The notes under the pieces: generated by a model
What the model saw: the letters and a program-made list of their open reading frames with translations, nothing else
The model's database searches: none
Told to the model about the DNA's origin: nothing
Translations under genes and position numbers: made by a program
Part shown: positions 1-64,000 of the stretch, piece after piece
How the letters are laid out: each line of letters opens with the position of its first letter
Numbering within the stretch: the stretch's first letter is position 1
Assembly: GCA_005223035.1 (NCBI GenBank)
Contig: NJBK01000001.1
Coordinates: 1-64,000 of the forward strand
DNA: 64,000 bases
From: Chloroflexi bacterium B3_Chlor
GTDB taxonomy: Bacteria; Chloroflexota; Anaerolineae; UBA7937; B3-Chlor
Direction of reading: 5' to 3'

Positions 1-13
1 GAGGAGCGGTCAC

Positions 14-838
14 ATGGCATCATCAAACGGCAACGGGATGAACGTGGGCAAGTGCGTCATAACGGGATGGGCCTTCTTCCTGACAATGGCTCTTAGTACC
101 TGTAGCAGCGGATCAGATTTGCAGGAAGTGACCAGGAAAGCAGTCGTCGCTACCACGGCAGCTCAGTCGTATCGAGACACGGGGACCACAAGCCGCACCT
201 CGGCGGGTGACACCGTCACGCTGTATGCGGAGGGAGAGTACGCTGCGCCAGATCGCTACCGAGTGAAGGTACGTAACGACACTGGATCCTGGTACGAGTG
301 TGTACAGATTGGCGATCAGAGCTATGTCCTGACCGCAGATGACGCGGACTGGCCTGGGGGGAAACGCGGGGTATCGTGCGTGGTGCTCCCCATTGCTGAG
401 GAACTCGAAGTGCTCAGTCACCTGGTTGACTTCGAGGTGCTGCCGGACCAGCAGATTGGAGGTGTCGACTGCGTCCACTACCGTGCTAACGTTGATGTTG
501 AAGCCTTGGCGGCGAAATGGGAGGCCGAGGCCGAGTATCCCCCGCCGCCGGAAGTCCTGAACCTGATGCAGGGCCAGAGTATGGGGATTGAGCTCTGGGT
601 GGGGAAAGACGACTACCTTGTCCGCCAGATGAAGACTGAGGCACGCCTGCCCGACTACGACCTTGTCACTGGGCAGGAGAGGTGGGTTAACCAGAACACC
701 ACTACGCGGTTCTACGACTTCAACGAGCCCATCGCCATCGAGCCGCCTGCGCCTGAGCCCAGCGGCCTTGGGGCCCCTTCTGCAATCATTGGGTTTCGTC
801 ATAGTCCGGACACCCGAATAGTGCTGGGTAGCTTCTGA
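14..838 (+). CDS. LolA/LprG-like lipoprotein, putative
   Basis: Predicted exported protein of 274 residues. A hydrophobic stretch at residues 16-29 ends in a Cys (LSTC), resembling a lipoprotein signal, although Thr just before the Cys is not ideal. The rest is rich in beta-type patterns (GTTSRTSAGDTV, YAAPDRYRVKV, GIELWVGKDDYLVRQM) typical of LolA/LppX/LprG-like lipid-binding lipoproteins, where the final strands read like 'lwVgkdDylvrqm'. A GAGGAG ribosome-binding site lies just before ATG 14; the in-frame ATG at 38 is an alternative start closer to the hydrophobic core. Family knowledge suggests carriage of a lipid or sensing of surface stress outside the membrane, but the ligand is unknown. 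No operon partner is visible downstream: the next gene is about 350 bp away and unrelated. The family call rests on pattern recognition only. Confidence 0.55.
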   Translation: MASSNGNGMNVGKCVITGWAFFLTMALSTCSSGSDLQEVTRKAVVATTAAQSYRDTGTTSRTSAGDTVTLYAEGEYAAPDRYRVKVRNDTGSWYECVQIGDQSYVLTADDADWPGGKRGVSCVVLPIAEELEVLSHLVDFEVLPDQQIGGVDCVHYRANVDVEALAAKWEAEAEYPPPPEVLNLMQGQSMGIELWVGKDDYLVRQMKTEARLPDYDLVTGQERWVNQNTTTRFYDFNEPIAIEPPAPEPSGLGAPSAIIGFRHSPDTRIVLGSF

Positions 839-1029
839 TCGGGCTTGAGGTTGTCCATCGGCGTCACGAGCGAATAACGGACGTCAAACATCTGCAGTGA
901 TGAGTCCTCGCGTTGTGCCATGGCACGTTCGGCGAACTGTGGAGGTGCCCATGGGCCTAGGCGGCACAGGTTTGGACTCCCGGGCGCGTTTGCGGGGCGA
1001 GGAGCAGATGCGATACAGTCGTCATCGAG

Positions 1030-1120
1030 AGCCACACATGAAGAGAGCCTCGCGGCTTCCTGCAGCCCGAGGCTGTGGGCAGGTGCACAGCGGGCACCGT
1101 GGCGGAAGATAGTATAGCAC
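1030..1120. repeat. Structured repeat, copy A
   Basis: About 90 bp matching copy B at 1994-2085 along most of its length. Each copy has a strong hairpin starting GCCTCGCGG and closing with CCGAGGC, then a second hairpin GGTGC/GCACC around a conserved GCGGG loop. The inner pairs of the first hairpin differ between copies but stay paired (GGCT/AGCC here, GGTTC/GAACC in copy B), which suggests selection on structure. The rest of the gap 839-1193 shows no convincing gene. Confidence 0.6.
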
Positions 1121-1193
1121 AGGGGTGGCCGTCGGACCCGGGGCTCAGACCACCAGGATGGGCTTCACGCACGTACTGGACTTAGAAAGGGCC

Positions 1194-1832
1194 ATGGGCA
1201 TGGCCTATGACTCGCAATCCGGGGCCACAGTCAACGTCCTTGCCGCTGGAGGCATCGTCTTGCCCCTGGTTGCAGAGGCGGTAGATCTTCTCAGTGCCTC
1301 GGGAGGTTCTGACGAAATGTATCAACTGACTCTTGATAGAGGTACAATCGTGCTGTGGAACGTAGTGTTCCTGCTTGCTGTAACGATTTTCGTTGTTTCC
1401 CTTGGGTTGTTGTGTGTTGCTATTGCCAAGAAGAAATCGTGGCTTCCTTCCTCCGTAGCAGGGTTAATCCTCGTGAGTTCACTTGTAGCTATCTTTCACA
1501 CCACTTTGTCCCCCTACTCCTACTATCGCAAGAAGATCGAGTCAAGCATCGCGATTGGGGAAGAAGTCTTCAAGCGTTACCAAGACTACAAGAAGGAACA
1601 CGGTCAGTATCCAGATTCAATCGGTGAGATATACTTTGCGGAACTGGATTACTTTGATGTGATAGTCGGCCTGCGGCAAGACCCAACAAGATGTGATGGT
1701 TTTGGAGTAGGATGTAGAGGCTTAAGGGTTACACTGGAGGACGGGGAACCAGTGGTGCATGTCTACGATGAGTTAGTTCAGTGCGATATCGACAACCTGA
1801 CAAGAAACTGGGAGTGCTGGGATCATAGGTAG
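1194..1832 (+). CDS. Hypothetical membrane protein, two TM segments
   Basis: Unrecognised protein. The open frame extends back to a GTG at 1125, but ATG 1194 is preferred because AGAAAGG lies at good spacing before it and the earlier part overlaps the edge of repeat copy A. There are two clear hydrophobic segments (around VVFLLAVTIFVVSLGLLCVA and SSVAGLILVSSLVAIFHTT). They are followed by a soluble tail containing a helix and the phrase KKEHGQYPDSIGEI, which resembles the 'Y...NG.YP.sl.eL' motif of type II secretion pseudopilin-like and related exported proteins; the resemblance is only local. The gene sits alone between the two direct repeat copies. Function unknown; likely a membrane protein with an exposed C-terminal domain. 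Confidence 0.5.
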   Translation: MGMAYDSQSGATVNVLAAGGIVLPLVAEAVDLLSASGGSDEMYQLTLDRGTIVLWNVVFLLAVTIFVVSLGLLCVAIAKKKSWLPSSVAGLILVSSLVAIFHTTLSPYSYYRKKIESSIAIGEEVFKRYQDYKKEHGQYPDSIGEIYFAELDYFDVIVGLRQDPTRCDGFGVGCRGLRVTLEDGEPVVHVYDELVQCDIDNLTRNWECWDHR

Positions 1833-1993
1833 GCGGCCCCAACGCAGAATGAAAGTCCTGAGGCTCCGCTGCAACGGTTTAAGGGCTTTCTCACGCCCTT
1901 TGATACATCCTCCTCCTGGAGAGCGGGGCCTCGTGCATCGCCTCTCTCAACCGCTCTGGACAACTCTACACACCTGGGGAATAATCCCTTGAA

Positions 1994-2085
1994 AGTCACA
2001 TAAGAAGAAGGCCTCGCGGTTCGGCAGAACCCGAGGCAGTGGCCAGGGTGCAACGCGGGCACCATGGCGAGGAAAGCATACCACC
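1994..2085. repeat. Structured repeat, copy B
   Basis: Second copy of the element at 1030-1120, in the same orientation and about 965 bp away. It keeps both hairpins: GCCTCG..GGTTC paired with GAACC..CGAGGC, and GGTGC/GCACC. On the minus strand the first hairpin is followed by CTTCTTCTT, so it could act as a weak terminator there. Just beyond, 2086-2113 contains another strong hairpin (AGGCCCGCC...GGCGGGGTT). The rest of 1833-2218 holds no recognisable gene. Confidence 0.6.
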
Positions 2086-2218
2086 AAGGCCCGCCTAATG
2101 CAACAAGGCGGGGTTCTATCTTTTCTTGGCAGCGTGAAGAGGGGTGGTCGAGATCAGATTTCGAAGAAGCTCTCAGAGGAGTTTCGATGGGCGGTGGATG
2201 AACTAGGTTGCCATCCTT

Positions 2219-2479
2219 GTGGTGCAGGAGGGAGCTTACGTGCGCGAACTGGTGACCCTTTACCTCGACACCACTGAACATCACTTTGCCAGGTGGCTAC
2301 GGGACCACATCTCGCGGAATCTCCCAACGCCTCATGCCGCAGAAGACGGAGTGCGGATCTACCTGGAGAGGGCCAGACCTGCATACCGCGATGGTTTTGC
2401 CAGCAGGATAGACATCGGTGCCACCGCCGAGTCGCAGGCTGGCTCGGTGCCAATGGGGATTGCGATTTCAGTCAGATAG
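2219..2479 (+). CDS. Small hypothetical ORF, doubtful
   Basis: An 86-codon frame from GTG 2219, ending directly against the ATG of the next frame at 2480. The translation looks protein-like in its first two thirds (VRELVTLYLDTTEHHFARW, VRIYLERARPAYRDGF) and could be the remains of a larger gene. No family is recognised, no good ribosome-binding site is seen, and length alone does not prove coding. It is listed because the adjoining frame at 2480 has a similar protein-like appearance and the two may be parts of one degraded locus. Confidence 0.25.
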   Translation: MVQEGAYVRELVTLYLDTTEHHFARWLRDHISRNLPTPHAAEDGVRIYLERARPAYRDGFASRIDIGATAESQAGSVPMGIAISVR

Positions 2480-2971
2480 ATGCAACACAAACCTGAGACC
2501 ATGGAAGTGGTTGCTCAGTGTCATCTCGCTGAGGCAACGGACTACGTCCAAACGTTCCAGACGGCGATGAAGCAACGTTGGCCCGAGGGACGGGCCAGGA
2601 CTCGCAGCCGGGCTGCCAAGGGCAAGAGGGAGCGGCCCGCGGGACGTCCAGGCCTGGATCACGATGACATGATCTACCGTTTGGCGAAGGCGGAGGAGGC
2701 AGAGGAGATCAGACGCGCGGATCCCGACATGTGGTGGAAGATGGTCGCGAAGCAGATCAATTGGCGGTATGGGATCAGCGACCGTGGACTGGCATTGCTG
2801 AGAGATGCGCGAAAGAGGCTGCGCAGACTTGATAGGCCCCTTCCTACCTCAGTTCGAAGGCTACCGCGAGTGTTGGTTTGGCATCATACCGGTGTACCGA
2901 ACTGCCTCCCTGTCCGTGCACAGAGTGCGGAAGAGCCAAATACAGGGTCCGTATCGCGTGTGCGCGTTTGA
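2480..2971 (+). CDS. Hypothetical basic helical protein
   Basis: Unrecognised 163-residue frame. Residues 1-125 are strongly helical and charged (KAEEAEEIRRADPDMWWKMV, RDARKRLRRL) and read like a genuine protein. After about residue 125 the composition changes to a low-quality Pro/Arg/Val mix, while an overlapping frame (2805-2993) becomes more protein-like (FEGYRECWFGIIPVYRTASL). This is what a frameshift near 2830 would produce, so the locus may be a frameshifted gene covering about 2480-2993. No domain can be named and the neighbours give no functional hint. Confidence 0.35.
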   Translation: MQHKPETMEVVAQCHLAEATDYVQTFQTAMKQRWPEGRARTRSRAAKGKRERPAGRPGLDHDDMIYRLAKAEEAEEIRRADPDMWWKMVAKQINWRYGISDRGLALLRDARKRLRRLDRPLPTSVRRLPRVLVWHHTGVPNCLPVRAQSAEEPNTGSVSRVRV

Positions 2972-3027
2972 GGTAGAAGGACTTTGGGCGTAGAATGGCT
3001 TGTTGAACGAGTGGAGACACCCAACTC

Positions 3028-3642
3028 GTGATCAGGTGGTTCAAGAGAATTGTCCTTTCTGCGGGCCTCATCATCGGGCTTGCGCTCATCATCGCCGTCA
3101 TTGTCTGGGGTAGGATTACCCATTGGGGGCAATCGGCTGCTGGCAGCGCCGAGTTGCGGGCCCGCCTGGGGATCGTTCCTTTCATCATTCTTGAGCCCCG
3201 ACTCTACCGGCCTTTCATCGGAGCCCGCTTGGAAGGGCCGGTCCTGTTCCATGATCGCGACGGTGTGCCTACCTACTACAAGTTCCTCTTCCGCCGTGGC
3301 GACTGTATCATCGGCTATGTCGACATATCCGCACAGTGCCTGGCCCTGCTCCGTTTCGGCTGGCACTACGAAGACCCGAACGATCTGAGTGATTGCCCTC
3401 AGCATTTCCCCAATCCTCCGACAGCCGAGGAGGCCATGGACCGAGCGCGAGACGTCTTGTCTCGGTACGCTGACGCCACCGTTGACACACCCTTCCTGTA
3501 TGGAATGGGCGGCCCAGAGTGGTGGCTGATTCGGGTGCGGCGGGACGGCGAAGTGATCGCCTGGGTAACGGTGAGCACGTGGGACGGTCATGTATGGGAG
3601 CTACCAGCCCAGTATTGGGACCGTCCGAGCTCTGGGTGGTGA
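3028..3642 (+). CDS. Hypothetical membrane-anchored protein
   Basis: Protein of 204 residues with one N-terminal transmembrane segment (residues about 8-28, LVLSAGLIIGLALIIAVIVW-like) followed by a soluble domain of about 170 residues rich in aromatic residues. The start codon is GTG 3028; no strong ribosome-binding site precedes it. The soluble part contains a pair of Cys (RRGDCIIGYVD and LSDCPQHF) and ends in a Trp-rich segment (GGPEWWLIRV, TWDGHVWELPAQYW). The family is not recognised. It stands alone between the uncharacterised frames upstream and the convergent AcuC gene, so context does not suggest a role. Likely tethered to the outer face of the membrane. Confidence 0.5.
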   Translation: MIRWFKRIVLSAGLIIGLALIIAVIVWGRITHWGQSAAGSAELRARLGIVPFIILEPRLYRPFIGARLEGPVLFHDRDGVPTYYKFLFRRGDCIIGYVDISAQCLALLRFGWHYEDPNDLSDCPQHFPNPPTAEEAMDRARDVLSRYADATVDTPFLYGMGGPEWWLIRVRRDGEVIAWVTVSTWDGHVWELPAQYWDRPSSGW

Positions 3643-3804
3643 GCGCCGCCTTCGCTTGGTCTGCGAGCGATAGCCGTATGACGGCACGACTACAATCTCA
3701 ACAGAGATTGGATCCCTCCCATTCACGGTCACCACGGTTCCCCTGTGCGAAGCAGCTCCTTCGTCTTTCGTAGGATTCATCGGGGCTCTGGCTGGATAGA
3801 GTCC

Positions 3805-4920
3805 CTATTGTCTCAATCCCGGTATCTTCTCTCGCAGTTCCGCTATCGCCAGCGAGGCATGACGCCGCGCCACGTCCTTGGTACGTGGCTCAACGTGAGG
3901 CGTCTTCTGATCGCGCAGAGTTCCCGAGCCGTACTTCTCTGCGTACGCCGCCGGTAATTCGTCGGGGAAGTCTCTGTCGGACATGACACCGTAGGCCAAG
4001 GTCCAGGCTCTTGGCATCACACTTGTCTCGTATCCTCCCCCGCCCAGAGCTATCCAGCGCGGTGCTAACTCCTTGATCATGCCCACTACCTCGGTGTAAC
4101 CGTGAGTAGTGAGAGTCAAGTGACCCAGCGGATCGAGGTAGTGGGTGTCTACACCCAACTGGCTGACCACTACGTCAGGCTCGAACCACTTCAGAAGGGG
4201 AGGCACCACCTGTTCAAAGGCCCACACGTAGACTTCATCGTCGGTGTAGGGAGCCAGGGGCAGGTTGACGGCAAAGCCTTCCCCCACTCCCCGACCCGTC
4301 TCTCTAACGAAACCTGTTCCGGGGAAAACATAATATCCTGATTCGTGGATAGACACAGTTAGGACTCTGTCGTTGTCATAGAAAGCCTCCTGTACGCCAT
4401 CGCCATGATGAAGGTCGATGTCCACATAGGCCACTTTGAGACCTTGCCGCAGCAACACATGGATGATTACCGCGATGTCGTTGAAGATGCAGAAACCAGA
4501 GGCGTAGTCAGAGCGAGCGTGATGCATTCCTCCTGCCAGGCTGAAGGCTACATCTACGTCGCCGTTTGTCACCAATTCGGTGGCCACCAACGCGGCGCCA
4601 ACCTTAAGGGCTGCGATGTCGTACATGCCATCGAAGATAGGGTTGTCGCCAGGTCCGAAGTTGTACCGGCTGGGAGTGTACTCCTTTTCTCCGCGGCTGA
4701 GGCTACGTACGGCATCCAGGTATTCCTCGCCATGGAAGAGCTGCAACTCCTCCCTCGCGGCTGGTCTGGGTCGGACGAGGCGTGACTGGTGGCCATCGAA
4801 TGCCCCGTAAGCAGTGAGGAGTTCGTACCCCCTCTGTAGTCGCTCCGGTTTCAGAGGATGGTTTTCCCCATGTCCTGTTTGCCACAATTCTTCTGAGCAT
4901 ATCACCGCGGCTATGGTCAT
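3805..4920 (-). CDS. acuC: AcuC-like class I histone deacetylase family protein
   Basis: Zinc-dependent deacetylase-fold protein of 371 residues, close to the usual AcuC length. Diagnostic motifs are in order: the N-terminal HPLKPERL; GGMHHARSDYASGFCIFND, which carries the tandem active-site His; YVDIDLHHGDGVQEAFY with the metal-binding Asp and His; SQLGVDTH with the other metal Asp; and the C-terminal LGGGGYETSVMPRAWT. AcuC proteins deacetylate acetyl-lysines on enzymes such as acetyl-CoA synthetase, but the family also includes acetylpolyamine deacetylases, so the substrate is not settled. The start ATG 4920 agrees with family N-termini. The YjbQ gene lies just upstream on the same strand (about 45 bp), so the two may be cotranscribed. 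Confidence 0.85.
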   Translation of the reverse strand: MTIAAVICSEELWQTGHGENHPLKPERLQRGYELLTAYGAFDGHQSRLVRPRPAAREELQLFHGEEYLDAVRSLSRGEKEYTPSRYNFGPGDNPIFDGMYDIAALKVGAALVATELVTNGDVDVAFSLAGGMHHARSDYASGFCIFNDIAVIIHVLLRQGLKVAYVDIDLHHGDGVQEAFYDNDRVLTVSIHESGYYVFPGTGFVRETGRGVGEGFAVNLPLAPYTDDEVYVWAFEQVVPPLLKWFEPDVVVSQLGVDTHYLDPLGHLTLTTHGYTEVVGMIKELAPRWIALGGGGYETSVMPRAWTLAYGVMSDRDFPDELPAAYAEKYGSGTLRDQKTPHVEPRTKDVARRHASLAIAELREKIPGLRQ

Positions 4921-4964
4921 CCGCGTGCCTCCTGACTAAAAGCGAGACCCGATTGTTGGTACAC

Positions 4965-5381
4965 TCATTCCCCAAGCATCTGCAACACGAGTTCCCGATC
5001 GTGGGGCCGGACGTCGAAGTCGAGAAAGACCAATTGCTGCCAGGTACCCAAAGTTAGCCGCTTGTTAACGAAAGGCACCGTCAGCGAGGCGCCGAACAAT
5101 GCGGCTCGTACATGGCTATGACCATTCCCATCCCTCCAGCGGAGGTTGTGACGATATTCAATATCTTGGGGCACCAGCCGGTCAAGAAGGGCTTGCAGGT
5201 CGTGGACTGCCCCTGATTCATACTCTAGGGTGGTCAGCGAACTCGTGGCGCTCGGGCTGAAGATGGTCACAGTGCCATCATTGAGTTCGGAATCAGCCAC
5301 CTTACGTGCTACCTGCTCTGTGATATCCACTATCTCGCCGTTACCTTGCGTGCTGAAACTGATGCTTTCAGTAACAACCAT
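4965..5381 (-). CDS. YjbQ/UPF0047 family protein
   Basis: Small single-domain protein of 138 residues. It shows the family signature in the second half: NGHSHVRAALFGASLTVPF with the conserved His residues, then LGTWQQLVFLDFD. The first half carries the conserved FSPSATSSLTTLEYE region. A longer frame exists, but the chosen ATG at 5381 follows a clear GAGGAG site and matches family N-termini (VVTESISFSTQGNGEIVDIT). Family members are annotated as secondary thiamine-phosphate synthases because some complement thiE mutants; the true physiological role is uncertain. It lies between the terminator of the tRNA operon and acuC on the same strand. Confidence 0.85.
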   Translation of the reverse strand: MVVTESISFSTQGNGEIVDITEQVARKVADSELNDGTVTIFSPSATSSLTTLEYESGAVHDLQALLDRLVPQDIEYRHNLRWRDGNGHSHVRAALFGASLTVPFVNKRLTLGTWQQLVFLDFDVRPHDRELVLQMLGE

Positions 5382-5421
5382 TTGAGCTCCTCCTCGCGGG
5401 TTGGGGATAGCACCGCACAAC

Positions 5422-5449
5422 AAAGGCCCTTCTCACGTGTGAGGAGGGC
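5422..5449 (-). terminator. Intrinsic terminator of the tRNA operon
   Basis: Long inverted repeat (arms 5426-5436 and 5439-5449, one mismatch, 2-nt loop), followed on the minus strand by CTTTGTT. It lies just after the last tRNA and before the ribosome-binding site of the YjbQ gene. The U tract is short, so some read-through is possible. Confidence 0.65.
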
Positions 5450-5470
5450 TTCCTGTCGAGACATGTGCAA

Positions 5471-5543
5471 TGGGCCCACCAGGATTCGAACCTGGGACCA
5501 ACCGGTTATGAGCCGGTGGCTCTGACCACTGAGCTATGGGCCC
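5471..5543 (-). tRNA. tRNA with anticodon CAU (Met or Ile2)
   Basis: A 73-nt cloverleaf with a 7-bp acceptor stem (GGGCCCA/TGGGCCC), anticodon loop CTCATAA, standard T loop TTCGAAT and discriminator A. CCA is not encoded. The CAU anticodon fits elongator Met or, after lysidine modification, Ile2; the sequence does not look like an initiator. Determinants that separate Met from Ile2 cannot be judged reliably by eye. Confidence 0.93.
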
Positions 5544-5549
5544 TGGTGA

Positions 5550-5625
5550 TGGAGCGGGAGACGAGATTCGAACTCGCGATCCTCTGCTTGGAAGGCAGAT
5601 GCTTTGCCAACTAAGCTACTCCCGC
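5550..5625 (-). tRNA. tRNA-Gly (anticodon UCC)
   Basis: A 76-nt tRNA with acceptor GCGGGAG/CTCCCGC, anticodon stem TCTGC/GCAGA and loop CTTCCAA (anticodon TCC). T loop TTCGAAT, discriminator U and an encoded CCA. It is the middle gene of a three-tRNA transcript, six bases upstream of the CAU tRNA. Confidence 0.95.
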
Positions 5626-5652
5626 CTGGTTGTAGACTGGAGATCGAAGCAG

Positions 5653-5725
5653 TCGGGGTGATAGGACTTGAACCTACGACCTCGGCGTCCCAAACGCCGC
5701 GCGCTTCCACCTGCGCCACACCCCG
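5653..5725 (-). tRNA. tRNA-Pro (anticodon UGG)
   Basis: Begins CGGGGTG and ends CACCCCG plus A, as proline tRNAs do. Anticodon stem CGGCG/CGCCG with loop TTTGGGA gives UGG. CCA is not encoded. First gene of the operon, directly downstream of a strong promoter. Confidence 0.95.
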
Positions 5726-5736
5726 GTACACATAGT

Positions 5737-5765
5737 ATTATAATGCACTGCCCTTGAAACGTCAA
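5737..5765 (-). promoter_or_regulatory. tRNA operon promoter
   Basis: Minus-strand TTGACG (5760-5765) and TATAAT (5737-5742) separated by 17 bp. Transcription would start just before tRNA-Pro. Confidence 0.8.
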
Positions 5766-5772
5766 GTGTCGA

Positions 5773-5801
5773 TTGGTTCTTGGCGACGGTTGTGGTACTA
5801 T
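5773..5801 (+). promoter_or_regulatory. Probable promoter of the protein B gene
   Basis: TTGGTT (5773-5778), 17 bp, TACTAT (5796-5801). It lies about 40 bp before the CTG start at 5844, divergent from the tRNA promoter. Confidence 0.5.
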
Positions 5802-5843
5802 ATCGCCAGCACGTAACATGTAGACAAGACAAGGAGGGAAACC

Positions 5844-7064
5844 CTGAAGCCCAGACTCAGAGAACTCGAGATCCATTTTGTCAAGCAGGGTGGCCAACAG
5901 GGTATCCTTCTGCGGGATCCTCTGCGTCTGACCGATCGAGCGATCTACCTTCCGCTTTCCCTTGCCCCCTTGGTGGAACTGTGTGACGGTACTCGTGACG
6001 AGGCTGGCCTGCGAGCGTCCCTCGCGGTTAGGGCCGGAGTTCAGCTTGGTCCCACGACTCTGGAGCGCATTCTGACACAGCTTGACGAGGCCCTGCTGCT
6101 CGACAACGAGCGCTTCGCCGAGGCCCACGCTGCGGCGCTCCGGGATTTCCGAACGGCGACGCTTCGTCCTCCGGTCCTGGCAGGTGAGAGCTATCCTGAC
6201 GACGTCGAGGGACTGGAGGAGGCCATGAGCGGGTATCTCGGTGGCGTAGATGAAACCGAGCCGACGGCAGAGGTGGCCGAGGGTGAGATACGGGGCTTGA
6301 TCAGTCCCCACATCGACTACGAGAGGGGAGGGACTGTCTATGCCCAGGTCTGGCACAAAGCAGCCGCTGCAGTCAGGGAGGCCGAAATAGCCATCATCTT
6401 CGGCACCGATCATATGGGCGGGGATGCGGGGCTCACACTAACTCATCAGAGATACGCCACACCATGGGGAACGCTCCCCACAGCAAATGGTATCGTAGAC
6501 AAGATCGCCCTGCAATTGGGGCCCGACATTGTCTTCGGAGATGAACTTCACCATCGTAGTGAACATTCCATTGAGCTGGCGGTCATCTGGCTGCATTACT
6601 TCCTAGGAGACAGGGAGTGTGAATTGTTACCCGTGTTGTGCGGCTCTTTTGACCCGTTCGTGGAGGGCGAGGGCGGTCCCGGTGAGGATGGCCAGATCTC
6701 AGCCGCGCTGAATGTCATGAGGGAGGCCACTGCGTCGCGGAAAACCGTAGTGATCGCGGCGGGTGACCTCGCTCACGTTGGGCCTGCCTTCGGTGACCGA
6801 TACGCCATCGATTTCGTTGAGCGAGCCAGGCTCAGAGTGGCCGACGAGGCACTGATGGCCTCCATCTGTGCCGGTGATGAGGAAGCCTTCTTCCAGCAGG
6901 TGAAGGAGGAGCGGGATCGGAGACGCATATGCGGGCTGCCGCCGATATACATGGCCTTGCGCTTCCTGGGGGACACCAGGGGTGCTGCCACCGGCTACGC
7001 GCAGTGCCCTGCGGATGAGCAGGGAACCTCCTTCGTGTCCATTTGCGGCATCGCTTTTTCCTGA
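5844..7064 (+). CDS. amrB: AmmeMemoRadiSam system protein B (MEMO1 family), CTG start
   Basis: MEMO1-family protein. The usual start codons (ATG, GTG, TTG) would begin only at 5970, but the frame upstream is open to 5844 and encodes KPRLRELEIHFVKQGGQQG, followed by LLRDPLRLTDRA. This matches the conserved N-terminal extension I recall from Chloroflexota homologues, which start 'MKPRLR'. A CTG at 5844 sits 6 bp after AAGGAGG, and there is a stop codon at 5814 with no ATG, GTG or TTG between, so CTG is the apparent start; the full protein is 406 residues. The MEMO core follows: GLISPHIDYERGG, FGTDHMGG, HHRSEHSIELAVIWLHY, PVLCGSFD and AAGDLAHVGPAFGD, carrying the conserved His/Asp/Cys site of this metal-binding dioxygenase-like fold. 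Partners AmmeR A and the radical SAM protein are not in the window. The exact biochemical role of the system is unresolved. Confidence 0.85.
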   Translation: MKPRLRELEIHFVKQGGQQGILLRDPLRLTDRAIYLPLSLAPLVELCDGTRDEAGLRASLAVRAGVQLGPTTLERILTQLDEALLLDNERFAEAHAAALRDFRTATLRPPVLAGESYPDDVEGLEEAMSGYLGGVDETEPTAEVAEGEIRGLISPHIDYERGGTVYAQVWHKAAAAVREAEIAIIFGTDHMGGDAGLTLTHQRYATPWGTLPTANGIVDKIALQLGPDIVFGDELHHRSEHSIELAVIWLHYFLGDRECELLPVLCGSFDPFVEGEGGPGEDGQISAALNVMREATASRKTVVIAAGDLAHVGPAFGDRYAIDFVERARLRVADEALMASICAGDEEAFFQQVKEERDRRRICGLPPIYMALRFLGDTRGAATGYAQCPADEQGTSFVSICGIAFS

Positions 7065-7070
7065 CCGAGC

Positions 7071-8954
7071 TCAAACCACCGGGACGTGGAAGTTGGGCAA
7101 GTCCTGTAACAGGAACTCCATGCCCAGACGGCGGATGCTCTCCTCACTGGGGATGGTGGTGTGAACATCCCAGTCCAGAAGCTCCAGCAGTTCACGGCGC
7201 ATCGTTTCGTAGTCTATGGTGATCCCCTTCAACCTGCCTTCTTGGAGGGGAGGCTCACCGACCATGCGACGTGGCACGTTGCGTGTGAGCGGATTGTGTC
7301 CTTCACGTAGATTGAAGACGTGACGCATGGTGCCAATGCGCTTGCCGATCTCCCATAGGTCGTCGAGGCTGCAGTCCCAACCAGTGACCGCAGTCAGCTG
7401 TTTGGGGATCAGTTCGAGGTGATAGACTAAGTAGCCGAACATGCACAGCCCAGCCGCGTTCACCACATGCATGGATGTCATTATCTTGTAGTGATCCTTG
7501 GCCTGGCCCTCATAAACGTATTTCATCTTGGTCCCGCGCACCTTGATCCCCGGCGGGGGCCAGGCCCCACCCTGGGTGTGCCGGCCCGGTGTGGCATCCA
7601 TCAGATAGGTCGTGGCGAGCGCAGGTATGAAGCGTGGGTCGTGGCCTGGTAACTCCTCCCCACAAACGTGGATGGCATACCGCTCCGCACCTCGGCCAAT
7701 CTTCTGTGCAGCGACCTTGACTCCATCCGCCAGCACATCCCCGAACCCCTCGCGCCGCGCGATTTGTCCGGCGAGGGCGACGATGGCTTCGTCATTGCCC
7801 CAGGTTAGCGCGAGACCACCGGTCTCTTGTGTAGAAATGACACCCTGCTCATAGCATTCCATAGCGAAGGCGATGGTAGCGCCGACAGAAATGGTGTCCA
7901 GCCCATACTGGTCACAGATCTCATTGGCCTTGACGATGGACTTGAGATTGTCGTTCAGAAGGTTTGTGCCAAGAGCCCACAACGTCTCATACTCTGGCTT
8001 GTGGCCGATGGAATCCTCCGTCGCAGACAGGGCATACTTGCCCTCACCCACTCTCACCCAGCCGCCGCAAGAGATGGGACAGCGCCAGCAGCCATATCTC
8101 CGTTTCTGCAAGGCGACTACGGAGTCATCGCTGATCTTCTCGGCTCTCTCGCGAGGGAAGTCCACGGGACCAGCGCCGCCCCAGTTCCTGACTGGAGAGT
8201 CCCCGCTCCGCGCGGCACTGGCTGTACCCGCGCAGGTCCCATAGTCTCGCAGGGACGAGTAGAAGCCGCCCGGCTGGTCGAGATACTCTCTTCTCAGTGC
8301 ATTGAGGCCTTCTTCGTCGGCCACTGGCACCTTCAGCGCGCCGCTCACAACGACGGCTTTCAGCTTCTTCGCGCCCATGACGGCTCCCAGGCCACTCCGA
8401 CCTGCTGCGCGACCACCATCGGTGATGATGCAGGACATAAGAGATCGCTGCTCACCCGCGGTGCCGATGGAGGCAATCTGGATATCCTTTCCATGCTCGG
8501 CCTTGAGCGTTTCCTCCAGCTGCGCCACGTTCTTGCCCCAGAGGTGCGCCGCATCACGCAATTCAGCTCTGCCCTCGTTGATGAAGAGGTAGACGGGTTT
8601 GTCTGCGATGCCGCTGAGGAGGACTCCATCGAAACCAGCGAACTTCAAGTGGGGACCGAAATGTCCGCCGCAGTTGGCGTCGCCCCAGGTATGTGTCTTG
8701 GGCGATTTGCCAAAGACCACGAACCGGGAACCTATGAGGGCCGGTGTTCCTGTGAGAGGCCCAGTCATGAAGCCCAGGATATTGTCCGGCCCAAGAGGGT
8801 CAACGCCGGCCGCCACACGGTCGTAGAGCAGACGTGCTCCCACTCCGTAGCCGCCAATATACTCCCTGGCCACCGTCTCGTCAAGGGCTTCCGTTGTCAG
8901 ACTTCCAGCGGAAAGCTCAACGTTTAGAATCTTGCCCAGATAACCACCCGCCAC
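7071..8954 (-). CDS. Aldehyde:ferredoxin oxidoreductase family protein
   Basis: Tungsten/molybdopterin oxidoreductase of 627 residues, the usual AOR length. The N-terminus GGYLGKILNVELSAGSL and the cofactor-binding region (GGYGVGARLLYDRV, FMTGPLTGTPA, GRSGLGAVMGAKKLKAVVV) are characteristic. A CxxCxxxC cluster motif (YGCWRCPISCGGWV) lies near residue 290, with a further conserved Cys (AGLCMFGYL) in the C-terminal third that should complete the 4Fe-4S site. Family members oxidise aldehydes to acids with ferredoxin as acceptor; the substrate here is unknown. Stop codons of this gene and the convergent protein B gene are only a few bases apart. No AOR cofactor genes or ferredoxin are adjacent. 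Confidence 0.9.
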   Translation of the reverse strand: MAGGYLGKILNVELSAGSLTTEALDETVAREYIGGYGVGARLLYDRVAAGVDPLGPDNILGFMTGPLTGTPALIGSRFVVFGKSPKTHTWGDANCGGHFGPHLKFAGFDGVLLSGIADKPVYLFINEGRAELRDAAHLWGKNVAQLEETLKAEHGKDIQIASIGTAGEQRSLMSCIITDGGRAAGRSGLGAVMGAKKLKAVVVSGALKVPVADEEGLNALRREYLDQPGGFYSSLRDYGTCAGTASAARSGDSPVRNWGGAGPVDFPRERAEKISDDSVVALQKRRYGCWRCPISCGGWVRVGEGKYALSATEDSIGHKPEYETLWALGTNLLNDNLKSIVKANEICDQYGLDTISVGATIAFAMECYEQGVISTQETGGLALTWGNDEAIVALAGQIARREGFGDVLADGVKVAAQKIGRGAERYAIHVCGEELPGHDPRFIPALATTYLMDATPGRHTQGGAWPPPGIKVRGTKMKYVYEGQAKDHYKIMTSMHVVNAAGLCMFGYLVYHLELIPKQLTAVTGWDCSLDDLWEIGKRIGTMRHVFNLREGHNPLTRNVPRRMVGEPPLQEGRLKGITIDYETMRRELLELLDWDVHTTIPSEESIRRLGMEFLLQDLPNFHVPVV

Positions 8955-10418
8955 GTTCGTCTCCTTCGTTGACCAGCTAGTCCAGGGTCAGGATGGCGCA
9001 GACTGTCCGGTCCGCCATCATTGTCCGAAATAGTGGGACCGGTGGGGCCGCATCGCTTCCCCTGAGGTAGTTGGGGTCAGTCTTGATTGCATGATAATCC
9101 AGTCCGTCTGCGGGTTTCCATCCTCAGCTGGAGGAGTCGCCTGGCGGAATGGCCGCATCTCGGCCACGCGCCGAAGGCCGACCAGTCTCCGGGCCCCACG
9201 GAGAGATCCGGCGTTCTCCGAATCGGCGACCACACTACGAGGTGATGCACGCCGGATTCCCGTTCAATGATGTTGATCAGACCGTGTGCAGTCCCTAGAC
9301 CTAGGTGCCGCCAGCCTTGCCTCGGCCCGCCGATAGGCTACGTCCTTTTCTCGTATGAGCTTGTGTTAGGCCGCACATATGTCCGCCTCTCGGTCTTGCT
9401 CACAATCGGGCAGGTCAGCTACGTCATAGCGAGGCAGTACGTCCACTAGGCCGACGAGGTCTATCAGGGGAGATTACCACCGCGGCCTCGAGTCCAGCCA
9501 ATCTTGCCTCCACGATGCCTCCTGAAGGATGGTGACGCTCCAGTATCATGTTCCTCTGGCAACGCTAGCCACTCACGATCCAACCGTGTACCGGCCCATC
9601 CCCACCCGGGTCTCGCGCGCTACCGCCTCCCCGCGCCAGCGCATCAAGGCGTACCGCACGATAGACTCAATGCAGGTTTGATGGCGACTACGCCAGCGAT
9701 TCTGCACCGTCGTTTCCTAGCCATCAGTTGTGCGGTCGCCGAGGCGAAGGCTCTATCGCACTTCCCCCGATAGACTCTCTGCTATGGCAGGCAGGATTAT
9801 ATCACGGGCGACGGGTTGGGGTCAATGATTTCTGGATGTGAGGGCCCCGGAACGACAGGTGTAGATTGCCGCCACCGTGCTTCTGGGGCATAGCAAGTCT
9901 CAGGTTCCCCCTCTACGCGCATGTGTCCCTTAACTGGCTGAAGAAATCCCGTACGCCGAGAAGGCTCTTGTTGCCTTCGACGCCAGACTGACGTGCAATC
10001 CCCGCAAGGCTCCGCCGCTCGGAATGAGGATCTCCTGTCAGCGCTGACTGATTTGTGGCTCGCCTCAGCTGCGACACCTCATACTTGTCGCCAATGTGGA
10101 CCACACAACAGAACTGCAGGCAGTTGCGTACCCATTCTTCTTGTTGGCTACTCGTAGGCTTTCGTTGCCTCCTCGAACGAGAGATGTTATCATCTCTGAG
10201 AAGTCAAGGAGGTTGCCGGGTGGCAACAGAAGGGCGATTGGCGCAGTTCCCTCCATTTGCCAGACTCGTGGAGGATGATTTGTCCTGTCAACCGTGTTCT
10301 CGACGAATCCGCCCCTACATTGACAAGCCACCAGCCATAGAATACAATCACTACGAGAGCGCTTATGCTGGAATTGCAGCGGTCAGCGATGTTCGGGACT
10401 GCTCCACTGTGAGGTGAC
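8955..10418. other. Gene-poor region of about 1.5 kb
   Basis: No frame here looks like a conserved protein on either strand. It contains a plausible minus-strand promoter at 9796-9825 (see separate entry), a repeated 10-mer CGATAGACTC at about 9659 and 9769, and an inverted repeat (TCTATCG / CGATAGA) around 9750-9775. Short minus-strand frames downstream of the promoter look faintly protein-like but no family is recognised. It may be decayed coding sequence or an untested noncoding transcript. Confidence 0.5.
9796..9825 (-). promoter_or_regulatory. Minus-strand promoter in gene-poor region
   Basis: TTGACC (9820-9825), 18 bp, TATAAT (9796-9801) on the minus strand. The nearest same-strand gene is the AOR, about 840 bp downstream, so it either drives a long leader or a separate RNA. 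Confidence 0.5.
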
Positions 10419-11042
10419 GTGATTGTGATTGTGGGTGTTCTTGCCTTACAGGGTGCATTTATTGAGCACATTGAGATGCTTGCACACCTTGGTGTGCCGT
10501 CACGCACGGTAAGGAAAAAGCGGGACCTGGCTGGGCTGGATGGGCTCATCATCCCCGGTGGGGAGAGCACAGTCATGGCCAAGTTGGCTTCGTCTAAGCA
10601 TAGCGGCTATCTGTTTGACGAGCTTCGAATGTTGGCACAAGCAGGCTTTCCAATCTACGGAACATGCGCTGGAATGATTCTACTTGCGAGAGATGTGCTC
10701 GAGGGAATCGAGGGCCAGCCTCACATTGGCGCGATGGACATAGTAGTTCGTCGGAATGCTTTTGGACGTGCGCTCCAGAGCTTCGTCATAGATCTCTCTA
10801 TCCCGATGCTCGATGTAGTCAGTGGAGCTACCGAACAAGCTCCGGATTTCCCAGCAGTCTTTCTTCGAGCGCCGATCATAGAAAGGGTAGGACAAGGTGT
10901 GGACATCGTGGCAACGCTGGACGACAGCACGATCGTCGCCGCTCGGCAAGATCACATCCTTGCCTCATCTTTTCATCCTGAGCTAACCGGCGATACTCGC
11001 TTCCACGAGTATTTCTTGGCGATGGTCGCTGGGCGTGTCTGA
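10419..11042 (+). CDS. pdxT: Pyridoxal 5'-phosphate synthase glutaminase subunit PdxT
   Basis: Class I glutamine amidotransferase that supplies ammonia to PdxS for pyridoxal 5'-phosphate synthesis. All PdxT signatures are present: GVLALQGAFIEHIEML, IIPGGESTVMAKL, IYGTCAGMILLA with the nucleophilic Cys, RRNAFGRALQSF, FLRAPIIERVG and the C-terminal ASSFHPELTGDTRFHEYF with the catalytic His/Glu. At 207 residues it is of normal length. The annotated start is GTG 10419; GTGs at 10425 and 10431 are also possible because the N-terminus is a run of V/I codons. PdxS, usually adjacent, is absent from the window, and both flanks are unrelated. Confidence 0.92.
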   Translation: MIVIVGVLALQGAFIEHIEMLAHLGVPSRTVRKKRDLAGLDGLIIPGGESTVMAKLASSKHSGYLFDELRMLAQAGFPIYGTCAGMILLARDVLEGIEGQPHIGAMDIVVRRNAFGRALQSFVIDLSIPMLDVVSGATEQAPDFPAVFLRAPIIERVGQGVDIVATLDDSTIVAARQDHILASSFHPELTGDTRFHEYFLAMVAGRV

Positions 11043-11137
11043 TTGCGCGTCGACTGACTCCACAGGGACCTGTAGCAGTGTGGGAGGTTCCTTGGGCCCC
11101 AAGCCGTGCGGCCGCGGGCCTGCCCCAAGTGCCCTGC

Positions 11138-11386
11138 TCACCATGTCCGTCTTGGAGCATCGCGATGAGCGGCTCCGCCGACGGCCTCATTCTGGAGGCA
11201 ACCACCGACGATTGACACGTTCCTGGATTGCTGCTGAACCAGTTTCAACCCAATATCGGCGGCTTGTTTCTTTGACGGGCTGGCCAGACCGTATTCTGCG
11301 ATCAAGTCGCCAAATAGATCCTCCAGTCGGCCGTGGCTCTTGCCCAGGACGTCTAGCGCCCCGACGATCCTCGTGGAGTGAGCCAA
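11138..11386 (-). CDS. Possible small ORF after the MttB island
   Basis: An 82-codon minus-strand frame from TTG 11386, six bases past the stop of the last MttB gene. Its middle reads like a real helical protein (LGKSHGRLEDLFGDLIAEYG, KKQAADIGLKLVQQQ), but no family is recognised and no ribosome-binding site stands out. It could be the last gene of the island or the tail of a decayed one. The rest of 11043-11391 shows nothing else. Confidence 0.3.
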   Translation of the reverse strand: MAHSTRIVGALDVLGKSHGRLEDLFGDLIAEYGLASPSKKQAADIGLKLVQQQSRNVSIVGGCLQNEAVGGAAHRDAPRRTW

Positions 11387-11391
11387 GCATG

Positions 11392-12825
11392 TCAGATGAT
11401 GGGGAATTCTGTGCGGAGCGTGGCATCCACCTCTGGCGGCAGCCCAGGAGATTGATGTTCGTGCAACAAGCGCTCAGCACGTGCCGCAGCCCTGGCTCGG
11501 GTATCGACCTTGCCTTCCTGCTCCCATACTCGCCTGTCTCGTCGGTTCCCAATCTTTGGGAAGAAGAACTCGGAGCGCATGAACTTGACCGTGTGATCAT
11601 CCATTAGGAAATTCCCACCTGGGCCTACTCGCTCGATTGCTTCCGTCGCCAAGGTCTCGTCCGTCACATTGATGCCTCGTAGCACGCGCTTGACTATGCC
11701 GACTAGTTCATCGTCAATGACTGTCTGCTCCAGGGACACGCAGCTCATATTGGTGATCATACCGACAGCGTGGTGTATGTAGTTACAGCCCCCCATTGCC
11801 GCCAGCAGCAAGGTGACCATCTTCTCGTAGCCGGCCTGTTGATCGGGGAGCTTGCTATCGGTCATTCCTCCGGAGCAGTAGATTGGCACTCCATAGAATT
11901 GAGCCATCTGCGCCGCGGCCGCCTGCATCATCCCGAACTCAACAGCTCCGCCCAGGTAGCCCCCGGTGCGGAGATCGGCGACCCCGGGGATATAGCCAGC
12001 CAATACCGGTGTCCTTGGCTGTATGAGTTGCGTCAGCACGATGCCACTCAACTGTTCGGCATTGAGCTGCACGAGCGTGCCAGCCAGCGTTACTGGCGCG
12101 CTAGAACCCGCCATTGGCGCCGAGGATAGCACAACCGGCAGCCCATGCCGACACCAGTGTACTAGGATATCGGTCACCCCATCGTCCAGATGGAGGGGGC
12201 TGATCATCCAGCAGGCAATGCAGGAGATAAAGGGACGCTCTCGTAGCGCTTCCAGGCTTCCCGCAATCCGCACTCCCATCTTCAGGACTTGTTCGGCCCC
12301 CCGAACGGAGTCCATTCCTCCCATCACGTGCTTAGTGGTGTTGGTTAGACTAGTGTAGAAGCGGTTGATGGGCACATTCACAGTCGGGACGTCCGTGGGG
12401 TAGAGGGGGATGACAACGAAGTCCACGTGCTCCAGTGCGTCCGCCAAGCGCACCAAATCGGCCAAGTCGCTCAGGGTGCCGGGCCGCACCGTCTGCGCCC
12501 CGGGATCCAGTACTTGGGTCGGTGAACCACCGGTACCTGCATAGATTCGCTTGCCCTCCAGGAGGAGATCGTGAGCTGCGTCGCGGCCCGCCAGCAGAAC
12601 CCGAGAGGGTGCCTGGTCTAGTGCTTCCTCAACCATGGCGCGGGAGATGCGAACGCGGTTCCCGTCCACCCGGGCACCTGCTTCGCGAAAGAGAGCCTGC
12701 GCCTCCTCGTTGTCCACAGAGATGCCAGTCGCCTCCAAGACCGCCAGCGATGCTTCGTGGATTCTCCGAATCTGTTCTTCACTCAGGGGCTTATACTGTC
12801 CACCTATGAGACCTGTTCTCGGCAC
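11392..12825 (-). CDS. MttB-family methyltransferase 1
   Basis: Trimethylamine methyltransferase family (MttB superfamily), 477 residues, the usual length. The N-terminus (LSEEQIRRIHEASLAVLEATGI) is the typical family opening and the C-terminal core reads GPGGNFLMDDHTVKFM. The reading frame is uninterrupted with no in-frame TAG, so this is a non-pyrrolysine member, like MtgB-type glycine betaine methyltransferases. Members transfer a methyl group from a quaternary or tertiary amine to the Co(I) of a partner corrinoid protein. It is the most promoter-distal of the five intact paralogues, 9 bp downstream of paralogue 2. The substrate cannot be read from sequence. Overall it is the most divergent of the set around residues 95-110 (YAGTGGSPTQVLDPG instead of the FGPGSDCxxxxDP motif). 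Confidence 0.88.
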   Translation of the reverse strand: MPRTGLIGGQYKPLSEEQIRRIHEASLAVLEATGISVDNEEAQALFREAGARVDGNRVRISRAMVEEALDQAPSRVLLAGRDAAHDLLLEGKRIYAGTGGSPTQVLDPGAQTVRPGTLSDLADLVRLADALEHVDFVVIPLYPTDVPTVNVPINRFYTSLTNTTKHVMGGMDSVRGAEQVLKMGVRIAGSLEALRERPFISCIACWMISPLHLDDGVTDILVHWCRHGLPVVLSSAPMAGSSAPVTLAGTLVQLNAEQLSGIVLTQLIQPRTPVLAGYIPGVADLRTGGYLGGAVEFGMMQAAAAQMAQFYGVPIYCSGGMTDSKLPDQQAGYEKMVTLLLAAMGGCNYIHHAVGMITNMSCVSLEQTVIDDELVGIVKRVLRGINVTDETLATEAIERVGPGGNFLMDDHTVKFMRSEFFFPKIGNRRDRRVWEQEGKVDTRARAAARAERLLHEHQSPGLPPEVDATLRTEFPII

Positions 12826-12834
12826 TGTGCTCTC

Positions 12835-14292
12835 CTAGCTTCGTACCGCTTCCCGTTCGGCAAGCACTTGGCTAATCTCCTCCTCGGCTGCTTCGGGTAA
12901 GGAAGGAACCTCGTGCTCATCCAGAATCTGGCGTGCCCGCTCGTTGGCCCGGACTGCCATATCCTTGCTTCCTTTCTGATCCCACTTCTCATATCTCATC
13001 CGCTCAATCACTTCGGGCTGCCATTGAGCCGACCTCCAATTGTCCAGAGTATGGTCATCTGCTAAGAAGCCACCGCCCGGACGGGCTCTCGCGATCGCTT
13101 CGCGCGCCAACGTTAGTTCGTTCACCGGCACCCCCTCCATAAGGAAGCGCACTTCGCGAATGATCTCATCCGCAATGACCAGCATCTCCATTGAGGAGGT
13201 GTTGCCATATTCAATGTATCCTACGTCGTGCGCCAGGTTGCAGCGGGTCAGGAAGGCGCTCATGATCGAGATGGTAGCGTCTATGCCAGCCTGGGAGTCC
13301 ACCACTTTGCTGTCCGTTGCACCTGCATAGCCCCAGGACGGCAAGCGATAATGCCGTGCGATATCGGTCGACGCCGCCATGCTGAGCGACCACTCCGGCG
13401 CGCCATAGCTGATTATGGCCGATTTCATGTCCATGGTGGATGTGTTCATTCCATACACGAAGGGGGCTCCCTTACGTAGAAGTTGGGTCAATGCCAATCC
13501 TACCAGAGATTCGGCGTTGCCCAGGGCCAATGCCCCAGCCAGAGTAATCGGCCCGCCGCCACCGGTGTTGGTGGACGGAGGATAGCAAGCCGGGATCCCC
13601 TTCTCGGCGCAGAAGAGGAGCTTGTCCACCGATTCATCGGGGAAGAGCAGCGGCGAGATCGGTTGAGCATACAGGAGGAAAAATGGGCTCTCTCGCACTT
13701 CCTCCTCGCTCCCGGCCACCGCGCAGGCGATCCGATAGATGTCCTCCATGTCCTTGTGCCCCTTGGCGGTGTACACATTGGGCTTGACCGAGCCCCGGAT
13801 CATTCCGATGAATCCATGGATAAAGGAATCTTGCGACGGCACGTCCGCCGGGGTAGCCATAGACATGACGAAATCAATCTGATCCAACCCGTCGCACAGA
13901 TGGGCGATGCGCTGAGCGTCCATGGCGGTAGCTTTCCGCCGTTCACCCGTCTCCACGTCCATAGTGAAGACGCAATCAGATCCAGAGCCGAAGAAAACTC
14001 TGCCTGTCTCCAGCGGCATAACCATCTCTCCCAGACGGTTGTACATCGGGATGCGCTCGGGGGCGCTGGCTATGGCATCGGAGATGAGATGGGGCGGGAT
14101 CTTGATGCGGCCCCCCGATTCCCAGGCGCCTGCGTCCAGTAACAATCCTCCTGCTTCTTCGTTCTGCATCACTATGCCTGTTTGGGAGAGAATGTCCAAG
14201 CTGGTGTGATGGATCTCCAGGATCTGTTCGTCCGACAAGACTTGGAGCCTTGGGCGCAGCGTCGTTACCTCAATTTGCTCAGTCATGTTCAT
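12835..14292 (-). CDS. MttB-family methyltransferase 2
   Basis: Full-length MttB-superfamily protein of 485 residues with the opening LSDEQILEIHHTSLDILSQT, the FFGSGSDCVFTMDVETGERR motif near residue 110 and the C-terminal ARPGGGFLADDHTLDNW. No in-frame TAG, so it is a non-Pyl member expected to demethylate a methylated amine onto a corrinoid protein. It is nine bases upstream of paralogue 1 and about 60 bp downstream of the methyl-THF methyltransferase, so all three are probably cotranscribed. The ATG at 14292 is preceded by AGGGAG. Substrate unknown. Confidence 0.9.
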   Translation of the reverse strand: MNMTEQIEVTTLRPRLQVLSDEQILEIHHTSLDILSQTGIVMQNEEAGGLLLDAGAWESGGRIKIPPHLISDAIASAPERIPMYNRLGEMVMPLETGRVFFGSGSDCVFTMDVETGERRKATAMDAQRIAHLCDGLDQIDFVMSMATPADVPSQDSFIHGFIGMIRGSVKPNVYTAKGHKDMEDIYRIACAVAGSEEEVRESPFFLLYAQPISPLLFPDESVDKLLFCAEKGIPACYPPSTNTGGGGPITLAGALALGNAESLVGLALTQLLRKGAPFVYGMNTSTMDMKSAIISYGAPEWSLSMAASTDIARHYRLPSWGYAGATDSKVVDSQAGIDATISIMSAFLTRCNLAHDVGYIEYGNTSSMEMLVIADEIIREVRFLMEGVPVNELTLAREAIARARPGGGFLADDHTLDNWRSAQWQPEVIERMRYEKWDQKGSKDMAVRANERARQILDEHEVPSLPEAAEEEISQVLAEREAVRS

Positions 14293-14352
14293 CTCCCTTT
14301 GAGTTTCTGGATTCTGTCGAGAAGTAGGACAGCATCGTCTTCATCCGCTGAC

Positions 14353-15216
14353 CTATCGATCCCTTGCTCTCTCCCGATAGGCTTGTATGTACCGCTCTGC
14401 GTAGTCATCGCGTCCCAAGAGCAGATCAGTAGCCAAAACGGCGGCGCGCACCTTGGCTACATCCACAATGGGACAGTTCACGCCAGCCTGGATGGCCATG
14501 GCCAAGAAGGCCTGATCAATCGTCTGCCGCTCCGGCAGGCCAAAGGAGGCGTTGCTGGTCCCCAGGGTCATATTGACCCCCAGCTCCTCTTGTACTCGGT
14601 GGATTGTCTCCAGGGTGACTCGCCCAGCCATCTGGTCAGCTGCAACTGCCATGGCTAAACAATCGATCACCACATCCGTCGGCGGGATGTCCAGAGCCTC
14701 AGCTTGCTCCACGATCTTTCGAGCAATCTTCACGCGTTTTTCCACCGTTGAAGGGACCCCCTCATCACCCATACAGAGCCCGATGACCGCTGCTCCGTGT
14801 TCCTTGACCAACGGCAATACCTCAGCCAGGCGTTTCTCCTCGCCGTTGACCGAGTTGACCAGAGGTTTGCCCTGGGGAGCTAGGTCCCTGTACACCTCTA
14901 GTGCCCGCGCCAATGCGTGAACGTCAGCCGTGTCGATGGCCAGCGGCACATCCACTTTCTCCATGACCAGCCGTACCGCTCCGGAGAGGAGATCTACCTC
15001 ATCTATCCCTTTTACACCAACGTTGATATCCAATACATCGGCTCCGGCCCTGACTTGGGCTATCGCTTCTTTTCTTACAAGGCTCAGGTCATTGGACTTC
15101 AGCGCCGCTGCCAGCCGCTTCCTTCCTGTGGGGTTGATCCGCTCCCCGATGAGGACCGTTGGTCGCTCAGGGCCAATGATCACTGTCCCTTTCGCGCTCC
15201 TTAGTACAGTTTCCAT
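14353..15216 (-). CDS. Methyltetrahydrofolate methyltransferase (AcsE/MtgA-like)
   Basis: Pterin-binding TIM-barrel protein (DHPS-like) of 287 residues. Signatures: GERINPTGRKRLAAALKS at the N-terminus, GADVLDINVG, AIDTADVHALARAL, LVNSVNGEEKRL and NMTLGTSNASFGLPERQTID near the C-terminus. These are the folate-binding loops of AcsE, MtgA and related enzymes. In an MttB context the expected reaction is methyl transfer from methyl-Co(III) corrinoid protein to tetrahydrofolate, feeding the Wood-Ljungdahl pathway; the reverse direction is possible. It sits in the middle of the MttB run, 51 bp after paralogue 3. It is the only such methyltransferase in the window, so it may serve all five MttB proteins. 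Confidence 0.9.
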   Translation of the reverse strand: METVLRSAKGTVIIGPERPTVLIGERINPTGRKRLAAALKSNDLSLVRKEAIAQVRAGADVLDINVGVKGIDEVDLLSGAVRLVMEKVDVPLAIDTADVHALARALEVYRDLAPQGKPLVNSVNGEEKRLAEVLPLVKEHGAAVIGLCMGDEGVPSTVEKRVKIARKIVEQAEALDIPPTDVVIDCLAMAVAADQMAGRVTLETIHRVQEELGVNMTLGTSNASFGLPERQTIDQAFLAMAIQAGVNCPIVDVAKVRAAVLATDLLLGRDDYAERYIQAYRERARDR

Positions 15217-15267
15217 GCTCTCTCTTCTGATATTGTCATCTCTCGCGTACTCTGTATCCTGTATAAG

Positions 15268-16689
15268 TCATCGGGATTCAACGTCTGCCTGTCGAAGAAC
15301 ATACTGAATTTCTTGCCGAACAGAGGCGGGCAATGGCGCTGGTCGATGAGTCTCTATCAGGCTCATCGTTCGCTCGCGCAGCAGATCCCCCAGCCGCTTG
15401 CCTCCGGCAGCGACCCAATCACCAACTCGTCGCCGATTCCAGAGAGTCGGCTCCCAGAATTCACGGAAGTGACGCCGCGTGTGCTTCTGGGACAGAAAGT
15501 GTCCTCCAGGTCCTACCTTGTGGATCCCCTCCAAGGCCAAGGCCTCAGCATCCAAGGGAAAGCCGTCCATGAAGCGGCGCATCATCGAAATGAGTTCAAC
15601 GGTGAGAACTATCATTTCTGGCGAAGTCGTGAGCCCTGCCTCCAGATAGCCTACATCGTGCACGAGGTTGCTGCCCACCAGGAGAGCGACTAAAACCGAA
15701 AACGCCGCATCCGCTGCCGCTTGCTCGTCCATCACGCAGCTATCGGAGTGGCCAGCGTAGCCCCAGGTTGGCAGGTTGTAGAAGCGTCCTAGTTCGGTTA
15801 CGGCGATTCGAGCCAATTGAACTTCCGGAGCACCATAGACACTAATGGCCGTTCTCATGTCCATGTGATGCAGTCCGCTGCCATAGACGAAGGGAGCCGC
15901 AGGCCGAATCAATTGATGCATCACCAAGCTGCTCAGGATCTCCGCGTTTCCCAAAGCCAGCCCACCGGCCATAGTGACAGGAGCTGTAGCTCCCATCATG
16001 GGCGCTGGCGAATGGACAATAGGAAGGCCCCTTTCCGCCATGTAAAGGAGTTTCTCGGTGGCCGTCTCGCTGTGCTGAAGAGGGCTTGTCGGCTCGGAAT
16101 AGAGAAGCAACGTGGGACTGAGGCGCAGGCGCTCCATTCCCCCTGCAGCCGCAGCCGCCATAGCCATGATCGCTTCGCAATCGGCCCTATCATCACACAC
16201 GAATACGATGGGCTTCGTGGTGTGCTGCAACATCAGAGCGAACTGGTGGCGGTAGATCTTGCTCTCTTCCAGGTCGGATGGGATGCCCATAGACATCACG
16301 AAATCTAGTTCCGGCAGAGCATCCACCACGTGGATGCAATCCACTACATCGGCCACGGTGAATGTACGACGCTGGCCGTCCCGCGGATCCAGATAGTTGG
16401 GACAGTCGGAGCCAGGGCCGAAATTGACAGTTCGCCCCTCCAGCCGTACCATTGCCCGATCGCCTTCTCGTTCGCTGAGAGAAATGTGTGAAGGTGCCTG
16501 TTTCAAGGCCCATTCTACTAATCCTGCCGGAAAGCGAACTAGGTTGTCTTCTGTGACCACTGCATCGCTCCCCCGCAACAAGTCGAGGGCGCCATCATGC
16601 AAGATGCGCACTCCAGTACGTCGCAAGATCTCCAAAGAAGCGTGATGAATGATCTCGCACTGCTCACGGTTCAGCAAAGAGAAGCGCAT
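15268..16689 (-). CDS. MttB-family methyltransferase 3
   Basis: Non-pyrrolysine MttB-superfamily protein of 473 residues. Family landmarks: LNREQCEIIHHASLEILRRT at the start, NFGPGSDCPNYLDPRDGQRR, an HTTKPIVFVCDDRAD stretch and GPGGHFLSQKHTRRHF near the end. It is most like paralogue 5 (20696-22135), sharing the HTTKPIVFV and VHSPAPMMG/VHSPGTLMG phrases, so these two probably arose by duplication and may act on related substrates. It lies downstream of the alcohol dehydrogenase (about 110 bp) and upstream of the methyl-THF methyltransferase. Confidence 0.9.
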   Translation of the reverse strand: MRFSLLNREQCEIIHHASLEILRRTGVRILHDGALDLLRGSDAVVTEDNLVRFPAGLVEWALKQAPSHISLSEREGDRAMVRLEGRTVNFGPGSDCPNYLDPRDGQRRTFTVADVVDCIHVVDALPELDFVMSMGIPSDLEESKIYRHQFALMLQHTTKPIVFVCDDRADCEAIMAMAAAAAGGMERLRLSPTLLLYSEPTSPLQHSETATEKLLYMAERGLPIVHSPAPMMGATAPVTMAGGLALGNAEILSSLVMHQLIRPAAPFVYGSGLHHMDMRTAISVYGAPEVQLARIAVTELGRFYNLPTWGYAGHSDSCVMDEQAAADAAFSVLVALLVGSNLVHDVGYLEAGLTTSPEMIVLTVELISMMRRFMDGFPLDAEALALEGIHKVGPGGHFLSQKHTRRHFREFWEPTLWNRRRVGDWVAAGGKRLGDLLRERTMSLIETHRPAPLPASVRQEIQYVLRQADVESR

Positions 16690-16799
16690 GACGGTTATGT
16701 TTCTTCCTCCTTCGCTAGTACTGCTGTTGTACCTATGGTCATTGGCCCTGGCGGATAGAACGCCCTTCAGGTCTTGGATAATGGCTGGTGCCCGAAGGC

Positions 16800-17855
16800 T
16801 TATCCGGGCACGATCACCGTGCGGATCCCCGCTTCCCCTCGCCCAAGGCGATCCAGAACCTGGTTGATGGCTCCGGCATCGAGAGGGATGGTGGCCGTAA
16901 TCAGATGTGACAGATCTAGCGATCCACGACGGGCCATTTCTAGAAGCAGGGGCAATTCCTGGGCCAGATGATCGGCCGCTCCAAGCACCTGGGCTTCCTT
17001 CATCAGTAGGTCAGCATACGGGGCAATCTCGAAAGTCTGATCGGTGATGCCCACTATCACCGCTCGCCCAAAGACAGCCAAGGATTGAACGGCCTGTTGC
17101 ATCGTCAGTGGCAGGCCAACCAGTTCCAGGGCTACATCCGCGCCCTTTCGTTCTGTTAACCGCTGGAGTTTGCCCACCGGGTCTCCAGCCTCAGCGTTCA
17201 CAGGGATGGCACCAAAGCCTTCGGCCATCTCCAGCTTTGTCTGGTCAACATCCACGGCATAGATGTCCAGAGCGCCAAAGGCCCGAGCCAGTTGGACGGC
17301 CGACATGCCCAACCCGCCTAGCCCGAAGATCGCTACCGTTTCACCTGGCTTAATCTCTGCCTTTTGCAGGGCATGGAAGGAGGTGGCGGCGGAGCACATT
17401 AGCACCGCCCCTTGCTCAAAGGTGAGTTCGTCAGGGAGGCGGAAGACGTTTCGGCCGGGCACGCTCATGTATTCTGCGTATCCTCCGTCCCGATGTTTAC
17501 CGATCATCGCGCCAGAGGTGCAAAACTGCTCATTGCCGGTGCAGCAGTAGTAGCAATCCCCGCACGTCACCAAGTAGTGGAGGCATACCCGATCGCCAAC
17601 TTCCACGCTGCTGACCTGAGAACCGACTTCCTCAACCACGCCGGCAACTTCGTGGCCTAGGGTCAGAGGGAGAGAGCGGACAGGGGACACGCCGGCACGA
17701 TAGTGCGCGTCGGAGTGGCAAATGCCAGCCGACTTGACACGGACCAGTACGTCGTGCTCTCCAATTTGAGGTTTGGCCACTTCTTGCATTTCCAACAACT
17801 GCCCTGTTTCTACCAACCGAACCGCTTTCATCGCCACCTTGCCTCTCCATATCAA
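16800..17855 (-). CDS. Zinc-dependent alcohol dehydrogenase family protein
   Basis: Medium-chain dehydrogenase/reductase of 351 residues. The catalytic zinc site is intact (GICHSDAHYRAG, LTLGHEVAGVVEEVG), as is the structural zinc lobe with four Cys (CGDCYYCCTGNEQFC). The Rossmann motif GLGGLGMSAVQLA binds NAD(P). It would oxidise an alcohol or reduce an aldehyde or ketone; the substrate is unknown. The gene starts four bases after the stop of the MmgE/PrpD gene, indicating tight coexpression, and its place inside the island suggests that it processes a carbon fragment left after demethylation. The ATG at 17838 (MKAVRLVETG) matches family N-termini better than the frame's first start and may be the true one. 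Confidence 0.88.
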   Translation of the reverse strand: MIWRGKVAMKAVRLVETGQLLEMQEVAKPQIGEHDVLVRVKSAGICHSDAHYRAGVSPVRSLPLTLGHEVAGVVEEVGSQVSSVEVGDRVCLHYLVTCGDCYYCCTGNEQFCTSGAMIGKHRDGGYAEYMSVPGRNVFRLPDELTFEQGAVLMCSAATSFHALQKAEIKPGETVAIFGLGGLGMSAVQLARAFGALDIYAVDVDQTKLEMAEGFGAIPVNAEAGDPVGKLQRLTERKGADVALELVGLPLTMQQAVQSLAVFGRAVIVGITDQTFEIAPYADLLMKEAQVLGAADHLAQELPLLLEMARRGSLDLSHLITATIPLDAGAINQVLDRLGRGEAGIRTVIVPG

Positions 17856-17858
17856 TCA

Positions 17859-19205
17859 TCAGTAGTGGGCCACCAACCTGCTTAGCTCATCCGCGTGGGA
17901 GACATCTTCGAAATTCCAGACCATCTCTACCAGCTTGTCCGCGTGAGATTGATCCAAGACGAATCCGGTCAGCCAGCGAAACTTCCTTTCCACCTGCTCC
18001 TCATTCCATCCCTGGGGGAATCTGACCCCGCCCTCCGTGGTTCCTGATGCAAACTGCTGCCCATCCTTCAGAGTGATCGTGACAGCGCTGACATACTTAC
18101 CTCTCGGGTCTCCCACTGAGACTAGGCAGTATAGCTGATTGAACTCCTCCGACTCGACCAGTTCCACCTTCTTTGCCAGATCGCGAATTTGCTCGTCGCC
18201 GAGCCGCTCCTCCAGGATCTGCCGCGGGCCGACCTCGTTGTCGAGAAGAAGCACGGCCAATGGCCAAGCCAGACTGAACTGGGCTTCCTCGGTAGTAGTC
18301 GGAAGCTCTGTGCCCAGCCGATGGGCTTCGTGGAACGTCTCAACTCGTATGTGAGCGATTTCCTCCGCTGGGATGTTGTGCCGATGCATCAAGCTGCGGG
18401 CCGCATCCAGGGAAGGGTGGGTCCAGGCGCAGCAGGCATACTGTTTCCAGGCGATCCCGTTTACCATTATGTATCGCTGGCCAATGTCAGCCACCCACTC
18501 CTTGTACTGATCGAAGCCAAGAAGGCACGGAATGGCGGTGAAACCGGATGCTGCCAATTGGGCGGCGACAATGCCGGTCACCGTTCCCCAGCCAATGCCG
18601 TGCTTAACCATCGTCGGTGTATCTATGTCCCGCATCATTGGCAGATCGGGCGCGTGATATTCCGCGATGCCCAGGGCATTCTCGATCTGTTCCTCGGATA
18701 GCCCCAACAGATTGGCCGCCACCGCTGCACACGCCACCGACCCCCACGATCCGCACGCTTGGTACGTAGTGTGGTGGTCGTGCCAGCAGCGAGCGGTGCG
18801 AAGGGCCACCTCGTAGCCGACGACCATCGCGGACATCATCTGCGGTCCATCAGTTCCCAGTTTCTCGGCCAGAGCCAAGGCGGTGGGAAAGATCTGGGCA
18901 CCGGGATGCCCCCTGGTATACTGTGCACAACCATCGATGTCGAGGGCGTTGGCAGCATATCCGTTGGCGAAGGCGGCTCCGATGGCGGAAACCCGCTCGT
19001 CGTGCAACAGGATCGTTGCCTCTTTCCCCGGCAAGGTCTCGAGGGCACAGTCAGTGGCGATTCGACTGACTCGTGTGAGTGTGCCGGACAGCGTGGCACC
19101 CAGGTCATCCAACAACGCCATTTTGACCCGTCTCTGCACTGGCGAGGGCAATGCCTCCCAGTGACATTGTTGAACAAAACGAACCACACGCTCCAGCCCG
19201 TTCAT
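17859..19205 (-). CDS. MmgE/PrpD family protein
   Basis: Protein of 448 residues with the MmgE/PrpD all-helical domain followed by the smaller alpha/beta domain. Recognisable phrases: GATLSGTLTRVSRIATDCAL, YAANALDIDGCAQYTRGHPGAQIFPTALALAE-type motif (with the conserved D and H region), GIAEYHAPDLPMMRDIDTPTMVKHGIGWGTVTG (split here only for description), and YACCAWTHPSLDAA. Family members include 2-methylcitrate dehydratase, cis-aconitate decarboxylase and several isomerases, so a (de)hydration or decarboxylation of a di- or tricarboxylate is likely. The start codon overlaps the stop of MttB paralogue 4 by 4 bp, the sign of translational coupling. Beside methylaspartate ammonia-lyase in the same island, a role with a mesaconate-like acid is possible, but this is inference. 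Confidence 0.88.
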   Translation of the reverse strand: MNGLERVVRFVQQCHWEALPSPVQRRVKMALLDDLGATLSGTLTRVSRIATDCALETLPGKEATILLHDERVSAIGAAFANGYAANALDIDGCAQYTRGHPGAQIFPTALALAEKLGTDGPQMMSAMVVGYEVALRTARCWHDHHTTYQACGSWGSVACAAVAANLLGLSEEQIENALGIAEYHAPDLPMMRDIDTPTMVKHGIGWGTVTGIVAAQLAASGFTAIPCLLGFDQYKEWVADIGQRYIMVNGIAWKQYACCAWTHPSLDAARSLMHRHNIPAEEIAHIRVETFHEAHRLGTELPTTTEEAQFSLAWPLAVLLLDNEVGPRQILEERLGDEQIRDLAKKVELVESEEFNQLYCLVSVGDPRGKYVSAVTITLKDGQQFASGTTEGGVRFPQGWNEEQVERKFRWLTGFVLDQSHADKLVEMVWNFEDVSHADELSRLVAHY

Positions 19206-20668
19206 CCTTTCGCCTCCTGGGCTTCTTCACGTGCCTCGGCCTGCTGTAGAATGCTCTCAATGCGTTCAGCCACCTGCTTTGGCAGTGGGGGCGGTTCGTG
19301 CGCGGCTAGAATCTCGTGCAACCGGGCCTGAATGCGGTCCTTCATTGTTTGAGATCCTGCCGCTTTCCAACCATCCCACCCGTTGCGATCCATTAGCTTG
19401 GGAGCCCAGATTTCCGCACGACAGCGACTGGCGGTCTCCTCCTCAGCCATGAAATGCCCTGCTGGGCCGACCCTATCAATCAGATCCAGCATCAAGCTAT
19501 CATCGCTGACCTCGATGCCGCGCATGATGCACCGACTCATGGCAATGATCTCGTCGGTCATGACCAGCATCTCCAAGGAGCCAATATCTGCGCAGTCGAG
19601 AAAACCCACGTCGTGCACTAACGTCGCCCCACTCAATCCCGAAAGGATCACTTGCAGGGTGCTCTCGATAGCTGCCTGCAAGCCCAGGCCTTTGTCCTCT
19701 GAGGCGCCGGCGGTACCCATAAAGGGAACCCTTAGATAACGCGAGATGTCGGACATGGCAGCACTATACAGGCTCATCTCCGGTGCACCGTAGGAGGGCC
19801 GGCCAGTGCGCAGATCCATCGGCTGGGGCACGCTGCCTATGCATACCGCAGTGCCCCGCTTCTTGAGCTGGATGATCGCTAGACCGCTCAATGCCCCGGC
19901 CAGGGAGATGACAAGCGTACCCGCAGCGGTCACTGGTGCAGTCGCTCCTGCACTGCCACCTCCAAGATAAACGATGGGCACGTCGTGATCGGCGGCCCAG
20001 AGCACGTTCGCCACATCCTCGTCCGTATGCACCAGCGGAGGCTGAAAGGTCGAGAAGAGGGCAAAGAGAGGTCTCTGGCGAAGCGTTTTCTCGCTGCCTG
20101 CAATGGCCAACGCGATTTGGTGGATGTCTGAGACATTCTGGGTGGAATAGGCCCAGGGTAGCACAGGCTTGCCCGTATTCGCGATCATCTCAGCGAACTC
20201 GTACACAGGCGCTAGGGAGGAGGTCACATCGCTGATTAAGCCCAACGACATGACGTAGTCGATATTGTCCAGGGCATCACATACCCGGGCTGTCAGGCCG
20301 GGATCACGTCGCTGGGTCTTGCGCCGTTGGCCGCTCTGTGGGTCAACGAAATGGGTGCAAGTGGGGCCAGGGCCGAAGTAGACTTGGTCAGGCGCAACCT
20401 GAATCCGATGTTCGTCGTCACGCCCCCACAGGGTGAAGGAACGAGGGTTGGCAGCGACCGCATCTTGGATAACATAAGGAGGAATGTGCACCCGCATGCC
20501 ATCCACTCGGGCGCCTGCCTCTAATAGCAGTTCTCGCGCCTCGGCGTTGAGCACTCTCACGCCAGTGCGATTCAGGCACTCCAGCGTTGCTTCGTAGAGC
20601 TTCTCGATCTGGCGATCCGACAGAACGCGGAACTGTGGTGTTTGGTGAGCATGGTAGTTGGTGTCCAT
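19202..20668 (-). CDS. MttB-family methyltransferase 4
   Basis: Full-length non-Pyl MttB-superfamily member, 488 residues. It opens with LSDRQIEKLYEATLECLNRT, contains YFGPGPTCTHFVDPQSGQRR (Pro in place of Ser in the usual GPGSDC motif) and ends with GPAGHFMAEEETASRCR, where Ala replaces the second Gly of GPGGHF. These small departures in otherwise conserved loops suggest a substrate different from paralogues 3 and 5. It is translationally coupled to the downstream MmgE/PrpD gene (4-bp overlap). ATG 20668 follows GAGGGA. Confidence 0.9.
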   Translation of the reverse strand: MDTNYHAHQTPQFRVLSDRQIEKLYEATLECLNRTGVRVLNAEARELLLEAGARVDGMRVHIPPYVIQDAVAANPRSFTLWGRDDEHRIQVAPDQVYFGPGPTCTHFVDPQSGQRRKTQRRDPGLTARVCDALDNIDYVMSLGLISDVTSSLAPVYEFAEMIANTGKPVLPWAYSTQNVSDIHQIALAIAGSEKTLRQRPLFALFSTFQPPLVHTDEDVANVLWAADHDVPIVYLGGGSAGATAPVTAAGTLVISLAGALSGLAIIQLKKRGTAVCIGSVPQPMDLRTGRPSYGAPEMSLYSAAMSDISRYLRVPFMGTAGASEDKGLGLQAAIESTLQVILSGLSGATLVHDVGFLDCADIGSLEMLVMTDEIIAMSRCIMRGIEVSDDSLMLDLIDRVGPAGHFMAEEETASRCRAEIWAPKLMDRNGWDGWKAAGSQTMKDRIQARLHEILAAHEPPPLPKQVAERIESILQQAEAREEAQEAKG

Positions 20669-20695
20669 AGTTCCCTCTCTCAGCGCACAGTGTTA

Positions 20696-22135
20696 TCATG
20701 CCGCTGTAGCCAGGATTTCCTGAATCTTTCGCTTCTTCTCCGGGTCCAGGGGTTTGGGTTGATGTTCTTTGATGATCTCCTTGACTCTGACGTTGAGTCG
20801 CTGGCTTAGAGTGGTGCCGCCCGCTCTCAACCATGTCCCTCGTCTATTGCGGTCGAGCAGGCTCGGGAACCAGAAGTCGTGGAAGCGGTTACGAGTCTCC
20901 TCAGTGCCTAAGAAATGGCCACCGGGGCCAACGCTGTGCAGTTCATCTACCAGGAGGGTGTCTTCGCTAACCTGGATTCCCTTCATTATGTGGTCTGTCA
21001 TGGCTACAAGTTCATCGTTCAAGACGATCATTTCAAAGCAGGTGGTGAGGCCGCTCTCCAAGTAGCCCACGTCGTGAGCCAGGTTGTTGCCACTGAGCCT
21101 GGCCATCAGCACATGTAACATAGCCTCCATGGCAGCCTGTTCGTCCATGACTTTGGAGTCGGAGCAGGCACCATGTCCCCAGGTGGGCATGCCATACCAG
21201 CGGCCCAATTGGCCGACGGCCGCCTTGGTTAGCTGGAACTCGGGCGAGCCGTAAGAGATTTCCCCTCCGCTCATGTCCATATGGTGCAGGCCTGCTCCGA
21301 AGACAAAGGGGGCGCCAGGTCGCTTCAGCTGGTGCACCACCAAGGCGCTGAAGATCTCAGTCAGGGACATGACCAGACCTCCGGCCATGGTGATTGGTGC
21401 TGTACCGCCCATAAGCGTACCTGGGGAGTGTACGACCGGCAGGCCGTATTCGGCTATGAGCAGCAGCTTATCGATTGCCGTCTCCGACTGTTGGAGCGGC
21501 GAACTGGGCTCGGAGTAGAGCAAGATATGCTGCTGTTCCACCAGGGCTTCATGGCTGCCAGCCACGGCTGCAGCCATGTCGATGGCGCGTTGGCAACTGG
21601 CTCGGTCGTTGGTCACGAAAACGATAGGTTTGGTGGTATGCTCCAGCATCAACGCCATCTGGGTGTCATATTGCAGAGGCACGTCCACATCATCAGGGAT
21701 GCCCATGGACATGAGGAAGTGGATGTTGGGTAGGGCGTCGCAGAGGTGATAGCCGTTGATCAGATCCGCCTGGGTGAACTTGCGATGTCTGCCGGTTTCA
21801 GGATCTATGATATTGGGACAATCGGAGCCAGTGCCAAAGTAGACGTTGGCACCCTGCAGGAACATCGCTGGCTGTCCATCACGATCGCACATGACGATTC
21901 GGCTGGGTGTGGAGGCGATGGCATCTTCGACCATAGCTGCTGGGAACTTGGCGAGGTTACCATCGGAGATGAAGGCACCGGCCTCCTTCAGTAGGTACAA
22001 TGCCTCGTGATGCTGGAATCGGACACCAGTCCTTCGCAGCACTTCCAAGGCAGCCAAGTGAAGGTCTTGGAGTTGAGTATCAGATAGGATAGCGAACTGG
22101 GGTGATTCGAACGGAATGGAATTGACGACCTTCAT
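20696..22135 (-). CDS. MttB-family methyltransferase 5
   Basis: Non-pyrrolysine MttB-superfamily protein, 479 residues. Motifs: LSDTQLQDLHLAALEVLRRT, YFGTGSDCPNIIDPETGRHR, HTTKPIVFVTNDRASCQ, VHSPGTLMGGTAPITMAGG, YGMPTWGHGACSDSKVMDEQ and GPGGHFLGTEETRNRF. It is the first MttB in transcription order, 27 bp upstream of paralogue 4 and downstream of the amidotransferase-like gene. Expected role: methyl transfer from a methylated amine to one of the two corrinoid proteins encoded at 24.5 and 32.6 kb. Confidence 0.9.
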   Translation of the reverse strand: MKVVNSIPFESPQFAILSDTQLQDLHLAALEVLRRTGVRFQHHEALYLLKEAGAFISDGNLAKFPAAMVEDAIASTPSRIVMCDRDGQPAMFLQGANVYFGTGSDCPNIIDPETGRHRKFTQADLINGYHLCDALPNIHFLMSMGIPDDVDVPLQYDTQMALMLEHTTKPIVFVTNDRASCQRAIDMAAAVAGSHEALVEQQHILLYSEPSSPLQQSETAIDKLLLIAEYGLPVVHSPGTLMGGTAPITMAGGLVMSLTEIFSALVVHQLKRPGAPFVFGAGLHHMDMSGGEISYGSPEFQLTKAAVGQLGRWYGMPTWGHGACSDSKVMDEQAAMEAMLHVLMARLSGNNLAHDVGYLESGLTTCFEMIVLNDELVAMTDHIMKGIQVSEDTLLVDELHSVGPGGHFLGTEETRNRFHDFWFPSLLDRNRRGTWLRAGGTTLSQRLNVRVKEIIKEHQPKPLDPEKKRKIQEILATAA

Positions 22136-22304
22136 AACCGATTCCCCGCCTCGTAGCCAAGCAAGTCTGGCTCACGCCTCAACAGTGACACTTCTTCATC
22201 AGAACGCCTATTGCTGTGGATCATTCCTGATGATCCCCTTGTGCTCTCCGGGCTCTTGCTGCGCAAAGCCCAATATGGTCCGCCCTTGCTAGCAGATAGA
22301 AACA

Positions 22305-22991
22305 TCAGAGGCCAGAAATGCGAAAGAAATTCCTCAATACTTGCTTCCCGGCAGGGTGTTCTTCTGAGTAATCCTCTGGGTGAAACTGGGTCCCATACAC
22401 GGGCCGCGCCTCGTGTCCGATAGCCTGAATTGGACACAAATCGCTCTCTGCGAGGCGCACGAACCCGGCCGGGATCGCCTTTAGTTCCCAGTAGTGCCAT
22501 TGGCTGAAAACAGGTTTCCGGCCCAGTCCATCGAAGAGCGGGTCGGCCCGCACGATACTGATAGGATAGTATCCTTTCTCCTTTAGCATGCCTGGCCGGT
22601 AGTTGGGATTCGGGTCAGCCATGGCCTCAGGTAGCCGCCCCATAGGACCACAGGGTGCATCGTGTAGCAACGCAATCAGTTGCAGTGCGCCACAAAGTGC
22701 AAGGATCGGCCACTCACCTCCGTTGATAATCCGTTCCAACTCGTCAAAGGTACGCAGATCATACTGATCCCAGTCTGATACGTTGCCGCTGATCAGCAGC
22801 GCTTCCACATTCCACGCCCTCAGTCTCTCGGCCGTCACTCGCGTGTAGTGCTGGATCAAGCAGGGCAGTCCCGAGATTTCCTCGAAGCGGAGTTTGTGGC
22901 GCAGAAGCTGACCGAGGTGTGATTCAGCGTGTGTGGGGTGGGCCAGGTAGCGACTGTGTTCTAGAAGCACGTAGCAGAGCATACTCCTCAC
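22305..22991 (-). CDS. Class I glutamine amidotransferase-like protein
   Basis: Protein of 228 residues with a class I glutaminase-type fold. The nucleophile elbow reads LALCGALQLIALLH (Cys at about residue 99) and the catalytic His/Glu pair is in YGTQFHPEDYSEEHP near the C-terminus. A conserved LISGNVSDWDQYDLRTFDEL region takes the place of the usual GGP loop. It is a stand-alone domain and the family includes gamma-glutamyl hydrolases, such as PuuD-type gamma-glutamyl-GABA hydrolases, as well as GMP synthase glutaminase-like proteins. In this island, hydrolysis of a gamma-glutamyl amine is conceivable but unproven. Spacing to methylaspartate ammonia-lyase upstream is 10 bp, so they are cotranscribed. 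The gap 22136-22304 below it is empty. Confidence 0.8.
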   Translation of the reverse strand: MRSMLCYVLLEHSRYLAHPTHAESHLGQLLRHKLRFEEISGLPCLIQHYTRVTAERLRAWNVEALLISGNVSDWDQYDLRTFDELERIINGGEWPILALCGALQLIALLHDAPCGPMGRLPEAMADPNPNYRPGMLKEKGYYPISIVRADPLFDGLGRKPVFSQWHYWELKAIPAGFVRLAESDLCPIQAIGHEARPVYGTQFHPEDYSEEHPAGKQVLRNFFRISGL

Positions 22992-23001
22992 TGGCCCCTC
23001 A

Positions 23002-24399
23002 TCACTCCCTTAGGGCCCTGGCTTCGATCTCTGCCAGGGCGCGGTTCATCTCGTTCTGCACCAGGCTAATGGCCTCATCTACCCCCATTCCCGGCTTGGC
23101 CATGATGATGTCAGGTTGGGTCGCCAGGCCCACGTGAGTTGCCACCTGAGCCGAGAGGTCAGTCTCGGCACAACTGCCACCCAGGAGAGTTCCCACGCCG
23201 CCGGCTTTGCAGGCCAACACAGCTTCGATGGAGTTGTGCACACTCCCCAGGTCTGGCATTTTGATCTGGATCATATCCACAGCCAGTGCGTCTACGAAGG
23301 CCTTGATGTCATCAAGGGTGTTTGCCCATTCGTCAACGACCAGTTGCGTGTTCATGTTGCGGAAGCCAACGTAGTCGCGCAGCGTCTTCATCGCTTCTAT
23401 CTGGGCCTCACGGCTCTCCATGATGATGGGGCTCTCCACTCGCAGGGGGTAGGGTTTCGTTGCCAGGTCCAGGGCGTAGAGATGTCCCAGCACCCGGCCC
23501 AGGTTGTTCTCGAAAATCTGTCCTAGCGCTCCATGCAAGTCCAGATGAATGGTCGGACGATAATCAGATCCGCCCAGTTGCCTAATGCGCTGCTTGAGCC
23601 AACGTGCGTACGCGAGTAACCTGGTGCCATCCTCGGCGAGTTGTTCAGGGATATTATCCACCAGGGTGTGGGAGAGCGAAGCGACACGACGGAGAATCAT
23701 CTTGTCGGCCCCAGCGTGCCGTTCAGCGCCACATTGGGCGTGGATGGGGACCGGCCCGTCGGGCAGCGGCAGGCCCCATTCTTCGGCAATCACTTCGGCC
23801 ATGGTCACGCCCCGAGCCAGAGCCACCGACTTCAACAGGGCCTGACTCACACCATAGCGGACAGCGGTATGCAATGAACGCTCTACGGGGAGGCGCTCTG
23901 TAGTCACCTTTTCTTTCTCCCGGGTTGCTCGCTCAAGACCCATGGTCAGGAAATCCCGGCGGGACCATTCTCTTCCGCTAAGTTCCGCTTCGGCTTGGGG
24001 TAGCGGCTGGCTTACCTCCACCGACTCGATTAGCATGTCCACCTCGGCCGCTAGTTGGTGGAAGCTGGTGAGTTCCCGGCCTTGTAGGGCTGGAGTGATC
24101 GCGCGACGAATCGTAGCCAAGCCCTCCTCGGTACGGAAGACCGGGTCGCGTCCTGCCCCTCCGCTATAGCAGACCGCCACGCAATCTCCCCAAACCACGG
24201 TCCGATCATCCAGGACCAGCCCCACTGAGACTGCCTCTGCTACCTCTCGAACTACTCGGAATCCGGATGTGACCGGTGTGGCTTGATGGGCCTGAGAACG
24301 CGATATTGACCGCGCCTGGAGGGCTGCCATGTCTCCATAGTAGTAGGCACCAACGGCAGGTACAGTCAAGATATCAGTGATATGCCAAGGCTTGGCCAT
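23002..24399 (-). CDS. Methylaspartate ammonia-lyase
   Basis: Enolase-superfamily lyase that converts L-threo-3-methylaspartate to mesaconate and ammonia. The N-terminal segment (ILTVPAVGAYYYGDMAAL, GDCVAVCYSGGAGRDPVF) and the barrel motifs match the family. The metal ligands are visible as IHLDLHGALG, RVESPIIME and LVVDEWANTL, and the catalytic Lys as MIQIKMPDLGSVHNS, followed by TLLGGSCAETDLSAQVATH. At 465 residues it is slightly longer than the well-known clostridial enzyme (about 413), with the extra length around residues 130-180. In the methylaspartate pathway it follows glutamate mutase, a B12 enzyme not found in this window. It may act on an N-methylated or other aspartate analogue here. 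It lies between a corrinoid protein gene and the amidotransferase-like gene. Confidence 0.85.
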   Translation of the reverse strand: MAKPWHITDILTVPAVGAYYYGDMAALQARSISRSQAHQATPVTSGFRVVREVAEAVSVGLVLDDRTVVWGDCVAVCYSGGAGRDPVFRTEEGLATIRRAITPALQGRELTSFHQLAAEVDMLIESVEVSQPLPQAEAELSGREWSRRDFLTMGLERATREKEKVTTERLPVERSLHTAVRYGVSQALLKSVALARGVTMAEVIAEEWGLPLPDGPVPIHAQCGAERHAGADKMILRRVASLSHTLVDNIPEQLAEDGTRLLAYARWLKQRIRQLGGSDYRPTIHLDLHGALGQIFENNLGRVLGHLYALDLATKPYPLRVESPIIMESREAQIEAMKTLRDYVGFRNMNTQLVVDEWANTLDDIKAFVDALAVDMIQIKMPDLGSVHNSIEAVLACKAGGVGTLLGGSCAETDLSAQVATHVGLATQPDIIMAKPGMGVDEAISLVQNEMNRALAEIEARALRE

Positions 24400-24456
24400 C
24401 GTTTCGTCACGGAATGTAGGTGCAATGCACCAGCTGTACAGACGGACTTTGCTACT

Positions 24457-25089
24457 CTAAGACTGGAGCCACACCCTAGCTAGATCAACCGCCGAGACAG
24501 CATCGTAGGCGTATCCATCAGCACCGATCTTTTCCGCGAAGTCCTGGGTAACGGGTGCGCCCCCAACCATTATCTTGACCTTGTCTCTCAGCCCAGCGTC
24601 CTTCAGTGCTTGGATGGTGGTCTCCATCTCATCCATGGTTGTGGTCAGGAGCGCGGACATACCCACGATCTGCGGATGGTGTTCCTTTATCGCCTCTGCG
24701 AACTTGTCGGCCGGGGCATCTATCCCCAAGTCCACGACTTCCATCCCGACTCCGCTCAACATCATGCCCACTAAGTTCTTCCCTATGTCATGGAGATCAC
24801 CCTTCACTGTGCCGATAACGAATGTCCCGAGAGCTGTACCTTCACTCTCGCTCAGCAAAGGCTTGAGTACGTCCATGCCTGCGTGCATCGCCTTGCCAGA
24901 GCGCAACACTTCCGGTAGGAACAGGAGGTCAGCCTTGAAGTCTTTCCCAACTTTGTCTATTCCCATCAGAAGCCCTTGGTTCAAGACCTCCTGGGCGGTA
25001 TGCCCTTTATCCAGTGCTTGTTTGGTGAGTGCGGCTACCTCATCAACTTTGCCGTCGTAGAGGGCATCGCCCATTCTATTCCAGTCCAT
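24457..25089 (-). CDS. Corrinoid protein (MttC-like)
   Basis: Methyl-carrier protein of 210 residues with an N-terminal four-helix cap domain (B12-binding 2, residues about 5-85) and a C-terminal Rossmann B12-binding domain. The cobalamin-binding motif DxHxxG is GTVKGDLHDIGKNLVGMM, followed by MSALLTTTMDEMETT and the terminal VGGAPVTQDFAEKIGADGYA. It accepts a methyl group from an MttB protein and passes it to the methyl-THF methyltransferase. The start was chosen at ATG 25089 because AAAGGAGG is 6 bp upstream; an ATG two codons earlier overlaps that site. It lies 57 bp upstream of methylaspartate ammonia-lyase. Confidence 0.93.
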   Translation of the reverse strand: MDWNRMGDALYDGKVDEVAALTKQALDKGHTAQEVLNQGLLMGIDKVGKDFKADLLFLPEVLRSGKAMHAGMDVLKPLLSESEGTALGTFVIGTVKGDLHDIGKNLVGMMLSGVGMEVVDLGIDAPADKFAEAIKEHHPQIVGMSALLTTTMDEMETTIQALKDAGLRDKVKIMVGGAPVTQDFAEKIGADGYAYDAVSAVDLARVWLQS

Positions 25090-25281
25090 ACCCATCCTCC
25101 TTTGCAAGAATCCATCTTGTGATATTGGCTATTCCCCTTGGCCTCGGTGCTGATGTGGTGCGTGGTGAACCTGTCGCGTCCCCGCAGAAGGTCGACGATG
25201 GGAATGGCGCCTCGTGTTTTCCTGGGGTTTGCTGAAAGGAATGCCGGATCGTAGACTCTGTGACAAATATCTTTTGATCTT

Positions 25282-27363
25282 CTATTCAACGATAGTCACC
25301 ACCGGCTCGACTTTCCGTAGTTCCTCCAGCGGGGTATGACAGTAGATATGATGACCATCCCTATCCAACTGCGGTGGCGGCTCTTCTGTCTCACAAATTT
25401 CACCCTTTTTGCGCGGGCAGCGGGGGTGGAAGCGGCACCCGGTAGGAGGGTTCAGAGCGCTGGGCACTGTACCGCTCAGCCGGATGCGCTTCTGCTTCGC
25501 ACGCGGATCGGGGATGGGAACTGCGGAGAGAAGAGCCTCTGTATAGGGGTGGTACGGGGGGGCGTAAATCGCCTCGGCGGTGCCCACTTCGCAGAGCTTC
25601 CCGAGGTACATTACCGCCACGTAGTCGGAGAAGAAACGAACCACGCTTAGGTCGTGGGCAATAAACAGCATCGTAGTGCCGAACTCGTGCTGGATCTCCA
25701 ACAACAGGTTGAGCACTGCTGCTTGCACCGACACATCCAGAGCCGAGACCGGCTCATCACACAACACTACGTCTGGCTGGGCAGCGAAAGCCCGGGCGAT
25801 GCCTATGCGTTGCTTCTCTCCACCGCTCAACTGGCGGGGCAATCGGTCGTAGTAGCTCTGGTCCAGCTTGACAGCGTTCAACAGCCGGATCACCTCTTCC
25901 CTCACCTGGTTACGTCGCACTGTCTTGAAGCGAACCAGCGGACGGGCGATTTGGTGCCCCACACTGAAGGAGGGGTTCAACGTGGAATCGGGGTTCTGGA
26001 AGACCATCTGGAGCTCTTTGACAATATCCATATCGCGGTCATCCAAAGGGATAGAGATGTCAACGCCCAGAAAGTCAATCTTGCCATCGGTCACGGGTTC
26101 CAAGCCAACGATGACTCTGGCTAGAGTGCTCTTGCCACATCCTGATTCACCAACAAGCCCCACTGTACACCCCTTTGGGATCTCTAAGCTGACGTCATCG
26201 ACCGCCTTTACGTACTGCTTCTCTCCCAGGCCCACTAGGCTGACTAGGGACCTTTGCTCTTGCTCGAAATACTTCCGGAGGTGTTCGACTCGCAGAATCG
26301 GCTCCTCGGCGAAGGGACGGGCAGTGGTCAGAGCGGAGGCCAGATCCTCGGGCGGCTCCCACTCTGCGCCAATGTTTTCCTCGGCATGGTGACAACGGGC
26401 GAAATGAGTGTGGTTCATCTTTTGGAGTTCGGGTCGCTGATGCCGGCATTCCTCGCGGGCGAAGTCACAGCGGGGCTCGAAAACACAACCCAGGGGCAAG
26501 TTCATCGGTGAAGGGACTCGTCCTCGGATGGGATAGAGGTAGCTGGATTCTTTGCTCAGGCCCAGCTTGGGCACGCACCGCATCAACCCCTGGGTGTACG
26601 GATGCATAGGCTTCAGGAAGATGTCCTCTACCGGACCTCGCTCCACTATTTCCCCTGCATACATCACACCTACTTGATCGGAGACACGAGCGATAACTCC
26701 GAGATTGTGAGTGATATACATGATGGCTGTGTCAAACTCCCGCCGCAGTTCATCGATCAAGTCGAGTACAGCCGCCTCCACAGTCACGTCCAGGGCAGTG
26801 GTCGGCTCGTCCATGATCAGCAGCGCCGGACTATTGAGCAAGGCCATGGCGATGACCACCCGCTGTTGCTGTCCGCCGGAAAGCTGGTGGGGGTAGCGGA
26901 TCATCACCGATTTCGGATCGGGCATGTAGACACGGTTCAGCATCTCGATGCACTGTCTGTGAGCATCGTCTTTGCTGAGGCTACGGTGCACGATCAGCAC
27001 TTCGGCTAATTGCTCGCCGATGCGCAAGCTGGGGTTGAGAGCGGCCATAGGATCCTGATATACCATGGAGATCTGGTTGCCGCGCAGACGTCGGAGCTCC
27101 TCCTCGCGCCGACCCCGTAGCTCTCGCCCTTGGAAGAGGATGCTCCCCTCAACGATCCTGCCGTTACGCCCCAGGAAGTTCACGATACCGAAGGCCACTG
27201 TGCTCTTGCCACAGCCCGATTCGCCCACGAGGCCAAAGGTCTCGCCTCGGTTGATCTCAAAGGATACGTTGCGCACAGCCGGCACCTCGCCCTTGCGGAT
27301 CTGATACGATATCGCGAGGTTCTCAACGTTCAGAACCTGGGTGTTTGTACCGTAATCTTCCAT
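25282..27363 (-). CDS. Fused dipeptide/oligopeptide ABC transporter ATPase (DppD-DppF type)
   Basis: Two complete ATP-binding domains in one 693-residue chain. Domain 1 (about residues 8-330): Walker [17 protein letters not shown], signature [16 protein letters not shown], Walker [15 protein letters not shown], and the C-terminal oligo/dipeptide extension with [20 protein letters not shown]. Domain 2 (about 350-690): [45 protein letters not shown] and its own [20 protein letters not shown] extension. Normally these are two proteins; the fusion retains both Cys-rich tails, which in this family bind an iron-sulfur cluster. It powers the permease pair encoded just upstream. The substrate is unlikely to be a peptide; Dpp/Opp systems often carry nickel, glycosides or betaine-like compounds. 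Confidence 0.93.
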
Positions 27364-27373
27364 ACGCCAGTTC

Positions 27374-27850
27374 CTATTCTACAAAGTCCACATAGAACTC
27401 ACACTTGTCATCACCAAAGCCTATGGCCTTGACAACTTCCACACCGACGGGCCCCCGGCAGACCGCAGAAAAAATGCCTTCCATCAACCCTATCGAACAT
27501 GAGCAATCAACCGCACTGGGCTTGGCAAGTCCAGCCTTCACAAGGGTACAGGCACATTCATCTATTTCCAGATGGGCCTTGTTACCTTGTCTTTCCCAAA
27601 CGCTGGCGAGGTTGTGTATTTGCAAACGTCGCTGATTGGTAGCGTCGAGAAGCTCGTCCACAGTTTCTGGTTTCTTGCCGACTATTCCTCTGCAATCATC
27701 AAGGATTTGTTGAGCGCACTTCTGTCCGGCGGCTTTCATCACTTCTTCGGCCAAAGCCGGGCTCCCATGGGCGGGCAGGGCGTTTTCCGTTGCTTCGATC
27801 CAAGCAGCATTCACCTTGATAGCTGCTTCCGAGATTTCCAGTTTCTTCAT
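27374..27850 (-). CDS. Small Cys-containing protein, ATC-hydrolase/V4R-like
   Basis: Protein of 158 residues. The C-terminal half reads CSCSIGLMEGIFSAVCRG, then VKAIGFGDDKCEFYVDF. The pattern 'C..GLxEGi......CxxxGxGDdxCxFxv' is shared by V4R-type domains and by the L-2-amino-thiazoline-4-carboxylic acid hydrolase-like family, so membership of one of these is likely but the exact family is not certain. The N-terminal half is helical. The start ATG 27850 follows GGAG at usable spacing; an upstream in-frame ATG has a poorer context. It is embedded between the permease gene dppC and the fused ATPase gene, an unusual place for such a protein, which suggests a role as a ligand sensor or hydrolase for the imported compound. 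Confidence 0.6.
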   Translation of the reverse strand: MKKLEISEAAIKVNAAWIEATENALPAHGSPALAEEVMKAAGQKCAQQILDDCRGIVGKKPETVDELLDATNQRRLQIHNLASVWERQGNKAHLEIDECACTLVKAGLAKPSAVDCSCSIGLMEGIFSAVCRGPVGVEVVKAIGFGDDKCEFYVDFVE

Positions 27851-27913
27851 TGTTTCTTTCTCCGCAAGAATGGCATCCAACGGCGAATATCGAGACTATC
27901 CGCCCATTCGCTG

Positions 27914-28840
27914 TCACTGATAGCGCGTCACCTCTTCACGCAGACCGTCGGCGAACAGGTTGAGCCCCACCACGAGAGATGAGATGGCCAGTGAAGGCCA
28001 TAGGACAGCCCATGGATTGATCCAGATATAGGTGCGTCCTCGAGCGACCATGCTCCCCCAATCCGGTGCCGGGGGGGGTAGCCCCAAACCCAAGAAGCCC
28101 AGCGTACCAATGGCGAACACGGCGTAACCCACGCGCAGCATAGCGTCTACGATGATGGGCCCCCAGGCGTTGGGGAATATCTCCACAAACATGATGTAGA
28201 AAGGGTTTTCGCCTCGCAATTCGGCTGCGGCAATGTACTCCCGGGTGCGGATATCCAGGGTCAAACTGCGCACCAACCGTGCGATCCCTGGGGCACCAGC
28301 AATGGTAATGGCGATGACGACATTAATGGCAGAGGCTCCCACCGCAAAGAGGATGATGAGGTAAAGAAGGATGGCGGGGAAGGCCATAATACCATCGAGG
28401 ATGCGCATTACGACCTCGTCCACCATTCCACCAGAATAGCCGGCAGACAATCCCAGGGTGGTCCCCACAAGCAGGGCGCACAGCACAGACACAGGAGCCA
28501 AGACGAGGATAACACGGGCGCCGTGGATCACACGAGCCAGGAGATCGCGTCCCAGATCGTCGGTCCCGAGCAGATGCTTCGCCGAAGGCCCCTGATTCAC
28601 CGCGGTAGAGTCCTGCTCCAATGGATCGTAGGGGGAGATAACAGGGGCAAAGATGGCGACGAAGATCCAGAAGAGCACAATGGCTAGCGCTGCGAGGGCC
28701 ACTTTGGAGGCCGAGACGAGAGAAAAGATGTCCCGCACGCGTTGCCACCTGGACGGGCCTGCTGCTATCGCAAGATCTCCGGTCTGCTCACCAACTGCCG
28801 CCACTATGTCGTGCCTAACTTCCTTTGGCTTATGCTCCAC
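27914..28840 (-). CDS. Dipeptide-type ABC transporter permease DppC
   Basis: Inner-membrane permease of 308 residues with six predicted membrane segments. The N-terminal segment (VALAALAIVLFWIFVAIFAP) is followed by the family phrase HLLGTDDLGRDLLARVIHGAR. The EAA loop that contacts the ATPase reads YIAAAELRGENPFYIMFVEIFPN, and the C-terminal part ends GLGLPPPAPDWGSMVARGR. Partner of DppB (9 bp upstream) and of the fused ATPase. Everything is of normal length; the first 30 residues are an ordinary cytoplasmic tail. Confidence 0.93.
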   Translation of the reverse strand: MEHKPKEVRHDIVAAVGEQTGDLAIAAGPSRWQRVRDIFSLVSASKVALAALAIVLFWIFVAIFAPVISPYDPLEQDSTAVNQGPSAKHLLGTDDLGRDLLARVIHGARVILVLAPVSVLCALLVGTTLGLSAGYSGGMVDEVVMRILDGIMAFPAILLYLIILFAVGASAINVVIAITIAGAPGIARLVRSLTLDIRTREYIAAAELRGENPFYIMFVEIFPNAWGPIIVDAMLRVGYAVFAIGTLGFLGLGLPPPAPDWGSMVARGRTYIWINPWAVLWPSLAISSLVVGLNLFADGLREEVTRYQ

Positions 28841-28849
28841 ACAGTCACG

Positions 28850-30157
28850 TCAAGCGTATCGAATGCGAGGGTTCAGGAAGGTATAGACAATATCTGCAAC
28901 CAACTGGGTCCCCACCGCAAAGAAAACCATCACCATCGCGCCTGCCTCGATGGCGAAGATATCCTTGTACAACGCTGATTCATAGAGATACTTCCCCAGG
29001 CCCGGGAAGCCGAAGATCGCTTCCACAACCACGATGCCCCCGATCAGCCAGTTGACATGAAGCATGATGACCGTGATGGGAGCCATCAGAGCATTGCGGA
29101 TGGCGTGCTTGAAGACGATGCGCGAGTACGGTAGGCCCTTAATGAAGGCCGTGCGGATGTAGGGCTCTCTCATCACCTCCACCATACTGGCCCGCGTGAT
29201 ACGCAGCACGTACCCTAGCTCGATCAGGGTGAGTGTCAGCACCGGAAGGATCAGCATCTTGGGGTTTTCGAAGATCGCTCTCTCGCTCCCGAATACGGTC
29301 GCGCCGGGCACCAGTTTCAACCAAGAGGCGAGAATCAGAATCAAGAAGATGCCGGTCGCGAACTCTGGGGTTGATGTGGTTATGAGGCCAGCAACCGAAA
29401 GGATACGGTCTGTGGGCTTGCCTTCATTAAGACCCGCGATTAGCCCCAGCACTAGGGCCAGGGGCATGACAATCGCGAAGGCGATACCTGCCAGAATCGC
29501 CGAATTCTGGATCCGCCGCGCGAGCGTGTCAGCGACCGGGCGGCCGGTCTGTACCGATTGACCCGGGTCACCTCGCAGCATGCCCTTTTGCAGCGGGATG
29601 TACGTTCTGGGGCCACCTGACTTCTCCACCCACCAACCCGCCGCCTTGGCACGCATCCAGTAGGTCTCGCCTGAGCCCTTCTCCCACATCACAGCATGGT
29701 TGTGTGTGTCTACCCCCCAGGCTCTGCTGACGCCCTCTTCGTCCGTTTGCCACCTGTCATTGTCTAGGGATTCCTCAACGGTGCCGTCCGTCTGGCGCCG
29801 CAGGGCGATCAAATCCTCCTCCTCCAGCTTCCACCGCACTAGAGTACCATCTTCGTCCACCGCCCACCATTGGTAGAAGTCAGTCCCGGGCTTCTTGATC
29901 CGCGTCAGGGGCATGCCTATGAGCCGTGACGCTCGCCAATCGCTGCCCACCAGCCAATTGATGTATCGAATGTGTAACGGCTGATTCAGCCCCAGCTGTT
30001 CGCGAAAAGATGCCTCTTGCTCTGGAGTGGCGAAGGCGCCAAGGATGTTCCGCGCCACATTGCCCGGCGCAATCTCAGCGAGGGCGAAGATGAAGATGGA
30101 CACGATGAACATCGTCAGCAGCATAGTCAGTAAGCGTCGAACGATGAAGTTCGCCAT
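28850..30157 (-). CDS. Dipeptide-type ABC transporter permease DppB with periplasmic insertion
   Basis: Permease of 435 residues, about 100-130 longer than standard DppB (about 310-340). The ends are normal: FIVRRLLTMLLTMFIVSIF at the N-terminus, DTLARRIQNSAILAGIAFAI before TM2, and the EAA loop IKGLPYSRIVFKHAIRNALM. The extra block at about residues 75-195 falls in the first extracytoplasmic loop and is rich in Trp and acidic residues (DFYQWWAVDEDGTLVRWKLE, RAWGVDTHNHAVMWEKGSG, WMRAKAAGWWVEKSGG), which look like degenerate repeats of one another. The block sits where the binding protein docks, so it may shape substrate delivery. It is the upstream partner of dppC (9 bp apart). Confidence 0.9.
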   Translation of the reverse strand: MANFIVRRLLTMLLTMFIVSIFIFALAEIAPGNVARNILGAFATPEQEASFREQLGLNQPLHIRYINWLVGSDWRASRLIGMPLTRIKKPGTDFYQWWAVDEDGTLVRWKLEEEDLIALRRQTDGTVEESLDNDRWQTDEEGVSRAWGVDTHNHAVMWEKGSGETYWMRAKAAGWWVEKSGGPRTYIPLQKGMLRGDPGQSVQTGRPVADTLARRIQNSAILAGIAFAIVMPLALVLGLIAGLNEGKPTDRILSVAGLITTSTPEFATGIFLILILASWLKLVPGATVFGSERAIFENPKMLILPVLTLTLIELGYVLRITRASMVEVMREPYIRTAFIKGLPYSRIVFKHAIRNALMAPITVIMLHVNWLIGGIVVVEAIFGFPGLGKYLYESALYKDIFAIEAGAMVMVFFAVGTQLVADIVYTFLNPRIRYA

Positions 30158-30194
30158 AACACGTACCTCTCCAATGTGACTAAAGCAGGGCAGA

Positions 30195-30252
30195 CCATGG
30201 TATCAGCCGAAGGCTGATGCTTCGATAAGCTCAGCGCGCGGCGAAGCCATGG
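30195..30252. repeat. Intercistronic cruciform between binding-protein and permease genes
   Basis: Three nested inverted repeats: CCATGG (30195-30200) with CCATGG (30247-30252), the perfect hairpin ATCAGCC/GGCTGAT (30202-30218, 3-nt loop) and GCTTCG/CGAAGC (30219-30224, 30242-30247). It lies in the gap between the substrate-binding protein and dppB. Such structures often protect the upstream binding-protein message or limit read-through, giving excess binding protein; that role is inferred. Confidence 0.55.
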
Positions 30253-30324
30253 CCTACCCTATCTTAGTAAGGGTGCCGCCAATAGATCTAGCGGCTATCC
30301 CATACCCAAGCTCGGCCAGAGAAC

Positions 30325-32016
30325 CTAAGCCTCTTCGAGCCAGAGCTCGTTGAAGAGATCGTACTGGGTTGGATGCCCCTTCCAATTCTGGACCTTCTTG
30401 TGCGCGATCATCCAGATGCCTTGCCAGTAGGGGATGCCTATGGAGCCGCGCTCATACTGGATTTCTTCCAGCTGGCACATTATCTGGCGGCGCTCCTCTA
30501 CGTCCAGGGTGCCCTCGGCTTGTGTGAGCAGTGACGTGAACTCGTCATCGCACCAGCGAGTCTCGTTCCAGGGCACTGGCTCGCCCTCGTCGTCACACGT
30601 GTAGGCCAAGCTGAGAACCATCGTGCCCAGCGGACGGTGGGTCCACGGCGTGACCCCAAGGTCAACCTCGGTCCAGAGGTCCCAGTAGGCGGAGACGGGC
30701 ATGGTGTTGATCTGGATGTCAAAGCCAGCCGGAGCGGCATCCTGCTTGAGTATCTCCGCGTAGGAGACAACGTCTGTCCAGTCGGAGGCTACGGCAATTT
30801 CGACTGTGAGCCCGTCTGCGTAGCCGGCCTTCTCCAGAAGGCTCCGGGCCCTGTCGGGATCGTACGGTGGAATCGGCCTCTCGCAGTACGCCGGATGGAC
30901 CGGTGCCACGTGGAAGTCCGCCCCCGGGGCACCCTCACCGAAGTGGGCCATGGCCAGTATCTTCTCGTGGTCCTGACACAGCTTCAGAGCCATGCGCACA
31001 TTGTTGTCGGTCCAAGGTTCCTTGTCCACTCGCATACGCAGGACCCGGGTCTGTCCTGTGGGCGTGCCCATGATATTGGCATTTGGGTCGTCCTGCAAGG
31101 CCAGGAAGACGGTGGCTTCCGGCTCGCTGATCGCGTCTATTTCCCCACCTTGAAAAGCCGCGATCCAGGCCGATACCTCCTCACCCAGGTCGATATACAC
31201 CATCTCGTCCAGGTAGGGCAGCGGTTGGCCATCAGCGCCCGTCTGCCAGTAGTCCGCGCGGGCCTTGAGCACCACGCGCTCACCCTCGGAGTACTCGTCC
31301 AAAGTGTACGGGCCAGTGCCGACTGGAGCCTGGATGAAGTCACCCTCGAAGGTGCGGTAATTCATAATCTGATTCGGGTAGTGGAACAGGTGCTCTGGCA
31401 CAGCTATCTGCGGCGAGTCGAGGTGAAGCGTGATGGTGTGGTCGTTCACCTTCTCGATGTTCTCCTCCGTCAGGTAGGACATCAAACCCAGAGTGGAGGA
31501 TCCCACCTCCTCATCCAGCCATTCCTCCATGGTGAAGACCACATCGTCTGCCACAAAGTCATCTCCGTTGTTCCACTTGATCCCCTGTCGCAGGTTGAGG
31601 GTCCAGGTCAGAAGATCATCGCTGGCCTCCCAGCTGTCCAACAGGTAGGGGTGGGTGATGTTGTTCTCATCGGTCAGCGTCAGGTACTCCGCTACGTGAC
31701 GCGCCGGGTTCGAATTGGCCACCCAGGAGAAGCGGGCAGGGTGATCTATGCGCCCTATGTTGCCCCGGACGCGAAGTGTACCACCGCGCCGCGGGCCCGC
31801 AGGCACCGTCGTTGGCGTAGGCACGGCGGGCGCCGTCGTAGGTGTCGGAGGCACCTCAGTGGGCGGCACCTCGGTGGCCGGGGGAGCACAACCCGCGATA
31901 AGGGCCTGCGCCGCGCCCAGGGACATACCCAGGAGACTCGCGTAGCGCAGGAACTCTCGTCGGGTCATCTTCCCCTTCTCATACTGATCTTTAAGGTCAG
32001 GAATTGCCTTGTGCAT
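30325..32016 (-). CDS. Extracellular solute-binding protein, family 5 (Dpp/Opp type)
   Basis: Binding protein of 563 residues. The N-terminus has a twin-arginine-like TRREFLRYASLLGMSLGAAQ ahead of a lipobox LIAGC, then a Pro/Thr linker (EVPPTEVPPTPTTAPAVPTP), so it is an exported lipoprotein on the outer face of the membrane. The mature part has the SBP_bac_5 hallmarks: TLNLRQGIKWNNGDDFVADDVVFTMEEW-type region, PVGTGPYTLDEYSEGERVVLK-type region, and VRMALKLCQDHEKI. It delivers the substrate to DppBC and the fused ATPase. The ligand cannot be predicted from sequence; the neighbouring methyltransferases favour a methylated amine or its conjugate. It begins the transporter part of the island. 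Confidence 0.92.
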   Translation of the reverse strand: MHKAIPDLKDQYEKGKMTRREFLRYASLLGMSLGAAQALIAGCAPPATEVPPTEVPPTPTTAPAVPTPTTVPAGPRRGGTLRVRGNIGRIDHPARFSWVANSNPARHVAEYLTLTDENNITHPYLLDSWEASDDLLTWTLNLRQGIKWNNGDDFVADDVVFTMEEWLDEEVGSSTLGLMSYLTEENIEKVNDHTITLHLDSPQIAVPEHLFHYPNQIMNYRTFEGDFIQAPVGTGPYTLDEYSEGERVVLKARADYWQTGADGQPLPYLDEMVYIDLGEEVSAWIAAFQGGEIDAISEPEATVFLALQDDPNANIMGTPTGQTRVLRMRVDKEPWTDNNVRMALKLCQDHEKILAMAHFGEGAPGADFHVAPVHPAYCERPIPPYDPDRARSLLEKAGYADGLTVEIAVASDWTDVVSYAEILKQDAAPAGFDIQINTMPVSAYWDLWTEVDLGVTPWTHRPLGTMVLSLAYTCDDEGEPVPWNETRWCDDEFTSLLTQAEGTLDVEERRQIMCQLEEIQYERGSIGIPYWQGIWMIAHKKVQNWKGHPTQYDLFNELWLEEA

Positions 32017-32615
32017 TTTCTTTCCTCCTTCTTCTTATCTGGTTAGTCAAGACCCTTTGCCTAATGGATGTAGTATACATCACCTCCTCTCAGTTGTTAG
32101 ACCCGCTAGTGGGCAATCTGACCTGCGATGCGGGTATAGGCCTGCGCTGACCCTTGGGCCAGGTCTCCTGAGCGACAGCCGGCGCCCCTCGGCTAGATTC
32201 TATCCGATTCCTTCCAGGGTGGCAAATCAGTCAGACTAGAACCAGAACCTTGTCTCCTTCCATTTAGAGATTGGGTCCATGGCTATGTGTGTACCATACA
32301 GGGGGCTCAGGTGAACGCTAATTCAAGAGTTTACGTGGGAAGTGCCCATCCGCCGACTGGGGCCCGCGTAGCGTCGTCGTGGCGGGCATCGCCACGGGCA
32401 GCCCAACTGCTTGCAGCATAGTTGCCGTCGCCGCGTCTGCGATCAGAACCTCGTCCGAAGCTGATCGTTCCAGAATGTCTGGGCGCAAGGTCCCTCCAGT
32501 TCCTACATGATCATCCTTGCGCGATCATGAACACACCAGCTGTTTGACCACTTCAACTGCCTCGGTAGGGTTCTCTGCGTAGCCGTCGGCTCCGATCTAC
32601 TCGGGCCATTTTAGG
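32017..32615. other. Spacer with gene relics between corrinoid protein and binding protein genes
   Basis: On the minus strand directly after the corrinoid gene lies a relic of its 3' end (separate entry). Below this, in the same frame after a TGA, 32318-32500 is open and reads GTGGTLRPDILERSASDEVL, then IADAATATMLQAVGLPVAMP, and stops at about 32318. It is protein-like, but the family is uncertain (a distant resemblance to the C-terminus of MutL/GlmL-type chaperones of glutamate mutase is only an impression). No start codon is obvious. 32017-32317 shows nothing recognisable. Confidence 0.45.
32525..32612 (-). pseudogene. Relic of a corrinoid protein 3' end
   Basis: The minus strand encodes WPE, a TAG stop at 32597-32599, then IGADGYAENPTEAVEVVKQL and a TGA at 32525. 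The intact gene just upstream ends WADKIGADGYAENAMSAV, so this is a diverged copy of the C-terminal end with a Lys-to-stop change. It begins immediately after the stop codon of the intact gene and is evidently left from a tandem duplicate or a recombination. Confidence 0.75.
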
Positions 32616-33266
32616 CTACGCCGGAGCGTCGATGAGCCTGAAAGCGAGTGCGACCGCCGACATGGCATTCTCGGCATATCCGTCTGCGCCAATCTTGTCG
32701 GCCCAACTCTGACTAACGGGAGCTCCGCCGACCATTACCTTGACCTGGTCACGGAGGCCAGCTTCTTCTAGCGCCTCGATGATCTGTTGCTGCTCCGGCA
32801 TCGTCGTCGTGAGGAGCGCCGAGGCGCCTACCAGCGTTGCCCCATTCTCCTTGGCCGCAGCCACAAACTCGGCTGCTGACTTGTCTGCACCGATATCTGT
32901 GACCCGAAAGCCATTAGCGGTGAGCATAATGCCGACCAGCGTCTTGCCAATCTCGTGAATGTCGCCCTCTACTGTGCCGAGGACGACCCGGCCCGGCGTC
33001 TCCCGCTCCTGATCTCCGACCAGCGCTGGCTCCAGGATAGTCAAGCCTGCATTCATTGCGTCGCCCGCTATGACCAGGTCGGGCAGAAAGTACTCACCAG
33101 TCGAGAATAGCTCGCCAACGCGATTGATGCCACGAGTCAGACCCTCATTGATGCAAGTAAGAGGATCAAGGCCTTGGTCCAGCGCCCGTTTGGCCAGTTC
33201 CACCGCTTCCTCTGGCTCGCCCGCTATCACCGCCTGGGCAAGCTTGTCAAAGATCTCTTCTGACAT
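32616..33266 (-). CDS. Corrinoid protein (MttC-like) 2
   Basis: Corrinoid methyl-carrier protein of 216 residues with the helical cap domain (residues 1-88) and the B12-binding domain. The cobalt-ligand motif is GTVEGDIHEIGKTLVGIM; then VGASALLTTTMPEQQQIIEA and the C-terminal VGGAPVSQSWADKIGADGYA. It resembles the corrinoid protein at 24.5 kb but is clearly a separate paralogue, suggesting that different MttB proteins use different carriers. It sits between the broken MttB fragment (upstream) and the ABC importer, and the MttB beside it is no longer functional, so its current partner must be one of the downstream five. Confidence 0.93.
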   Translation of the reverse strand: MSEEIFDKLAQAVIAGEPEEAVELAKRALDQGLDPLTCINEGLTRGINRVGELFSTGEYFLPDLVIAGDAMNAGLTILEPALVGDQERETPGRVVLGTVEGDIHEIGKTLVGIMLTANGFRVTDIGADKSAAEFVAAAKENGATLVGASALLTTTMPEQQQIIEALEEAGLRDQVKVMVGGAPVSQSWADKIGADGYAENAMSAVALAFRLIDAPA

Positions 33267-33299
33267 GTTGTCCTCCCAATAGTTTCGTTCTGCGCATCC

Positions 33300-33837
33300 T
33301 CATGCGCCTAGCTCTTGCGCTGCTACCTTGAGGATGGCCCGCAACTCGGTCCGAGCTGCATCGCCCAAGGGCTCAGGCTGATTCTCCGCCAAAATCCTGT
33401 CGAGCTGCGCCCTGGCCCGGCGGCGGACACCGCGCGCGGGCTCTTCCTGCAGAGGCGGCCGCGGATGCGTCAACTCCGGAATCCATCTCTGCAGCATGAG
33501 CTGACGAGTATGGCGTTGGGCTAGGAAATGGCCCCCGGGGCCCCACGGCCGTGACCACATCTAGGGGCAGGCCATCAGCGCCCACATCGATCCCATCTGC
33601 GAGGATTCGATGCGCGTGGTAAGTCTCGTCGTCAAAGGTGATGTGCTCAGGTACCAGCAATGTCGAGGCGTTGAGTAGACCCAGAAGGGCGCTCGACAGA
33701 TACTGCTGCCGGCGCTCATTATAGGCGTACGACGGATGCGGTAGGCCTGGTCCAATCTCACAAGGTCCACCAAACGTCTCTTCGAGCTTCTGACAGAGAA
33801 AGGTCAAGACGTCTTCGTTCAATTTCCCTACCGGCAC
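33300..33837 (-). pseudogene. Truncated, frameshifted MttB-family gene
   Basis: Only the C-terminal third of an MttB protein remains. The first part (LLGLLNASTLLVPEHITFDD, DGLPLDVVTAVGP) lies in one frame, the rest (GPGGHFLAQRHTRQLMLQRW) in another. The switch is within a G/C run at about 33541-33544 (one extra base), where a sequencing error is also possible. Even if repaired, the product would be about 179 residues, lacking roughly 300 N-terminal residues including the SDC motif region, so it is not functional as an MttB. It is directly upstream of corrinoid protein 2, the normal arrangement for an MttB/MttC pair. Confidence 0.8.
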
Positions 33838-33933
33838 CAGATACAGGGCCTTCTCTATGAGCCCTTTTCTCCTTGCCCCGGTATTCTAGCCTGCCACGGT
33901 TTGTTTTTCAAGGATTAGCTTTGGACCCGCATG

Positions 33934-33962
33934 CTCGACAGCGACTTGCACGCCCAGTATAA
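33934..33962 (+). promoter_or_regulatory. Promoter of the LarA-like gene
   Basis: TCGACA (33934-33939), 17 bp, TATAAT (33957-33962), about 30 bp upstream of the ATG at 33996. Convergent with nothing; it faces away from the MttB island. Confidence 0.7.
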
Positions 33963-33995
33963 TATGGGTGGTCGAGGCTATTCTGGGGGGCGCGT

Positions 33996-35297
33996 ATGGC
34001 AGGAAGGGAATACAGGGTACCCTATGGCAGGGGAGAGCTGACCTTTAGCTTGCTCGAAGGGTTCAGGGAGGCGTTGGTCGTCGAACACGACCTTGTGCCG
34101 CCTCTCACGGACGTTCACGGGATCGTACGTTCGGCGTTGCGGAACCCTGCGGGGTGTCCGCCCTTGCGGGAACTCGCGAGTCCTGGCGACCGAGTGTGCA
34201 TCGTGGTGACCGATATGACGCGGCCGTGTCCGGATGGGCTACTGGTTCCGCTTCTGCTGGAAGAGCTTGGTGCAGCTGGGGTAGAGCAGAAGGACATCAC
34301 TCTCCTGGTGGGGGTAGGGATGCATCGCCCGACTACTACCGAGGAGAAGGTGGCTAAGTTGGGTGAGAAGATGGTCAGCCGGTATCAGGTGCTGGATTCT
34401 GATCCTTTGGACGGGAGCAGGCTGGTTGACCTGGGACTGACTTCGAGGGGCGTTCCCGCGGTGGTGAGCAAGGAGGCCTGTCAGGCTGACTTGTTGATAG
34501 CGACGGGGGTTGTGGAACCTCATCTCTATGCAGGATACAGCGGTGGTCGGAAGACGGTGGCTATTGGGGCGGCGGGGGAGCGCACGATAGAGGTGACGCA
34601 CGGCCCTCAGATGCTGGATCATCCTGGCACTCGCCTGGGAAGAATCGAGGGCAACCCTTTTCACGAGGCGGTGATGGAAATAGCCAGGAAGGCTGGCCTA
34701 CGCTTCATCGTGAACGTGGTGGTGGATGAGCATGCTAGAGTGGTAGCGGTGGAAGCAGGGGAAATGGAGGTGGCATTCAACCGGTTGGTTGAGAGTGCCA
34801 GGACCTTGTATGAGGTGGAGATTCCTCGCCAGTTCGATGTCGTGATCGGTGGGGTGGGTCATCCAAAGGACATCAATCTCTATCAGGCCTCACGAGCCCC
34901 CACGTACCTGTTCTTCGCTCCCCGGCCGCTGGTCAGAGCGGGCGGCACAATGATCATCCCTGCCCGCTGTCAAGAAGGTGTGGGGCAAGGTTTGGGTGAG
35001 ACACGTTTCCGCGAGATTGTGAAATCGGCCCGAGATGCAGCGGAGATCGTGGACGAGGCCCGAAAGCGTGGCTACCCGGCGGGAGGGCAACGCGCCTTCG
35101 TCATGGCGAAGGTCTTGCAGCATTGTGAGGTAATCATCGTGGGGTCCGAGCACCCTGAACTGGTCAAGGAGATGAAAATGATCCCGGCGGTGAATATGGT
35201 CGAGGCCCTGCGCTTTGTGGAGGACAAGCACGGGCGAGATGCCGACATGCTGATTGTCCGTCATGCCCTCCACACTCTGCCTGTGGTGAGGGCATAG
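33996..35297 (+). CDS. larA: LarA-family nickel-pincer racemase
   Basis: Lactate racemase (DUF2088) family protein, 433 residues, close to the usual LarA length. It has the LarA active-site landmarks: VGVGMHRPTT (catalytic His), GVVEPHLYAGYSGGRKTVAI (catalytic His and the Lys that links to the nickel-pincer nucleotide) and EVTHGPQM (nickel-ligand His). Homologues racemise or epimerise various 2-hydroxy acids, so lactate should not be assumed. The cofactor-forming LarB, LarC and LarE genes are not in the window. Transcribed from its own promoter, away from the methyltransferase island. Start ATG 33996 follows GGGGGG. Confidence 0.85.
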   Translation: MAGREYRVPYGRGELTFSLLEGFREALVVEHDLVPPLTDVHGIVRSALRNPAGCPPLRELASPGDRVCIVVTDMTRPCPDGLLVPLLLEELGAAGVEQKDITLLVGVGMHRPTTTEEKVAKLGEKMVSRYQVLDSDPLDGSRLVDLGLTSRGVPAVVSKEACQADLLIATGVVEPHLYAGYSGGRKTVAIGAAGERTIEVTHGPQMLDHPGTRLGRIEGNPFHEAVMEIARKAGLRFIVNVVVDEHARVVAVEAGEMEVAFNRLVESARTLYEVEIPRQFDVVIGGVGHPKDINLYQASRAPTYLFFAPRPLVRAGGTMIIPARCQEGVGQGLGETRFREIVKSARDAAEIVDEARKRGYPAGGQRAFVMAKVLQHCEVIIVGSEHPELVKEMKMIPAVNMVEALRFVEDKHGRDADMLIVRHALHTLPVVRA

Positions 35298-35301
35298 TCT
35301 A

Positions 35302-35577
35302 TCAGTAGGGCATCTTGGCCAGCACGCCGATCAGGTCGTTGACGAGTTCCTCCGTCGACAGAGACTGGTCGGGGCGGCGCAGGCACTCCAAGGCGTGGTT
35401 CTCTACCAGGATCAGGCTGGCCTGGTGGGCGGCGGAGCGGATGGCCAGCAGCTGATGTAGAACCTCCTGGCAACTTCGCCCTTGGTCCACCATTCTCTGT
35501 ACGCCTCTCGCCTGTCCTTCTATCCTGCTCAGTCTGTCTCGGAGTTCTTTCCTCACCGAAGGCGAGATCTCTTGCAT
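35302..35577 (-). CDS. csoR: CsoR/FrmR-family metal- or sulfur-responsive repressor
   Basis: Small all-helical DNA-binding protein of 91 residues. A longer frame exists, but ATG 35577 fits family N-termini (ISPSVRKELRDRLSRIEGQA). The CsoR copper-site residues are in place: Cys in GRSCQEVLHQLLAIRSAA and the His/Cys pair in VENHALECL (His, then Cys four residues on), which gives the C-H-C pattern of Cu(I) sensors; persulfide sensors of the family (CstR) lack the His. Repression is relieved by ligand binding. It is the last gene of a three-gene minus-strand operon whose promoter region carries a matching operator at 36138-36154. Confidence 0.88.
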   Translation of the reverse strand: MQEISPSVRKELRDRLSRIEGQARGVQRMVDQGRSCQEVLHQLLAIRSAAHQASLILVENHALECLRRPDQSLSTEELVNDLIGVLAKMPY

Positions 35578-35638
35578 CGTTCCCTTTCTCGACGAAGGAT
35601 ACTGTTGAGAGCCGACGGCCCTCAGGTCGCTAGATGCC

Positions 35639-35845
35639 TCAACCTGTGGGCTGGCATGACTCGTTTGCTGAAGACGTGAAGTTTGGCGTAGCGCTGAAGC
35701 CACTGGTTCCGAACAGGGACATCAGTTTCTCGGCTTGCTTGCTGCCGCAGTTCGGACAAGACAGTTCTGTCCGGTCGCTACTCGTACGGACGAGTTTCTC
35801 GAACTTCTCGCCGCAATCGTGACATCGGTACTCATAGATGGGCAT
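35639..35845 (-). CDS. FmdB-family zinc ribbon protein
   Basis: Protein of 68 residues. The FmdB zinc ribbon is complete: MPIYEYRCHDCGEKFEKL with the first CxxC and LSCPNCGSKQAEKL with the second. The tail is Ser/Thr-rich and unstructured (TPNFTSSANESCQPTG), as is common. A GGAGG site precedes ATG 35845. The family is linked to amide/formamide regulons and to many unrelated operons; the molecular function is unknown. Here it is the middle gene between the ferredoxin-like gene and csoR. Confidence 0.88.
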   Translation of the reverse strand: MPIYEYRCHDCGEKFEKLVRTSSDRTELSCPNCGSKQAEKLMSLFGTSGFSATPNFTSSANESCQPTG

Positions 35846-35872
35846 GAAATGCTGACCTCCTGAAACGTTTCA

Positions 35873-36088
35873 TCAGATTGGGACGCTGGCTTGCCGTGCC
35901 GAGATGGCACCGAAGGGACAGGCGCGAATGCACCGGCGGCAGTCAAAGCCACGACTGGGATCTTTCAGTTTGACTTCTCCTGGATCCACCTGCACGAGGG
36001 GCCTACCCCTACAGAGCTTGCGAGCCACACATTTATCGCAGACCTGGTACAACTCCTCATCAATGCTGATGGCCAGTTGGTCGTGCAT
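35873..36088 (-). CDS. Ferredoxin-like 4Fe-4S protein
   Basis: A 71-residue protein. The C-terminal half has a classical 4Fe-4S motif, FDCRRCIRACPFGAIS (CxxCxxxCP); a second set of Cys lies near the N-terminus (VCDKCVARKLCRG), which does not follow the ferredoxin spacing but could hold a second cluster or a metal ion. Probably a small electron carrier. It is the first gene of the operon under the divergent, CsoR-type operator. A copper- or sulfide-responsive electron-transfer role is an inference from that position. Confidence 0.75.
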   Translation of the reverse strand: MHDQLAISIDEELYQVCDKCVARKLCRGRPLVQVDPGEVKLKDPSRGFDCRRCIRACPFGAISARQASVPI

Positions 36089-36108
36089 GGCACAAGTACT
36101 GTACCTGC

Positions 36109-36137
36109 TTGACAGCCTTGCGCGTCCATGATATGAT
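36109..36137 (+). promoter_or_regulatory. Plus-strand promoter at the csoR divergent region
   Basis: TTGACA (36109-36114), exactly 17 bp, TATGAT (36132-36137). The -10 box abuts the inverted repeat at 36138. It drives the small coiled-coil gene at 36202 and probably the large secreted protein. Confidence 0.85.
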
Positions 36138-36154
36138 ATACCCTTTGGGGGTAT
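36138..36154. promoter_or_regulatory. CsoR-type operator
   Basis: Inverted repeat ATACCC-TTTGG-GGGTAT. It has the TACC...GGTA form with a G/C-rich centre that is known for CsoR-family operators. It covers the expected start points of both divergent promoters, so one repressor could control both. A second GGGTAT half-site pair reaches to 36170 (TATACCC). Confidence 0.75.
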
Positions 36155-36162
36155 CTTCCTTG

Positions 36163-36192
36163 ATTATACCCACGGACAGCTTCTGTTGTCAA
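36163..36192 (-). promoter_or_regulatory. Minus-strand promoter of the ferredoxin-fmdB-csoR operon
   Basis: Perfect consensus TTGACA (36187-36192) and TATAAT (36163-36168) with an 18-bp spacer on the minus strand; the operator lies directly downstream. Confidence 0.85.
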
Positions 36193-36201
36193 GTTGAGAT
36201 C

Positions 36202-36393
36202 ATGAAGAGCCTTCAGAGTAGCAGGATACGAGAACTTGAGGAGAAGATCGCTGAGCTAAACGCACGTTTGCCGCGTCGTTCAGTTTCCGCCTCGATGCCG
36301 ATGGAACCGGCGGAGTTGCAGGATGAATTCATGCAGTTGCAGGCCCAGGGGACCAGTGACGAAACCAGGGACTTGGTCTGCAATCACGCATAG
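36202..36393 (+). CDS. Small coiled-coil protein
   Basis: A 63-residue protein from ATG 36202. The first 30 residues form a charged helix (SSRIRELEEKIAELNARLPR), then a Ser-rich turn (SVSASMPMEPAELQDEF) and a second helix. This helix-'P..S.p..m..El.eL'-helix layout is seen in short conserved proteins of Chloroflexota and related bacteria whose function is unknown. It lies 65 bp after the -10 box of the operator-controlled promoter and 20-45 bp upstream of the probable start of the large secreted protein. Confidence 0.6.
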   Translation: MKSLQSSRIRELEEKIAELNARLPRRSVSASMPMEPAELQDEFMQLQAQGTSDETRDLVCNHA

Positions 36394-36415
36394 TGGGCGC
36401 AGTCACAATGCGGTT

Positions 36416-39013
36416 GTGCGCGAAGGCAGTACTCAGTTGACGCATGGAAGGTCCAAAGGCTTTCTTCTGTGCGTGCTGGTATTGCTGTCAGTTATCACGT
36501 TGGTCCAGCGAAGGGTTCCCCTGGCAGCGCAGTCTCCGGAGCTGATCCTAGCCGCCAATGCGCAACCGATGGCCGAGGTCGGCGGGGCGGTGAAGTACAC
36601 CGTCACGCTCGCGAACTCGGGCTTCGCAGAGGCGTCAAACGTCGTGATCACCCATACGTTGCCGTTGGGGTTCAGCTATCAGCCGGGTTCCACCGAGGTT
36701 GAGCTAGACGGCGAAGAAGTCTCCTCCACCGACCCGGGTGTGGACGGCCAACATGTGACCTGGGGACCGTTCACCATACCGGGGGCCACGCGTGTCTTCG
36801 ACAATGTCTTCGGAATTCATACTTTCGTGCAGGACCTGTGCCTTCCATCCTACGTTGACTTCCAACTAGACAAGGCGCTGGAACTGGCTGGCATGGGCGG
36901 TCACGTGACGCAACTTCTCTATCCAGTGACTGCCTCGACGGAAGGACCCAACCCCTGTTCGGTGTATTTCGTAGATGGTGCCTACGACCGCGACTTGGTG
37001 CCCATTGTGCGTGTGCAAGGCGAGTGGGGCGGTGACTACTGGCTCAAACCCGAGCCGGATAGCCCGGGAGACTACACCTCAATCGCCCAAGCATACAAGA
37101 GTGTGGTTCAAGGACTGCCACGACGGGATGGGCGCATCCTGTACGTTCAGGTGTGGAATGAGCCGGACCTGTGGGTCGAATGGAGTGGCGAGCCAAATGC
37201 GTGGGAGTACGGTAGCTTCTTTGTAGATGTCGCTGCCGCCGTTCACAGCATCGGGGATTCACGAATCCGGGTGCTCAATGGCGCTCTGACACCAGGAAAC
37301 GCTGGCTTTACCCGGCGACTGGTGGGCGTTCCAGGCTTTGCGGAATCCTTCGATCTCTGGGCATCCCACTGCTATCCGCTGAACCACCCGCCTACCTACA
37401 ACATCCATAACGGTACTGCCCGATATCCCCAGTACACCATTGACTGCTATCTGTTGGAGCTACAGGCTTTGGCCTCCTACGGAGGACGTAGTGGCGTCAA
37501 GGTCATCCTGACTGAGACCGGCTATGGACTGTATGACTGGACCTTCCGCTTCGAAGGTTACTCCGCCATCAACGAGAGCAACCGAGCGTACTACATGAAG
37601 AGAGCCTTCCGCGACTTCTGGGTTTCTTGGCCTGAGGTGGTCGGCGTGACGCCCTTTGAGCTGGTTGATCCTTACGGCACGCCCCGATGGGACTGGCTCT
37701 ATCCAACGACAGACTTGCCTCACGAGCAATTCAATGCGGTGAAGGCCTTGCCCAAACCGGACGCAACGGAAGTCATCCCGGCCGTTCTCACCATCAGCTT
37801 CCAAGCTCAGGCTGCTGGCTCGCCGGGCACTTACTACAGCGATGTCTCAGGCGGGGCTGATAATGCCACTATCTCTCCGTTGACGGGAGTCGCGCCGGTG
37901 AGGGTAGTCGATCAGCTTTATCTGAAGCATTTCCCCCTGGCTTCCAGGGGGGAAGGAGGCGCGCTGACAAGGACCGAGCGGCAGAGTGCGTCTGAGGCTG
38001 CGCGGCAGATGGAAGAGCTTCTCCACCAACTGGACTCATGGCAGGCCGAGCCCATACTGCCTCCTGTGGCAGTTGTGCCTCTGGCCTCGCCGGAGGAACC
38101 CTGGGAGGCGCCGCAGATCTCGGCCAGTATCGAATTGGGACCTGATCCTCAGGGCATAGCCGTCGATCCTCTCGGACAGAGGGCATACATCACTCTGGGG
38201 GACGGGAGCCTAGCGACAGTCGACACCTTGGCCCGTCGCATTGTCTGTACCACGCCCGTTGGGCGCGATTCGCAGGCTGTGGCGGTCAATACTGCAACGG
38301 GGCTTGTCTATGTCGCCAATAGTGGTGAAGGCACCGTGTCGGTAGTGGACGGCGCGGGATGCCGAGTTGTGGATACCATCAGTGGTCTTAGTAGGCCAAG
38401 CGGTCTGGCTGTGGACGAGTTGGCCAACCGGATCTACGTGACCGACGCGGAAGCCGGCTATCTGGTAGTTGTTGATGGAGCCAGCCACCGCATTATGGAG
38501 AGAGTTCCCGTTGGTGCGTATCCGGACGCTGTGGTCACTGACAGTGGAGCTGGCGTTCTCTACGTGGCCAACGCGGGCGACGGAACCCTGTCGGTAATCG
38601 AAGAGAGCGGGCTGGAAGTCGTCTCCACTATTCAGATCGCACAAGGACCCCTTCTTGGCATGGCCGTTCACGGCCCACTGGGCCGAGCGTACGTGGTCTA
38701 TCTTGCCTCTCCGCTGAGACGAGAAATCGCAGTGGTTGACGTTCGTAGAGGGGAAGTGGTTGCGCGCTTGGCAGGGGATGTCGGTCGCCCGCTAGGCAAT
38801 GTATACGCGGTTGCCGTCGATGAAGAGAGAAGTCGTCTTTACATTGCCGATGGCAGCGATCTCCTCGTTGTTGACGAGCGGAACCAGGCATTGATGGCCA
38901 GCGTTCCCGCTGAGACCGTCACCTACAACTTCGGCCTGGCCGTGGACGCGACGAGGGAGGAGGTGTATCTACTCGACAGTTCAAGAGGAACGCTCTTGGT
39001 AGTCAGTGACTAG
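36416..39013 (+). CDS. Secreted DUF11 / glycoside hydrolase-like / YVTN beta-propeller protein
   Basis: Large secreted protein of about 865 residues. The start is uncertain: GTG 36416 or TTG 36437 put the hydrophobic signal (KGFLLCVLVLLSVITLVQ) near the N-terminus, whereas the far upstream ATG overlaps the small coiled-coil gene. Domains in order: a DUF11-like segment (PMAEVGGAVKYTVTLANSGF); a clan-A glycosidase-like barrel with VQVWNEPDLWVEWSGEPNAW (acid/base Glu) and VILTETGYGLYDW (candidate nucleophile Glu); and a C-terminal seven-bladed type propeller with repeats such as LVYVANSGEGTVSVVDGAG, IYVTDAEAGYLVVVDGAS and LYVANAGDGTLSVIEESG. The Glu pair suggests that it is an active glycosidase; the specificity is unknown. 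It may be anchored at the cell surface through the propeller. Confidence 0.75.
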   Translation: MREGSTQLTHGRSKGFLLCVLVLLSVITLVQRRVPLAAQSPELILAANAQPMAEVGGAVKYTVTLANSGFAEASNVVITHTLPLGFSYQPGSTEVELDGEEVSSTDPGVDGQHVTWGPFTIPGATRVFDNVFGIHTFVQDLCLPSYVDFQLDKALELAGMGGHVTQLLYPVTASTEGPNPCSVYFVDGAYDRDLVPIVRVQGEWGGDYWLKPEPDSPGDYTSIAQAYKSVVQGLPRRDGRILYVQVWNEPDLWVEWSGEPNAWEYGSFFVDVAAAVHSIGDSRIRVLNGALTPGNAGFTRRLVGVPGFAESFDLWASHCYPLNHPPTYNIHNGTARYPQYTIDCYLLELQALASYGGRSGVKVILTETGYGLYDWTFRFEGYSAINESNRAYYMKRAFRDFWVSWPEVVGVTPFELVDPYGTPRWDWLYPTTDLPHEQFNAVKALPKPDATEVIPAVLTISFQAQAAGSPGTYYSDVSGGADNATISPLTGVAPVRVVDQLYLKHFPLASRGEGGALTRTERQSASEAARQMEELLHQLDSWQAEPILPPVAVVPLASPEEPWEAPQISASIELGPDPQGIAVDPLGQRAYITLGDGSLATVDTLARRIVCTTPVGRDSQAVAVNTATGLVYVANSGEGTVSVVDGAGCRVVDTISGLSRPSGLAVDELANRIYVTDAEAGYLVVVDGASHRIMERVPVGAYPDAVVTDSGAGVLYVANAGDGTLSVIEESGLEVVSTIQIAQGPLLGMAVHGPLGRAYVVYLASPLRREIAVVDVRRGEVVARLAGDVGRPLGNVYAVAVDEERSRLYIADGSDLLVVDERNQALMASVPAETVTYNFGLAVDATREEVYLLDSSRGTLLVVSD

Positions 39014-39105
39014 ACAGGATGCGAGTTTCGGTTTGCGCAGGCCGCTCTTTTGTGGTATATCAATTGAGTTGGCTTCTATCGGATCTCTGCAGAGGATAGA
39101 GTTGT

Positions 39106-41697
39106 ATGGCTAGGAACAAGGGAGCAATCGCTCCCCATGGGGGTACGCTTGTTGACCGTGTGCTGCGGGGCGTTTTGAAGGAGGCGGCCTTGGAGCGGGC
39201 GGCTGCTCTAAGGAAAGTCAGCCTGAATCCCACCGCCGTGTCTGACCTTGAACTTATCGCCGTAGGGGCTTTCAGTCCCTTGACGGGCTTCATGGCCAGA
39301 GCCGAGTACGAAGGAGTGTTGGAGGACATGCGCCTCAGCAATGGCTTGGTGTGGACCATTCCCATCACCCTACCGGTCTCTCGCGAAACGGCGGATGAGC
39401 TGAAGGAGGGCGAGGAAATCGCTCTTGTTGAGGGAGAACGCATTCTCGGTATGATGGAACTGGCCGAACGGTTCGAATACGATAGGGTAAGAGAGGCTGA
39501 ACTTGTCTATCGGACCACGGAAGAGGCACACCCTGGGGTGGCCCGGCTCTACGGTCAGGGAGAAGTCCTCTTGGGTGGAGATATCCATTTGCTTGATCGC
39601 CCTGCAGATCGGTCGTTCGCGGAGTTCCGTCACGACCCAGGTCAAACGCGGCGGATGTTCGCTCAGAGGGGGTGGCGGCGTATCGTGGCCTTCCAGACCC
39701 GGAATCCGATCCATCGCGCGCACGAAGCCATTCAGAAGACGGCGCTGGAGATCTGCGACGGTCTTCTGCTGCACCCTCTGGTGGGCGAGACGAAGGCCGA
39801 TGACATCCCAGCGGATGTACGGATGATGAGCTACCAGGCTCTGCTGCGAGACTACTATCCGCCCGAAAGGGTGATCCTGGGCGTGTTCCCCGCGGCCATG
39901 CGCTATGCCGGGCCTCGCGAGGCCATCCTTCACGCGCTGGCGCGCAAGAACTACGGCTGCACCCACTTCATCGTGGGGCGCGATCACGCTGGCGTAGGCG
40001 GATACTACGGCACCTACGACGCCCAGCTTATCTTCGATGACTTCGATTCTGACGAGATAGGTATCACGCCCTTGTTTTTCGAGCACGTATTCTACTGTCG
40101 CAAGTGTGGAGGGCTGGTCTCAGTCAAGACCTGCCCTCACGACGCTTCCGACTGGGTGGTGATGAGCGGCACCGAAGTCAGACAGATGGTGAGCCGGGGA
40201 GAGATGCTGCCAGAGGAGTTCACGCGGCCGGAAGTGAGCAAGGTATTGATCGAGGGGATGACGAAGAAGAGGGAGCAGACCAAGGGCGCGGAGAAGCCGT
40301 CGGTGGGCCGACGCAAGGTACTGGTTATCGGGCTGGATTGCGCCACACCACAACTCGTGTTCGATCAGTGGCGCGACGACTTGCCCAACCTGAGGAGGCT
40401 TATGCAGGGTGGAGTGTACGGAGAGCTGGAGAGCACTATCCCTCCCATCACCGTCCCGGCTTGGATGTCAATGATGACCAGCAAGGACCCCGGTCGGCTG
40501 GGGTTCTACGGCTTTCGCAATCGCGCTGACTTCTCGTACGACAGGATGCGGATCGCCAACTCCAAGGCAGTCGTGGAGGACACGGTTTGGGACATCCTGT
40601 CGAGAGAGGGCGGGAGAGTCATACTCGTGGGAGTTCCGCAGACATATCCTGTGAAACCCATCAATGGCTACATGATCACCTCTTTTCTCACTCCCAGCAC
40701 CAGCAGCCAATACACCTATCCCGCTGGGCTCAGGGAAGAGGTAGAGGCGTTGGTGGGCGAGTACATGCTGGATGTCGAGAATTTCCGCACCGAGGATAAG
40801 GACGATTTGCTGCGTCAAATCTACGAAATGACCGAGAAACGGTTCAAGGTGGTGAGGCATCTGCTGCGGGAAAAGGAGTGGGATTTCTTCATGCTGGTGG
40901 AGATGGGAGTTGACCGCATCCACCACGGTTTCTGGAAGTTCTTCGACCCCGGGCATTGGAAGTACGAAGCGGGGTCCCCTTACCAGAACGCCATCAAGGA
41001 CTACTACCAGTATCTGGACCGAGAGATTGGGGAGATTCTGGGTACGCTTGACGAAGATACAGCTGTCCTGGTGGTTTCCGACCACGGCGCGAAGCACATG
41101 GAGGGTGGTATCTGCATCAACGAGTGGTTGAAGCAAGAAGGTTATCTAACGTTGAGGGAGGAGCCCCAGGACATTGTTCCCTTGGAGAAGGTGGAGATTG
41201 ACTGGGATCGTACGGTGGCTTGGGGTGCAGGTGGGTACTACGGCCGCCTGTTCCTGAACGTGCAGGGGAGGGAACCTCGAGGCATCATCCCTGCTGGGGA
41301 GTATGAGAGCGTTCGAGACGAGCTTGTGGAGAAGTTGTCGCAGATTACGGATGAGAATGGAGTGAACATCGGGACTGTGGCCTACAAGCCCCAGGATGTC
41401 TACGGCGAATGTCGTAACGTTCCTCCAGATCTGATGGTCTATTTTGGGAACCTGTTCTGGCGCTCGGTGGGTAGCATGGGGCACAGAGATATCCGGACCC
41501 GCGAGAACGACATCGGACCCGATGACGCCAACCACTCGCAGCAGGGCATCTTCATCATGTACGATCCTCGGCGGCAGGGCCGGGGCAGAGTGGATGGACT
41601 GCAAGTCACGGATGTCGGGCCAACCGTGCTTGATCTATTCGGATTGCCCATTCCCGAGGATATGCAGGGCAAGACGATAGCCCATAGAAAGGGTTAG
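39106..41697 (+). CDS. sat: Sulfate adenylyltransferase fused to an AlkP-superfamily phosphodiesterase domain
   Basis: An 863-residue chain without internal stop or start signals. Residues 1-390: PUA-like N-terminal domain, then ATP sulfurylase with [11 protein letters not shown] (the QxRNPxHxxH nucleotide motif), [17 protein letters not shown] and a C-terminal [17 protein letters not shown]. Residues 390-405 are a charged linker. Residues 406-863: alkaline phosphatase-superfamily domain of the nucleotide pyrophosphatase/phosphodiesterase type: [31 protein letters not shown] (candidate nucleophile Thr), [24 protein letters not shown] and the final [14 protein letters not shown]. All metal-binding motif groups appear present, so both halves should be active. 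A reasonable inference is removal of the pyrophosphate or nucleotide by-product of sulfate activation, but sulfatase-like or phosphodiesterase activity on another substrate is equally possible. The next gene, 11 bp on, is APS kinase. Confidence 0.88.
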
Positions 41698-41708
41698 AGC
41701 AAAGGCCT

Positions 41709-42323
41709 ATGGAACAGCAGGGTTTCACGCTGTGGTTTACGGGACTGTCTGGTTCTGGCAAGACGACTCTGGCCCGCGCGGTGGAGCGAATGCTGCGAGA
41801 CAGAGGCTTCAAGGTAGAAGTGCTGGACGGGGATGTAGTCCGCACCAATCTCAGTAAGGGGTTGGGTTTTAGCAAGGAGGATCGGGATACCAACATCAAA
41901 CGGATCGGTTTTGTGTGCAAGCTTCTCACACGCAACGGCGTGGTAGCGATCGGGTCGGCTATCTCGCCTTATAGGGAGGTTAGGGATTTCGTGCGCCAGG
42001 ACATAGGCCGCTTCGTCGAGGTGTATTGCAGATGTCCTCTGGATGTGCTCATCGAGAGGGACGTGAAGGGGCTCTATAAGAAGGCACTCGACGGCGAGAT
42101 TGACAACTTCACCGGGGTTTCTGACCCCTACGAGGAGCCTCTGAACCCCGAAGTGATTGCTGACACCGACAGAGAAGCTCCTGAGGAGAGTGTGGGGAAA
42201 ATCATCGGTAAGCTAGAGGAGTTGGGTTACATACCAGAGGCGCCCGAGAACGAAGACAGGGTCTATACGGAGGAAGAGGAGAAGATACTTGAGGACAGGC
42301 TGAGGGCTTTGGGTTACTTGTAG
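41709..42323 (+). CDS. cysC: Adenylylsulfate (APS) kinase
   Basis: Makes PAPS from APS and ATP. P-loop [34 protein letters not shown] (the APS-binding DGDxxR and the FSxxDRxxN region), and [12 protein letters not shown] all match CysC. Residues 1-175 cover the family; a 30-residue C-terminal tail rich in acidic residues follows, [19 protein letters not shown]. That ending resembles the C-terminal tails I know from some sulfatase/AlkP-type proteins, which is odd for a kinase. It lies 11 bp after the ATP sulfurylase fusion, so sulfate is activated to PAPS. No PAPS reductase or sulfotransferase is in the window, leaving the purpose (sulfonation or assimilation) open. Confidence 0.93.
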
Positions 42324-42387
42324 GGTTGGGCGCAAGGTGCAGTTAAGTAAGCGGGTGTCCTATTTGCCTTAGGGTCGCAGGGATTCA

Positions 42388-43512
42388 ATGACCAGGCGCA
42401 TAGTGATGGCTGACGACAATGAAGCCTTTCGCGAGGTCACGGCGCAACTGCTTAGAAAGGGAGGTTACGACGTGACCACCGCCGGTACCGGTCGGGAGGC
42501 GCTACAGGCAATCAGTCGGCAGAAGCCTGACCTGATTCTGCTGGACATCATGATGCCGGGCTTGGATGGCATTACTGTCCTGAAGCGGATCAGGGACCAG
42601 AACCCATTGCTTGGCGTGGTGATGGTGACCGCCTTTGGCTCGGAGGAAATAGCTGTCGAAGCCCTCACCGCTGGCGCCGATGACTACCTGATCAAACCCT
42701 TGGACTACAAGGAGACTTTCATCAGATTGGAGCGGGTCCTGGAAAGGAGTCAGCTGCGCCAGGAGCGGAAACGTCTCCAGGAGGAACTGGCTCTGGCGCA
42801 TGATGAACTGCAGGCCAAGTACGTTGAGCTGGAGGGCAGTTACGGACGGATACAGGAACTCGAAGAGAAGACTCGGGAGTTGTTTGAGAGGTACCTGCCA
42901 TCACCTGTGGCCCGCTATCTCATTGACGACCCGTCGCGCGCCAAGCTGGGGGGTGAAAGGAAAGAGGTTACGATACTCTTTGCCGATCTCCGAAGATTCA
43001 CGGCGCTGGCTGAGAAGATGGCACCCGAGAGACTGCTGGAGGTAGTGAACAGCTACCTTGCTTTGGCAACCGAGGTGATCTTCGCCGAAGGTGGTGTACC
43101 GGACAAGTTCATGGGGGATGCGGTGATGGCGCTGTACAACGCTCCTCTGGATCAGCCTGATCACGCTTTTCGCGCCGTCAAGACCGCCTTTGCGCTACGA
43201 GAGAGTCTGGAGCGTCACCATATTGAACCAGTGCTGCATTTTGGATTTGGCATCAACACGGGTGAGGTATTGGTGGGCAACGTGGGCAGCGAGGCATTGA
43301 TGAACTACACGGCCGTAGGCGATGCCGTGAATGTCGCCTTCCGGCTGCAGGAACTGGCCAAGGGGCAGCAGATTCTCTTGACCCATACCACGTATCACCA
43401 GGTGAAGGATTTCGTTGACGCCAGAGCACTGGGTCCTATGAGAATCAGGAGACGCGCCGAACAAGCGGAGGTCTATGAAGCTTTGTCGCTGAAGCCTCGC
43501 CAGCCCGAATAG
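42388..43512 (+). CDS. Response regulator with class III adenylate/guanylate cyclase domain
   Basis: A 374-residue two-domain regulator. Residues 1-120: receiver domain with acidic pocket (MADDNE), phosphoacceptor Asp in LILLDIMMPGLDG, and the conserved Thr/Lys (MVTAFGS, YLIKPLD). Residues 125-175: coiled coil. Residues 180-370: class III cyclase catalytic domain with TILFADLRRFTALAEKM (metal-binding Asp), DKFMGDAVMALYNAP (second metal Asp) and GDAVNVAFRLQELAK. It should make cAMP (or cGMP) when phosphorylated by a histidine kinase, which is not encoded nearby. It follows cysC by 64 bp and is likely cotranscribed with the sulfate-activation genes. Confidence 0.9.
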   Translation: MTRRIVMADDNEAFREVTAQLLRKGGYDVTTAGTGREALQAISRQKPDLILLDIMMPGLDGITVLKRIRDQNPLLGVVMVTAFGSEEIAVEALTAGADDYLIKPLDYKETFIRLERVLERSQLRQERKRLQEELALAHDELQAKYVELEGSYGRIQELEEKTRELFERYLPSPVARYLIDDPSRAKLGGERKEVTILFADLRRFTALAEKMAPERLLEVVNSYLALATEVIFAEGGVPDKFMGDAVMALYNAPLDQPDHAFRAVKTAFALRESLERHHIEPVLHFGFGINTGEVLVGNVGSEALMNYTAVGDAVNVAFRLQELAKGQQILLTHTTYHQVKDFVDARALGPMRIRRRAEQAEVYEALSLKPRQPE

Positions 43513-43522
43513 AGAAACACGC

Positions 43523-44080
43523 CTATTGTTTCACCGAATAGCCATAAGTGCCCATGGCTTCGCCAAGCCCTCTGTACTCCCCGAAGGTCAGGACAAAAGG
43601 CTTGGCCTTTCCATAGTCTACGCGACGGCCCGTCTCGTCCAGGACCCCCTCATCGATGTGGACTGCAACCACCTCCCCCAGGAAAAGATCGTGGGCGCCA
43701 AGAGGGATCTTCTGCACGACCTTGCACTCCATGTTCACGTGGCATTCAACGATTAGCGGAGCCTTCACCACCGACGCTGGTGCGGGTGTTAGGCCAAAGG
43801 CGGCGAACTTGTCAACGTCGCGCCCGGAGACTTGACCGCAATGATCAGTCACCTCCAGCAGATCCTCCCCAGGGATATTGATCACGAACTCGCCAGTTTT
43901 CTCTATTAGACCGTGAGAATAGCGCGCTGGCCGCACGCCGATACCCACGGTGGGAGGTTCGGAGCAAACAGTACCAACCCAAGCGAGCGTAATGATATTC
44001 GGCTTCTCAATCCCACATGTGGCCAGAATCACCGGCACCGGATACAAGTATGTGGAAGGTCTCTTGCTCTTCTTCGCCAT
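43523..44080 (-). CDS. Flavin reductase family protein
   Basis: FMN-binding split-barrel protein of 185 residues. It has the family layout: PVPVILATCGIEKPNIITLA, GIGVRPARYSHGLIEKTGEF, VINIPGEDL and HDLFLGEVVAVHIDEGVLD. The start ATG 44080 was chosen over the longer frame because GGAG precedes it and families begin at this region (KKSKRPSTYLYPVPV). These proteins reduce flavin or use it in small-molecule redox reactions; the natural partner is unknown. Convergent with the cyclase gene (stops 10 bp apart). Confidence 0.85.
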   Translation of the reverse strand: MAKKSKRPSTYLYPVPVILATCGIEKPNIITLAWVGTVCSEPPTVGIGVRPARYSHGLIEKTGEFVINIPGEDLLEVTDHCGQVSGRDVDKFAAFGLTPAPASVVKAPLIVECHVNMECKVVQKIPLGAHDLFLGEVVAVHIDEGVLDETGRRVDYGKAKPFVLTFGEYRGLGEAMGTYGYSVKQ

Positions 44081-44431
44081 CTGGACTTCACTCCTTTGCT
44101 GTTTGTGTTGGCAGGGCGCTCCAACTGTATCACTTCCATCTTGCCTGGGCAAGTGTGAGGACGGAAGCCTCGACTACTGAAGTGCCCTCCACGGTAACTC
44201 ATCCTCAGACGCCTTGGGCCCCGGCGAGCACTCGCGCGCCGCGCAGGTACGACATGTTGTGGTCGCTATACGCCGTGCCCCAACATGTGGTGTCAGCCGC
44301 TTGACAAGCTGGAGAGACTGTGCCATAATGTGAGTGGCGTTGGAGACCCTACGCCGCAGAGTGAGGTCGGAGTGTGAGCCCTGAGCGAGTGCTTCCTTGT
44401 CGGGCTGCAGGGCGAGCAAAGGAGGTAGGGC

Positions 44432-45280
44432 ATGCAGGTGGCTCCTCGGAGAGCCGAGGCCCTTGGTCAGCCTCGAGTGTGGATCGCATCCCGCGGCATA
44501 TCCAAGAAGGCATGGGGTAGCAGGCGGGCCCAGGAGTTGTTCTTCCTCCTGATGAATCATGCAGCGGGACTGACAAAAGATCAAATCGCGGACCGCCTCT
44601 TCCCGGGAATGAACCAAGACAAGAGCGAGGGTTTGTTCCACTCGACGCTGTATCGGTGCCGCAAGGCGTTGGAGGTGGAGGTGGTAGTGTTGGAAGATGA
44701 CGTCTATCGCGTCGCGAACGTTGTTGAGTGGAAGTACGACGTCGCTGAGTTCGAGGCTCTCGTTAAACGGGCTAGACGCTTGAGAGAAGACCCAAGGGAG
44801 GCTGAAGGACTGTATCACACGGCTCTCCAACTCTACGAGGGAGACTACTTGGAGGGCCGCGATTCGGAGTGGTGCGAACCGATTAGAGTGCGGCTGAAAC
44901 AACTGTACCTCGAGGCTGTTTTGGCGGTGGCAAGGCTGTCCGCCAGGCGTGGCCCGCCAGAAGACGCTCTTGAGTGGTTTAGGCTCGCGATCGCGAAGGA
45001 CTACTACTGCGAGGCGGCGCACAAGGGGATAGTCGACTGTCTGCTGGAGGTGGGTGATCGTCTTGCGGCCGTACGCCACCACTTGGATCTCGTGCAGAGG
45101 CTGAAGCAGGATGTGCCTCCAGAGGAAAGGTCGGAGATCCCCGGGGTGGTGGAAGATATGTTGGACCGGTCACTGCACGACCTGCTAGTTGGCGACAAAG
45201 CCGCTCATCATGACCGGGTCAGCCGGTTTCGCCACGCTCAAGATGCCAAGACTGCCGAACTCCTAGGAGGTAAGCCTTAA
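44432..45280 (+). CDS. BTAD-domain transcriptional activator-like protein
   Basis: A 282-residue protein with a winged-helix N-terminus and a helical repeat C-terminus. Residues 20-80: AWGSRRAQELFFLLMNHAAG, LTKDQIADRLFPGMNQDKSE and LFHSTLYRCRKALE, which is the usual arrangement in SARP/BTAD and AfsR-type regulators. Residues 105-250: tetratricopeptide-like helices of the bacterial transcriptional activator domain (YHTALQLYEGDYLEGRDSEW). A GGAGGT site precedes ATG 44432. The N-terminal 20 residues are atypical. No adjacent ATPase or sensor is fused. Its targets cannot be inferred; the selenium block begins about 250 bp downstream. Confidence 0.8.
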   Translation: MQVAPRRAEALGQPRVWIASRGISKKAWGSRRAQELFFLLMNHAAGLTKDQIADRLFPGMNQDKSEGLFHSTLYRCRKALEVEVVVLEDDVYRVANVVEWKYDVAEFEALVKRARRLREDPREAEGLYHTALQLYEGDYLEGRDSEWCEPIRVRLKQLYLEAVLAVARLSARRGPPEDALEWFRLAIAKDYYCEAAHKGIVDCLLEVGDRLAAVRHHLDLVQRLKQDVPPEERSEIPGVVEDMLDRSLHDLLVGDKAAHHDRVSRFRHAQDAKTAELLGGKP

Positions 45281-45528
45281 CCGGTTGGGAGATGCTTCTG
45301 CTGATGCTCCCTGCGCCTCGATAGACTCACCAGCATTGGTGCAGGCCCTATCGAATGGCGTGCAGTACCAGACCCTTTACAACGGCAATACCAGGCTCTC
45401 TGTCGCTGTGTTGCTCACCTGAATCCAGGCCCGCGCACGATTGCCACCACTGGCCCTTGCGGTGCTTCGGACCCCTGGGAAGCCTCGTACTGGGTGGTGA
45501 CAAACCAGGTGTGTCAGGCCGCTCCATG

Positions 45529-45557
45529 TTGACAATGCTTCGCACGTGCCGTATAAT
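45529..45557 (+). promoter_or_regulatory. Strong promoter of the selenium block leader
   Basis: Perfect TTGACA (45529-45534) and TATAAT (45552-45557), 17 bp apart. Transcription would begin near 45564, about 340 bp before the first start codon at 45905. The gap 45281-45528 contains no recognised gene. Confidence 0.9.
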
Positions 45558-45597
45558 GCACGCTGATTGCCCCTAGTGTTGGGGGACATCCGCACTT

Positions 45598-45791
45598 GGA
45601 CCTAGGAAGGAGGTGAGCAGGGTTGATGACCTGGAATCGGTATCATTCCATACCGTTCACTTGAGCTGGCTGAAGCCGGGCCCCCGGCGCGATGCACGGG
45701 TTGCATCAGGCTTCGATAATCATGCTTTGCAGCGTCTCCGAACCTGCTCCCTCAAGCCGAGGCCGACCTGGGCTCCTCACGGCCTAGGTTC
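45598..45791 (+). ncRNA. Structured leader or small RNA candidate
   Basis: Nested helices can be drawn from the sequence: GGACCTAGG (45598-45606) with CCTAGGTTC (45783-45791); GAGGTGAGCAGG (45610-45621) with CCTGCTCCCTC (45743-45753), one bulged U; hairpin CGGTAT/ATACCG (45638-45643, 45650-45655); GAAGCC/GGCTTC (45672-45677, 45709-45714) enclosing GATGCA/TGCATC (45691-45707). It does not match tmRNA, SRP RNA, RNase P RNA or a riboswitch class known to me. A 67-codon frame at 45613 is low-complexity and unlikely to be a protein. It may be a leader of the selenium operon or a separate RNA. Confidence 0.4.
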
Positions 45792-45904
45792 TTTCCCCAG
45801 TTCTTCCTCTCCTTGAGTTGGGGGTTCCGGTGGCGAGACTGCGTCGCTGTTGAAGGAGATGGAGGGACCACTCCTCTTTCTTACTTCTCCCTGAGGTGCT
45901 ACAA

Positions 45905-47062
45905 ATGATCTACTTCGATAATGCGGCTACTTCCTGGCCCAAGCCAGCGAGGGTTGTTGAGGCCCTGTCTCATTTCATTACGGAGGTGGGGGCCAATCCG
46001 GGACGTTCGGCTCACCGCCTGTCCATCGAGGCTGGTCGGACTATCTATGAGACCCGTGAGGCGTTGGCCCAGCTCTTCAATGTGGGTGACCCTTTGCGCA
46101 TACTGTTTGGCTTGAATGCCACGGAAGCCTTGAATCTGGCTTTGTGTGGCATACTGCGGCGTGGCGACCACGTTATTACGAGCAGCATGGAGCATAACTC
46201 CGTGATGCGCCCCTTGCGTGCCTTGGAGGCGCAGGGCGTGATCGAGCTCGACGTTGTGCGGTGTTCGTCCGAAGGCTTCTTGGACCCTACTGATTTGGAG
46301 GCGGCCATTGGGCCGCACTCCAGGATGATCGTGCTCAATCACGCCTCCAATGTGGTTGGTAGCCTATTGCCTGTGGCCGAGGCAGGGGCAATCGCCAGGA
46401 AGCACGACGTTCTCTTGCTGGTAGATGCTGCCCAGACCGCTGGAGCATACCCCTTGGACATGAAGGCTATGCAGATAGACCTGTTGGCTTTCACAGGCCA
46501 CAAGGCCCTCTTTGGGCCTCAAGGTACTGGTGGGCTCTGCCTCGGTGAGAGGGTCGTGGTGGATGATCTGCGACCTCTCAAGCGAGGGGGTACGGGCAGC
46601 AGATCCGAGCAGGAGGAGCAGCCGGATTTTCTGCCGGACAAGTATGAGAGTGGGACACCGAACACGGTGGGGCTGGCAGGTCTCAGGGCGGGGGTCGAGT
46701 TTCTGCTGGAGCAGGGAGTGGAGGCCATCCGTGCCCACGAGGTGGAGTTGACAGGACGGCTCATCGCCGGGCTTCTGGACATCCCTGGCGTGACCCTTTA
46801 CGGGGGTCACGATGCGGAGATGCAGGTGGCGAGCGTCTCGTTCAACGTCGAGGGTATTGCTCCCTCCAAGGTAGCGGCGCTACTGGATGAGCGGTACGAG
46901 ATCATGAGCCGGGTCGGGCTTCATTGTGCCCCGGCCGCACATCGGACCATCGGCACGTTCCCTGTGGGGGCGGTGCGCTTTGGTTTGAGCTATCTCAATA
47001 CGGTGGAAGAGGTAGAGGCAGCGTCGAGAGCTGCGAGGGAGATAGCAAGAAGCGAATCGTAG
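45905..47062 (+). CDS. Class V aminotransferase, cysteine desulfurase-like
   Basis: PLP enzyme of 385 residues. The start ATG 45905 follows GAGGTG, and the protein opens with the family phrase IYFDNAATSWPKPARVVEAL. The PLP Lys is in LAFTGHKALFGPQGTGGLC, and the Cys of the mobile loop is in GLHCAPAAHRTIGTFPVGA. It belongs to the cysteine desulfurase subgroup that is often found beside selenium genes rather than to IscS/SufS proper. It probably releases sulfur or selenium from (seleno)cysteine, passing it to YedF and the DUF3343 protein downstream, and finally to SelD. It is the first gene of the block and is controlled by the promoter at 45529. Confidence 0.85.
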   Translation: MIYFDNAATSWPKPARVVEALSHFITEVGANPGRSAHRLSIEAGRTIYETREALAQLFNVGDPLRILFGLNATEALNLALCGILRRGDHVITSSMEHNSVMRPLRALEAQGVIELDVVRCSSEGFLDPTDLEAAIGPHSRMIVLNHASNVVGSLLPVAEAGAIARKHDVLLLVDAAQTAGAYPLDMKAMQIDLLAFTGHKALFGPQGTGGLCLGERVVVDDLRPLKRGGTGSRSEQEEQPDFLPDKYESGTPNTVGLAGLRAGVEFLLEQGVEAIRAHEVELTGRLIAGLLDIPGVTLYGGHDAEMQVASVSFNVEGIAPSKVAALLDERYEIMSRVGLHCAPAAHRTIGTFPVGAVRFGLSYLNTVEEVEAASRAAREIARSES

Positions 47063-47112
47063 GTAGATTGGGGAAGCTACACGGGGTAATCTGGTTGGAG
47101 TGGAGGTGTGGA

Positions 47113-47709
47113 ATGACGAAGACCGTAGACTGCAGGGGACTTGAGTGTCCACAACCGGTCATTCTAACAAGAAAGGCTATGGCTGAAACCGAGGCGGTGA
47201 CGACTATTGTGGACAATGACACCGCCAAGATGAACGTATCGCGTATGGCCAGCAAGCAGGGGTACTCGGTTGAGGTGCAGGAGAAGGACGACGGTATCTA
47301 TCTGCATCTGAGCAAGGTGGGTGCTGTTCCGGAAGAGGAAACCGCGCCAGCTTCTGCGGCAGTCGGGCCTGGTGGCCCCACGGTGGTACTTATCCCGAGC
47401 AATGGCTTGGGACGAGGAGATGAAGAGCTAGGGCGTATCCTGATACGTTCATTCCTGCACACACTGGATGAGGTGGAACCATTGCCCGCGACCATGGTCT
47501 TCATCAACGGTGGCGTCAAGCTGACGGTCGAGGGGTCCCCGGTTGTGGAGGACTTGCAGGCTCTTGAGCAGAGAGGCGTGGACATATTGGCTTGTGGTAC
47601 TTGCCTCGGCCATTTCGGCTTGAAGGAGAAGATTGCGGTCGGGGAGATCTCCAACATGTACACCATTTCGGAGACTCTACTAGGGGCTGGCAACGTGATT
47701 GCTTTGTAG
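47113..47709 (+). CDS. yedF: YedF, selenium metabolism sulfurtransferase-like protein
   Basis: Protein of 198 residues. Residues 1-70 form a TusA/SirA-like domain with the conserved Cys in VDCRGLECPQPVILTRKAM; residues 90-198 form a DsrE-like domain with GLGRGDEELGRILIRSFL, TMVFINGGVKLTVEGSPVVE-type strand and ACGTCLGHFGLKEKIAVG, where a second redox Cys is expected. The start ATG 47113 follows GGAGGTGTGG. This two-domain YedF is a marker of bacteria that use selenium. It should carry persulfide or selenide between the desulfurase and SelD. 50 bp separates it from the upstream gene. Confidence 0.92.
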   Translation: MTKTVDCRGLECPQPVILTRKAMAETEAVTTIVDNDTAKMNVSRMASKQGYSVEVQEKDDGIYLHLSKVGAVPEEETAPASAAVGPGGPTVVLIPSNGLGRGDEELGRILIRSFLHTLDEVEPLPATMVFINGGVKLTVEGSPVVEDLQALEQRGVDILACGTCLGHFGLKEKIAVGEISNMYTISETLLGAGNVIAL

Positions 47710-47718
47710 GAGGATGTC

Positions 47719-47946
47719 GTGGGGGACCCACAGTACAGCGTCGTTCTGTTCCAGTCAACTAGCGGCGTCCTACGAGCTGAGAAACTGGCCAAAGGGGCGG
47801 CTTTGAAGGTCAAGCTCATCCCTGTGCCCCGCCATCTTAGTTCTGATTGTGGCGTCTGCCTTAGGTGCGAGTCGGCAGACGTCCACAGGGTGCGTTCTAT
47901 CCTCGATGCCGCAGGGGTCGAGTTTGATGGAATCCGTCCCTTGTAA
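47719..47946 (+). CDS. DUF3343 putative Se/S carrier protein
   Basis: A 75-residue protein starting at GTG 47719 after AGGAGG. It has the family features: YSVVLFQSTSGVLRAEKLA, LKVKLIPVPRHLSSDCGVCL and a second Cys (LRCESADV). Members are small selenium-gene-linked proteins thought to carry Se or S on the paired Cys. It lies 9 bp after yedF and completes the three-gene block. Confidence 0.88.
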   Translation: MGDPQYSVVLFQSTSGVLRAEKLAKGAALKVKLIPVPRHLSSDCGVCLRCESADVHRVRSILDAAGVEFDGIRPL

Positions 47947-48212
47947 GGAACGAGACAACGAACCGCTGTTACGACACGTTGAACAATCTGCGGCACCGAA
48001 CTGATTGAATGACCCGAAGGAGTCTAGCGGGGCGTCCTAAGGTCTTAGGACTTGACTCGCTCAGCTTCACACCATCCAGCCCAAGTGGATGACGGACGGT
48101 TACTATGGCTGCGCCTCTTGATGACCTCTCGTTCTCGAGATGTCCTCACCATCTGCAGACTGGGTGGATGGGTGCTTTGATCATCCATCTGGCCCCATCA
48201 CACAGCTGGGAT
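47947..48212. other. Spacer with a perfect palindrome
   Basis: No gene in the spacer 47947-48279. At 48034-48051 is a perfect inverted repeat GTCCTAAG-GT-CTTAGGAC, which may be a protein-binding site or part of a weak terminator. The promoter of the next operon begins at 48213. Confidence 0.5.
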
Positions 48213-48241
48213 TTGACCCACGGGAAGGGCTTCAGTAGAAT
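48213..48241 (+). promoter_or_regulatory. Promoter of the SCP2/KARI-like operon
   Basis: TTGACC (48213-48218), 17 bp, TAGAAT (48236-48241). Expected start point just upstream of the GTG at 48280. Confidence 0.65.
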
Positions 48242-48279
48242 ATGATTTGACCCCTGTGGATCGCTGAGAAGGAAGAGAA

Positions 48280-48693
48280 GTGGTTGGAGAACGAAGGCCC
48301 AGCAAGGAGGAACTGGTCCCATTGCTGAGCCGGGCGATCGAGTTGACAGGAACTCAGCTTGCTCCTGACACCGTTAGAGCCGTGGCTGAGGTGTTCAGGG
48401 TGCTCCTCTGGCATTTCGTGGATTATGATCTCAAGGCCTATTTCGTCATCGGCGACGCGGGAGACTTGAGCTTTGTCCCTCAGGCGCCAAGGGAGGTCGA
48501 TGGCACCGTAAAGCTTGAGGCCGCCGTTCTTCACGACGTAGCTCTCGGCCGGACGCCGGTGGCGATGGCCTTCCTAAGCGGGAAGCTACGGTTGCAGGGC
48601 TTGCCAGCTTTGAAGCTGCGCAGGTTCATTCCACTCCTGCAACCCTTTCTGGAGGGATACCGTCAAGCTTGGCAGGAGATCGAGGAGGGGTAA
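48280..48693 (+). CDS. SCP2-like sterol/lipid-binding domain protein
   Basis: A 137-residue protein. The C-terminal half reads GRTPVAMAFLSGKLRLQGLP, then ALKLRRFIPLLQPFLEGYRQ, the usual 'f..aflsGklklqGd..l.lklrrf..ll' end of SCP2-type lipid-binding domains. The N-terminal half is helical (SKEELVPLLSRAIELTGTQL). Start GTG 48280 with AAGGA at fair spacing. Bacterial members bind hydrophobic small molecules and often accompany modifying enzymes. It is 1 bp upstream of the KARI-like gene, so both are coexpressed. The function is otherwise open. Confidence 0.6.
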   Translation: MVGERRPSKEELVPLLSRAIELTGTQLAPDTVRAVAEVFRVLLWHFVDYDLKAYFVIGDAGDLSFVPQAPREVDGTVKLEAAVLHDVALGRTPVAMAFLSGKLRLQGLPALKLRRFIPLLQPFLEGYRQAWQEIEEG

Positions 48694-48694
48694 G

Positions 48695-49702
48695 ATGGTG
48701 AAGTTCTACCATGATGAGGACGCAGACCTTGGCCTCCTGGAGGACAGAACCATCGCCGTGCTTGGTTACGGTCATCAAGGACGAGCTCAGGCTTTGAACA
48801 TGCGCGATAGTGGGGTTCGGAATCTGGTCGTGGGGAATATCGAGGATGAATATCGAGACCAGGCGCTCGAGGATGGGTTTGAAGTCCTTGCACTGGCGGA
48901 AGCTGCACAGAGGTCCGACGTGATCTTTCTCCTCCTACCTGACGAGACAGCGCCTGTGGTGTATGAGAGGGATGTCGCCGAGCGGCTGCTGGAGGGGAAG
49001 GCATTGGTCTTCGCCTCGGGATACAACTTGACCTATGGGCACATCCAGCCGCCTGATTTCGTGGACGTCATCATGGTGGCTCCTCGCATGCTGGGCCAGG
49101 GGGTGCGAGAGCTTTACCTCGAGGGGGCTGGCTTCGTAAGTTTCGTCTCTGTTGAACAGGACGCTTCCGGGCAGGCCTGGTGGCTTGCACTGGCAGTGGC
49201 AAAGGCTATAGGTTCGACCAGGGCAGGCGTGATGGAGTTGAGTGCGGCGCAGGAGACCCATCTAGATCTCTTCATGGAGCAGGCCTTTGGGCCGCTACTT
49301 GGCGCCGCTATCACCACCGCTTACCACGTGGGTGTGGAAGCGGGCTTTCCCCCTGAAGCCCTCCTTCTGGAGCTCTATATGTCAGGCGAGATGGCCTACG
49401 TGTTCAGGACCATGGCGGAACTTGGTTTGATGAAGCAGGCACGTCTTCACTCGCTGACCAGCCAGTTCGGCGGCATGATTCGTAGTTTGGCCCTGAATCG
49501 GGAGGAGATCGACAGGAGCATGCGCGATGCGCTGGATGACATATTCAGCGGGGCTTTCGCCCGCGAATGGGAGGAGGAGCGCAAGGCCGGGTACCCGTCT
49601 TTCGCTTTCATGCAGGGGATGTCCGACGAGGAGCACCCGCTCACGGCAGTCGAGGACCGCCTGAGAGGGCATCTACGTATGGGGTGGGACGAGATCGTAT
49701 AA
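48695..49702 (+). CDS. Divergent ketol-acid reductoisomerase paralogue
   Basis: Unmistakable IlvC-fold protein of 335 residues: FYHDEDADLGLLEDRTIAVL, GYGHQGRAQALNMRDSGV (NADPH Rossmann motif), ILLPDE-equivalent FLLLPDETAPVVY, DVIMVAPRMLGQGVREL and VSVEQDASGQAWWLALAVAK. However, several positions that are near-invariant in true KARI have changed: FAHGFNIHFG is FASGYNLTYG (both His lost), the catalytic Lys of VAPKGPGH is Arg, and the FECLHE metal-binding segment is LELYMSGE. DLF(x)E of the metal site is kept. It therefore probably keeps NADPH binding but does not catalyse the branched-chain reaction; a reductase on a lipid-like substrate is possible. No other ilv genes are nearby. It is between the SCP2-like and DUF362 genes. 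Confidence 0.85.
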   Translation: MVKFYHDEDADLGLLEDRTIAVLGYGHQGRAQALNMRDSGVRNLVVGNIEDEYRDQALEDGFEVLALAEAAQRSDVIFLLLPDETAPVVYERDVAERLLEGKALVFASGYNLTYGHIQPPDFVDVIMVAPRMLGQGVRELYLEGAGFVSFVSVEQDASGQAWWLALAVAKAIGSTRAGVMELSAAQETHLDLFMEQAFGPLLGAAITTAYHVGVEAGFPPEALLLELYMSGEMAYVFRTMAELGLMKQARLHSLTSQFGGMIRSLALNREEIDRSMRDALDDIFSGAFAREWEEERKAGYPSFAFMQGMSDEEHPLTAVEDRLRGHLRMGWDEIV

Positions 49703-49716
49703 TGGGAGCAAGATAG

Positions 49717-50655
49717 ATGGCTGTGACGGACACACTGCGCGGCATGTATCATCTGTTTGCGGATCGAAAGCCTGGGAATCTGGAAGTCAGGCCGCCCAAG
49801 GCGCGCAAGACCGCCTTGTGGACCGATCAGGGCGAGCCGCTGGTTAGCAAGGTGCATGTGCTCAACGGAGTCAAGGAGGGCGTGGCGAAGAGCCTAGAGT
49901 TGCTGGGTGGGCTTGACAGGCTCATCCGACCGGGGGATCAGGTGCTGGTCAAACCTAACTTCAACAGCCCCGACGCTTTCCCAGGTTCGACGGACCTGGA
50001 ATTCTTACGGGCGGTTCTTGAGTTGTTAATGGATGCCGGAGCAGCACTCACAGTGGGTGAGAGCGCTGGAGGACTCTGGCGGCCCACTAGAAACACAGCG
50101 ACCAAGCTCGGAGCGCTTGATCTGCTGAGCGAGATGGGCGTGGACTTCGTCCCCTTCGATGCCGGTGAGACTGAGTGGCTGGAGGTTCCCACAGAAGGCG
50201 AGTACCTCCATCGCGTCGCCGTGCCCAGGGTGGCCTACGACGCCGACAGACTGGTCTATCTTCCATGCATGAAGACTCACAGATACGCTCGTTTCGCCCT
50301 CTCGCTCAAGCTGTCGGTGGGCTTTGTGCACCCCGGTCAGCGACTGGCACTGCACATGAAGAATCTCGAGGAGAAGGTGACGGAGATCAACCTGATATGG
50401 CAACCAGACCTGATAATCATGGATGGCCGAAAGGCCTTCGTCAGTGGAGGTCCCGAGCAGGGTGAACTGGTGGAACCAGGGATCATCATGGCTTCTGGGG
50501 ACATGGTTGCCATGGACCTCGAAGCCTTGAAGATACTTCAGTCCTATCCGGCCAAGAACAGGCTGGCCGGGGATCCGGTTGAGTTGCCCCAGATCGCGGC
50601 GGCCCTGAAGCATGGGTTGGCCACCGCCAACGGCGCCTACAAGGTTGTGGAATGA
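49717..50655 (+). CDS. DUF362 domain-containing protein
   Basis: A 312-residue protein of the DUF362 family. Recognisable features: VLVKPNFNSPDAFPGSTDLE near residue 78, VGESAGGLWRPTRNTATKLG, YLPCMKTHRYARFALSLKLS and IIMDGRKAFVSGGPEQGEL near the end. Many DUF362 proteins carry a ferredoxin domain; this one does not. No function is established for the domain. It overlaps the downstream epimerase by 4 bp (translational coupling) and is 14 bp after the KARI-like gene, so the four genes are one transcription unit. Confidence 0.88.
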   Translation: MAVTDTLRGMYHLFADRKPGNLEVRPPKARKTALWTDQGEPLVSKVHVLNGVKEGVAKSLELLGGLDRLIRPGDQVLVKPNFNSPDAFPGSTDLEFLRAVLELLMDAGAALTVGESAGGLWRPTRNTATKLGALDLLSEMGVDFVPFDAGETEWLEVPTEGEYLHRVAVPRVAYDADRLVYLPCMKTHRYARFALSLKLSVGFVHPGQRLALHMKNLEEKVTEINLIWQPDLIIMDGRKAFVSGGPEQGELVEPGIIMASGDMVAMDLEALKILQSYPAKNRLAGDPVELPQIAAALKHGLATANGAYKVVE

Positions 50656-51611
50656 CCGTTCTTGTGACTGGCGGGGCAGGCTATATAGGCGGGAAGCTTG
50701 TCGAAAGCCTGCTGGCGAGACGGGAAAAGGTCAGGGTATTCGACCTGAGAATAGAGTCAGCGCCCCACCTTGGTCGGATCGGTGCTGAATTGATGGCGGG
50801 AGACATCTTGGATCGCGCGGCGGTACGGCCGGCTCTTGATGGCTGCGACCGCCTCTTCCATGCCGCGGCGCTGTTTGCCATGTGGCAGCCCGACAAACGG
50901 GCTTACTATGAGGTCAACGTGGAGGGCACCAGGAACGTCTTGGAGACTGCCTTCGAGATGGGGATTGAGCGCGTCGTCCACACCAGTTCTGCGGTCACCA
51001 TCGGCGAGGGGCGAGACGGACTGGGCGATGAGGAGACGGTTCATAGGGGATATTTCCTCTCAGACTACGAGCGTTCCAAATACCTGGGGGAGCAGGTGGC
51101 CCTGGAGATGTCTCAGCAGGGGCTGCCGTTGGTATGTGTCAACCCCACGACGGTGTATGGGCCGGGACAGACCACACACATGACTGGGGCGCTTATCCGC
51201 TTCCTGAACGGTCGCCTGCCAGCCGTGGTGGATACCTGGCTGAACTTCGTATTCATTGACGACGTTGTGCAGGGACATTTGTTGGCTATGGACAGGGGGG
51301 AGCTCGGTCAAAGATATATCTTGGGCGGAGAGAATACCTCACTAGTTCAGTTTCTCAGCCTCGCTGCGGAGATCGCCGGAGTGAAACGCGAACCTCGCAC
51401 GGTGCCTGGCTCGCTCCTCAACGGGACGGCAAGAGTCATGGGAGCGCTCTCCAAGGTCACCGGGAGACGGCCCTGGGTCTCGCCAGACGAGGCAAGGACA
51501 GCCTTGCACAGCTTCATCTTCGACACCCGCAAGGCGAGGGAAGCGCTAGGCCTCGAGTTCACGCCATTGCTTGTAGGTCTACGGGAAACCGTCAACTGGC
51601 TGTTGGAGTAG
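50652..51611 (+). CDS. NAD-dependent epimerase/dehydratase family protein
   Basis: Extended short-chain dehydrogenase of 319 residues: Rossmann VLVTGGAGYIGGKLVESLL, active-site Ser in VVHTSSAVTIGEGRDG and YxxxK as YERSKYLGEQVA, then CVNPTTVYGPGQTTHM. It resembles HpnA-type and dihydroflavonol reductase-like proteins, which act on hydrophobic or sugar substrates. Fourth and last gene of the SCP2/KARI-like/DUF362 operon, coupled by a 4-bp overlap to the DUF362 gene. Confidence 0.88.
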   Translation: MTVLVTGGAGYIGGKLVESLLARREKVRVFDLRIESAPHLGRIGAELMAGDILDRAAVRPALDGCDRLFHAAALFAMWQPDKRAYYEVNVEGTRNVLETAFEMGIERVVHTSSAVTIGEGRDGLGDEETVHRGYFLSDYERSKYLGEQVALEMSQQGLPLVCVNPTTVYGPGQTTHMTGALIRFLNGRLPAVVDTWLNFVFIDDVVQGHLLAMDRGELGQRYILGGENTSLVQFLSLAAEIAGVKREPRTVPGSLLNGTARVMGALSKVTGRRPWVSPDEARTALHSFIFDTRKAREALGLEFTPLLVGLRETVNWLLE

Positions 51612-51660
51612 AAACTCACTGAATCGAGGATCTGAAGGAAAGGCTTTCCGAGCGACAACC

Positions 51661-51855
51661 AAGGATCGAGAAGTCCTGGCCGTAGTAGAGAGGTACCCCA
51701 TTACCTAATCCGTCTTCGAGAAGTATGATGAGCAAGCTGACGAGTGCATCTGTGGCAGTGCACTCTTGTGGAGTAGACAAGAAGTGGCTGCCAAGTACTC
51801 CATTGATCTTGAAGTGTTATTGGAGGGCCTCAACAGGGCGGCTCGTAGGTCATGA
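51661..51855 (+). pseudogene. Relic of a DUF1858-like gene
   Basis: Frame at 51661 reads KDREVLAVVERYPIT, an in-frame TAA at 51706-51708, then SVFEKYDEQADECICGSALL and KYSIDLEVLLEGLNRAARRS, ending at TGA 51853-51855. It matches the DUF1858 layout ('...tV..vvekYPet..vF.ky....C..C......s...aa..hgidl..ll..LN.a'). No start codon is visible. As TAA is never selenocysteine, the gene appears dead, although a sequencing error is possible. Confidence 0.65.
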
Positions 51856-51886
51856 AGTGGCCTTCTAGTAGACTCGGAGGCAGAAG

Positions 51887-52942
51887 ATGAGTGCAGTAGA
51901 CAAATGGCGGCGTCTGACGACCTTGACCAAGGCGGCCGGTTGAGCGGCCAAGAGGGGGCCGGAGGCCCTGGCGCAGGTCGTGCGCCCTCTGCGAGAGATG
52001 TTTCGTCCGGAGGATTATCCGAACCTCCTGGTGGGGCTGGAGACGGGCGATGACGCAGCCATCTACAAGGTTAGCGATGAGCTAGCCATCATCCAGACCA
52101 TTGACTTCTTTCCGCCCATTGTGGATGATCCTTACGACTTTGGAGCCATCGCCGCTGCCAACGCCATGAGCGACGTCTACGCTATGGGGGGAGAGGTCAT
52201 CCTGGCGCTGAACGTCGCCAGTTTTCCCTCCGCGATGCCGCCTGAGATCGTCAGTGAAATACTGAGGGGTGGGGCGGAGAAGTTGGCTGAGGCGGGCGGA
52301 GTCGTCGCCGGAGGGCATACGTTGGACGACGACGAACCGAAGTACGGACTAGCGGTGATGGGTCTCGTGCATCCCCAGGAGATCGCCACCAAGGTGGGAG
52401 CGAAGCCCGGTGACGTACTCTTCCTGACCAAGCCTCTTGGCGTTGGCATTATCACCACTGCGGCAAAAGGAGGCGCGGCCGAACCTGCTCATTTGCGAGG
52501 TGCAGTGGAGCAGATGCTGATGCTAAATCGGAGAGCTGCCCAATTGATGAAGAAGGTGGAGGTCCACGCCCTCACCGATATCACAGGCTTCGCTCTCATC
52601 GGACACTCGTATGAGGTGGCGGAGCTGAACAAGGTCACCCTGCGCTTTCACTTCGACAAACTGCCTTTCTTGGATGGAGCGAAGGAGTACGCTGGCGACT
52701 GGCTGTTCCCCGGCGGCTCTTCCTGCAATAAGGATGCCTATGAAGGCAGGGTGAAGTTCGCGTCTGGGGTGGCGGAAGAGATGCAAATGCTGCTGTATAC
52801 TCCGGAAACATCGGGAGGCCTACTTATCTGTGTGGCGCCTGGTGACGCGGACCGACTGGCGCAGCTGTTCTCCCAAGAGGGGCAGCAGTACTGGATTGTC
52901 GGCGAGGTTGTGGAGGGTCCTGCCGCGATTGAGGTAGTTTGA
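51887..52942 (+). CDS. selD: Selenide, water dikinase SelD, selenocysteine-containing
   Basis: Makes selenophosphate from selenide and ATP. A frame starting at the usual stop-free position (51980) lacks the catalytic N-terminus, but from ATG 51887 (after CGGAGG) the frame is MSAVDKWRRLTTLTKAAG, TGA at 51941-51943, AAKRGPEALAQVVRPLREMF. SelD enzymes have Cys or Sec at exactly this AGxxAK site, so TGA must encode selenocysteine (residue 19 of 351). Downstream features are intact: GLETGDDAAIYKV, IIQTIDFFPPIVDDPYDFG, AAANAMSDVYAMGG, GGHTLDDDEPKYGLAV and DITGFALIGHSYEVA. A candidate bacterial SECIS hairpin follows the TGA. SelA, SelB and tRNA-Sec are not in the window. Automated gene calls would probably truncate this gene. 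Confidence 0.95.
51956..51968 (+). promoter_or_regulatory. Candidate bSECIS hairpin of selD
   Basis: GGGCC (51956-51960), GGA loop, GGCCC (51964-51968). The loop is about 17 nt past the TGA, the distance known for bacterial SECIS elements, and has the G at the start of the loop. An alternative CGGCC/GGCCG stem (51945-51961) competes. Confidence 0.5.
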
Positions 52943-52983
52943 CGCCCTTCAGGGCTGCAGCCGCGACAAAAAGGAGGGAGTCA

Positions 52984-53739
52984 ATGCGTATCGCTGTCTT
53001 GGCTGACGTCCACGGGAATCTGCCCGCCCTCGCGGCAGTGCTGTCGCATCTGGAGGCCCAGGGTGGTGCCGAGGAGATTTGGGTGTTGGGAGACTTGACG
53101 GTGTTCTGCCCATATCCGCTCCAAGTGCTAGAGCGATTGACCGCGCTGCCAAGGGTCCGTTTTCTACAGGGCAACACGGATCGTTATCTGGTCACCGGAG
53201 AACGACCTCGGAAAATCGCGGACGACGAGGCTCAGTGGGAGGGAATGGCTACGCTCTTGGAGGAGCGCGACGGCAATTTCCGTTGGACGTTCGAGCGACT
53301 GGACTACCGGTGGTATGCGTTCCTGCGGGATTTGCCGTACCTTCAAAGATCGGATGTGGCTGACTATGGTGCCATCCTTGGCGCTCACGCCTCATTTGTC
53401 AGTGATGAGTTGGGTGTCTGGGCGGCCACAACGAACGGTGAGTTGCGAGACCTGCTGGGTGGGATCGACGCCAGACTTCTGTTGTGCGGCCATACACACC
53501 ACCAGTTGGAGCGCTCGCTGGGCCAGACATCGGTGGTGAATCCCGGCAGCGTGGGTCTACCTTTAGACGGTGACCAGCGGGCGGCCTACGCCATCCTGGA
53601 CCTTGAGGGGGGCGACTGCCAAGTGGCTTTGCATCGTGTGGATTACGATGTAGACGAGGTGATCGCCAGGTTGGAAGAGGTCGGGCATCCAGCCGGTAAG
53701 TGGGTGGGCACCCGTTTACACCTTGCGGCACATCCATAG
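52984..53739 (+). CDS. Metallophosphoesterase (YfcE-like)
   Basis: A 251-residue calcineurin-type phosphoesterase. Metal-site motifs: MRIAVLADVHGNLPALAAVL (DxH), EEIWVLGDLTVF (GD), RFLQGNTDRYL (GNxD), GAHASFVSDE, LLLCGHTHHQLER (GHTHH) and VNPGSVGLP. The start ATG 52984 follows AAGGAGGG; the reported longer frame begins within the end of selD. It likely hydrolyses a phosphodiester or phosphomonoester; the substrate is unknown. It is 41 bp downstream of selD on the same strand and overlaps nothing at its 3' end except the leader of the next gene. Confidence 0.85.
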   Translation: MRIAVLADVHGNLPALAAVLSHLEAQGGAEEIWVLGDLTVFCPYPLQVLERLTALPRVRFLQGNTDRYLVTGERPRKIADDEAQWEGMATLLEERDGNFRWTFERLDYRWYAFLRDLPYLQRSDVADYGAILGAHASFVSDELGVWAATTNGELRDLLGGIDARLLLCGHTHHQLERSLGQTSVVNPGSVGLPLDGDQRAAYAILDLEGGDCQVALHRVDYDVDEVIARLEEVGHPAGKWVGTRLHLAAHP

Positions 53740-53758
53740 CGAGGGAGGAGATGAGGTC

Positions 53759-54445
53759 GTGGTAATCGGCGTCGTGGCGGCGCTCAAGGAGGAGATAGAG
53801 CCGCTAGTTGAGGCCATGGATGACGTGCGGGCCTCGAAGTGGGGAAAGCTATCCCTATACGAGGGGGTGATAGGCAGCTGCCGGGTCGTGGCTGTGGGTG
53901 GCGGCGTGGGGAAGGTGAGGGCGGCAGCGTGCACGCAGCATCTGATAGATGAGTTCGCGCCGCAGGCCATCATCTGTTGTGGAGTCGCTGGTGCTGTCAA
54001 TCCCGAACTCAAGATAGGCGACATCGTCATCTCAAAGAGGGCCCTGCAACACGATTTCGAACTGGGGGATCCCGATCTAGCGAAGAAGCTCAGGAGGCGT
54101 TGGCTCAAGACGGATCCCAGGTTGGTGGGCCTTGCCGCGGAGGCGGGAAAGGATTTGGGATTGGAGGACCGGATACATGTGGGGACGGTGCTCACGGGAG
54201 ATCAGGCCATCACAAGTCATGAGAAACGGCAGCGGCTGTGGGACACCTTCGGCGGAGACTGCGTGGACATGGAAAGTGCCGCAGTAGGGCAAGTGTGTCT
54301 GCTGAATGACATACCTTTTGTGATCGTACGCGCGATGTCGGACTTTGCAGCGGAAAACTCGGTCGCTGAGTTCAAACGGAGTTTCGCCCAAACCGCCGCA
54401 GACGCTGCCAGGGTAGTTCTGGCTACACTGGAAAGAGTACGCTGA
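53759..54445 (+). CDS. mtnN: 5'-methylthioadenosine/S-adenosylhomocysteine nucleosidase
   Basis: Phosphorylase-superfamily enzyme that removes adenine from MTA and SAH. GTG 53759 is favoured: GGGAGGAG lies 8-9 bp upstream and the protein then begins VVIGVVAALKEEIEPLVEAM, matching the family. Signatures: VGGGVGKVRAAACTQHLIDE, ICCGVAGAVNPELKIGDIVI, TGDQAITSHEKRQRLWDTFG, DCVDMESAAVGQVCLLNDIP (catalytic Glu) and VRAMSDFAAENSVAEF (catalytic Asp). In a methyltransferase-rich organism this clears SAH. The start overlaps the end of the phosphoesterase region by several bases short of the stop, so these are likely cotranscribed. Confidence 0.9.
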   Translation: MVIGVVAALKEEIEPLVEAMDDVRASKWGKLSLYEGVIGSCRVVAVGGGVGKVRAAACTQHLIDEFAPQAIICCGVAGAVNPELKIGDIVISKRALQHDFELGDPDLAKKLRRRWLKTDPRLVGLAAEAGKDLGLEDRIHVGTVLTGDQAITSHEKRQRLWDTFGGDCVDMESAAVGQVCLLNDIPFVIVRAMSDFAAENSVAEFKRSFAQTAADAARVVLATLERVR

Positions 54446-54486
54446 GTAAGGCGACGAGGTGAAGGTCCATCCCCCTAATGTCGTCC

Positions 54487-54515
54487 TTGACAAAAGTGCA
54501 CAGCCAGGATATACT
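54487..54515 (+). promoter_or_regulatory. Toxin-antitoxin promoter
   Basis: TTGACA (54487-54492), 17 bp, TATACT (54510-54515), 35 bp before the antitoxin start. Confidence 0.85.
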
Positions 54516-54528
54516 TACAACGTAAGTA
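54512..54528. promoter_or_regulatory. Antitoxin operator
   Basis: Perfect inverted repeat TACTTAC-AAC-GTAAGTA overlapping the -10 box. AbrB/MazE-type antitoxins usually bind such palindromes and repress their own operon, so autoregulation is expected. Confidence 0.75.
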
Positions 54529-54549
54529 CTTCTCCAAGGAGGTCGGGGA

Positions 54550-54792
54550 ATGGCGCGCAAGATCTTCAAGACGGGGAATAGCATGGTTGTCTCTCTACCC
54601 AGGGAAACCCTGGAGTTCCTAAGACTGAAGGAAGGGGCCGAAGTGTCCGTTGAATTGGACAAGGAGCGTGGTGAGATCATCATCGCGCCAGTTAGCAGGG
54701 CTCTTCCAGGGATAGATCAGGAGTTCGCCCGTCAGGTTGCTGAGTTCGTTGAGCAGTATCGCCCAGCACTAGAGGCCCTTGCCAAGGAATGA
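54550..54792 (+). CDS. AbrB/MazE-type antitoxin
   Basis: An 80-residue protein. Residues 1-45 form the swapped-hairpin AbrB DNA-binding domain (ARKIFKTGNSMVVSLPRETL, LKEGAEVSVELDKERGEIII); residues 50-80 are a helical tail that would bind and neutralise the toxin. The ribosome-binding site is AAGGAGG. It overlaps the toxin start by 4 bp. It is 105 bp downstream of mtnN, with its own promoter and operator. Confidence 0.9.
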   Translation: MARKIFKTGNSMVVSLPRETLEFLRLKEGAEVSVELDKERGEIIIAPVSRALPGIDQEFARQVAEFVEQYRPALEALAKE

Positions 54793-55178
54793 ACTATCTC
54801 AACGTTGAGCAAGTTCTCTTCCTCCATGCCCGGGTAGTAGAGGAGACTGGGGGAAGTCATGGAGTACGTGACATCGGTCTGTTGGAATCGGCCGTCGCCC
54901 GTCCACAAGCTACTTTCGAAGGTCAAGAGCTGTATCTGGATATCTTTTCCAAAGCTGCCGCGCTTATGGATTCCCTCATCCGCAATCATCCTTTTGTTGA
55001 CGGAAACAAGCGAACTGGCGTGACGGGAGCTGCCATATTCCTCAGACGTAACGGCTGGTTGCCTAATGCAAGCAACCGCGAGCTAGAAGACTTCACTTGG
55101 CAGGTGGCCAGTGCTGAGCTCAGCATATCCCAACCGGCACGATGGTTGAAAAAGCATTGTACCCCTGAGCTCAGCTAG
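54789..55178 (+). CDS. doc: Doc/Fic-family death-on-curing toxin
   Basis: A 129-residue Doc-type toxin with the Fic active-site motif HPFVDGNKRTG and the family start MNYLNVEQVLFLHARVVEET, followed by GVRDIGLLESAVARPQ. Doc phosphorylates elongation factor Tu and so blocks translation; AMPylation is the reaction of other Fic proteins. The catalytic His, Asp, Asn and Arg residues of the motif are all present, so the toxin should be active. Translationally coupled to the antitoxin (4-bp overlap). Confidence 0.92.
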   Translation: MNYLNVEQVLFLHARVVEETGGSHGVRDIGLLESAVARPQATFEGQELYLDIFSKAAALMDSLIRNHPFVDGNKRTGVTGAAIFLRRNGWLPNASNRELEDFTWQVASAELSISQPARWLKKHCTPELS

Positions 55179-55249
55179 TGTTTGGTGCTTCTGGGGTGCA
55201 AGGGCTGCCTTGGGAACTCCTCGATATCGGTCACCTAAGTGCGAGATAT

Positions 55250-55453
55250 CCGTCATGGGGGGCTTATCTTGGAGAGGGGGCGGTCGTAGGGCAGGTCTGC
55301 CATCTGAACGGCACACGATTCCTCATCGTGCGCGCCGCCTCCGATTCCGTAGCGGAGAACTCGCTCAAGGAGTTCAAACAGAGCTTTGCCGAGAACGCTG
55401 CTCATGCTGCGAAGGTGGTGCACGGGGTGTTGGAGAGAGCTAGACGATCGTGA
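55250..55453 (+). pseudogene. Relic of an mtnN 3' end
   Basis: An open frame (from GTG 55178, 91 codons) whose last 60 residues, from GAVVGQVCHLNGTRFLIVRA through SVAENSLKEFKQSFAENAAH, match the C-terminus of the intact mtnN gene (VGQVCLLNDIPFVIVRAMSD). The catalytic Glu region and everything N-terminal is missing and the first 25 codons show no homology. It follows the toxin gene directly, as would happen if the toxin-antitoxin pair had been inserted with a partial duplication of mtnN. Its 3' end overlaps the stop codon of the convergent biotin carrier gene by 14 bp. Confidence 0.75.
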
Positions 55454-55940
55454 CCAGTACCTGCCCCTTGTCGACGCTGTCGCCGGGGGCGACGTGGGTT
55501 GCCTGGATCACCCCTGCCCTGGATGCGCGGAGTTCGTTCTCCATCTTCATCGCTTCGACGATGACTAGTATGTCTCCGGCCTGTACCTCCTGCCCCTCTT
55601 TCACAGGCACATCGAAGATCAAGCCGGGGATCGGGGACTTAACGGCAATCTCATCGTCTTCCGATGGCCGACCTTCCGCTCTTGCTCTGGCTACCCGTCG
55701 GGTTCTTTCGTCTTCCACCTGAACGGTGTACAACTCTCCAAGCAGCAGGACCCGGTAGCTACCTTTGCGTTCCTCGATGTCCACCTCGTAGGAAGAGTTG
55801 TCGACGATCAGCGAGTAGAGGGATGGCCCGCCGGTGCTTTCGATGCTCGCTGCATGGGTCTGTTCATCGACGGTGATCTCTTCTTCTTGCCCGAGCCGAA
55901 TCTCAAAAGATTCGTCCCCAACACTGGTGACGTAGTTCAT
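55440..55940 (-). CDS. Biotin carboxyl carrier protein
   Basis: A 166-residue protein. Residues 95-166 form a biotinyl domain with the biotinylated Lys in VEAMKMENELRASRAG and the usual SPIPGLIFDVPVKEGQEVQA before it. Residues 1-95 are a beta-rich region unlike the Ala/Pro linkers of AccB and closer to the N-terminus found in carriers of propionyl- or acetyl-CoA carboxylase of the 'glutaconyl' type. It overlaps the biotin carboxylase gene by 4 bp. The carboxyltransferase subunit is not in the window, so the acyl-CoA substrate is not known. Confidence 0.88.
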   Translation of the reverse strand: MNYVTSVGDESFEIRLGQEEEITVDEQTHAASIESTGGPSLYSLIVDNSSYEVDIEERKGSYRVLLLGELYTVQVEDERTRRVARARAEGRPSEDDEIAVKSPIPGLIFDVPVKEGQEVQAGDILVIVEAMKMENELRASRAGVIQATHVAPGDSVDKGQVLVTIV

Positions 55941-57439
55941 CGTCCCATCGCCTTCCAGCGCCCGGCCACCTTCCAGCCGCTAGCCGGCCGGCCTTCGTGC
56001 CGTGCCTTAGTCGTTAGTGTGTGCTGGCGTTGCTGATGGTCCACCAAGGTTGCAGCGATGGCAGCTGCTTTGAGGAGTTCTGACTTGTCTGCCTGCTGCA
56101 TTGCGAAGCGGTTCTCCACAAACGTGGTGTCGAATTGCCCGTAGATGAACTCGGTATGGTTCATCATCTGTTGGTGGAAGGGAATGTTGGTCTTGACGCC
56201 CACGATTCGGTACTCCTCCAAGGCGCGGCGCATGCGCAATATGGCCTCGCCGCGGGTCTCACCCCACACACTCAGCTTGCTGATGAGGGGATCGTAGTAA
56301 AGGGAGACGTCAAACCCTTCGTAGATTCCGCTGTCCACCCGCACGCCAGGGCCGGTCGGTTCGTGAAGTCCCGTGATGCGACCGGTGGAGGGCAGGAAGT
56401 TGTCATACGGGTCTTCAGCACAGACACGGCATTCTAGCGCCCAACCTTTGATCTTGATGTCTTCCTGACCATAGCGCATGGCGCGGCCGGAAGCGATGCG
56501 CAACTGCTCTTTCACGATGTCCACCCCACTGACCAGTTCGGTCACTGGATGCTCGACTTGAAGGCGGGTGTTCATCTCCAGGAAATAGTGGTTCTTCTCC
56601 TTGTCCAGCAAGAACTCTACCGTCCCCACATTGGTGTAGTCTACGGCGCGCGCCAGAGCGATGGCGGCCTCTCCCATCTCATGACGCAAGCCCTCATCAA
56701 GGGCCATGGACGGTGACTCCTCGATCAGTTTCTGATGCCGCCGCTGGAGCGAGCATTCGCGTTCGCCCAGACTGACTATGTTGCCGTGTTGGTCGCCCAG
56801 TATTTGGACCTCAACGTGCTTGGCTCCCTCGACCAGGCGCTCCAGATAGATGGCTCCATCTCCAAAGATGGATTCTGCCTCTCTCCGTGCCGCGATCACA
56901 GCAAACGGCAGCTCTTCCGCCGAGTAGACAGTGCGCATGCCCTTGCCCCCGCCTCCCACCGCGGCCTTCACCAGCAATGGGTAGCCGATTTGCTCTCCGA
57001 CAGCGATGGCTTCATCTTCGTCGCTTACTGCATGGTCGGTCCCTGGCACTATAGGTATGCCGACGCCTGCCGCAGTGCGGCGCGCCGCCGCTTTGTCGCC
57101 CATCAACTCCATGGATTCTGGACTTGGGCCGACGAGAGCCAGTGAGGCGTCCCGACAGGCGCGGGCGAAACCGGGGTTCTCGGCCAGAAAACCGTAGCCG
57201 GGATGGATGGCATCTACGTCAGCTTCCTTGGCCACGGCGATGATCTTTTCTATAGACAGATAGCTCTCCACTGCTGGCGGGGGACCGATATGATAGGCCT
57301 CGTCAGCGTACAGCACATGCAGGGCGGTCCTGTCCGCGTCGGAATAGACTGCCACCGTGCTCAGGCCTAGCTCTCTGCATGCCCGTAGCACGCGTACTGC
57401 GATCTCCCCTCGATTTGCTACCAGAACCTTCCTGAACAT
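55937..57439 (-). CDS. accC: Biotin carboxylase subunit (AccC-like)
   Basis: A 500-residue ATP-grasp enzyme that carboxylates biotin with bicarbonate and ATP. Motifs in order: VLVANRGEIAVRVLRACREL, AIHPGYGFLAENPGFARACR, VKAAVGGGGKGMRTVYSAEE (glycine-rich ATP loop), LVEGAKHVEVQILGDQHGNI, RDCSLQRR-equivalent GERECSLQRRHQKLIEESPS and FLEMNTRLQVEHPVTELVSG. The C-terminal domain ends with a tail of about 50 extra residues compared with the E. coli enzyme. It makes a translationally coupled pair with the carrier (4-bp overlap). Confidence 0.93.
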   Translation of the reverse strand: MFRKVLVANRGEIAVRVLRACRELGLSTVAVYSDADRTALHVLYADEAYHIGPPPAVESYLSIEKIIAVAKEADVDAIHPGYGFLAENPGFARACRDASLALVGPSPESMELMGDKAAARRTAAGVGIPIVPGTDHAVSDEDEAIAVGEQIGYPLLVKAAVGGGGKGMRTVYSAEELPFAVIAARREAESIFGDGAIYLERLVEGAKHVEVQILGDQHGNIVSLGERECSLQRRHQKLIEESPSMALDEGLRHEMGEAAIALARAVDYTNVGTVEFLLDKEKNHYFLEMNTRLQVEHPVTELVSGVDIVKEQLRIASGRAMRYGQEDIKIKGWALECRVCAEDPYDNFLPSTGRITGLHEPTGPGVRVDSGIYEGFDVSLYYDPLISKLSVWGETRGEAILRMRRALEEYRIVGVKTNIPFHQQMMNHTEFIYGQFDTTFVENRFAMQQADKSELLKAAAIAATLVDHQQRQHTLTTKARHEGRPASGWKVAGRWKAMGR

Positions 57440-57576
57440 ATCTCTTCTCGAGCGCGCTCACCGCCGGCCGCCGACGGAATCGTGGACCTGCGCAATGCTC
57501 TTCCGCGGCGACCAGCTGGCAGCTGTACCAGAGTGATTATATTGCAGGAGAATGGGTTCGGCAAACGCAATTCTCC

Positions 57577-58320
57577 CTATGCCAGCAACAAGACCAACCC
57601 CGCCAGCGCCAAGATAGCCACCGCGAGACAGGTTTGGGGAATACCCAAGACAGGGATCAGCAGAGTGCTGCTTATGAGAGCTCCAAAGCATGCGCCGACC
57701 AGGTCGGTACCGTAGATGAGGCCGGCAACTCTACTCACACTACCCTTGGTCAGGTGCACCGCCAGAGGAAACTCCATACCTCCCAGAACTCCGGCCAGCA
57801 GCGCCAAGAGCGGGAACAAGAGGTCAGGCCACGGTAACGCGTTGGCGGCGACCATGAGGATGGGCAATGAGAGGGCGTAGACGAAGATGGACCCTTGGAG
57901 TGATATGAATACGGCACGATGTCCGATTCTGCTTCGGTCAAACCCTCGACTCAGCAGCCTGTTCATTATTGCGCCTCCTGAGGCCGTACCTACCATAAAG
58001 GCGGCCGTGATCAAGGCTACCTGGTGATAGATGTATCCTCTTAGCGCCTGAAAGCCCAGGAGCACCACCATCTCGATTGTCATCTCGGCGAAGCCGGTCA
58101 AGCCGATGACGGCAGGCACAGCGGCGCCGCGAAAGCGCCAAACGACGACCACAAGCAGCCCGAGCGGCAGCGCTAGCCACCATAGGTTCAACAGGGAGGC
58201 TGTATAGTACAACCCTCGTAGGTTGGAATAGAAACGGGTGAGCCAAAGCACCATGTCGTAGTAATAGCAGATGGGTTGCAGATCATGGTTCAGCCTGACC
58301 GGGCTGATGTCCGCCAGGCT
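57577..58320 (-). pseudogene. Truncated spermidine synthase-like membrane protein, C-terminal part
   Basis: The frame is open from a TAG at 58321 to a stop at 57577. The first codons read SPVRLNHDLQPICYYYD, then MVLWLTRFYSNLRGLYY, the junction normally found after the aminopropyltransferase-like domain in large membrane proteins of this family; then six hydrophobic segments (FAEMTIEMVVLLGFQALRGY, VALITAAFMVGTASGGAIMN). The whole N-terminal half, about 450 residues in relatives, is missing and is not found upstream. An ATG at 58254 exists but would make a fragment. It is therefore probably a remnant, although a short membrane protein could still be made. Confidence 0.6.
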
Positions 58321-58470
58321 CTACGCAGTAGACCCTTCGCTTTGTCAGCTGACACCCCTGAGCTAGCCAAATCTCTTCCACTCTCGATTATCGATGAGGC
58401 ATCACTGTGACGAAGGGGATTCCCTGCTGTCGTTATAGCTCACCACTCGGACCGCTGTCCAGATGATGTC

Positions 58471-58499
58471 TTGAAAGTCGCTGCGACACCTGTTATAAT
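58471..58499 (+). promoter_or_regulatory. Promoter of the HAD-like gene
   Basis: TTGAAA (58471-58476), 17 bp, TATAAT (58494-58499). It overlaps the apparent start of a longer frame, which rules that start out. The gap 58321-58470 otherwise shows nothing. Confidence 0.75.
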
Positions 58500-58533
58500 G
58501 CCGAGCGGCCCTGTGGAGCGAGGTGTTCTGAAG

Positions 58534-59418
58534 ATGTCGACAGGTTTAGTCAAGGTCATCCTCGATTACGACGGCACCCTGACTGCTGAGGAGGACCAAG
58601 TGGGAGAGCTGGCAGAAAGGTCCATCGGCACCCTCTCTCGGGAAATCTTGAAGGCGCCTTTATCCCAGGTCCGAGATGACTACTACCGCACAAGGGCAAT
58701 GCTCCTCGCTCAGCCCCACAAGTACTGGTGGGAGGTGAATGGGGGGGTAGCTTCCTACAGTGACGAAGGGGCCTTCATCGCAAACACAACCACCATCTTG
58801 ATCATGTTGCGCACCAATCCCTCCTACACCCAGGCCGTCGGAGATCACTTCCCCGAGGCTGAGTACGATCCCATAGTAGATTGCAGCAACTACCTCTTTC
58901 ACAAGCATACCTTCGATCTCGAGCCCCATTTTCGAGAAGCGACGGAGCGAGTCCTAGGCGAATTGATGGCGCATCCTCGACTAGAGCCCATTATCCTGAG
59001 CAGTTCCAAGGGGGACAAGGTGCGGAAGAACATGAGAATCCTGGGGTTTGAGCAGATCAGGGTGCTAGGAGATACACGGCAGTATGGAATAGACCCCTCC
59101 TGGGAGCGGCAATTCGCTCATCCTGAGCAAGGCGAGGGCCAGATTTTCAGGGTGGATGAGGAGCACACCATTGACCTGCGCCGTCCAGCTTACTACAATG
59201 CCTTGGTGAAGGAGATGCGCGACGCCGAGAAGTTGGTGGTTGCAGCGGACACGTTTTCCATGCCTGGTGCGCTACCTATGATGATGGGCATCCCTTTCCT
59301 GTTGCTCAAGACCGAATACACTCCGGCGTGGTGCGAGGCCTACGTCAGAGCACACCCCTATGGCGAGGTTCTGCCAGACCTCGGGCTGTTGCCGGAACGA
59401 GTCGAGGCTTTGATTTGA
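58534..59418 (+). CDS. HAD-like hydrolase
   Basis: A 294-residue protein. The HAD nucleophile motif is at the N-terminus: VKVILDYDGTLTAEEDQVGE. Motif II is probably EPIILSSSKGDKVRKNM (Ser), and the C-terminal acidic motif lies in VVAADTFSMPGALPMMMGIP. The spacing is unusually long and the central insertion (residues 60-140, AMLLAQPHKYWWEVNGGVAS) is not familiar, so the exact subfamily cannot be named. ATG 58534 was selected because the promoter's -10 box excludes all earlier starts. Convergent with the DNA ligase gene (stops 5 bp apart). Substrate unknown. Confidence 0.7.
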   Translation: MSTGLVKVILDYDGTLTAEEDQVGELAERSIGTLSREILKAPLSQVRDDYYRTRAMLLAQPHKYWWEVNGGVASYSDEGAFIANTTTILIMLRTNPSYTQAVGDHFPEAEYDPIVDCSNYLFHKHTFDLEPHFREATERVLGELMAHPRLEPIILSSSKGDKVRKNMRILGFEQIRVLGDTRQYGIDPSWERQFAHPEQGEGQIFRVDEEHTIDLRRPAYYNALVKEMRDAEKLVVAADTFSMPGALPMMMGIPFLLLKTEYTPAWCEAYVRAHPYGEVLPDLGLLPERVEALI

Positions 59419-59423
59419 AGGGC

Positions 59424-61118
59424 TTAGCCTGAGTTGGCTTCCTGGGGTTGTCCCTTCTGGTCAAACTGCTGTTGGAATAGCTGCCTAATTGTCTGGAGGG
59501 TGTCGGCCTCCTTAACGGCCTTGTCGTCCCGCACCCGCGAGATGCGCGCGAAACGGAGGGCAAGCCTGGATTCATACTGGGAACTCGCCTGAATCTCATT
59601 GAAGAGCACTTCGACGACTACCTTCGGCTCAACGAAAACCGTGCCTCCGCGCCGACGGGTCTCCAGGGCAAGAAGCCGTTCTGTCATCTCTCTGAACTCT
59701 TCGTCAGTAAGCCCTTTGAAGGTCTTGCCTACCTCAAGGAAAGTGCCCTCTTCCTCATCTCTCGCCGCCAGGTGGTAGTTGCTAAGCCAGCCATGGCGTC
59801 GCCCGTATCCCCAATCCGCGGCCGCGATGACCAGGTCGAGAGAGATGGTGTGCTTGACCTTGAACCAGGCCTTGCCCCTCACTCCAGGGCGGTAGGGGCT
59901 GAGTAGGTGTTTGACCATCACCCCTTCGTGTCCTTCACGATACGCCTGCTGAGCGAAAGCCTCGCCCTCCTGTATGTCGCGCGGCACCTTTCTTCCCACC
60001 ACCAGCATAGCTCCACTGGTCTCCTCCAAGATCCGCCATCTTTCTTGGTTGGGCAAATCCACGAGGTTTTCGTCGTCACGGTACAAGATATCGAACAGGC
60101 GCAGTTGCACTGGTACCTGATGAGCTGTCTCTGCTATTCTGTGCACCCTGCGAAAGCGGCGCATCACGTGCTGAAAGGGAAGAGGGCGGCCCTCGTCGTC
60201 GACGGCGATGACTTCTCCCTCCAGGATCGCCGTCTCCGCCCGCACCTGCATCTGGACCTCCTCGACTATCTCAGGTAGGCTTTTGGTCACCTGGGACAGG
60301 TTGCGGGTATAGATCTGGACCTTGGGGCCATCCTTGTGTATCTGGACTCTAGCCCCATCTAGCTTGTACTCCAGGGCAATCTCTCCCTTGTGGTAATCGA
60401 AAGCTTCGTGTAGGTCCTTTGCCGTCTGGGCTAGCATGGGCTTCAAAGGGCGAAAGAGGCGTGGATGGACATTCTGTAGACCGGGTTCGCCCTCACTCAA
60501 GGCCACTACTGCGACTTCCCCCAGGTCTCCACAGAGCATGTTGGCTCTGCGCACCACCGTCTTCATCGCTCCAGATGCCTGAGCTAGTGCATCCAGGACT
60601 ATGCCCTCGCTCACGCCGTGGCGCATCTCCCGCACGACGTTCTTTGCCAGGTACTTGGCTTCCAGCGGGGTGGCTCTCAACAGGAGGGAGCGGAGAAGTC
60701 CCTCCTTCGTTGCCCGTGACCCTTTGCCGCTGGTCTCAGCTATCTCTTCGAAGGTCTGATATACCTCCAGAATGGTCAGAGCTGGGGGCTGGGGAGGGCT
60801 CTCTCGAAAGCTTTCTAACAGCAAACGGACTGCGTCTCCTGCATCAACTGCCCCGGAATAGACCGCCTGCCGATCAACATCGCAAGCCTCTGTGAGGTCC
60901 AGGGCGATCTTGGACACGGCTCGCCAGCTCAGGTTCAGCGTTCGCTCATCCCCGTCGGGGAATATCTGGCCGATCAGCAGGCGCAGGCCAGCAGGGACTT
61001 CATCGAGCGCCAATTGCTTCAGGAACTGAGCGATCATCTCCGCCATCTGCAGCCTGCTGGTAGTCTTCTCCAGCCGCTCTCCCAACAGGGCGAGTCTTTC
61101 GAAACTCATGCGCCCCAT
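59424..61118 (-). CDS. ligB: ATP-dependent DNA ligase
   Basis: Archaeal/viral-type ligase of 564 residues. Domains: N-terminal DNA-binding domain (residues 1-215), adenylation domain with the AMP-binding Lys in LEYKLDGARVQIHKDGPKVQ (motif KxDG), the glutamate motif ILEGEVIAVDDEGRPL, motif IV VMVKHLLSPYRPGVRGKAWFKVK (both Lys) and the C-terminal OB-fold (GGTVFVEPKVVVEVLFNEIQ, LALRFARISRVRDDK). Bacterial replication normally uses the NAD-dependent LigA, so this is an auxiliary ligase, probably for repair. ATG 61118 follows GAAAGG. Transcribed from the promoter at 61177-61205. Confidence 0.92.
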   Translation of the reverse strand: MGRMSFERLALLGERLEKTTSRLQMAEMIAQFLKQLALDEVPAGLRLLIGQIFPDGDERTLNLSWRAVSKIALDLTEACDVDRQAVYSGAVDAGDAVRLLLESFRESPPQPPALTILEVYQTFEEIAETSGKGSRATKEGLLRSLLLRATPLEAKYLAKNVVREMRHGVSEGIVLDALAQASGAMKTVVRRANMLCGDLGEVAVVALSEGEPGLQNVHPRLFRPLKPMLAQTAKDLHEAFDYHKGEIALEYKLDGARVQIHKDGPKVQIYTRNLSQVTKSLPEIVEEVQMQVRAETAILEGEVIAVDDEGRPLPFQHVMRRFRRVHRIAETAHQVPVQLRLFDILYRDDENLVDLPNQERWRILEETSGAMLVVGRKVPRDIQEGEAFAQQAYREGHEGVMVKHLLSPYRPGVRGKAWFKVKHTISLDLVIAAADWGYGRRHGWLSNYHLAARDEEEGTFLEVGKTFKGLTDEEFREMTERLLALETRRRGGTVFVEPKVVVEVLFNEIQASSQYESRLALRFARISRVRDDKAVKEADTLQTIRQLFQQQFDQKGQPQEANSG

Positions 61119-61176
61119 GTCTTGCCTTTCTCAGACGTCGTCAGCCATTCGCTGGTAGTAGAAGAGTCGTGTTCCC

Positions 61177-61205
61177 ATTATAGCAGGTGTATGCCGCCCT
61201 GACAA
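61177..61205 (-). promoter_or_regulatory. DNA ligase promoter
   Basis: TTGTCA (61200-61205), 17 bp, TATAAT (61177-61182) on the minus strand, about 60 bp before the ligase start. Confidence 0.7.
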
Positions 61206-61335
61206 CGGCACACGGGATGGAACAGGCCCTGGTTCAGAGTACTCTGGGCCTGGTACGTGGGGCCACTGCATCAAGATCCCTCATTCGAAGAATACTCAGA
61301 AATACGTAACGGATCATGGAGTATCGTGAGCGATT

Positions 61336-61363
61336 TTGCATCTCTTTCGGAAGGTGATATACT
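61336..61363 (+). promoter_or_regulatory. Promoter upstream of the FG-GAP/CapA lipoprotein
   Basis: TTGCAT (61336-61341), 16 bp, TATACT (61358-61363). The leader to GTG 61607 would be about 235 nt. A 60-codon frame at 61364-61546 in the leader is not convincing, and the rest of 61119-61606 shows no gene. Confidence 0.55.
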
Positions 61364-61606
61364 GTGCCACGAGAGGAGCCTGGCCTGGATGTCGTCCGGC
61401 ACGCTTTCCACGATAGCGCGCTGTTGTGGACGAGCGGGCGCAGGCTGCTGATCGCCCCCGTCCTCTCTCGGATCCCCACGCGGACTGAGTTGCTCGATCG
61501 GTGGGCGAGGGATATTCCACAGGTTGTTGAAGGCGTCAGGTACTGAGACGGATTCTCGGGTGTTGGATCAAGCTCGTATGACACACTCGGTGACCGCAAG
61601 GATGTC

Positions 61607-63862
61607 GTGAGCAAGCATTGTCGGGTCTTCACGTTGGTGATTCTCCTGTCACTGGCAGGATGTCGGGAACGGGCATCGGCTGTCTCCACACCTTCTGTTG
61701 GTTCGACCGCCATGCCCACCGTCAGTCGGTTCTCTCCTACGGTCGTCGCTGCCCCAACGTCAATCCCTTCACCAATCCCGACGCCTACCGCCACTCCTCC
61801 GGCCTTGACGCCTCTTCAACTTTCACTGCGCTGGCGTTATCCTACTAATGAAGTGGTTTGGTCGCTCGCTGTAGCCGATCTCGATGGTGACGGCATTGGC
61901 GAGGTAGTCGCTGGCTCGTACGACAAGCACGTCTATACCCTTGGCCGAGATGGGCAACTCGTTTGGCGATACCGGACTGGGGCAGCCACCTATGCTCTCG
62001 ACACGGGGGATTTGGATGGCGACGGACGGATGGAAGTGGTGGTCGGGGGCGACGACAACCGGCTCCGCGCGCTGGATGCTGAAGGCAAGCTAGTCTGGGA
62101 ATACCCGGCGGGCAGCCGGGTGACCGGCATCCTCGTCGAGGATGTGGATGGCGATGGTGCCGCGGAGGTGATCGCCGGAGCATGGGGGCGCCAGCTATAC
62201 TTGTTGGAGGCAGGTGGAGATATCAGGTGGCGCCTCTCAACCGATGAGGACGTCGCCGCTCTTCAGTGTGCTGATCTGGACAACGATGGGCAGCTGGAGA
62301 TCTTGGCTGGGTTCCAGGGGGGAGACGTGCTTGTGGTGGGAGTTGATGGCAATGTGCGCTGGAGATATCGAACCGGGGGATATGTGCGGGAGTTGGGAGC
62401 TTATGACTTGGACAATGATGGACACAAGGAGATCGTAGTCGCGTCCGCCGATGGCTGGGTTTATGCCGTGAACGATGAAGGCCATCTGAAGTGGAGGCGC
62501 CGTCTGGACAGTCCTGTCACGGCGCTACACATGGGGGACATTGACGACGATGGCAGGGGCGAAGTAGTGGTAGCAACGGGGTCTGATAAGCCGCAGATCT
62601 GTTTGGTGAGTGAAGTTGGAGAGGTCAGGTGGTGCTACCAGGCCGCGAAGGGCGTGTGGACTGTGACAGCTGCTGATGTCGACGGCGACGGAGTGCTCGA
62701 ACTCCTTGCCGGTGCCGATGATGGCACAGTCTCCATACTCGATGTCCATGGTCGACTCCTGGGGAGCTATCTCACCGCAAGGAGGGTTCATGGGCTCGTC
62801 GTCAATGACTTGGACGGCGACGGGCGGCAGGACATATTCGCCCGCTCGGGTAATGATGTCTACTTGCTCACTGTCGCCCCCAGAGGGACTGTCCTTAGCG
62901 AGCCAGAGGAGAGTCCTGAGCTGGCCACTCTGTCAAGCTGGACTGGGGCCCTACCCGGAGCGGCTGATAGCAGTGAGGAACTCATCGAGTTGGTGGCTGT
63001 GGGCGACATCATGCCGTCGCGCACCATCGAAGAGCGAATGGATTTGTATGGGAGTGACTATCCTTTCCTGGGAACCGCGGACCTCATACGCAGCGCAGAC
63101 ATCGCGATCGGCAATCTGGAGTGTCCTCTGTCCCTGGTGGGTGAACCGATAGACAAGCGCTTCACCTTCAGAGCGCATCCACGCCACGCACCGGCGCTGG
63201 CTCAGGCGGGCTTCGACATACTGAGCTTGGCCAACAACCATCTTCTCGACTTCGGGAGGGAAGGTCTCGTCGAGACCATAGAGGCCTTGCGTAGACAAGG
63301 TTTGGCTCATGTGGGTGCGGGTCTCTCGTATCAGGAAGCGCATCGTCCCCTGATCTGGCAAGGCAAAGGCAAGAAGGTAGCTTTTCTTGCGTATGCAGCC
63401 AGCCGCTGGAAAGGTTCGTCCGAGGTGCCCACGGCTGAGTGGGTCGCCTTCGCAGAATTGGCTACGATCCGCGAAGATGTGCGCCAGACGAGGGAGCAGG
63501 CAGATCTTGTGGTGGTGATCATGCACCTGGGCACGGAATATCAAGGGTATCCCGACGAGGAGCAGCTAGCGGTCTCGCGAGCGGCCATCGAAGCCGGGGC
63601 CAGCCTGGTCATCGGACATCATCCCCACGTGGTGCAGGGCACAGCATTGTATGGAGGCGGCTTCATCGCCTATAGCCTCGGCAACTTTGTCTTCGACATT
63701 GACATTGTGGAAGGGGCGCGGGAAGGGGCAATATTGCGCGTCCTTCTTGGTGACGAGGGCGTCGAGGCGGCTGAGTTGATTCCGGTGCGCATCCTGGATG
63801 ACGTACAGCCGCGCTTCCTGGCCGATGATGACGGCCTACCTGTGGTCGAGCGGGTGTTCTAG
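61607..63862 (+). CDS. Lipoprotein with FG-GAP/VCBS repeats fused to a CapA domain
   Basis: A 751-residue protein. GTG 61607 begins a lipoprotein signal (VFTLVILLSLAGC) followed by a Thr/Pro-rich linker (VSTPSVGSTAMPTVSRFSPT). Residues 75-420: tandem repeats each with a calcium-binding DxDGDG-like loop (LAVADLDGDGIGEVVAGSYD, LDTGDLDGDGRMEVVVGGDD, VVNDLDGDGRQDIFARSGND), which form an FG-GAP propeller. Residues 455-740: CapA-type metallophosphatase-like domain with LVAVGDIMPSRTIEERMD, AIGNLECPLSLVG, LSLANNHLLDFG, VVIMHLGTEYQG, VIGHHPHVVQG and AYSLGNFVFD. CapA family proteins act in poly-gamma-glutamate formation or cleave related substrates. The fusion of propeller and CapA domain is unusual and suggests a surface enzyme that binds its substrate. 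Confidence 0.88.
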   Translation: MSKHCRVFTLVILLSLAGCRERASAVSTPSVGSTAMPTVSRFSPTVVAAPTSIPSPIPTPTATPPALTPLQLSLRWRYPTNEVVWSLAVADLDGDGIGEVVAGSYDKHVYTLGRDGQLVWRYRTGAATYALDTGDLDGDGRMEVVVGGDDNRLRALDAEGKLVWEYPAGSRVTGILVEDVDGDGAAEVIAGAWGRQLYLLEAGGDIRWRLSTDEDVAALQCADLDNDGQLEILAGFQGGDVLVVGVDGNVRWRYRTGGYVRELGAYDLDNDGHKEIVVASADGWVYAVNDEGHLKWRRRLDSPVTALHMGDIDDDGRGEVVVATGSDKPQICLVSEVGEVRWCYQAAKGVWTVTAADVDGDGVLELLAGADDGTVSILDVHGRLLGSYLTARRVHGLVVNDLDGDGRQDIFARSGNDVYLLTVAPRGTVLSEPEESPELATLSSWTGALPGAADSSEELIELVAVGDIMPSRTIEERMDLYGSDYPFLGTADLIRSADIAIGNLECPLSLVGEPIDKRFTFRAHPRHAPALAQAGFDILSLANNHLLDFGREGLVETIEALRRQGLAHVGAGLSYQEAHRPLIWQGKGKKVAFLAYAASRWKGSSEVPTAEWVAFAELATIREDVRQTREQADLVVVIMHLGTEYQGYPDEEQLAVSRAAIEAGASLVIGHHPHVVQGTALYGGGFIAYSLGNFVFDIDIVEGAREGAILRVLLGDEGVEAAELIPVRILDDVQPRFLADDDGLPVVERVF

Positions 63863-63897
63863 TCCCGCCTGCAGGGGATGATCCAGGCCAAAGTCGT

Positions 63898-63926
63898 TTG
63901 ACCACGCTGGGGGCTTGCACTAGAAT
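63898..63926 (+). promoter_or_regulatory. Promoter of the RodZ-like gene
   Basis: TTGACC (63898-63903), 17 bp, TAGAAT (63921-63926); the ATG follows 29 bp later, after GGAGG. Confidence 0.65.
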
Positions 63927-63954
63927 ATCGGCGGAGTGGTGCGGAGGTTGAGAC

Positions 63955-64000
63955 ATGGCCAGACTCGGCCGGGTGCTACGAGAGGCTCGGGAGACGAAGG
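63955..64000 (+). CDS. Helix-turn-helix protein, RodZ-like (partial)
   Basis: Only the first 15 codons are in the window: ARLGRVLREARETK after the initiator Met. This matches the start of RodZ-like cytoplasmic HTH domains ('lGe.LreaRe.kgls'), which in RodZ anchor MreB. The identity rests on this short stretch and the assignment is provisional. Confidence 0.5.
   Translation, partial: MARLGRVLREARETK

Follow-up and report, generated by a model that had tools for sequence, protein, structure and literature searches.

A ketol-acid reductoisomerase paralogue clan apart from IlvC, its SCP2 partner and a neighbouring DUF362 protein with a LarA-like fold in a Chloroflexota genome

In a window of 64,000 nucleotides from Chloroflexi bacterium B3_Chlor (the whole stretch analysed; contig NJBK01000001.1), a ketol-acid reductoisomerase (KARI)-like protein is encoded in a tight unit with an SCP2-domain protein, a DUF362 protein and an extended SDR. 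Judged by its sequence, the KARI-like protein is a member of a well-supported paralogue clan that stands apart from ordinary IlvC and is often present beside it. This clan, called APRM/SGE here, is an overlooked paralogue of many microbes and is usually mislabelled as the ordinary enzyme. Its separate position, its context outside ilv genes and a KARI-SCP2 fusion in a genome without acetolactate synthase support a non-BCAA role. In the reading that we prefer, to which we give slightly less than an even chance, the non-BCAA KARI acts with the SCP2, DUF362 and SDR proteins to remodel a hydrophobic 2-hydroxy or 2,3-dihydroxy acid by redox or stereochemical change.

The unit (48280-51611) lies on the + strand. 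The gene of the SCP2-domain protein (48280..48693; 137 aa, GTG start; Pfam PF02036) is followed after 1 bp by that of the KARI paralogue (48695..49702; 335 aa; Pfam KARI_N and KARI_C) and, after 14 bp, by that of the DUF362 protein (49717..50655; 312 aa; Pfam PF04015), which overlaps by 4 bp with the gene of the HpnA / 3-beta-HSD-like SDR (50652..51611; 319 aa; Pfam Epimerase and 3Beta_HSD). These four ORFs, with the same coordinates and spacings, had been described in a sequence-only reading of the window and were reproduced here. That reading also assumed one promoter for the unit. It is plausible, as a single promoter-like site, TTGACC-17-TAGAAT, is found upstream of the SCP2 gene (48213..48241, + strand); this is a consensus match only (10/12), and both hexamers are identical in a genus-mate, G001. 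The genus-mate has the same SCP2 and KARI genes with the same 1-bp gap, and the end of its contig hides the genes downstream. Between the two species, dN/dS is 0.13 for KARI and 0.19 for SCP2, and therefore both genes are under purifying selection.

The unit lies among selenium genes. Upstream are genes for an SclA-like protein (TIGR01977), YedF (TIGR03527) and a Se/S carrier (PF11823) (45896..47945, + strand), and downstream is selD (51887..52942, + strand) with an in-frame TGA (Sec) at 51941-51943. The corresponding selenium locus of the sister genera G002 and G003 has DUF362-SDR between YedF/YedE and SelD but no SCP2-KARI, and no APRM-type KARI was found anywhere in these two genomes. Thus the four-gene unit is a composite, so far of one genus only, and the link between KARI and DUF362 is not old. 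What remains of the "compact four-gene operon" of the sequence-only reading is the gene layout; when the same four genes were sought in other genomes the full unit was not conserved, the sister genera holding DUF362-SDR alone, and a conserved four-gene unit is ruled out by their SCP2-KARI-free locus.

The KARI-like protein has both domains of the enzyme above the Pfam cut-offs (KARI_N, PF07991, 192.9 bits; KARI_C, PF01450, 79 bits), and its predicted model matches known KARI structures with Z up to 39.6. Among NCBIfam models, it scores 246.2 with TIGR00465 (ilvC; cut-off 226.15) and 281.3 with PRK05479 (cut-off 336). It resembles class I IlvC (TIGR00465) in fold, in Mg ligands and in scoring above the cut-off of the model, but differs in the absence of the FAHGFN His, the change of Lys to Arg, an insertion between the Glu pair and the non-ilv context. 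The loss of both His of FAHGFNIHFG and of the Lys of APKGPGH, noted already from the sequence, was seen again: S108 takes the place of the first IlvC His (FASGYN), the second is absent (LTYG), and R131 stands at the catalytic Lys (APRM). The second Glu of FECLHE had also been described as lost, and here the alignment rules the loss out. The segment is E226-LYMSG-E232, in which a 2-residue insertion displaces the second Glu; the APRM/SGE clan conserves both Glu positions, and in the alignment the catalytic residue E232 of BurG is paired with E232 of the window. All Mg ligands, D191, E195, E226 and E232, are present in the alignment; the ligands of the two Mg2+ in Sac-KARI are D191, E195, E227 and E231 (PMC5940873). 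The NADPH motif is kept only in part, with an intact Rossmann motif (GYGHQG) and a 2'-phosphate loop, VVGNIEDEY, of the type found in Sso-KARI and the NAD-binding BurG.

The clan is marked by VGNxxDxY, APRM and E-x5-E with "SGE", and the KARI-like protein of the window carries all of them. In a tree of 73 KARIs, a 100/100 branch separates all APRM/SGE-type proteins, Sso-KARI among them, from the rest; in a second tree that includes plasmid-borne relatives, the clan branch has 100/99 and a close BurG homologue joins it. Among the 396 genomes of the window's class, 53 have the paralogue, which scores above 350 bits in the class-wide search, and ordinary IlvC reaches at most 336 bits. The signature separates the paralogues from IlvC and unites BurG with Sso-KARI. 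As these two clan members of solved structure indicate, the missing His and Lys are features of the clan. Sso-KARI (Saccharolobus solfataricus "putative ketol-acid reductoisomerase 2", PDB 6jcv) is the best PDB sequence match of the KARI-like protein (257.7 bits), and the predicted model fits the Sso-KARI structure 6jd2 with Z 38.5. The two share FASGYN, APRM, SGE and VGNxxDxY, although Sso-KARI is archaeal, only 42% identical and on a long branch. We know of no SCP2 or DUF362 partner of Sso-KARI. With the same substitutions, it reportedly has ordinary KARI activity (in a JACS article of 2019), and according to the titles of its PDB entries its structures contain Mg2+, either NADPH or NADH, and CPD, an inhibitor of KARI. 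For this reason, the substitutions alone do not prove new chemistry. What is supported of the neofunctionalisation proposed in the sequence-only reading is that the KARI paralogue does not belong to the ilv pathway and that SCP2 is a meaningful partner for it.

The idea of a neofunctionalised KARI has a precedent in BurG (PDB 7pcc), a remodelled KARI that acts as an NAD-dependent cyclopropanol synthase (PMC9359912). This enzyme is NAD+-binding; it oxidises the hydroxyl group at C2 of a 2,3-dihydroxy acid and is able to reduce hydroxypyruvate as well (PMC9359912). Its sequence carries the clan signature (APRM, VGNxDDxY, E232), and it is like the KARI of the window in the KARI fold, the E226/E232 pattern and being a paralogue outside ilv operons. 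However, the two are 38% identical, AHGHS in BurG is ASGYN in the window, and the BurG gene lies in a polyketide (gonydiol) cluster and its substrate is a sulfonium diol. With ASGYN in place of AHGHS, and with no polyketide genes seen among the ORFs of the window, the protein is not classed with the BurG cyclopropanol synthases.

The gene contexts of the two KARI types also differ. Ordinary IlvC is followed by leuA in the genus-mate and is found with ilvB in G025, G258 and G174, together with ilvD in G025. The homologues of the KARI-like protein are therefore not the ordinary IlvC of an ilv operon, as they form the separate clan (100/100) and ordinary IlvC has its own place in ilv/leu operons, either in the same genomes or in sister genomes. 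None of the loci examined had a clan KARI beside ilvB or ilvD, and that of the window lies in the selenium locus. In G051 (94% complete), the sole KARI is a KARI-SCP2 fusion and acetolactate synthase (IlvB) is absent. In the genome of the window, ilvB over the cut-off, ilvD and ordinary ilvC were not found, an absence that is not firm at 85% completeness. Searches of Helarchaeota and Lokiarchaeia genomes found no KARI but the APRM type, and thus an ordinary role is possible there. Public records annotate the clan as ilvC, and it passes the IlvC model, so that predictions of BCAA pathways can err where the clan stands alone.

The partnership of KARI with SCP2 is supported as real by fusions in relatives. 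Five genomes of three genera encode KARI-like proteins of 494-539 aa with a fused C-terminal SCP2 domain, and these form a single clade in the KARI tree. Two of the fused domains were tested with Pfam and gave 40.8 and 34.0 bits; the SCP2 protein of the window is marginal (PF02036, 22.4 bits against a cut-off of 21.3). Orthology between it and the fused domains was not demonstrable from their weak similarity (E 0.15), and therefore the pairing may have arisen twice. No relevant paper on KARI-SCP2 pairing was found in the literature. The fusion proteins are directly expressible objects of study. In Helarchaeota, where a DUF362 gene lies 474 bp from KARI (2.7 kb in G086), a 168-aa protein between DUF362 and an McrA-like gene looked SCP2-like by eye, and it was dropped because Pfam, BLASTP and hhalign gave no support. 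The "lipid-like" pathway of the sequence-only reading keeps its SCP2 partner; its lipid part came from SCP2 alone, and several clan members are located in sugar-acid clusters.

These clusters suggest another explanation, namely that the KARI-like protein, like many clan members, handles sugar acids and has a small polyhydroxy acid as substrate, with SCP2 incidental in the window. Clan KARIs elsewhere adjoin xylose-isomerase-like TIM barrels, GFO/IDH/MocA proteins, MR/MLE dehydratases, SDRs and carbohydrate transporters, and on haloarchaeal plasmids they reside inside sugar-acid clusters under the annotation ilvC; no relatives were found in viral contigs. However, no sugar genes were seen beside the KARI of the window among its ORFs, and an incidental SCP2 fits poorly with the five fusions in three genera and with a gap of 1 bp between the SCP2 and KARI genes in two species of the genus. 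We regard this explanation as unlikely. The four genes may also have come together by chance, with an SCP2-KARI cassette placed upstream of an unrelated DUF362-SDR pair in the selenium locus and merely co-transcribed. This would agree with the sister genera, which have DUF362-SDR without any APRM-type KARI, and with the contig end that conceals the downstream genes of the genus-mate. Against it, DUF362 genes occur near KARI in Helarchaeota and G086, and KARI adjoins an SDR in four genomes from the family with KARIs sister to that of the window (93/95); we consider chance assembly unlikely.

It is more doubtful still that the protein is a functional KARI on acetolactate or aceto-hydroxybutyrate, kept in reserve for BCAA synthesis and less strict in its choice of cofactor. 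Its TIGR00465 score (246 against 226), its complete Mg ligands, the binding of Mg2+, NAD(P)H and CPD by Sso-KARI with the same replacements, and the sole KARIs of Helarchaeota and Lokiarchaeia would all fit such an enzyme. But ordinary IlvC is present in the genus-mate and in G025, G258 and G174, the fusion is retained in G051, which lacks acetolactate synthase, the loci inspected showed no ilvB or ilvD next to clan KARIs, and acetolactate gives no reason for an SCP2 domain. That the protein is no longer catalytic and is kept just for binding or structure is very improbable. Degenerate clan members do occur in family f21 (E195 to Q, E226 to D), whereas the copy of the window retains all four ligands and the Rossmann motif at a dN/dS of 0.13; a degenerate pseudo-enzyme is ruled out by the retained ligands and dN/dS.

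In the preferred reading of a hydrophobic 2-hydroxy or 2,3-dihydroxy acid pathway, the KARI-like enzyme would most likely transfer a hydride at C2 of the acid, by analogy with its relatives, with the help of two Mg2+ and of NAD(H), or of NADH and NADPH alike. The reaction may proceed with or without a carbon shift, after the examples of KARI and BurG. SCP2, encoded next door here and fused to the enzyme in relatives, probably holds the hydrophobic tail of the KARI substrate. With the LarA fold and the His-Lys-His set to which the nickel-pincer cofactor is bound in LarA, the DUF362 protein could invert the configuration at the 2-hydroxy centre or oxidise it, and a hydroxyl or keto group nearby is the probable target of the SDR. 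Clan membership, retained metal ligands, the distance from ilv genes, the fusions, the synteny and the LarA fold are observed, whereas the substrate, the cofactors, the role of SCP2, the order of steps and a common pathway for all four proteins are inferred. The SDR matches Pfam Epimerase (129 bits) and also 3Beta_HSD; with the HpnA model TIGR03466, it scores 282.5 bits, under the cut-off of 367.65, and it is not assigned as HpnA. An SDR is also next to KARI in the four family genomes mentioned above, and one locus (L161) has the gene order KARI-SDR-GlcF-GlcD. GlcF and GlcD are subunits of a 2-hydroxy-acid oxidase.

A bolder form of this proposal, in which the SCP2-tethered KARI paralogue shares a hydrophobic 2-hydroxy-acid pathway with DUF362 as a second nickel-pincer (LarA-type) family, is rather unlikely in our estimate. 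If true, it would give the widespread family DUF362 both a cofactor and a type of reaction. To our knowledge, no activity of DUF362 has been described. The protein of the window (PF04015, 140.5 bits) has a predicted model with pLDDT 85.9, for which the fold search gave strong matches to LarA-type structures only, such as malate racemase of the LarA type (Z 17.9, 212 residues, 2.8 A). The likeness was found by fold search, and the DUF362 profile gave no LarA match among PDB sequences. Pfam clan CL0471 already joins the DUF362 and LarA families (PMC11770544), and the own LarA of the window's genome scores slightly above the DUF362 cut-off. By motif spacing, H188-x9-K198-x14-H213 of DUF362 corresponds to the LarA1 residues His174, Lys184 and His200 (PMC11770544). 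H188, K198 and H213 are invariant in 63, 62 and 63 of 63 aligned rows, some of them duplicates, which makes this large family a nickel-pincer candidate; hhalign pairs H188 and K198 exactly with their LarA counterparts, at low probability. DUF362 is thus like LarA (PF09861) in fold, His/Lys/His spacing and Pfam clan. Unlike LarA, it has no equivalents of His108 or Arg75 in the alignment, no C-terminal domain and no Lar_N match, and is 312 aa long. With the N-domain fold and His-Lys-His present and His108, Arg75 and the C-terminal domain absent, the protein is not classed as LarA. Among 251 genomes of the phylum, LarC and DUF362 occur together in 74, DUF362 only in 15, LarC only in 54 and neither in 108 (odds ratio 9.9, Fisher p 1e-14, uncorrected for relatedness). 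Since a single-contig genome is among the 15 of 89 DUF362-bearing genomes without LarC, dependence of DUF362 on LarC is not general. The genome of the window has LarC, at 489 bits.

Selenium genes lie around the four-gene unit in the window. Genes for an SclA-like protein (TIGR01977), YedF and a Se/S carrier occupy 45896-47945; selenium genes were noted at L216 as well. Downstream of the unit is selD (51887-52942), the listed ORF of which begins only after an in-frame TGA at 51941-51943. Because of this TGA, found in the translated context TLTKAAGUAAKRG (U at the TGA), SelD is probably a selenoprotein. In G003, a sister-genus genome, a YedE transporter occupies the place of the window's SCP2 and KARI paralogue genes.

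A canonical LarA with Lar_N and LarA_C domains is encoded at window 33996-35297, and therefore both LarA and DUF362 exist in this genome; its LarC is encoded on another contig. By eye only, multiple MttB-like methyltransferases, corrinoid proteins and one MtrH-like gene were seen at 11392-25107.

Relatives of the KARI paralogue have various neighbors. In Helarchaeota (L049 9034-12869), genes for a McrA-like protein, a 168-aa protein without a Pfam match and DUF362 follow one another, convergent with the KARI paralogue. At L256 5992-8240, on a plasmid of Eleftheria terrae, fkbH and a thioester-reductase megasynthase adjoin a close homologue of BurG, which is annotated solely as NAD(P)-binding protein. 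The f21 family paralogue, which shares a conserved gene cluster with genes of the DnaB-like, DnaC-like and GNAT types (named by eye; L149, L152-L154, L157, L159, L160, L162, L164, L168, L170, L172, L175 and L176), has altered metal ligands (LDLFVQQ, MMDLY) and is possibly non-catalytic.

Follow-up and report, generated by a model that had tools for sequence, protein, structure and literature searches.

A selD gene with an in-frame TGA in a Chloroflexota bacterium and a candidate tandem-hairpin recoding element downstream of the codon

How might a gene for selenophosphate synthetase be translated through a TGA that occupies the codon of its catalytic residue, and which structure in the mRNA would direct that reading? 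The question is raised by the selD locus of Chloroflexi bacterium B3_Chlor, which lies in the window analysed here (the whole stretch of 64,000 nucleotides at the start of contig NJBK01000001.1). Selenocysteine (Sec)-containing SelD is a known and widespread kind of protein, of which this gene is one more example, and the point added here is the tandem recoding element. We are highly confident that this selD encodes a selenoprotein SelD whose UGA is decoded as Sec through a downstream recoding element, with the second of two hairpins (H2) proposed as the one read by SelB.

The selD gene and its in-frame TGA

The features under discussion are collected in Table 1. As a preliminary description of this DNA had proposed, the selD frame opens at an ATG (51887) and remains open to 52942 through a single in-frame TGA. 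The ATG is preceded by a GGAGG ribosome-binding site at 51876-51880, and a stop TGA follows at 52943-52945. That description had also placed the TGA at the catalytic site where SelD proteins carry Cys or Sec, and the protein comparisons agree: the TIGR00476 match begins at residue 9, spans the TGA and reaches 373.1 bits (curated cut-off 125), as a full-length SelD does, and alignments with SelD structures in the PDB likewise cross the TGA with Cys opposite to it. The catalytic motif G-[C/U]-x-x-K is present as AAG-U-AAK, aligned with the Cys of the solved SelDs, and the gene thus has the hallmark of a selenoprotein, namely a TGA where homologues have Cys, followed by conserved protein. The truncation expected from standard gene calling was also seen, the ORF caller starting at the GTG at 51980 and losing the catalytic residue.

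Table 1. Coordinates of the selD locus, its hairpins and nearby selenium-related genes
Feature	Position	Strand	Evidence or remark
Cysteine desulfurase-like / selenocysteine lyase-like gene	45896..47062	+	TIGR01977 464.9 bits; SclA model 397 bits, below cut-off 525
yedF, sulfurtransferase-like selenium metabolism protein	47113..47709	+	TIGR03527 217.9 bits (cut-off 110); start taken as the ATG before MTKTVDCRGLECPQP
selD, selenide water dikinase (selenophosphate synthetase), one putative Sec at residue 19	51887..52945	+	TIGR00476 373 bits
In-frame TGA, predicted to be read as Sec (residue 19), catalytic position	51941..51943	+	Cys there in solved SelDs; TGA in nearly all class relatives
Hairpin H1, GGGCC-GGA-GGCCC, loop 17 nt after TGA	51956..51968	+	Candidate bSECIS of the preliminary description; synonymous-codon fold test, Cys-selD control
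Hairpin H2, GGCGCA-GGUCG-UGCGCC, loop 32 nt after TGA; proposed SelB-reading hairpin	51970..51986	+	Near-invariant loop G-U, fold excess, fdhA-like loop start
Shorter ORF, GTG start, without catalytic residue; not the proposed gene	51980..52945	+	Standard ORF calling (reported as 51980-52942)

Conservation of the codon is extensive. A protein match was found in 55 of 60 genomes of the class, with one TGA in nearly all full-length SelD matches and at an identical codon position wherever the N-terminus is readable. At the scale of the phylum most of the 195 matching genomes have TGA at the SelD site, Cys versions being a minority. The nearest named relative is a Chloroflexota MAG, and other named TGA carriers include Photobacterium, Desulfovirgula and Geosporobacter. 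One candidate TGA-less version (G037) has ambiguous letters at the codon and was rejected and left out. Several genomes hold more than one gene of this kind: a tandem selD pair with TGA in both copies (L028, G009:C278, 1534 and 2767), the contig ending within the second copy, two Sec-selD genes on separate contigs of G038, and three Cys-type SelDs (L097, L193 and L194; motif GLGCACK) in open frames of approximately 740-770 residues, probably fusion proteins, whose genomes also contain Sec-SelD.

Just upstream of selD a plus-strand frame (51660-51858) reads TTKDREVLAVVERYPIT and then, past a TAA that breaks it, SVFEKYDEQADECICGSALLWSRQEVAAKYSIDLEVLLEGLNRAARRS; an unbroken counterpart precedes the selD of a relative (L107, G003) and is weakly DUF1858-like (E 0.012, below the cut-off). 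Beyond selD lie a Fic/Doc-family gene (54789-55178, +) and an ORF (55178-55453, +) with a final part similar to the C-terminal end of the MTA/SAH nucleosidase at 53723-54445, as if duplicated around the Fic/Doc gene.

Two hairpins downstream of the TGA

Published rules for the bacterial SECIS (bSECIS) call for a loop of 3-9 nt on a stem of 4-16 bp, a G in the first two loop positions (often GG or GU), a spacing of 16-37 nt from the UGA and an MFE of -7.5 or lower (PMC13188914). The H1 hairpin, put forward in the preliminary description as the candidate bSECIS, is real and passes every one of these rules (loop GGA, spacing 17, -10.3 kcal/mol); it is, however, one of two, and H2, which had been missed, passes them all as well (loop GGUCG, spacing 32, -10.8 kcal/mol) with the better SelB-type loop. 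Across 52 genes the rules were passed by H2 in 45, versus 12 for H1. In 113 of 120 genes the H2 loop carries G at position 37, counted from the T of the TGA, and in 117 of 120 it carries U at position 38. In the present gene this loop starts with GGUC, a start also seen in the hairpins of two formate dehydrogenase (fdhA) genes in the same genome (L103 and L052, G000:C39 and C49). Both of these have a TGA at the Sec site, followed by one main hairpin whose GGUC loop is 18 nt from the UGA.

Compared with dinucleotide shuffles, H1 does not stand out by plain folding (z 0.14), and RNAalifold returned no consensus for the element, probably because H1 pairs in slightly different registers across species. 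Our fold test instead kept the protein and redrew synonymous codons from the same gene, with nt 13-29 (H1) and nt 28-48 (H2) from the T of the TGA as test stretches, and was run on 31 and then 183 genes, one spurious extraction (L200) being left out of the final set. Over the 183 Sec-selD genes the mean fold excess was -3.3 kcal/mol for H1 and -5.1 kcal/mol for H2 in windows that were picked after viewing the sequences, although a scan along the gene still marks only that region and the mean excess at other sampled positions along selD is close to zero. Genes fell on the stable side of their recodings in 96% of cases for H1 and 90% for H2, and in a subset of 52 genes each hairpin gave a Wilcoxon p < 1e-9. 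In contrast, the effect was absent from 18 Cys-selD genes (H1 +0.5, H2 -0.4; Mann-Whitney p 1e-10 and 4e-8 versus Sec-selD). Pairing in H1 is also visible in codon choice, its Gly codon being GGT in 17 of 26 genes with a GA.. partner codon versus 2 of 37 with GC.. (Fisher 3e-7). Seven pairs have changed on both sides (pair counts in the better register), a number reached in 0 of 500 shuffles that retain shared ancestry. Judged from these sequences, both hairpins are under selection in Sec genes only.

Searched with the Rfam SECIS covariance models up to E 10, the stretch 51800-52200 gave no match. A covariance model built on the selD element itself (R1) finds the selD site again in almost every relative with Sec-selD, and elsewhere gives weak hits only (E 2e-4 and above), so the element is not a general signal common to other selenoproteins.

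Which of the two hairpins would be read by SelB? That H1 alone is the bSECIS, with H2 incidental or accessory, is unlikely in our estimation, even though the GGA loop of H1 satisfies the published rule at 17 nt from the UGA and some lineages possess H1 alone, with GG loops. Against it, H2 is under the stronger selection and its GU loop is nearly invariant; moreover in L021 and L022, the closest relatives, the H1 loops are of CTGA type and lack GG but the H2 loop GGTCG is kept, which favours H2 as the SelB-read hairpin. The loop signature also varies with the presence of H2: among the 24 genes without it the H1 loop has GG in 23 and GU in 1, whereas in genes with H2 only 21 of 145 have GG on the H1 loop (Fisher 3e-15). 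The genes have a common ancestry, however: to explain the loss of H2 the tree requires a minimum of 11 changes, and an independent-pairs sign test for exchange of the loop motif lacks power (median p 0.125). From these patterns we infer that H2 ordinarily carries the SelB-reading loop, which in several lineages has shifted to H1. For the present gene the signal loop most likely sits on H2 rather than H1, with SelB binding to either hairpin being a prediction from sequence.

Selenocysteine machinery and the reading of the TGA

The draft genome (2.8 Mb, 73 contigs, 85% complete) contains the full set of SelA, SelB and tRNA-Sec that the preliminary description had expected of this cell. The tRNA-Sec scores 74.2 bits with Rfam RF01852 (cut-off 47) and is called tRNA-SeC by ARAGORN with anticodon UCA (tca), SelB is a 638-residue frame matching with 350 bits in all when its in-frame neighbours are counted, and SelA reaches 569 bits. 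No second selD, Sec or non-Sec, was found in this 85% complete assembly, the next matches being distant relatives of at most 30% identity. The complete Sec machinery, the single selD and the TGA conserved in dozens of relatives together support the earlier claim that selenophosphate synthesis in this organism itself depends on Sec. A tRNA selenouridine synthase was looked for in the genome and not found, which leaves Sec as the only use of selenophosphate seen there. At 4-6 kb upstream of selD are yedF and the cysteine desulfurase-like gene, the latter likely serving in selenium supply.

These observations bear on two further readings of the codon. Were the TGA a genuine stop codon, or the product of a sequencing error, the gene would begin at GTG 51980 or be a pseudogene, in agreement with standard ORF calling; we consider this extremely improbable, as nearly all full-length SelDs of the class have the TGA at this codon, flanked on either side by conserved protein, the genome's Sec machinery is complete, and the hairpins are confined to TGA versions. 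Genome-wide reassignment of TGA to another amino acid, for which no support was found, has a negligible probability given the tRNA-Sec with its UCA anticodon, the TGA at 52943 that serves as the stop of selD, and the position of the remaining in-frame TGAs found, which occupy the Sec site of FdhA.

Proposed mechanism and comparison with known systems

In the Sec-decoding model that we favour, the UGA at 51941-51943 would be decoded by SelB, GTP and Sec-tRNA-Sec owing to a recoding element formed by the mRNA immediately after the codon. This element consists of two short hairpins in tandem: H1 stands between the UGA and H2, and H2 with its GGU-type loop is the hairpin proposed for SelB reading. 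With H1 folded out, the path from the UGA to the H2 loop would shrink to approximately 19 nt, similar to the 18 nt seen in the fdhA signals, and H1 may act as a spacer. Sec19 would lie in a flexible N-terminal loop and participate in the formation of selenophosphate from selenide and ATP; as SelD is needed for the Sec that SelD would itself contain, the pathway would be self-sustaining. For the broader reading, that such a two-hairpin element is carried by Sec-selD mRNAs across Chloroflexota, some Bacillota, Photobacterium and other bacteria, with the upstream hairpin setting the distance for the downstream SelB-reading hairpin or replacing it in some lineages, and with the GG/GU loop swapped repeatedly between them, we see the chances as evenly balanced.

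Sec in SelD is expected biology, yet a gene caller will cut selD short and drop its catalytic residue. Confirmation of the two-hairpin layout could help to explain why bSECIS loops are reported at anything from 16 to 37 nt from the UGA, and would offer a simple natural series, some genes with both hairpins and others with H1 alone and a GG loop on it, in which to test how SelB locates its codon.

At the protein level the closest parallels are other bacterial Sec-SelDs, such as that of Haemophilus influenzae and that of Aquifex aeolicus, natively with Sec and solved as a Cys variant (PDB 2yye and 2zod). Family and site are the same and the flanking residues almost so (SSG-C-AAK in 2yye versus AAG-U-AAK here), and the protein differs by ordinary divergence alone. 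Among prokaryotic selenoprotein families, Sec-containing SelD ranks second in frequency (PMC13188914). Prediction of bSECIS elements in Sec-containing SelD genes with RNAz has precedent in Mariotti et al. 2015 (PMC4561486), where passages of the main text describe a simple stem-loop as opposed to the tandem seen here, although its supplementary figure may overlap with our layout. No description of the tandem layout was found in the literature searched, the SelD bSECIS figure in that supplement lying outside the search. As in the known bacterial SECIS (the PMC13188914 consensus, E. coli fdhF and SECIS_3, RF01989), a hairpin with a small G[G/U] loop follows shortly after the UGA, at 16-37 nt. 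One of the genome's own fdhA signals resembles SECIS_3 (49.3 bits, below gathering, E 8e-11), whereas the selD element matches no Rfam SECIS family. Where the bacterial SECIS is one hairpin, the selD element has two selected hairpins in tandem, and the G[G/U] loop usually belongs to the second of them, at 32-33 nt from the UGA.
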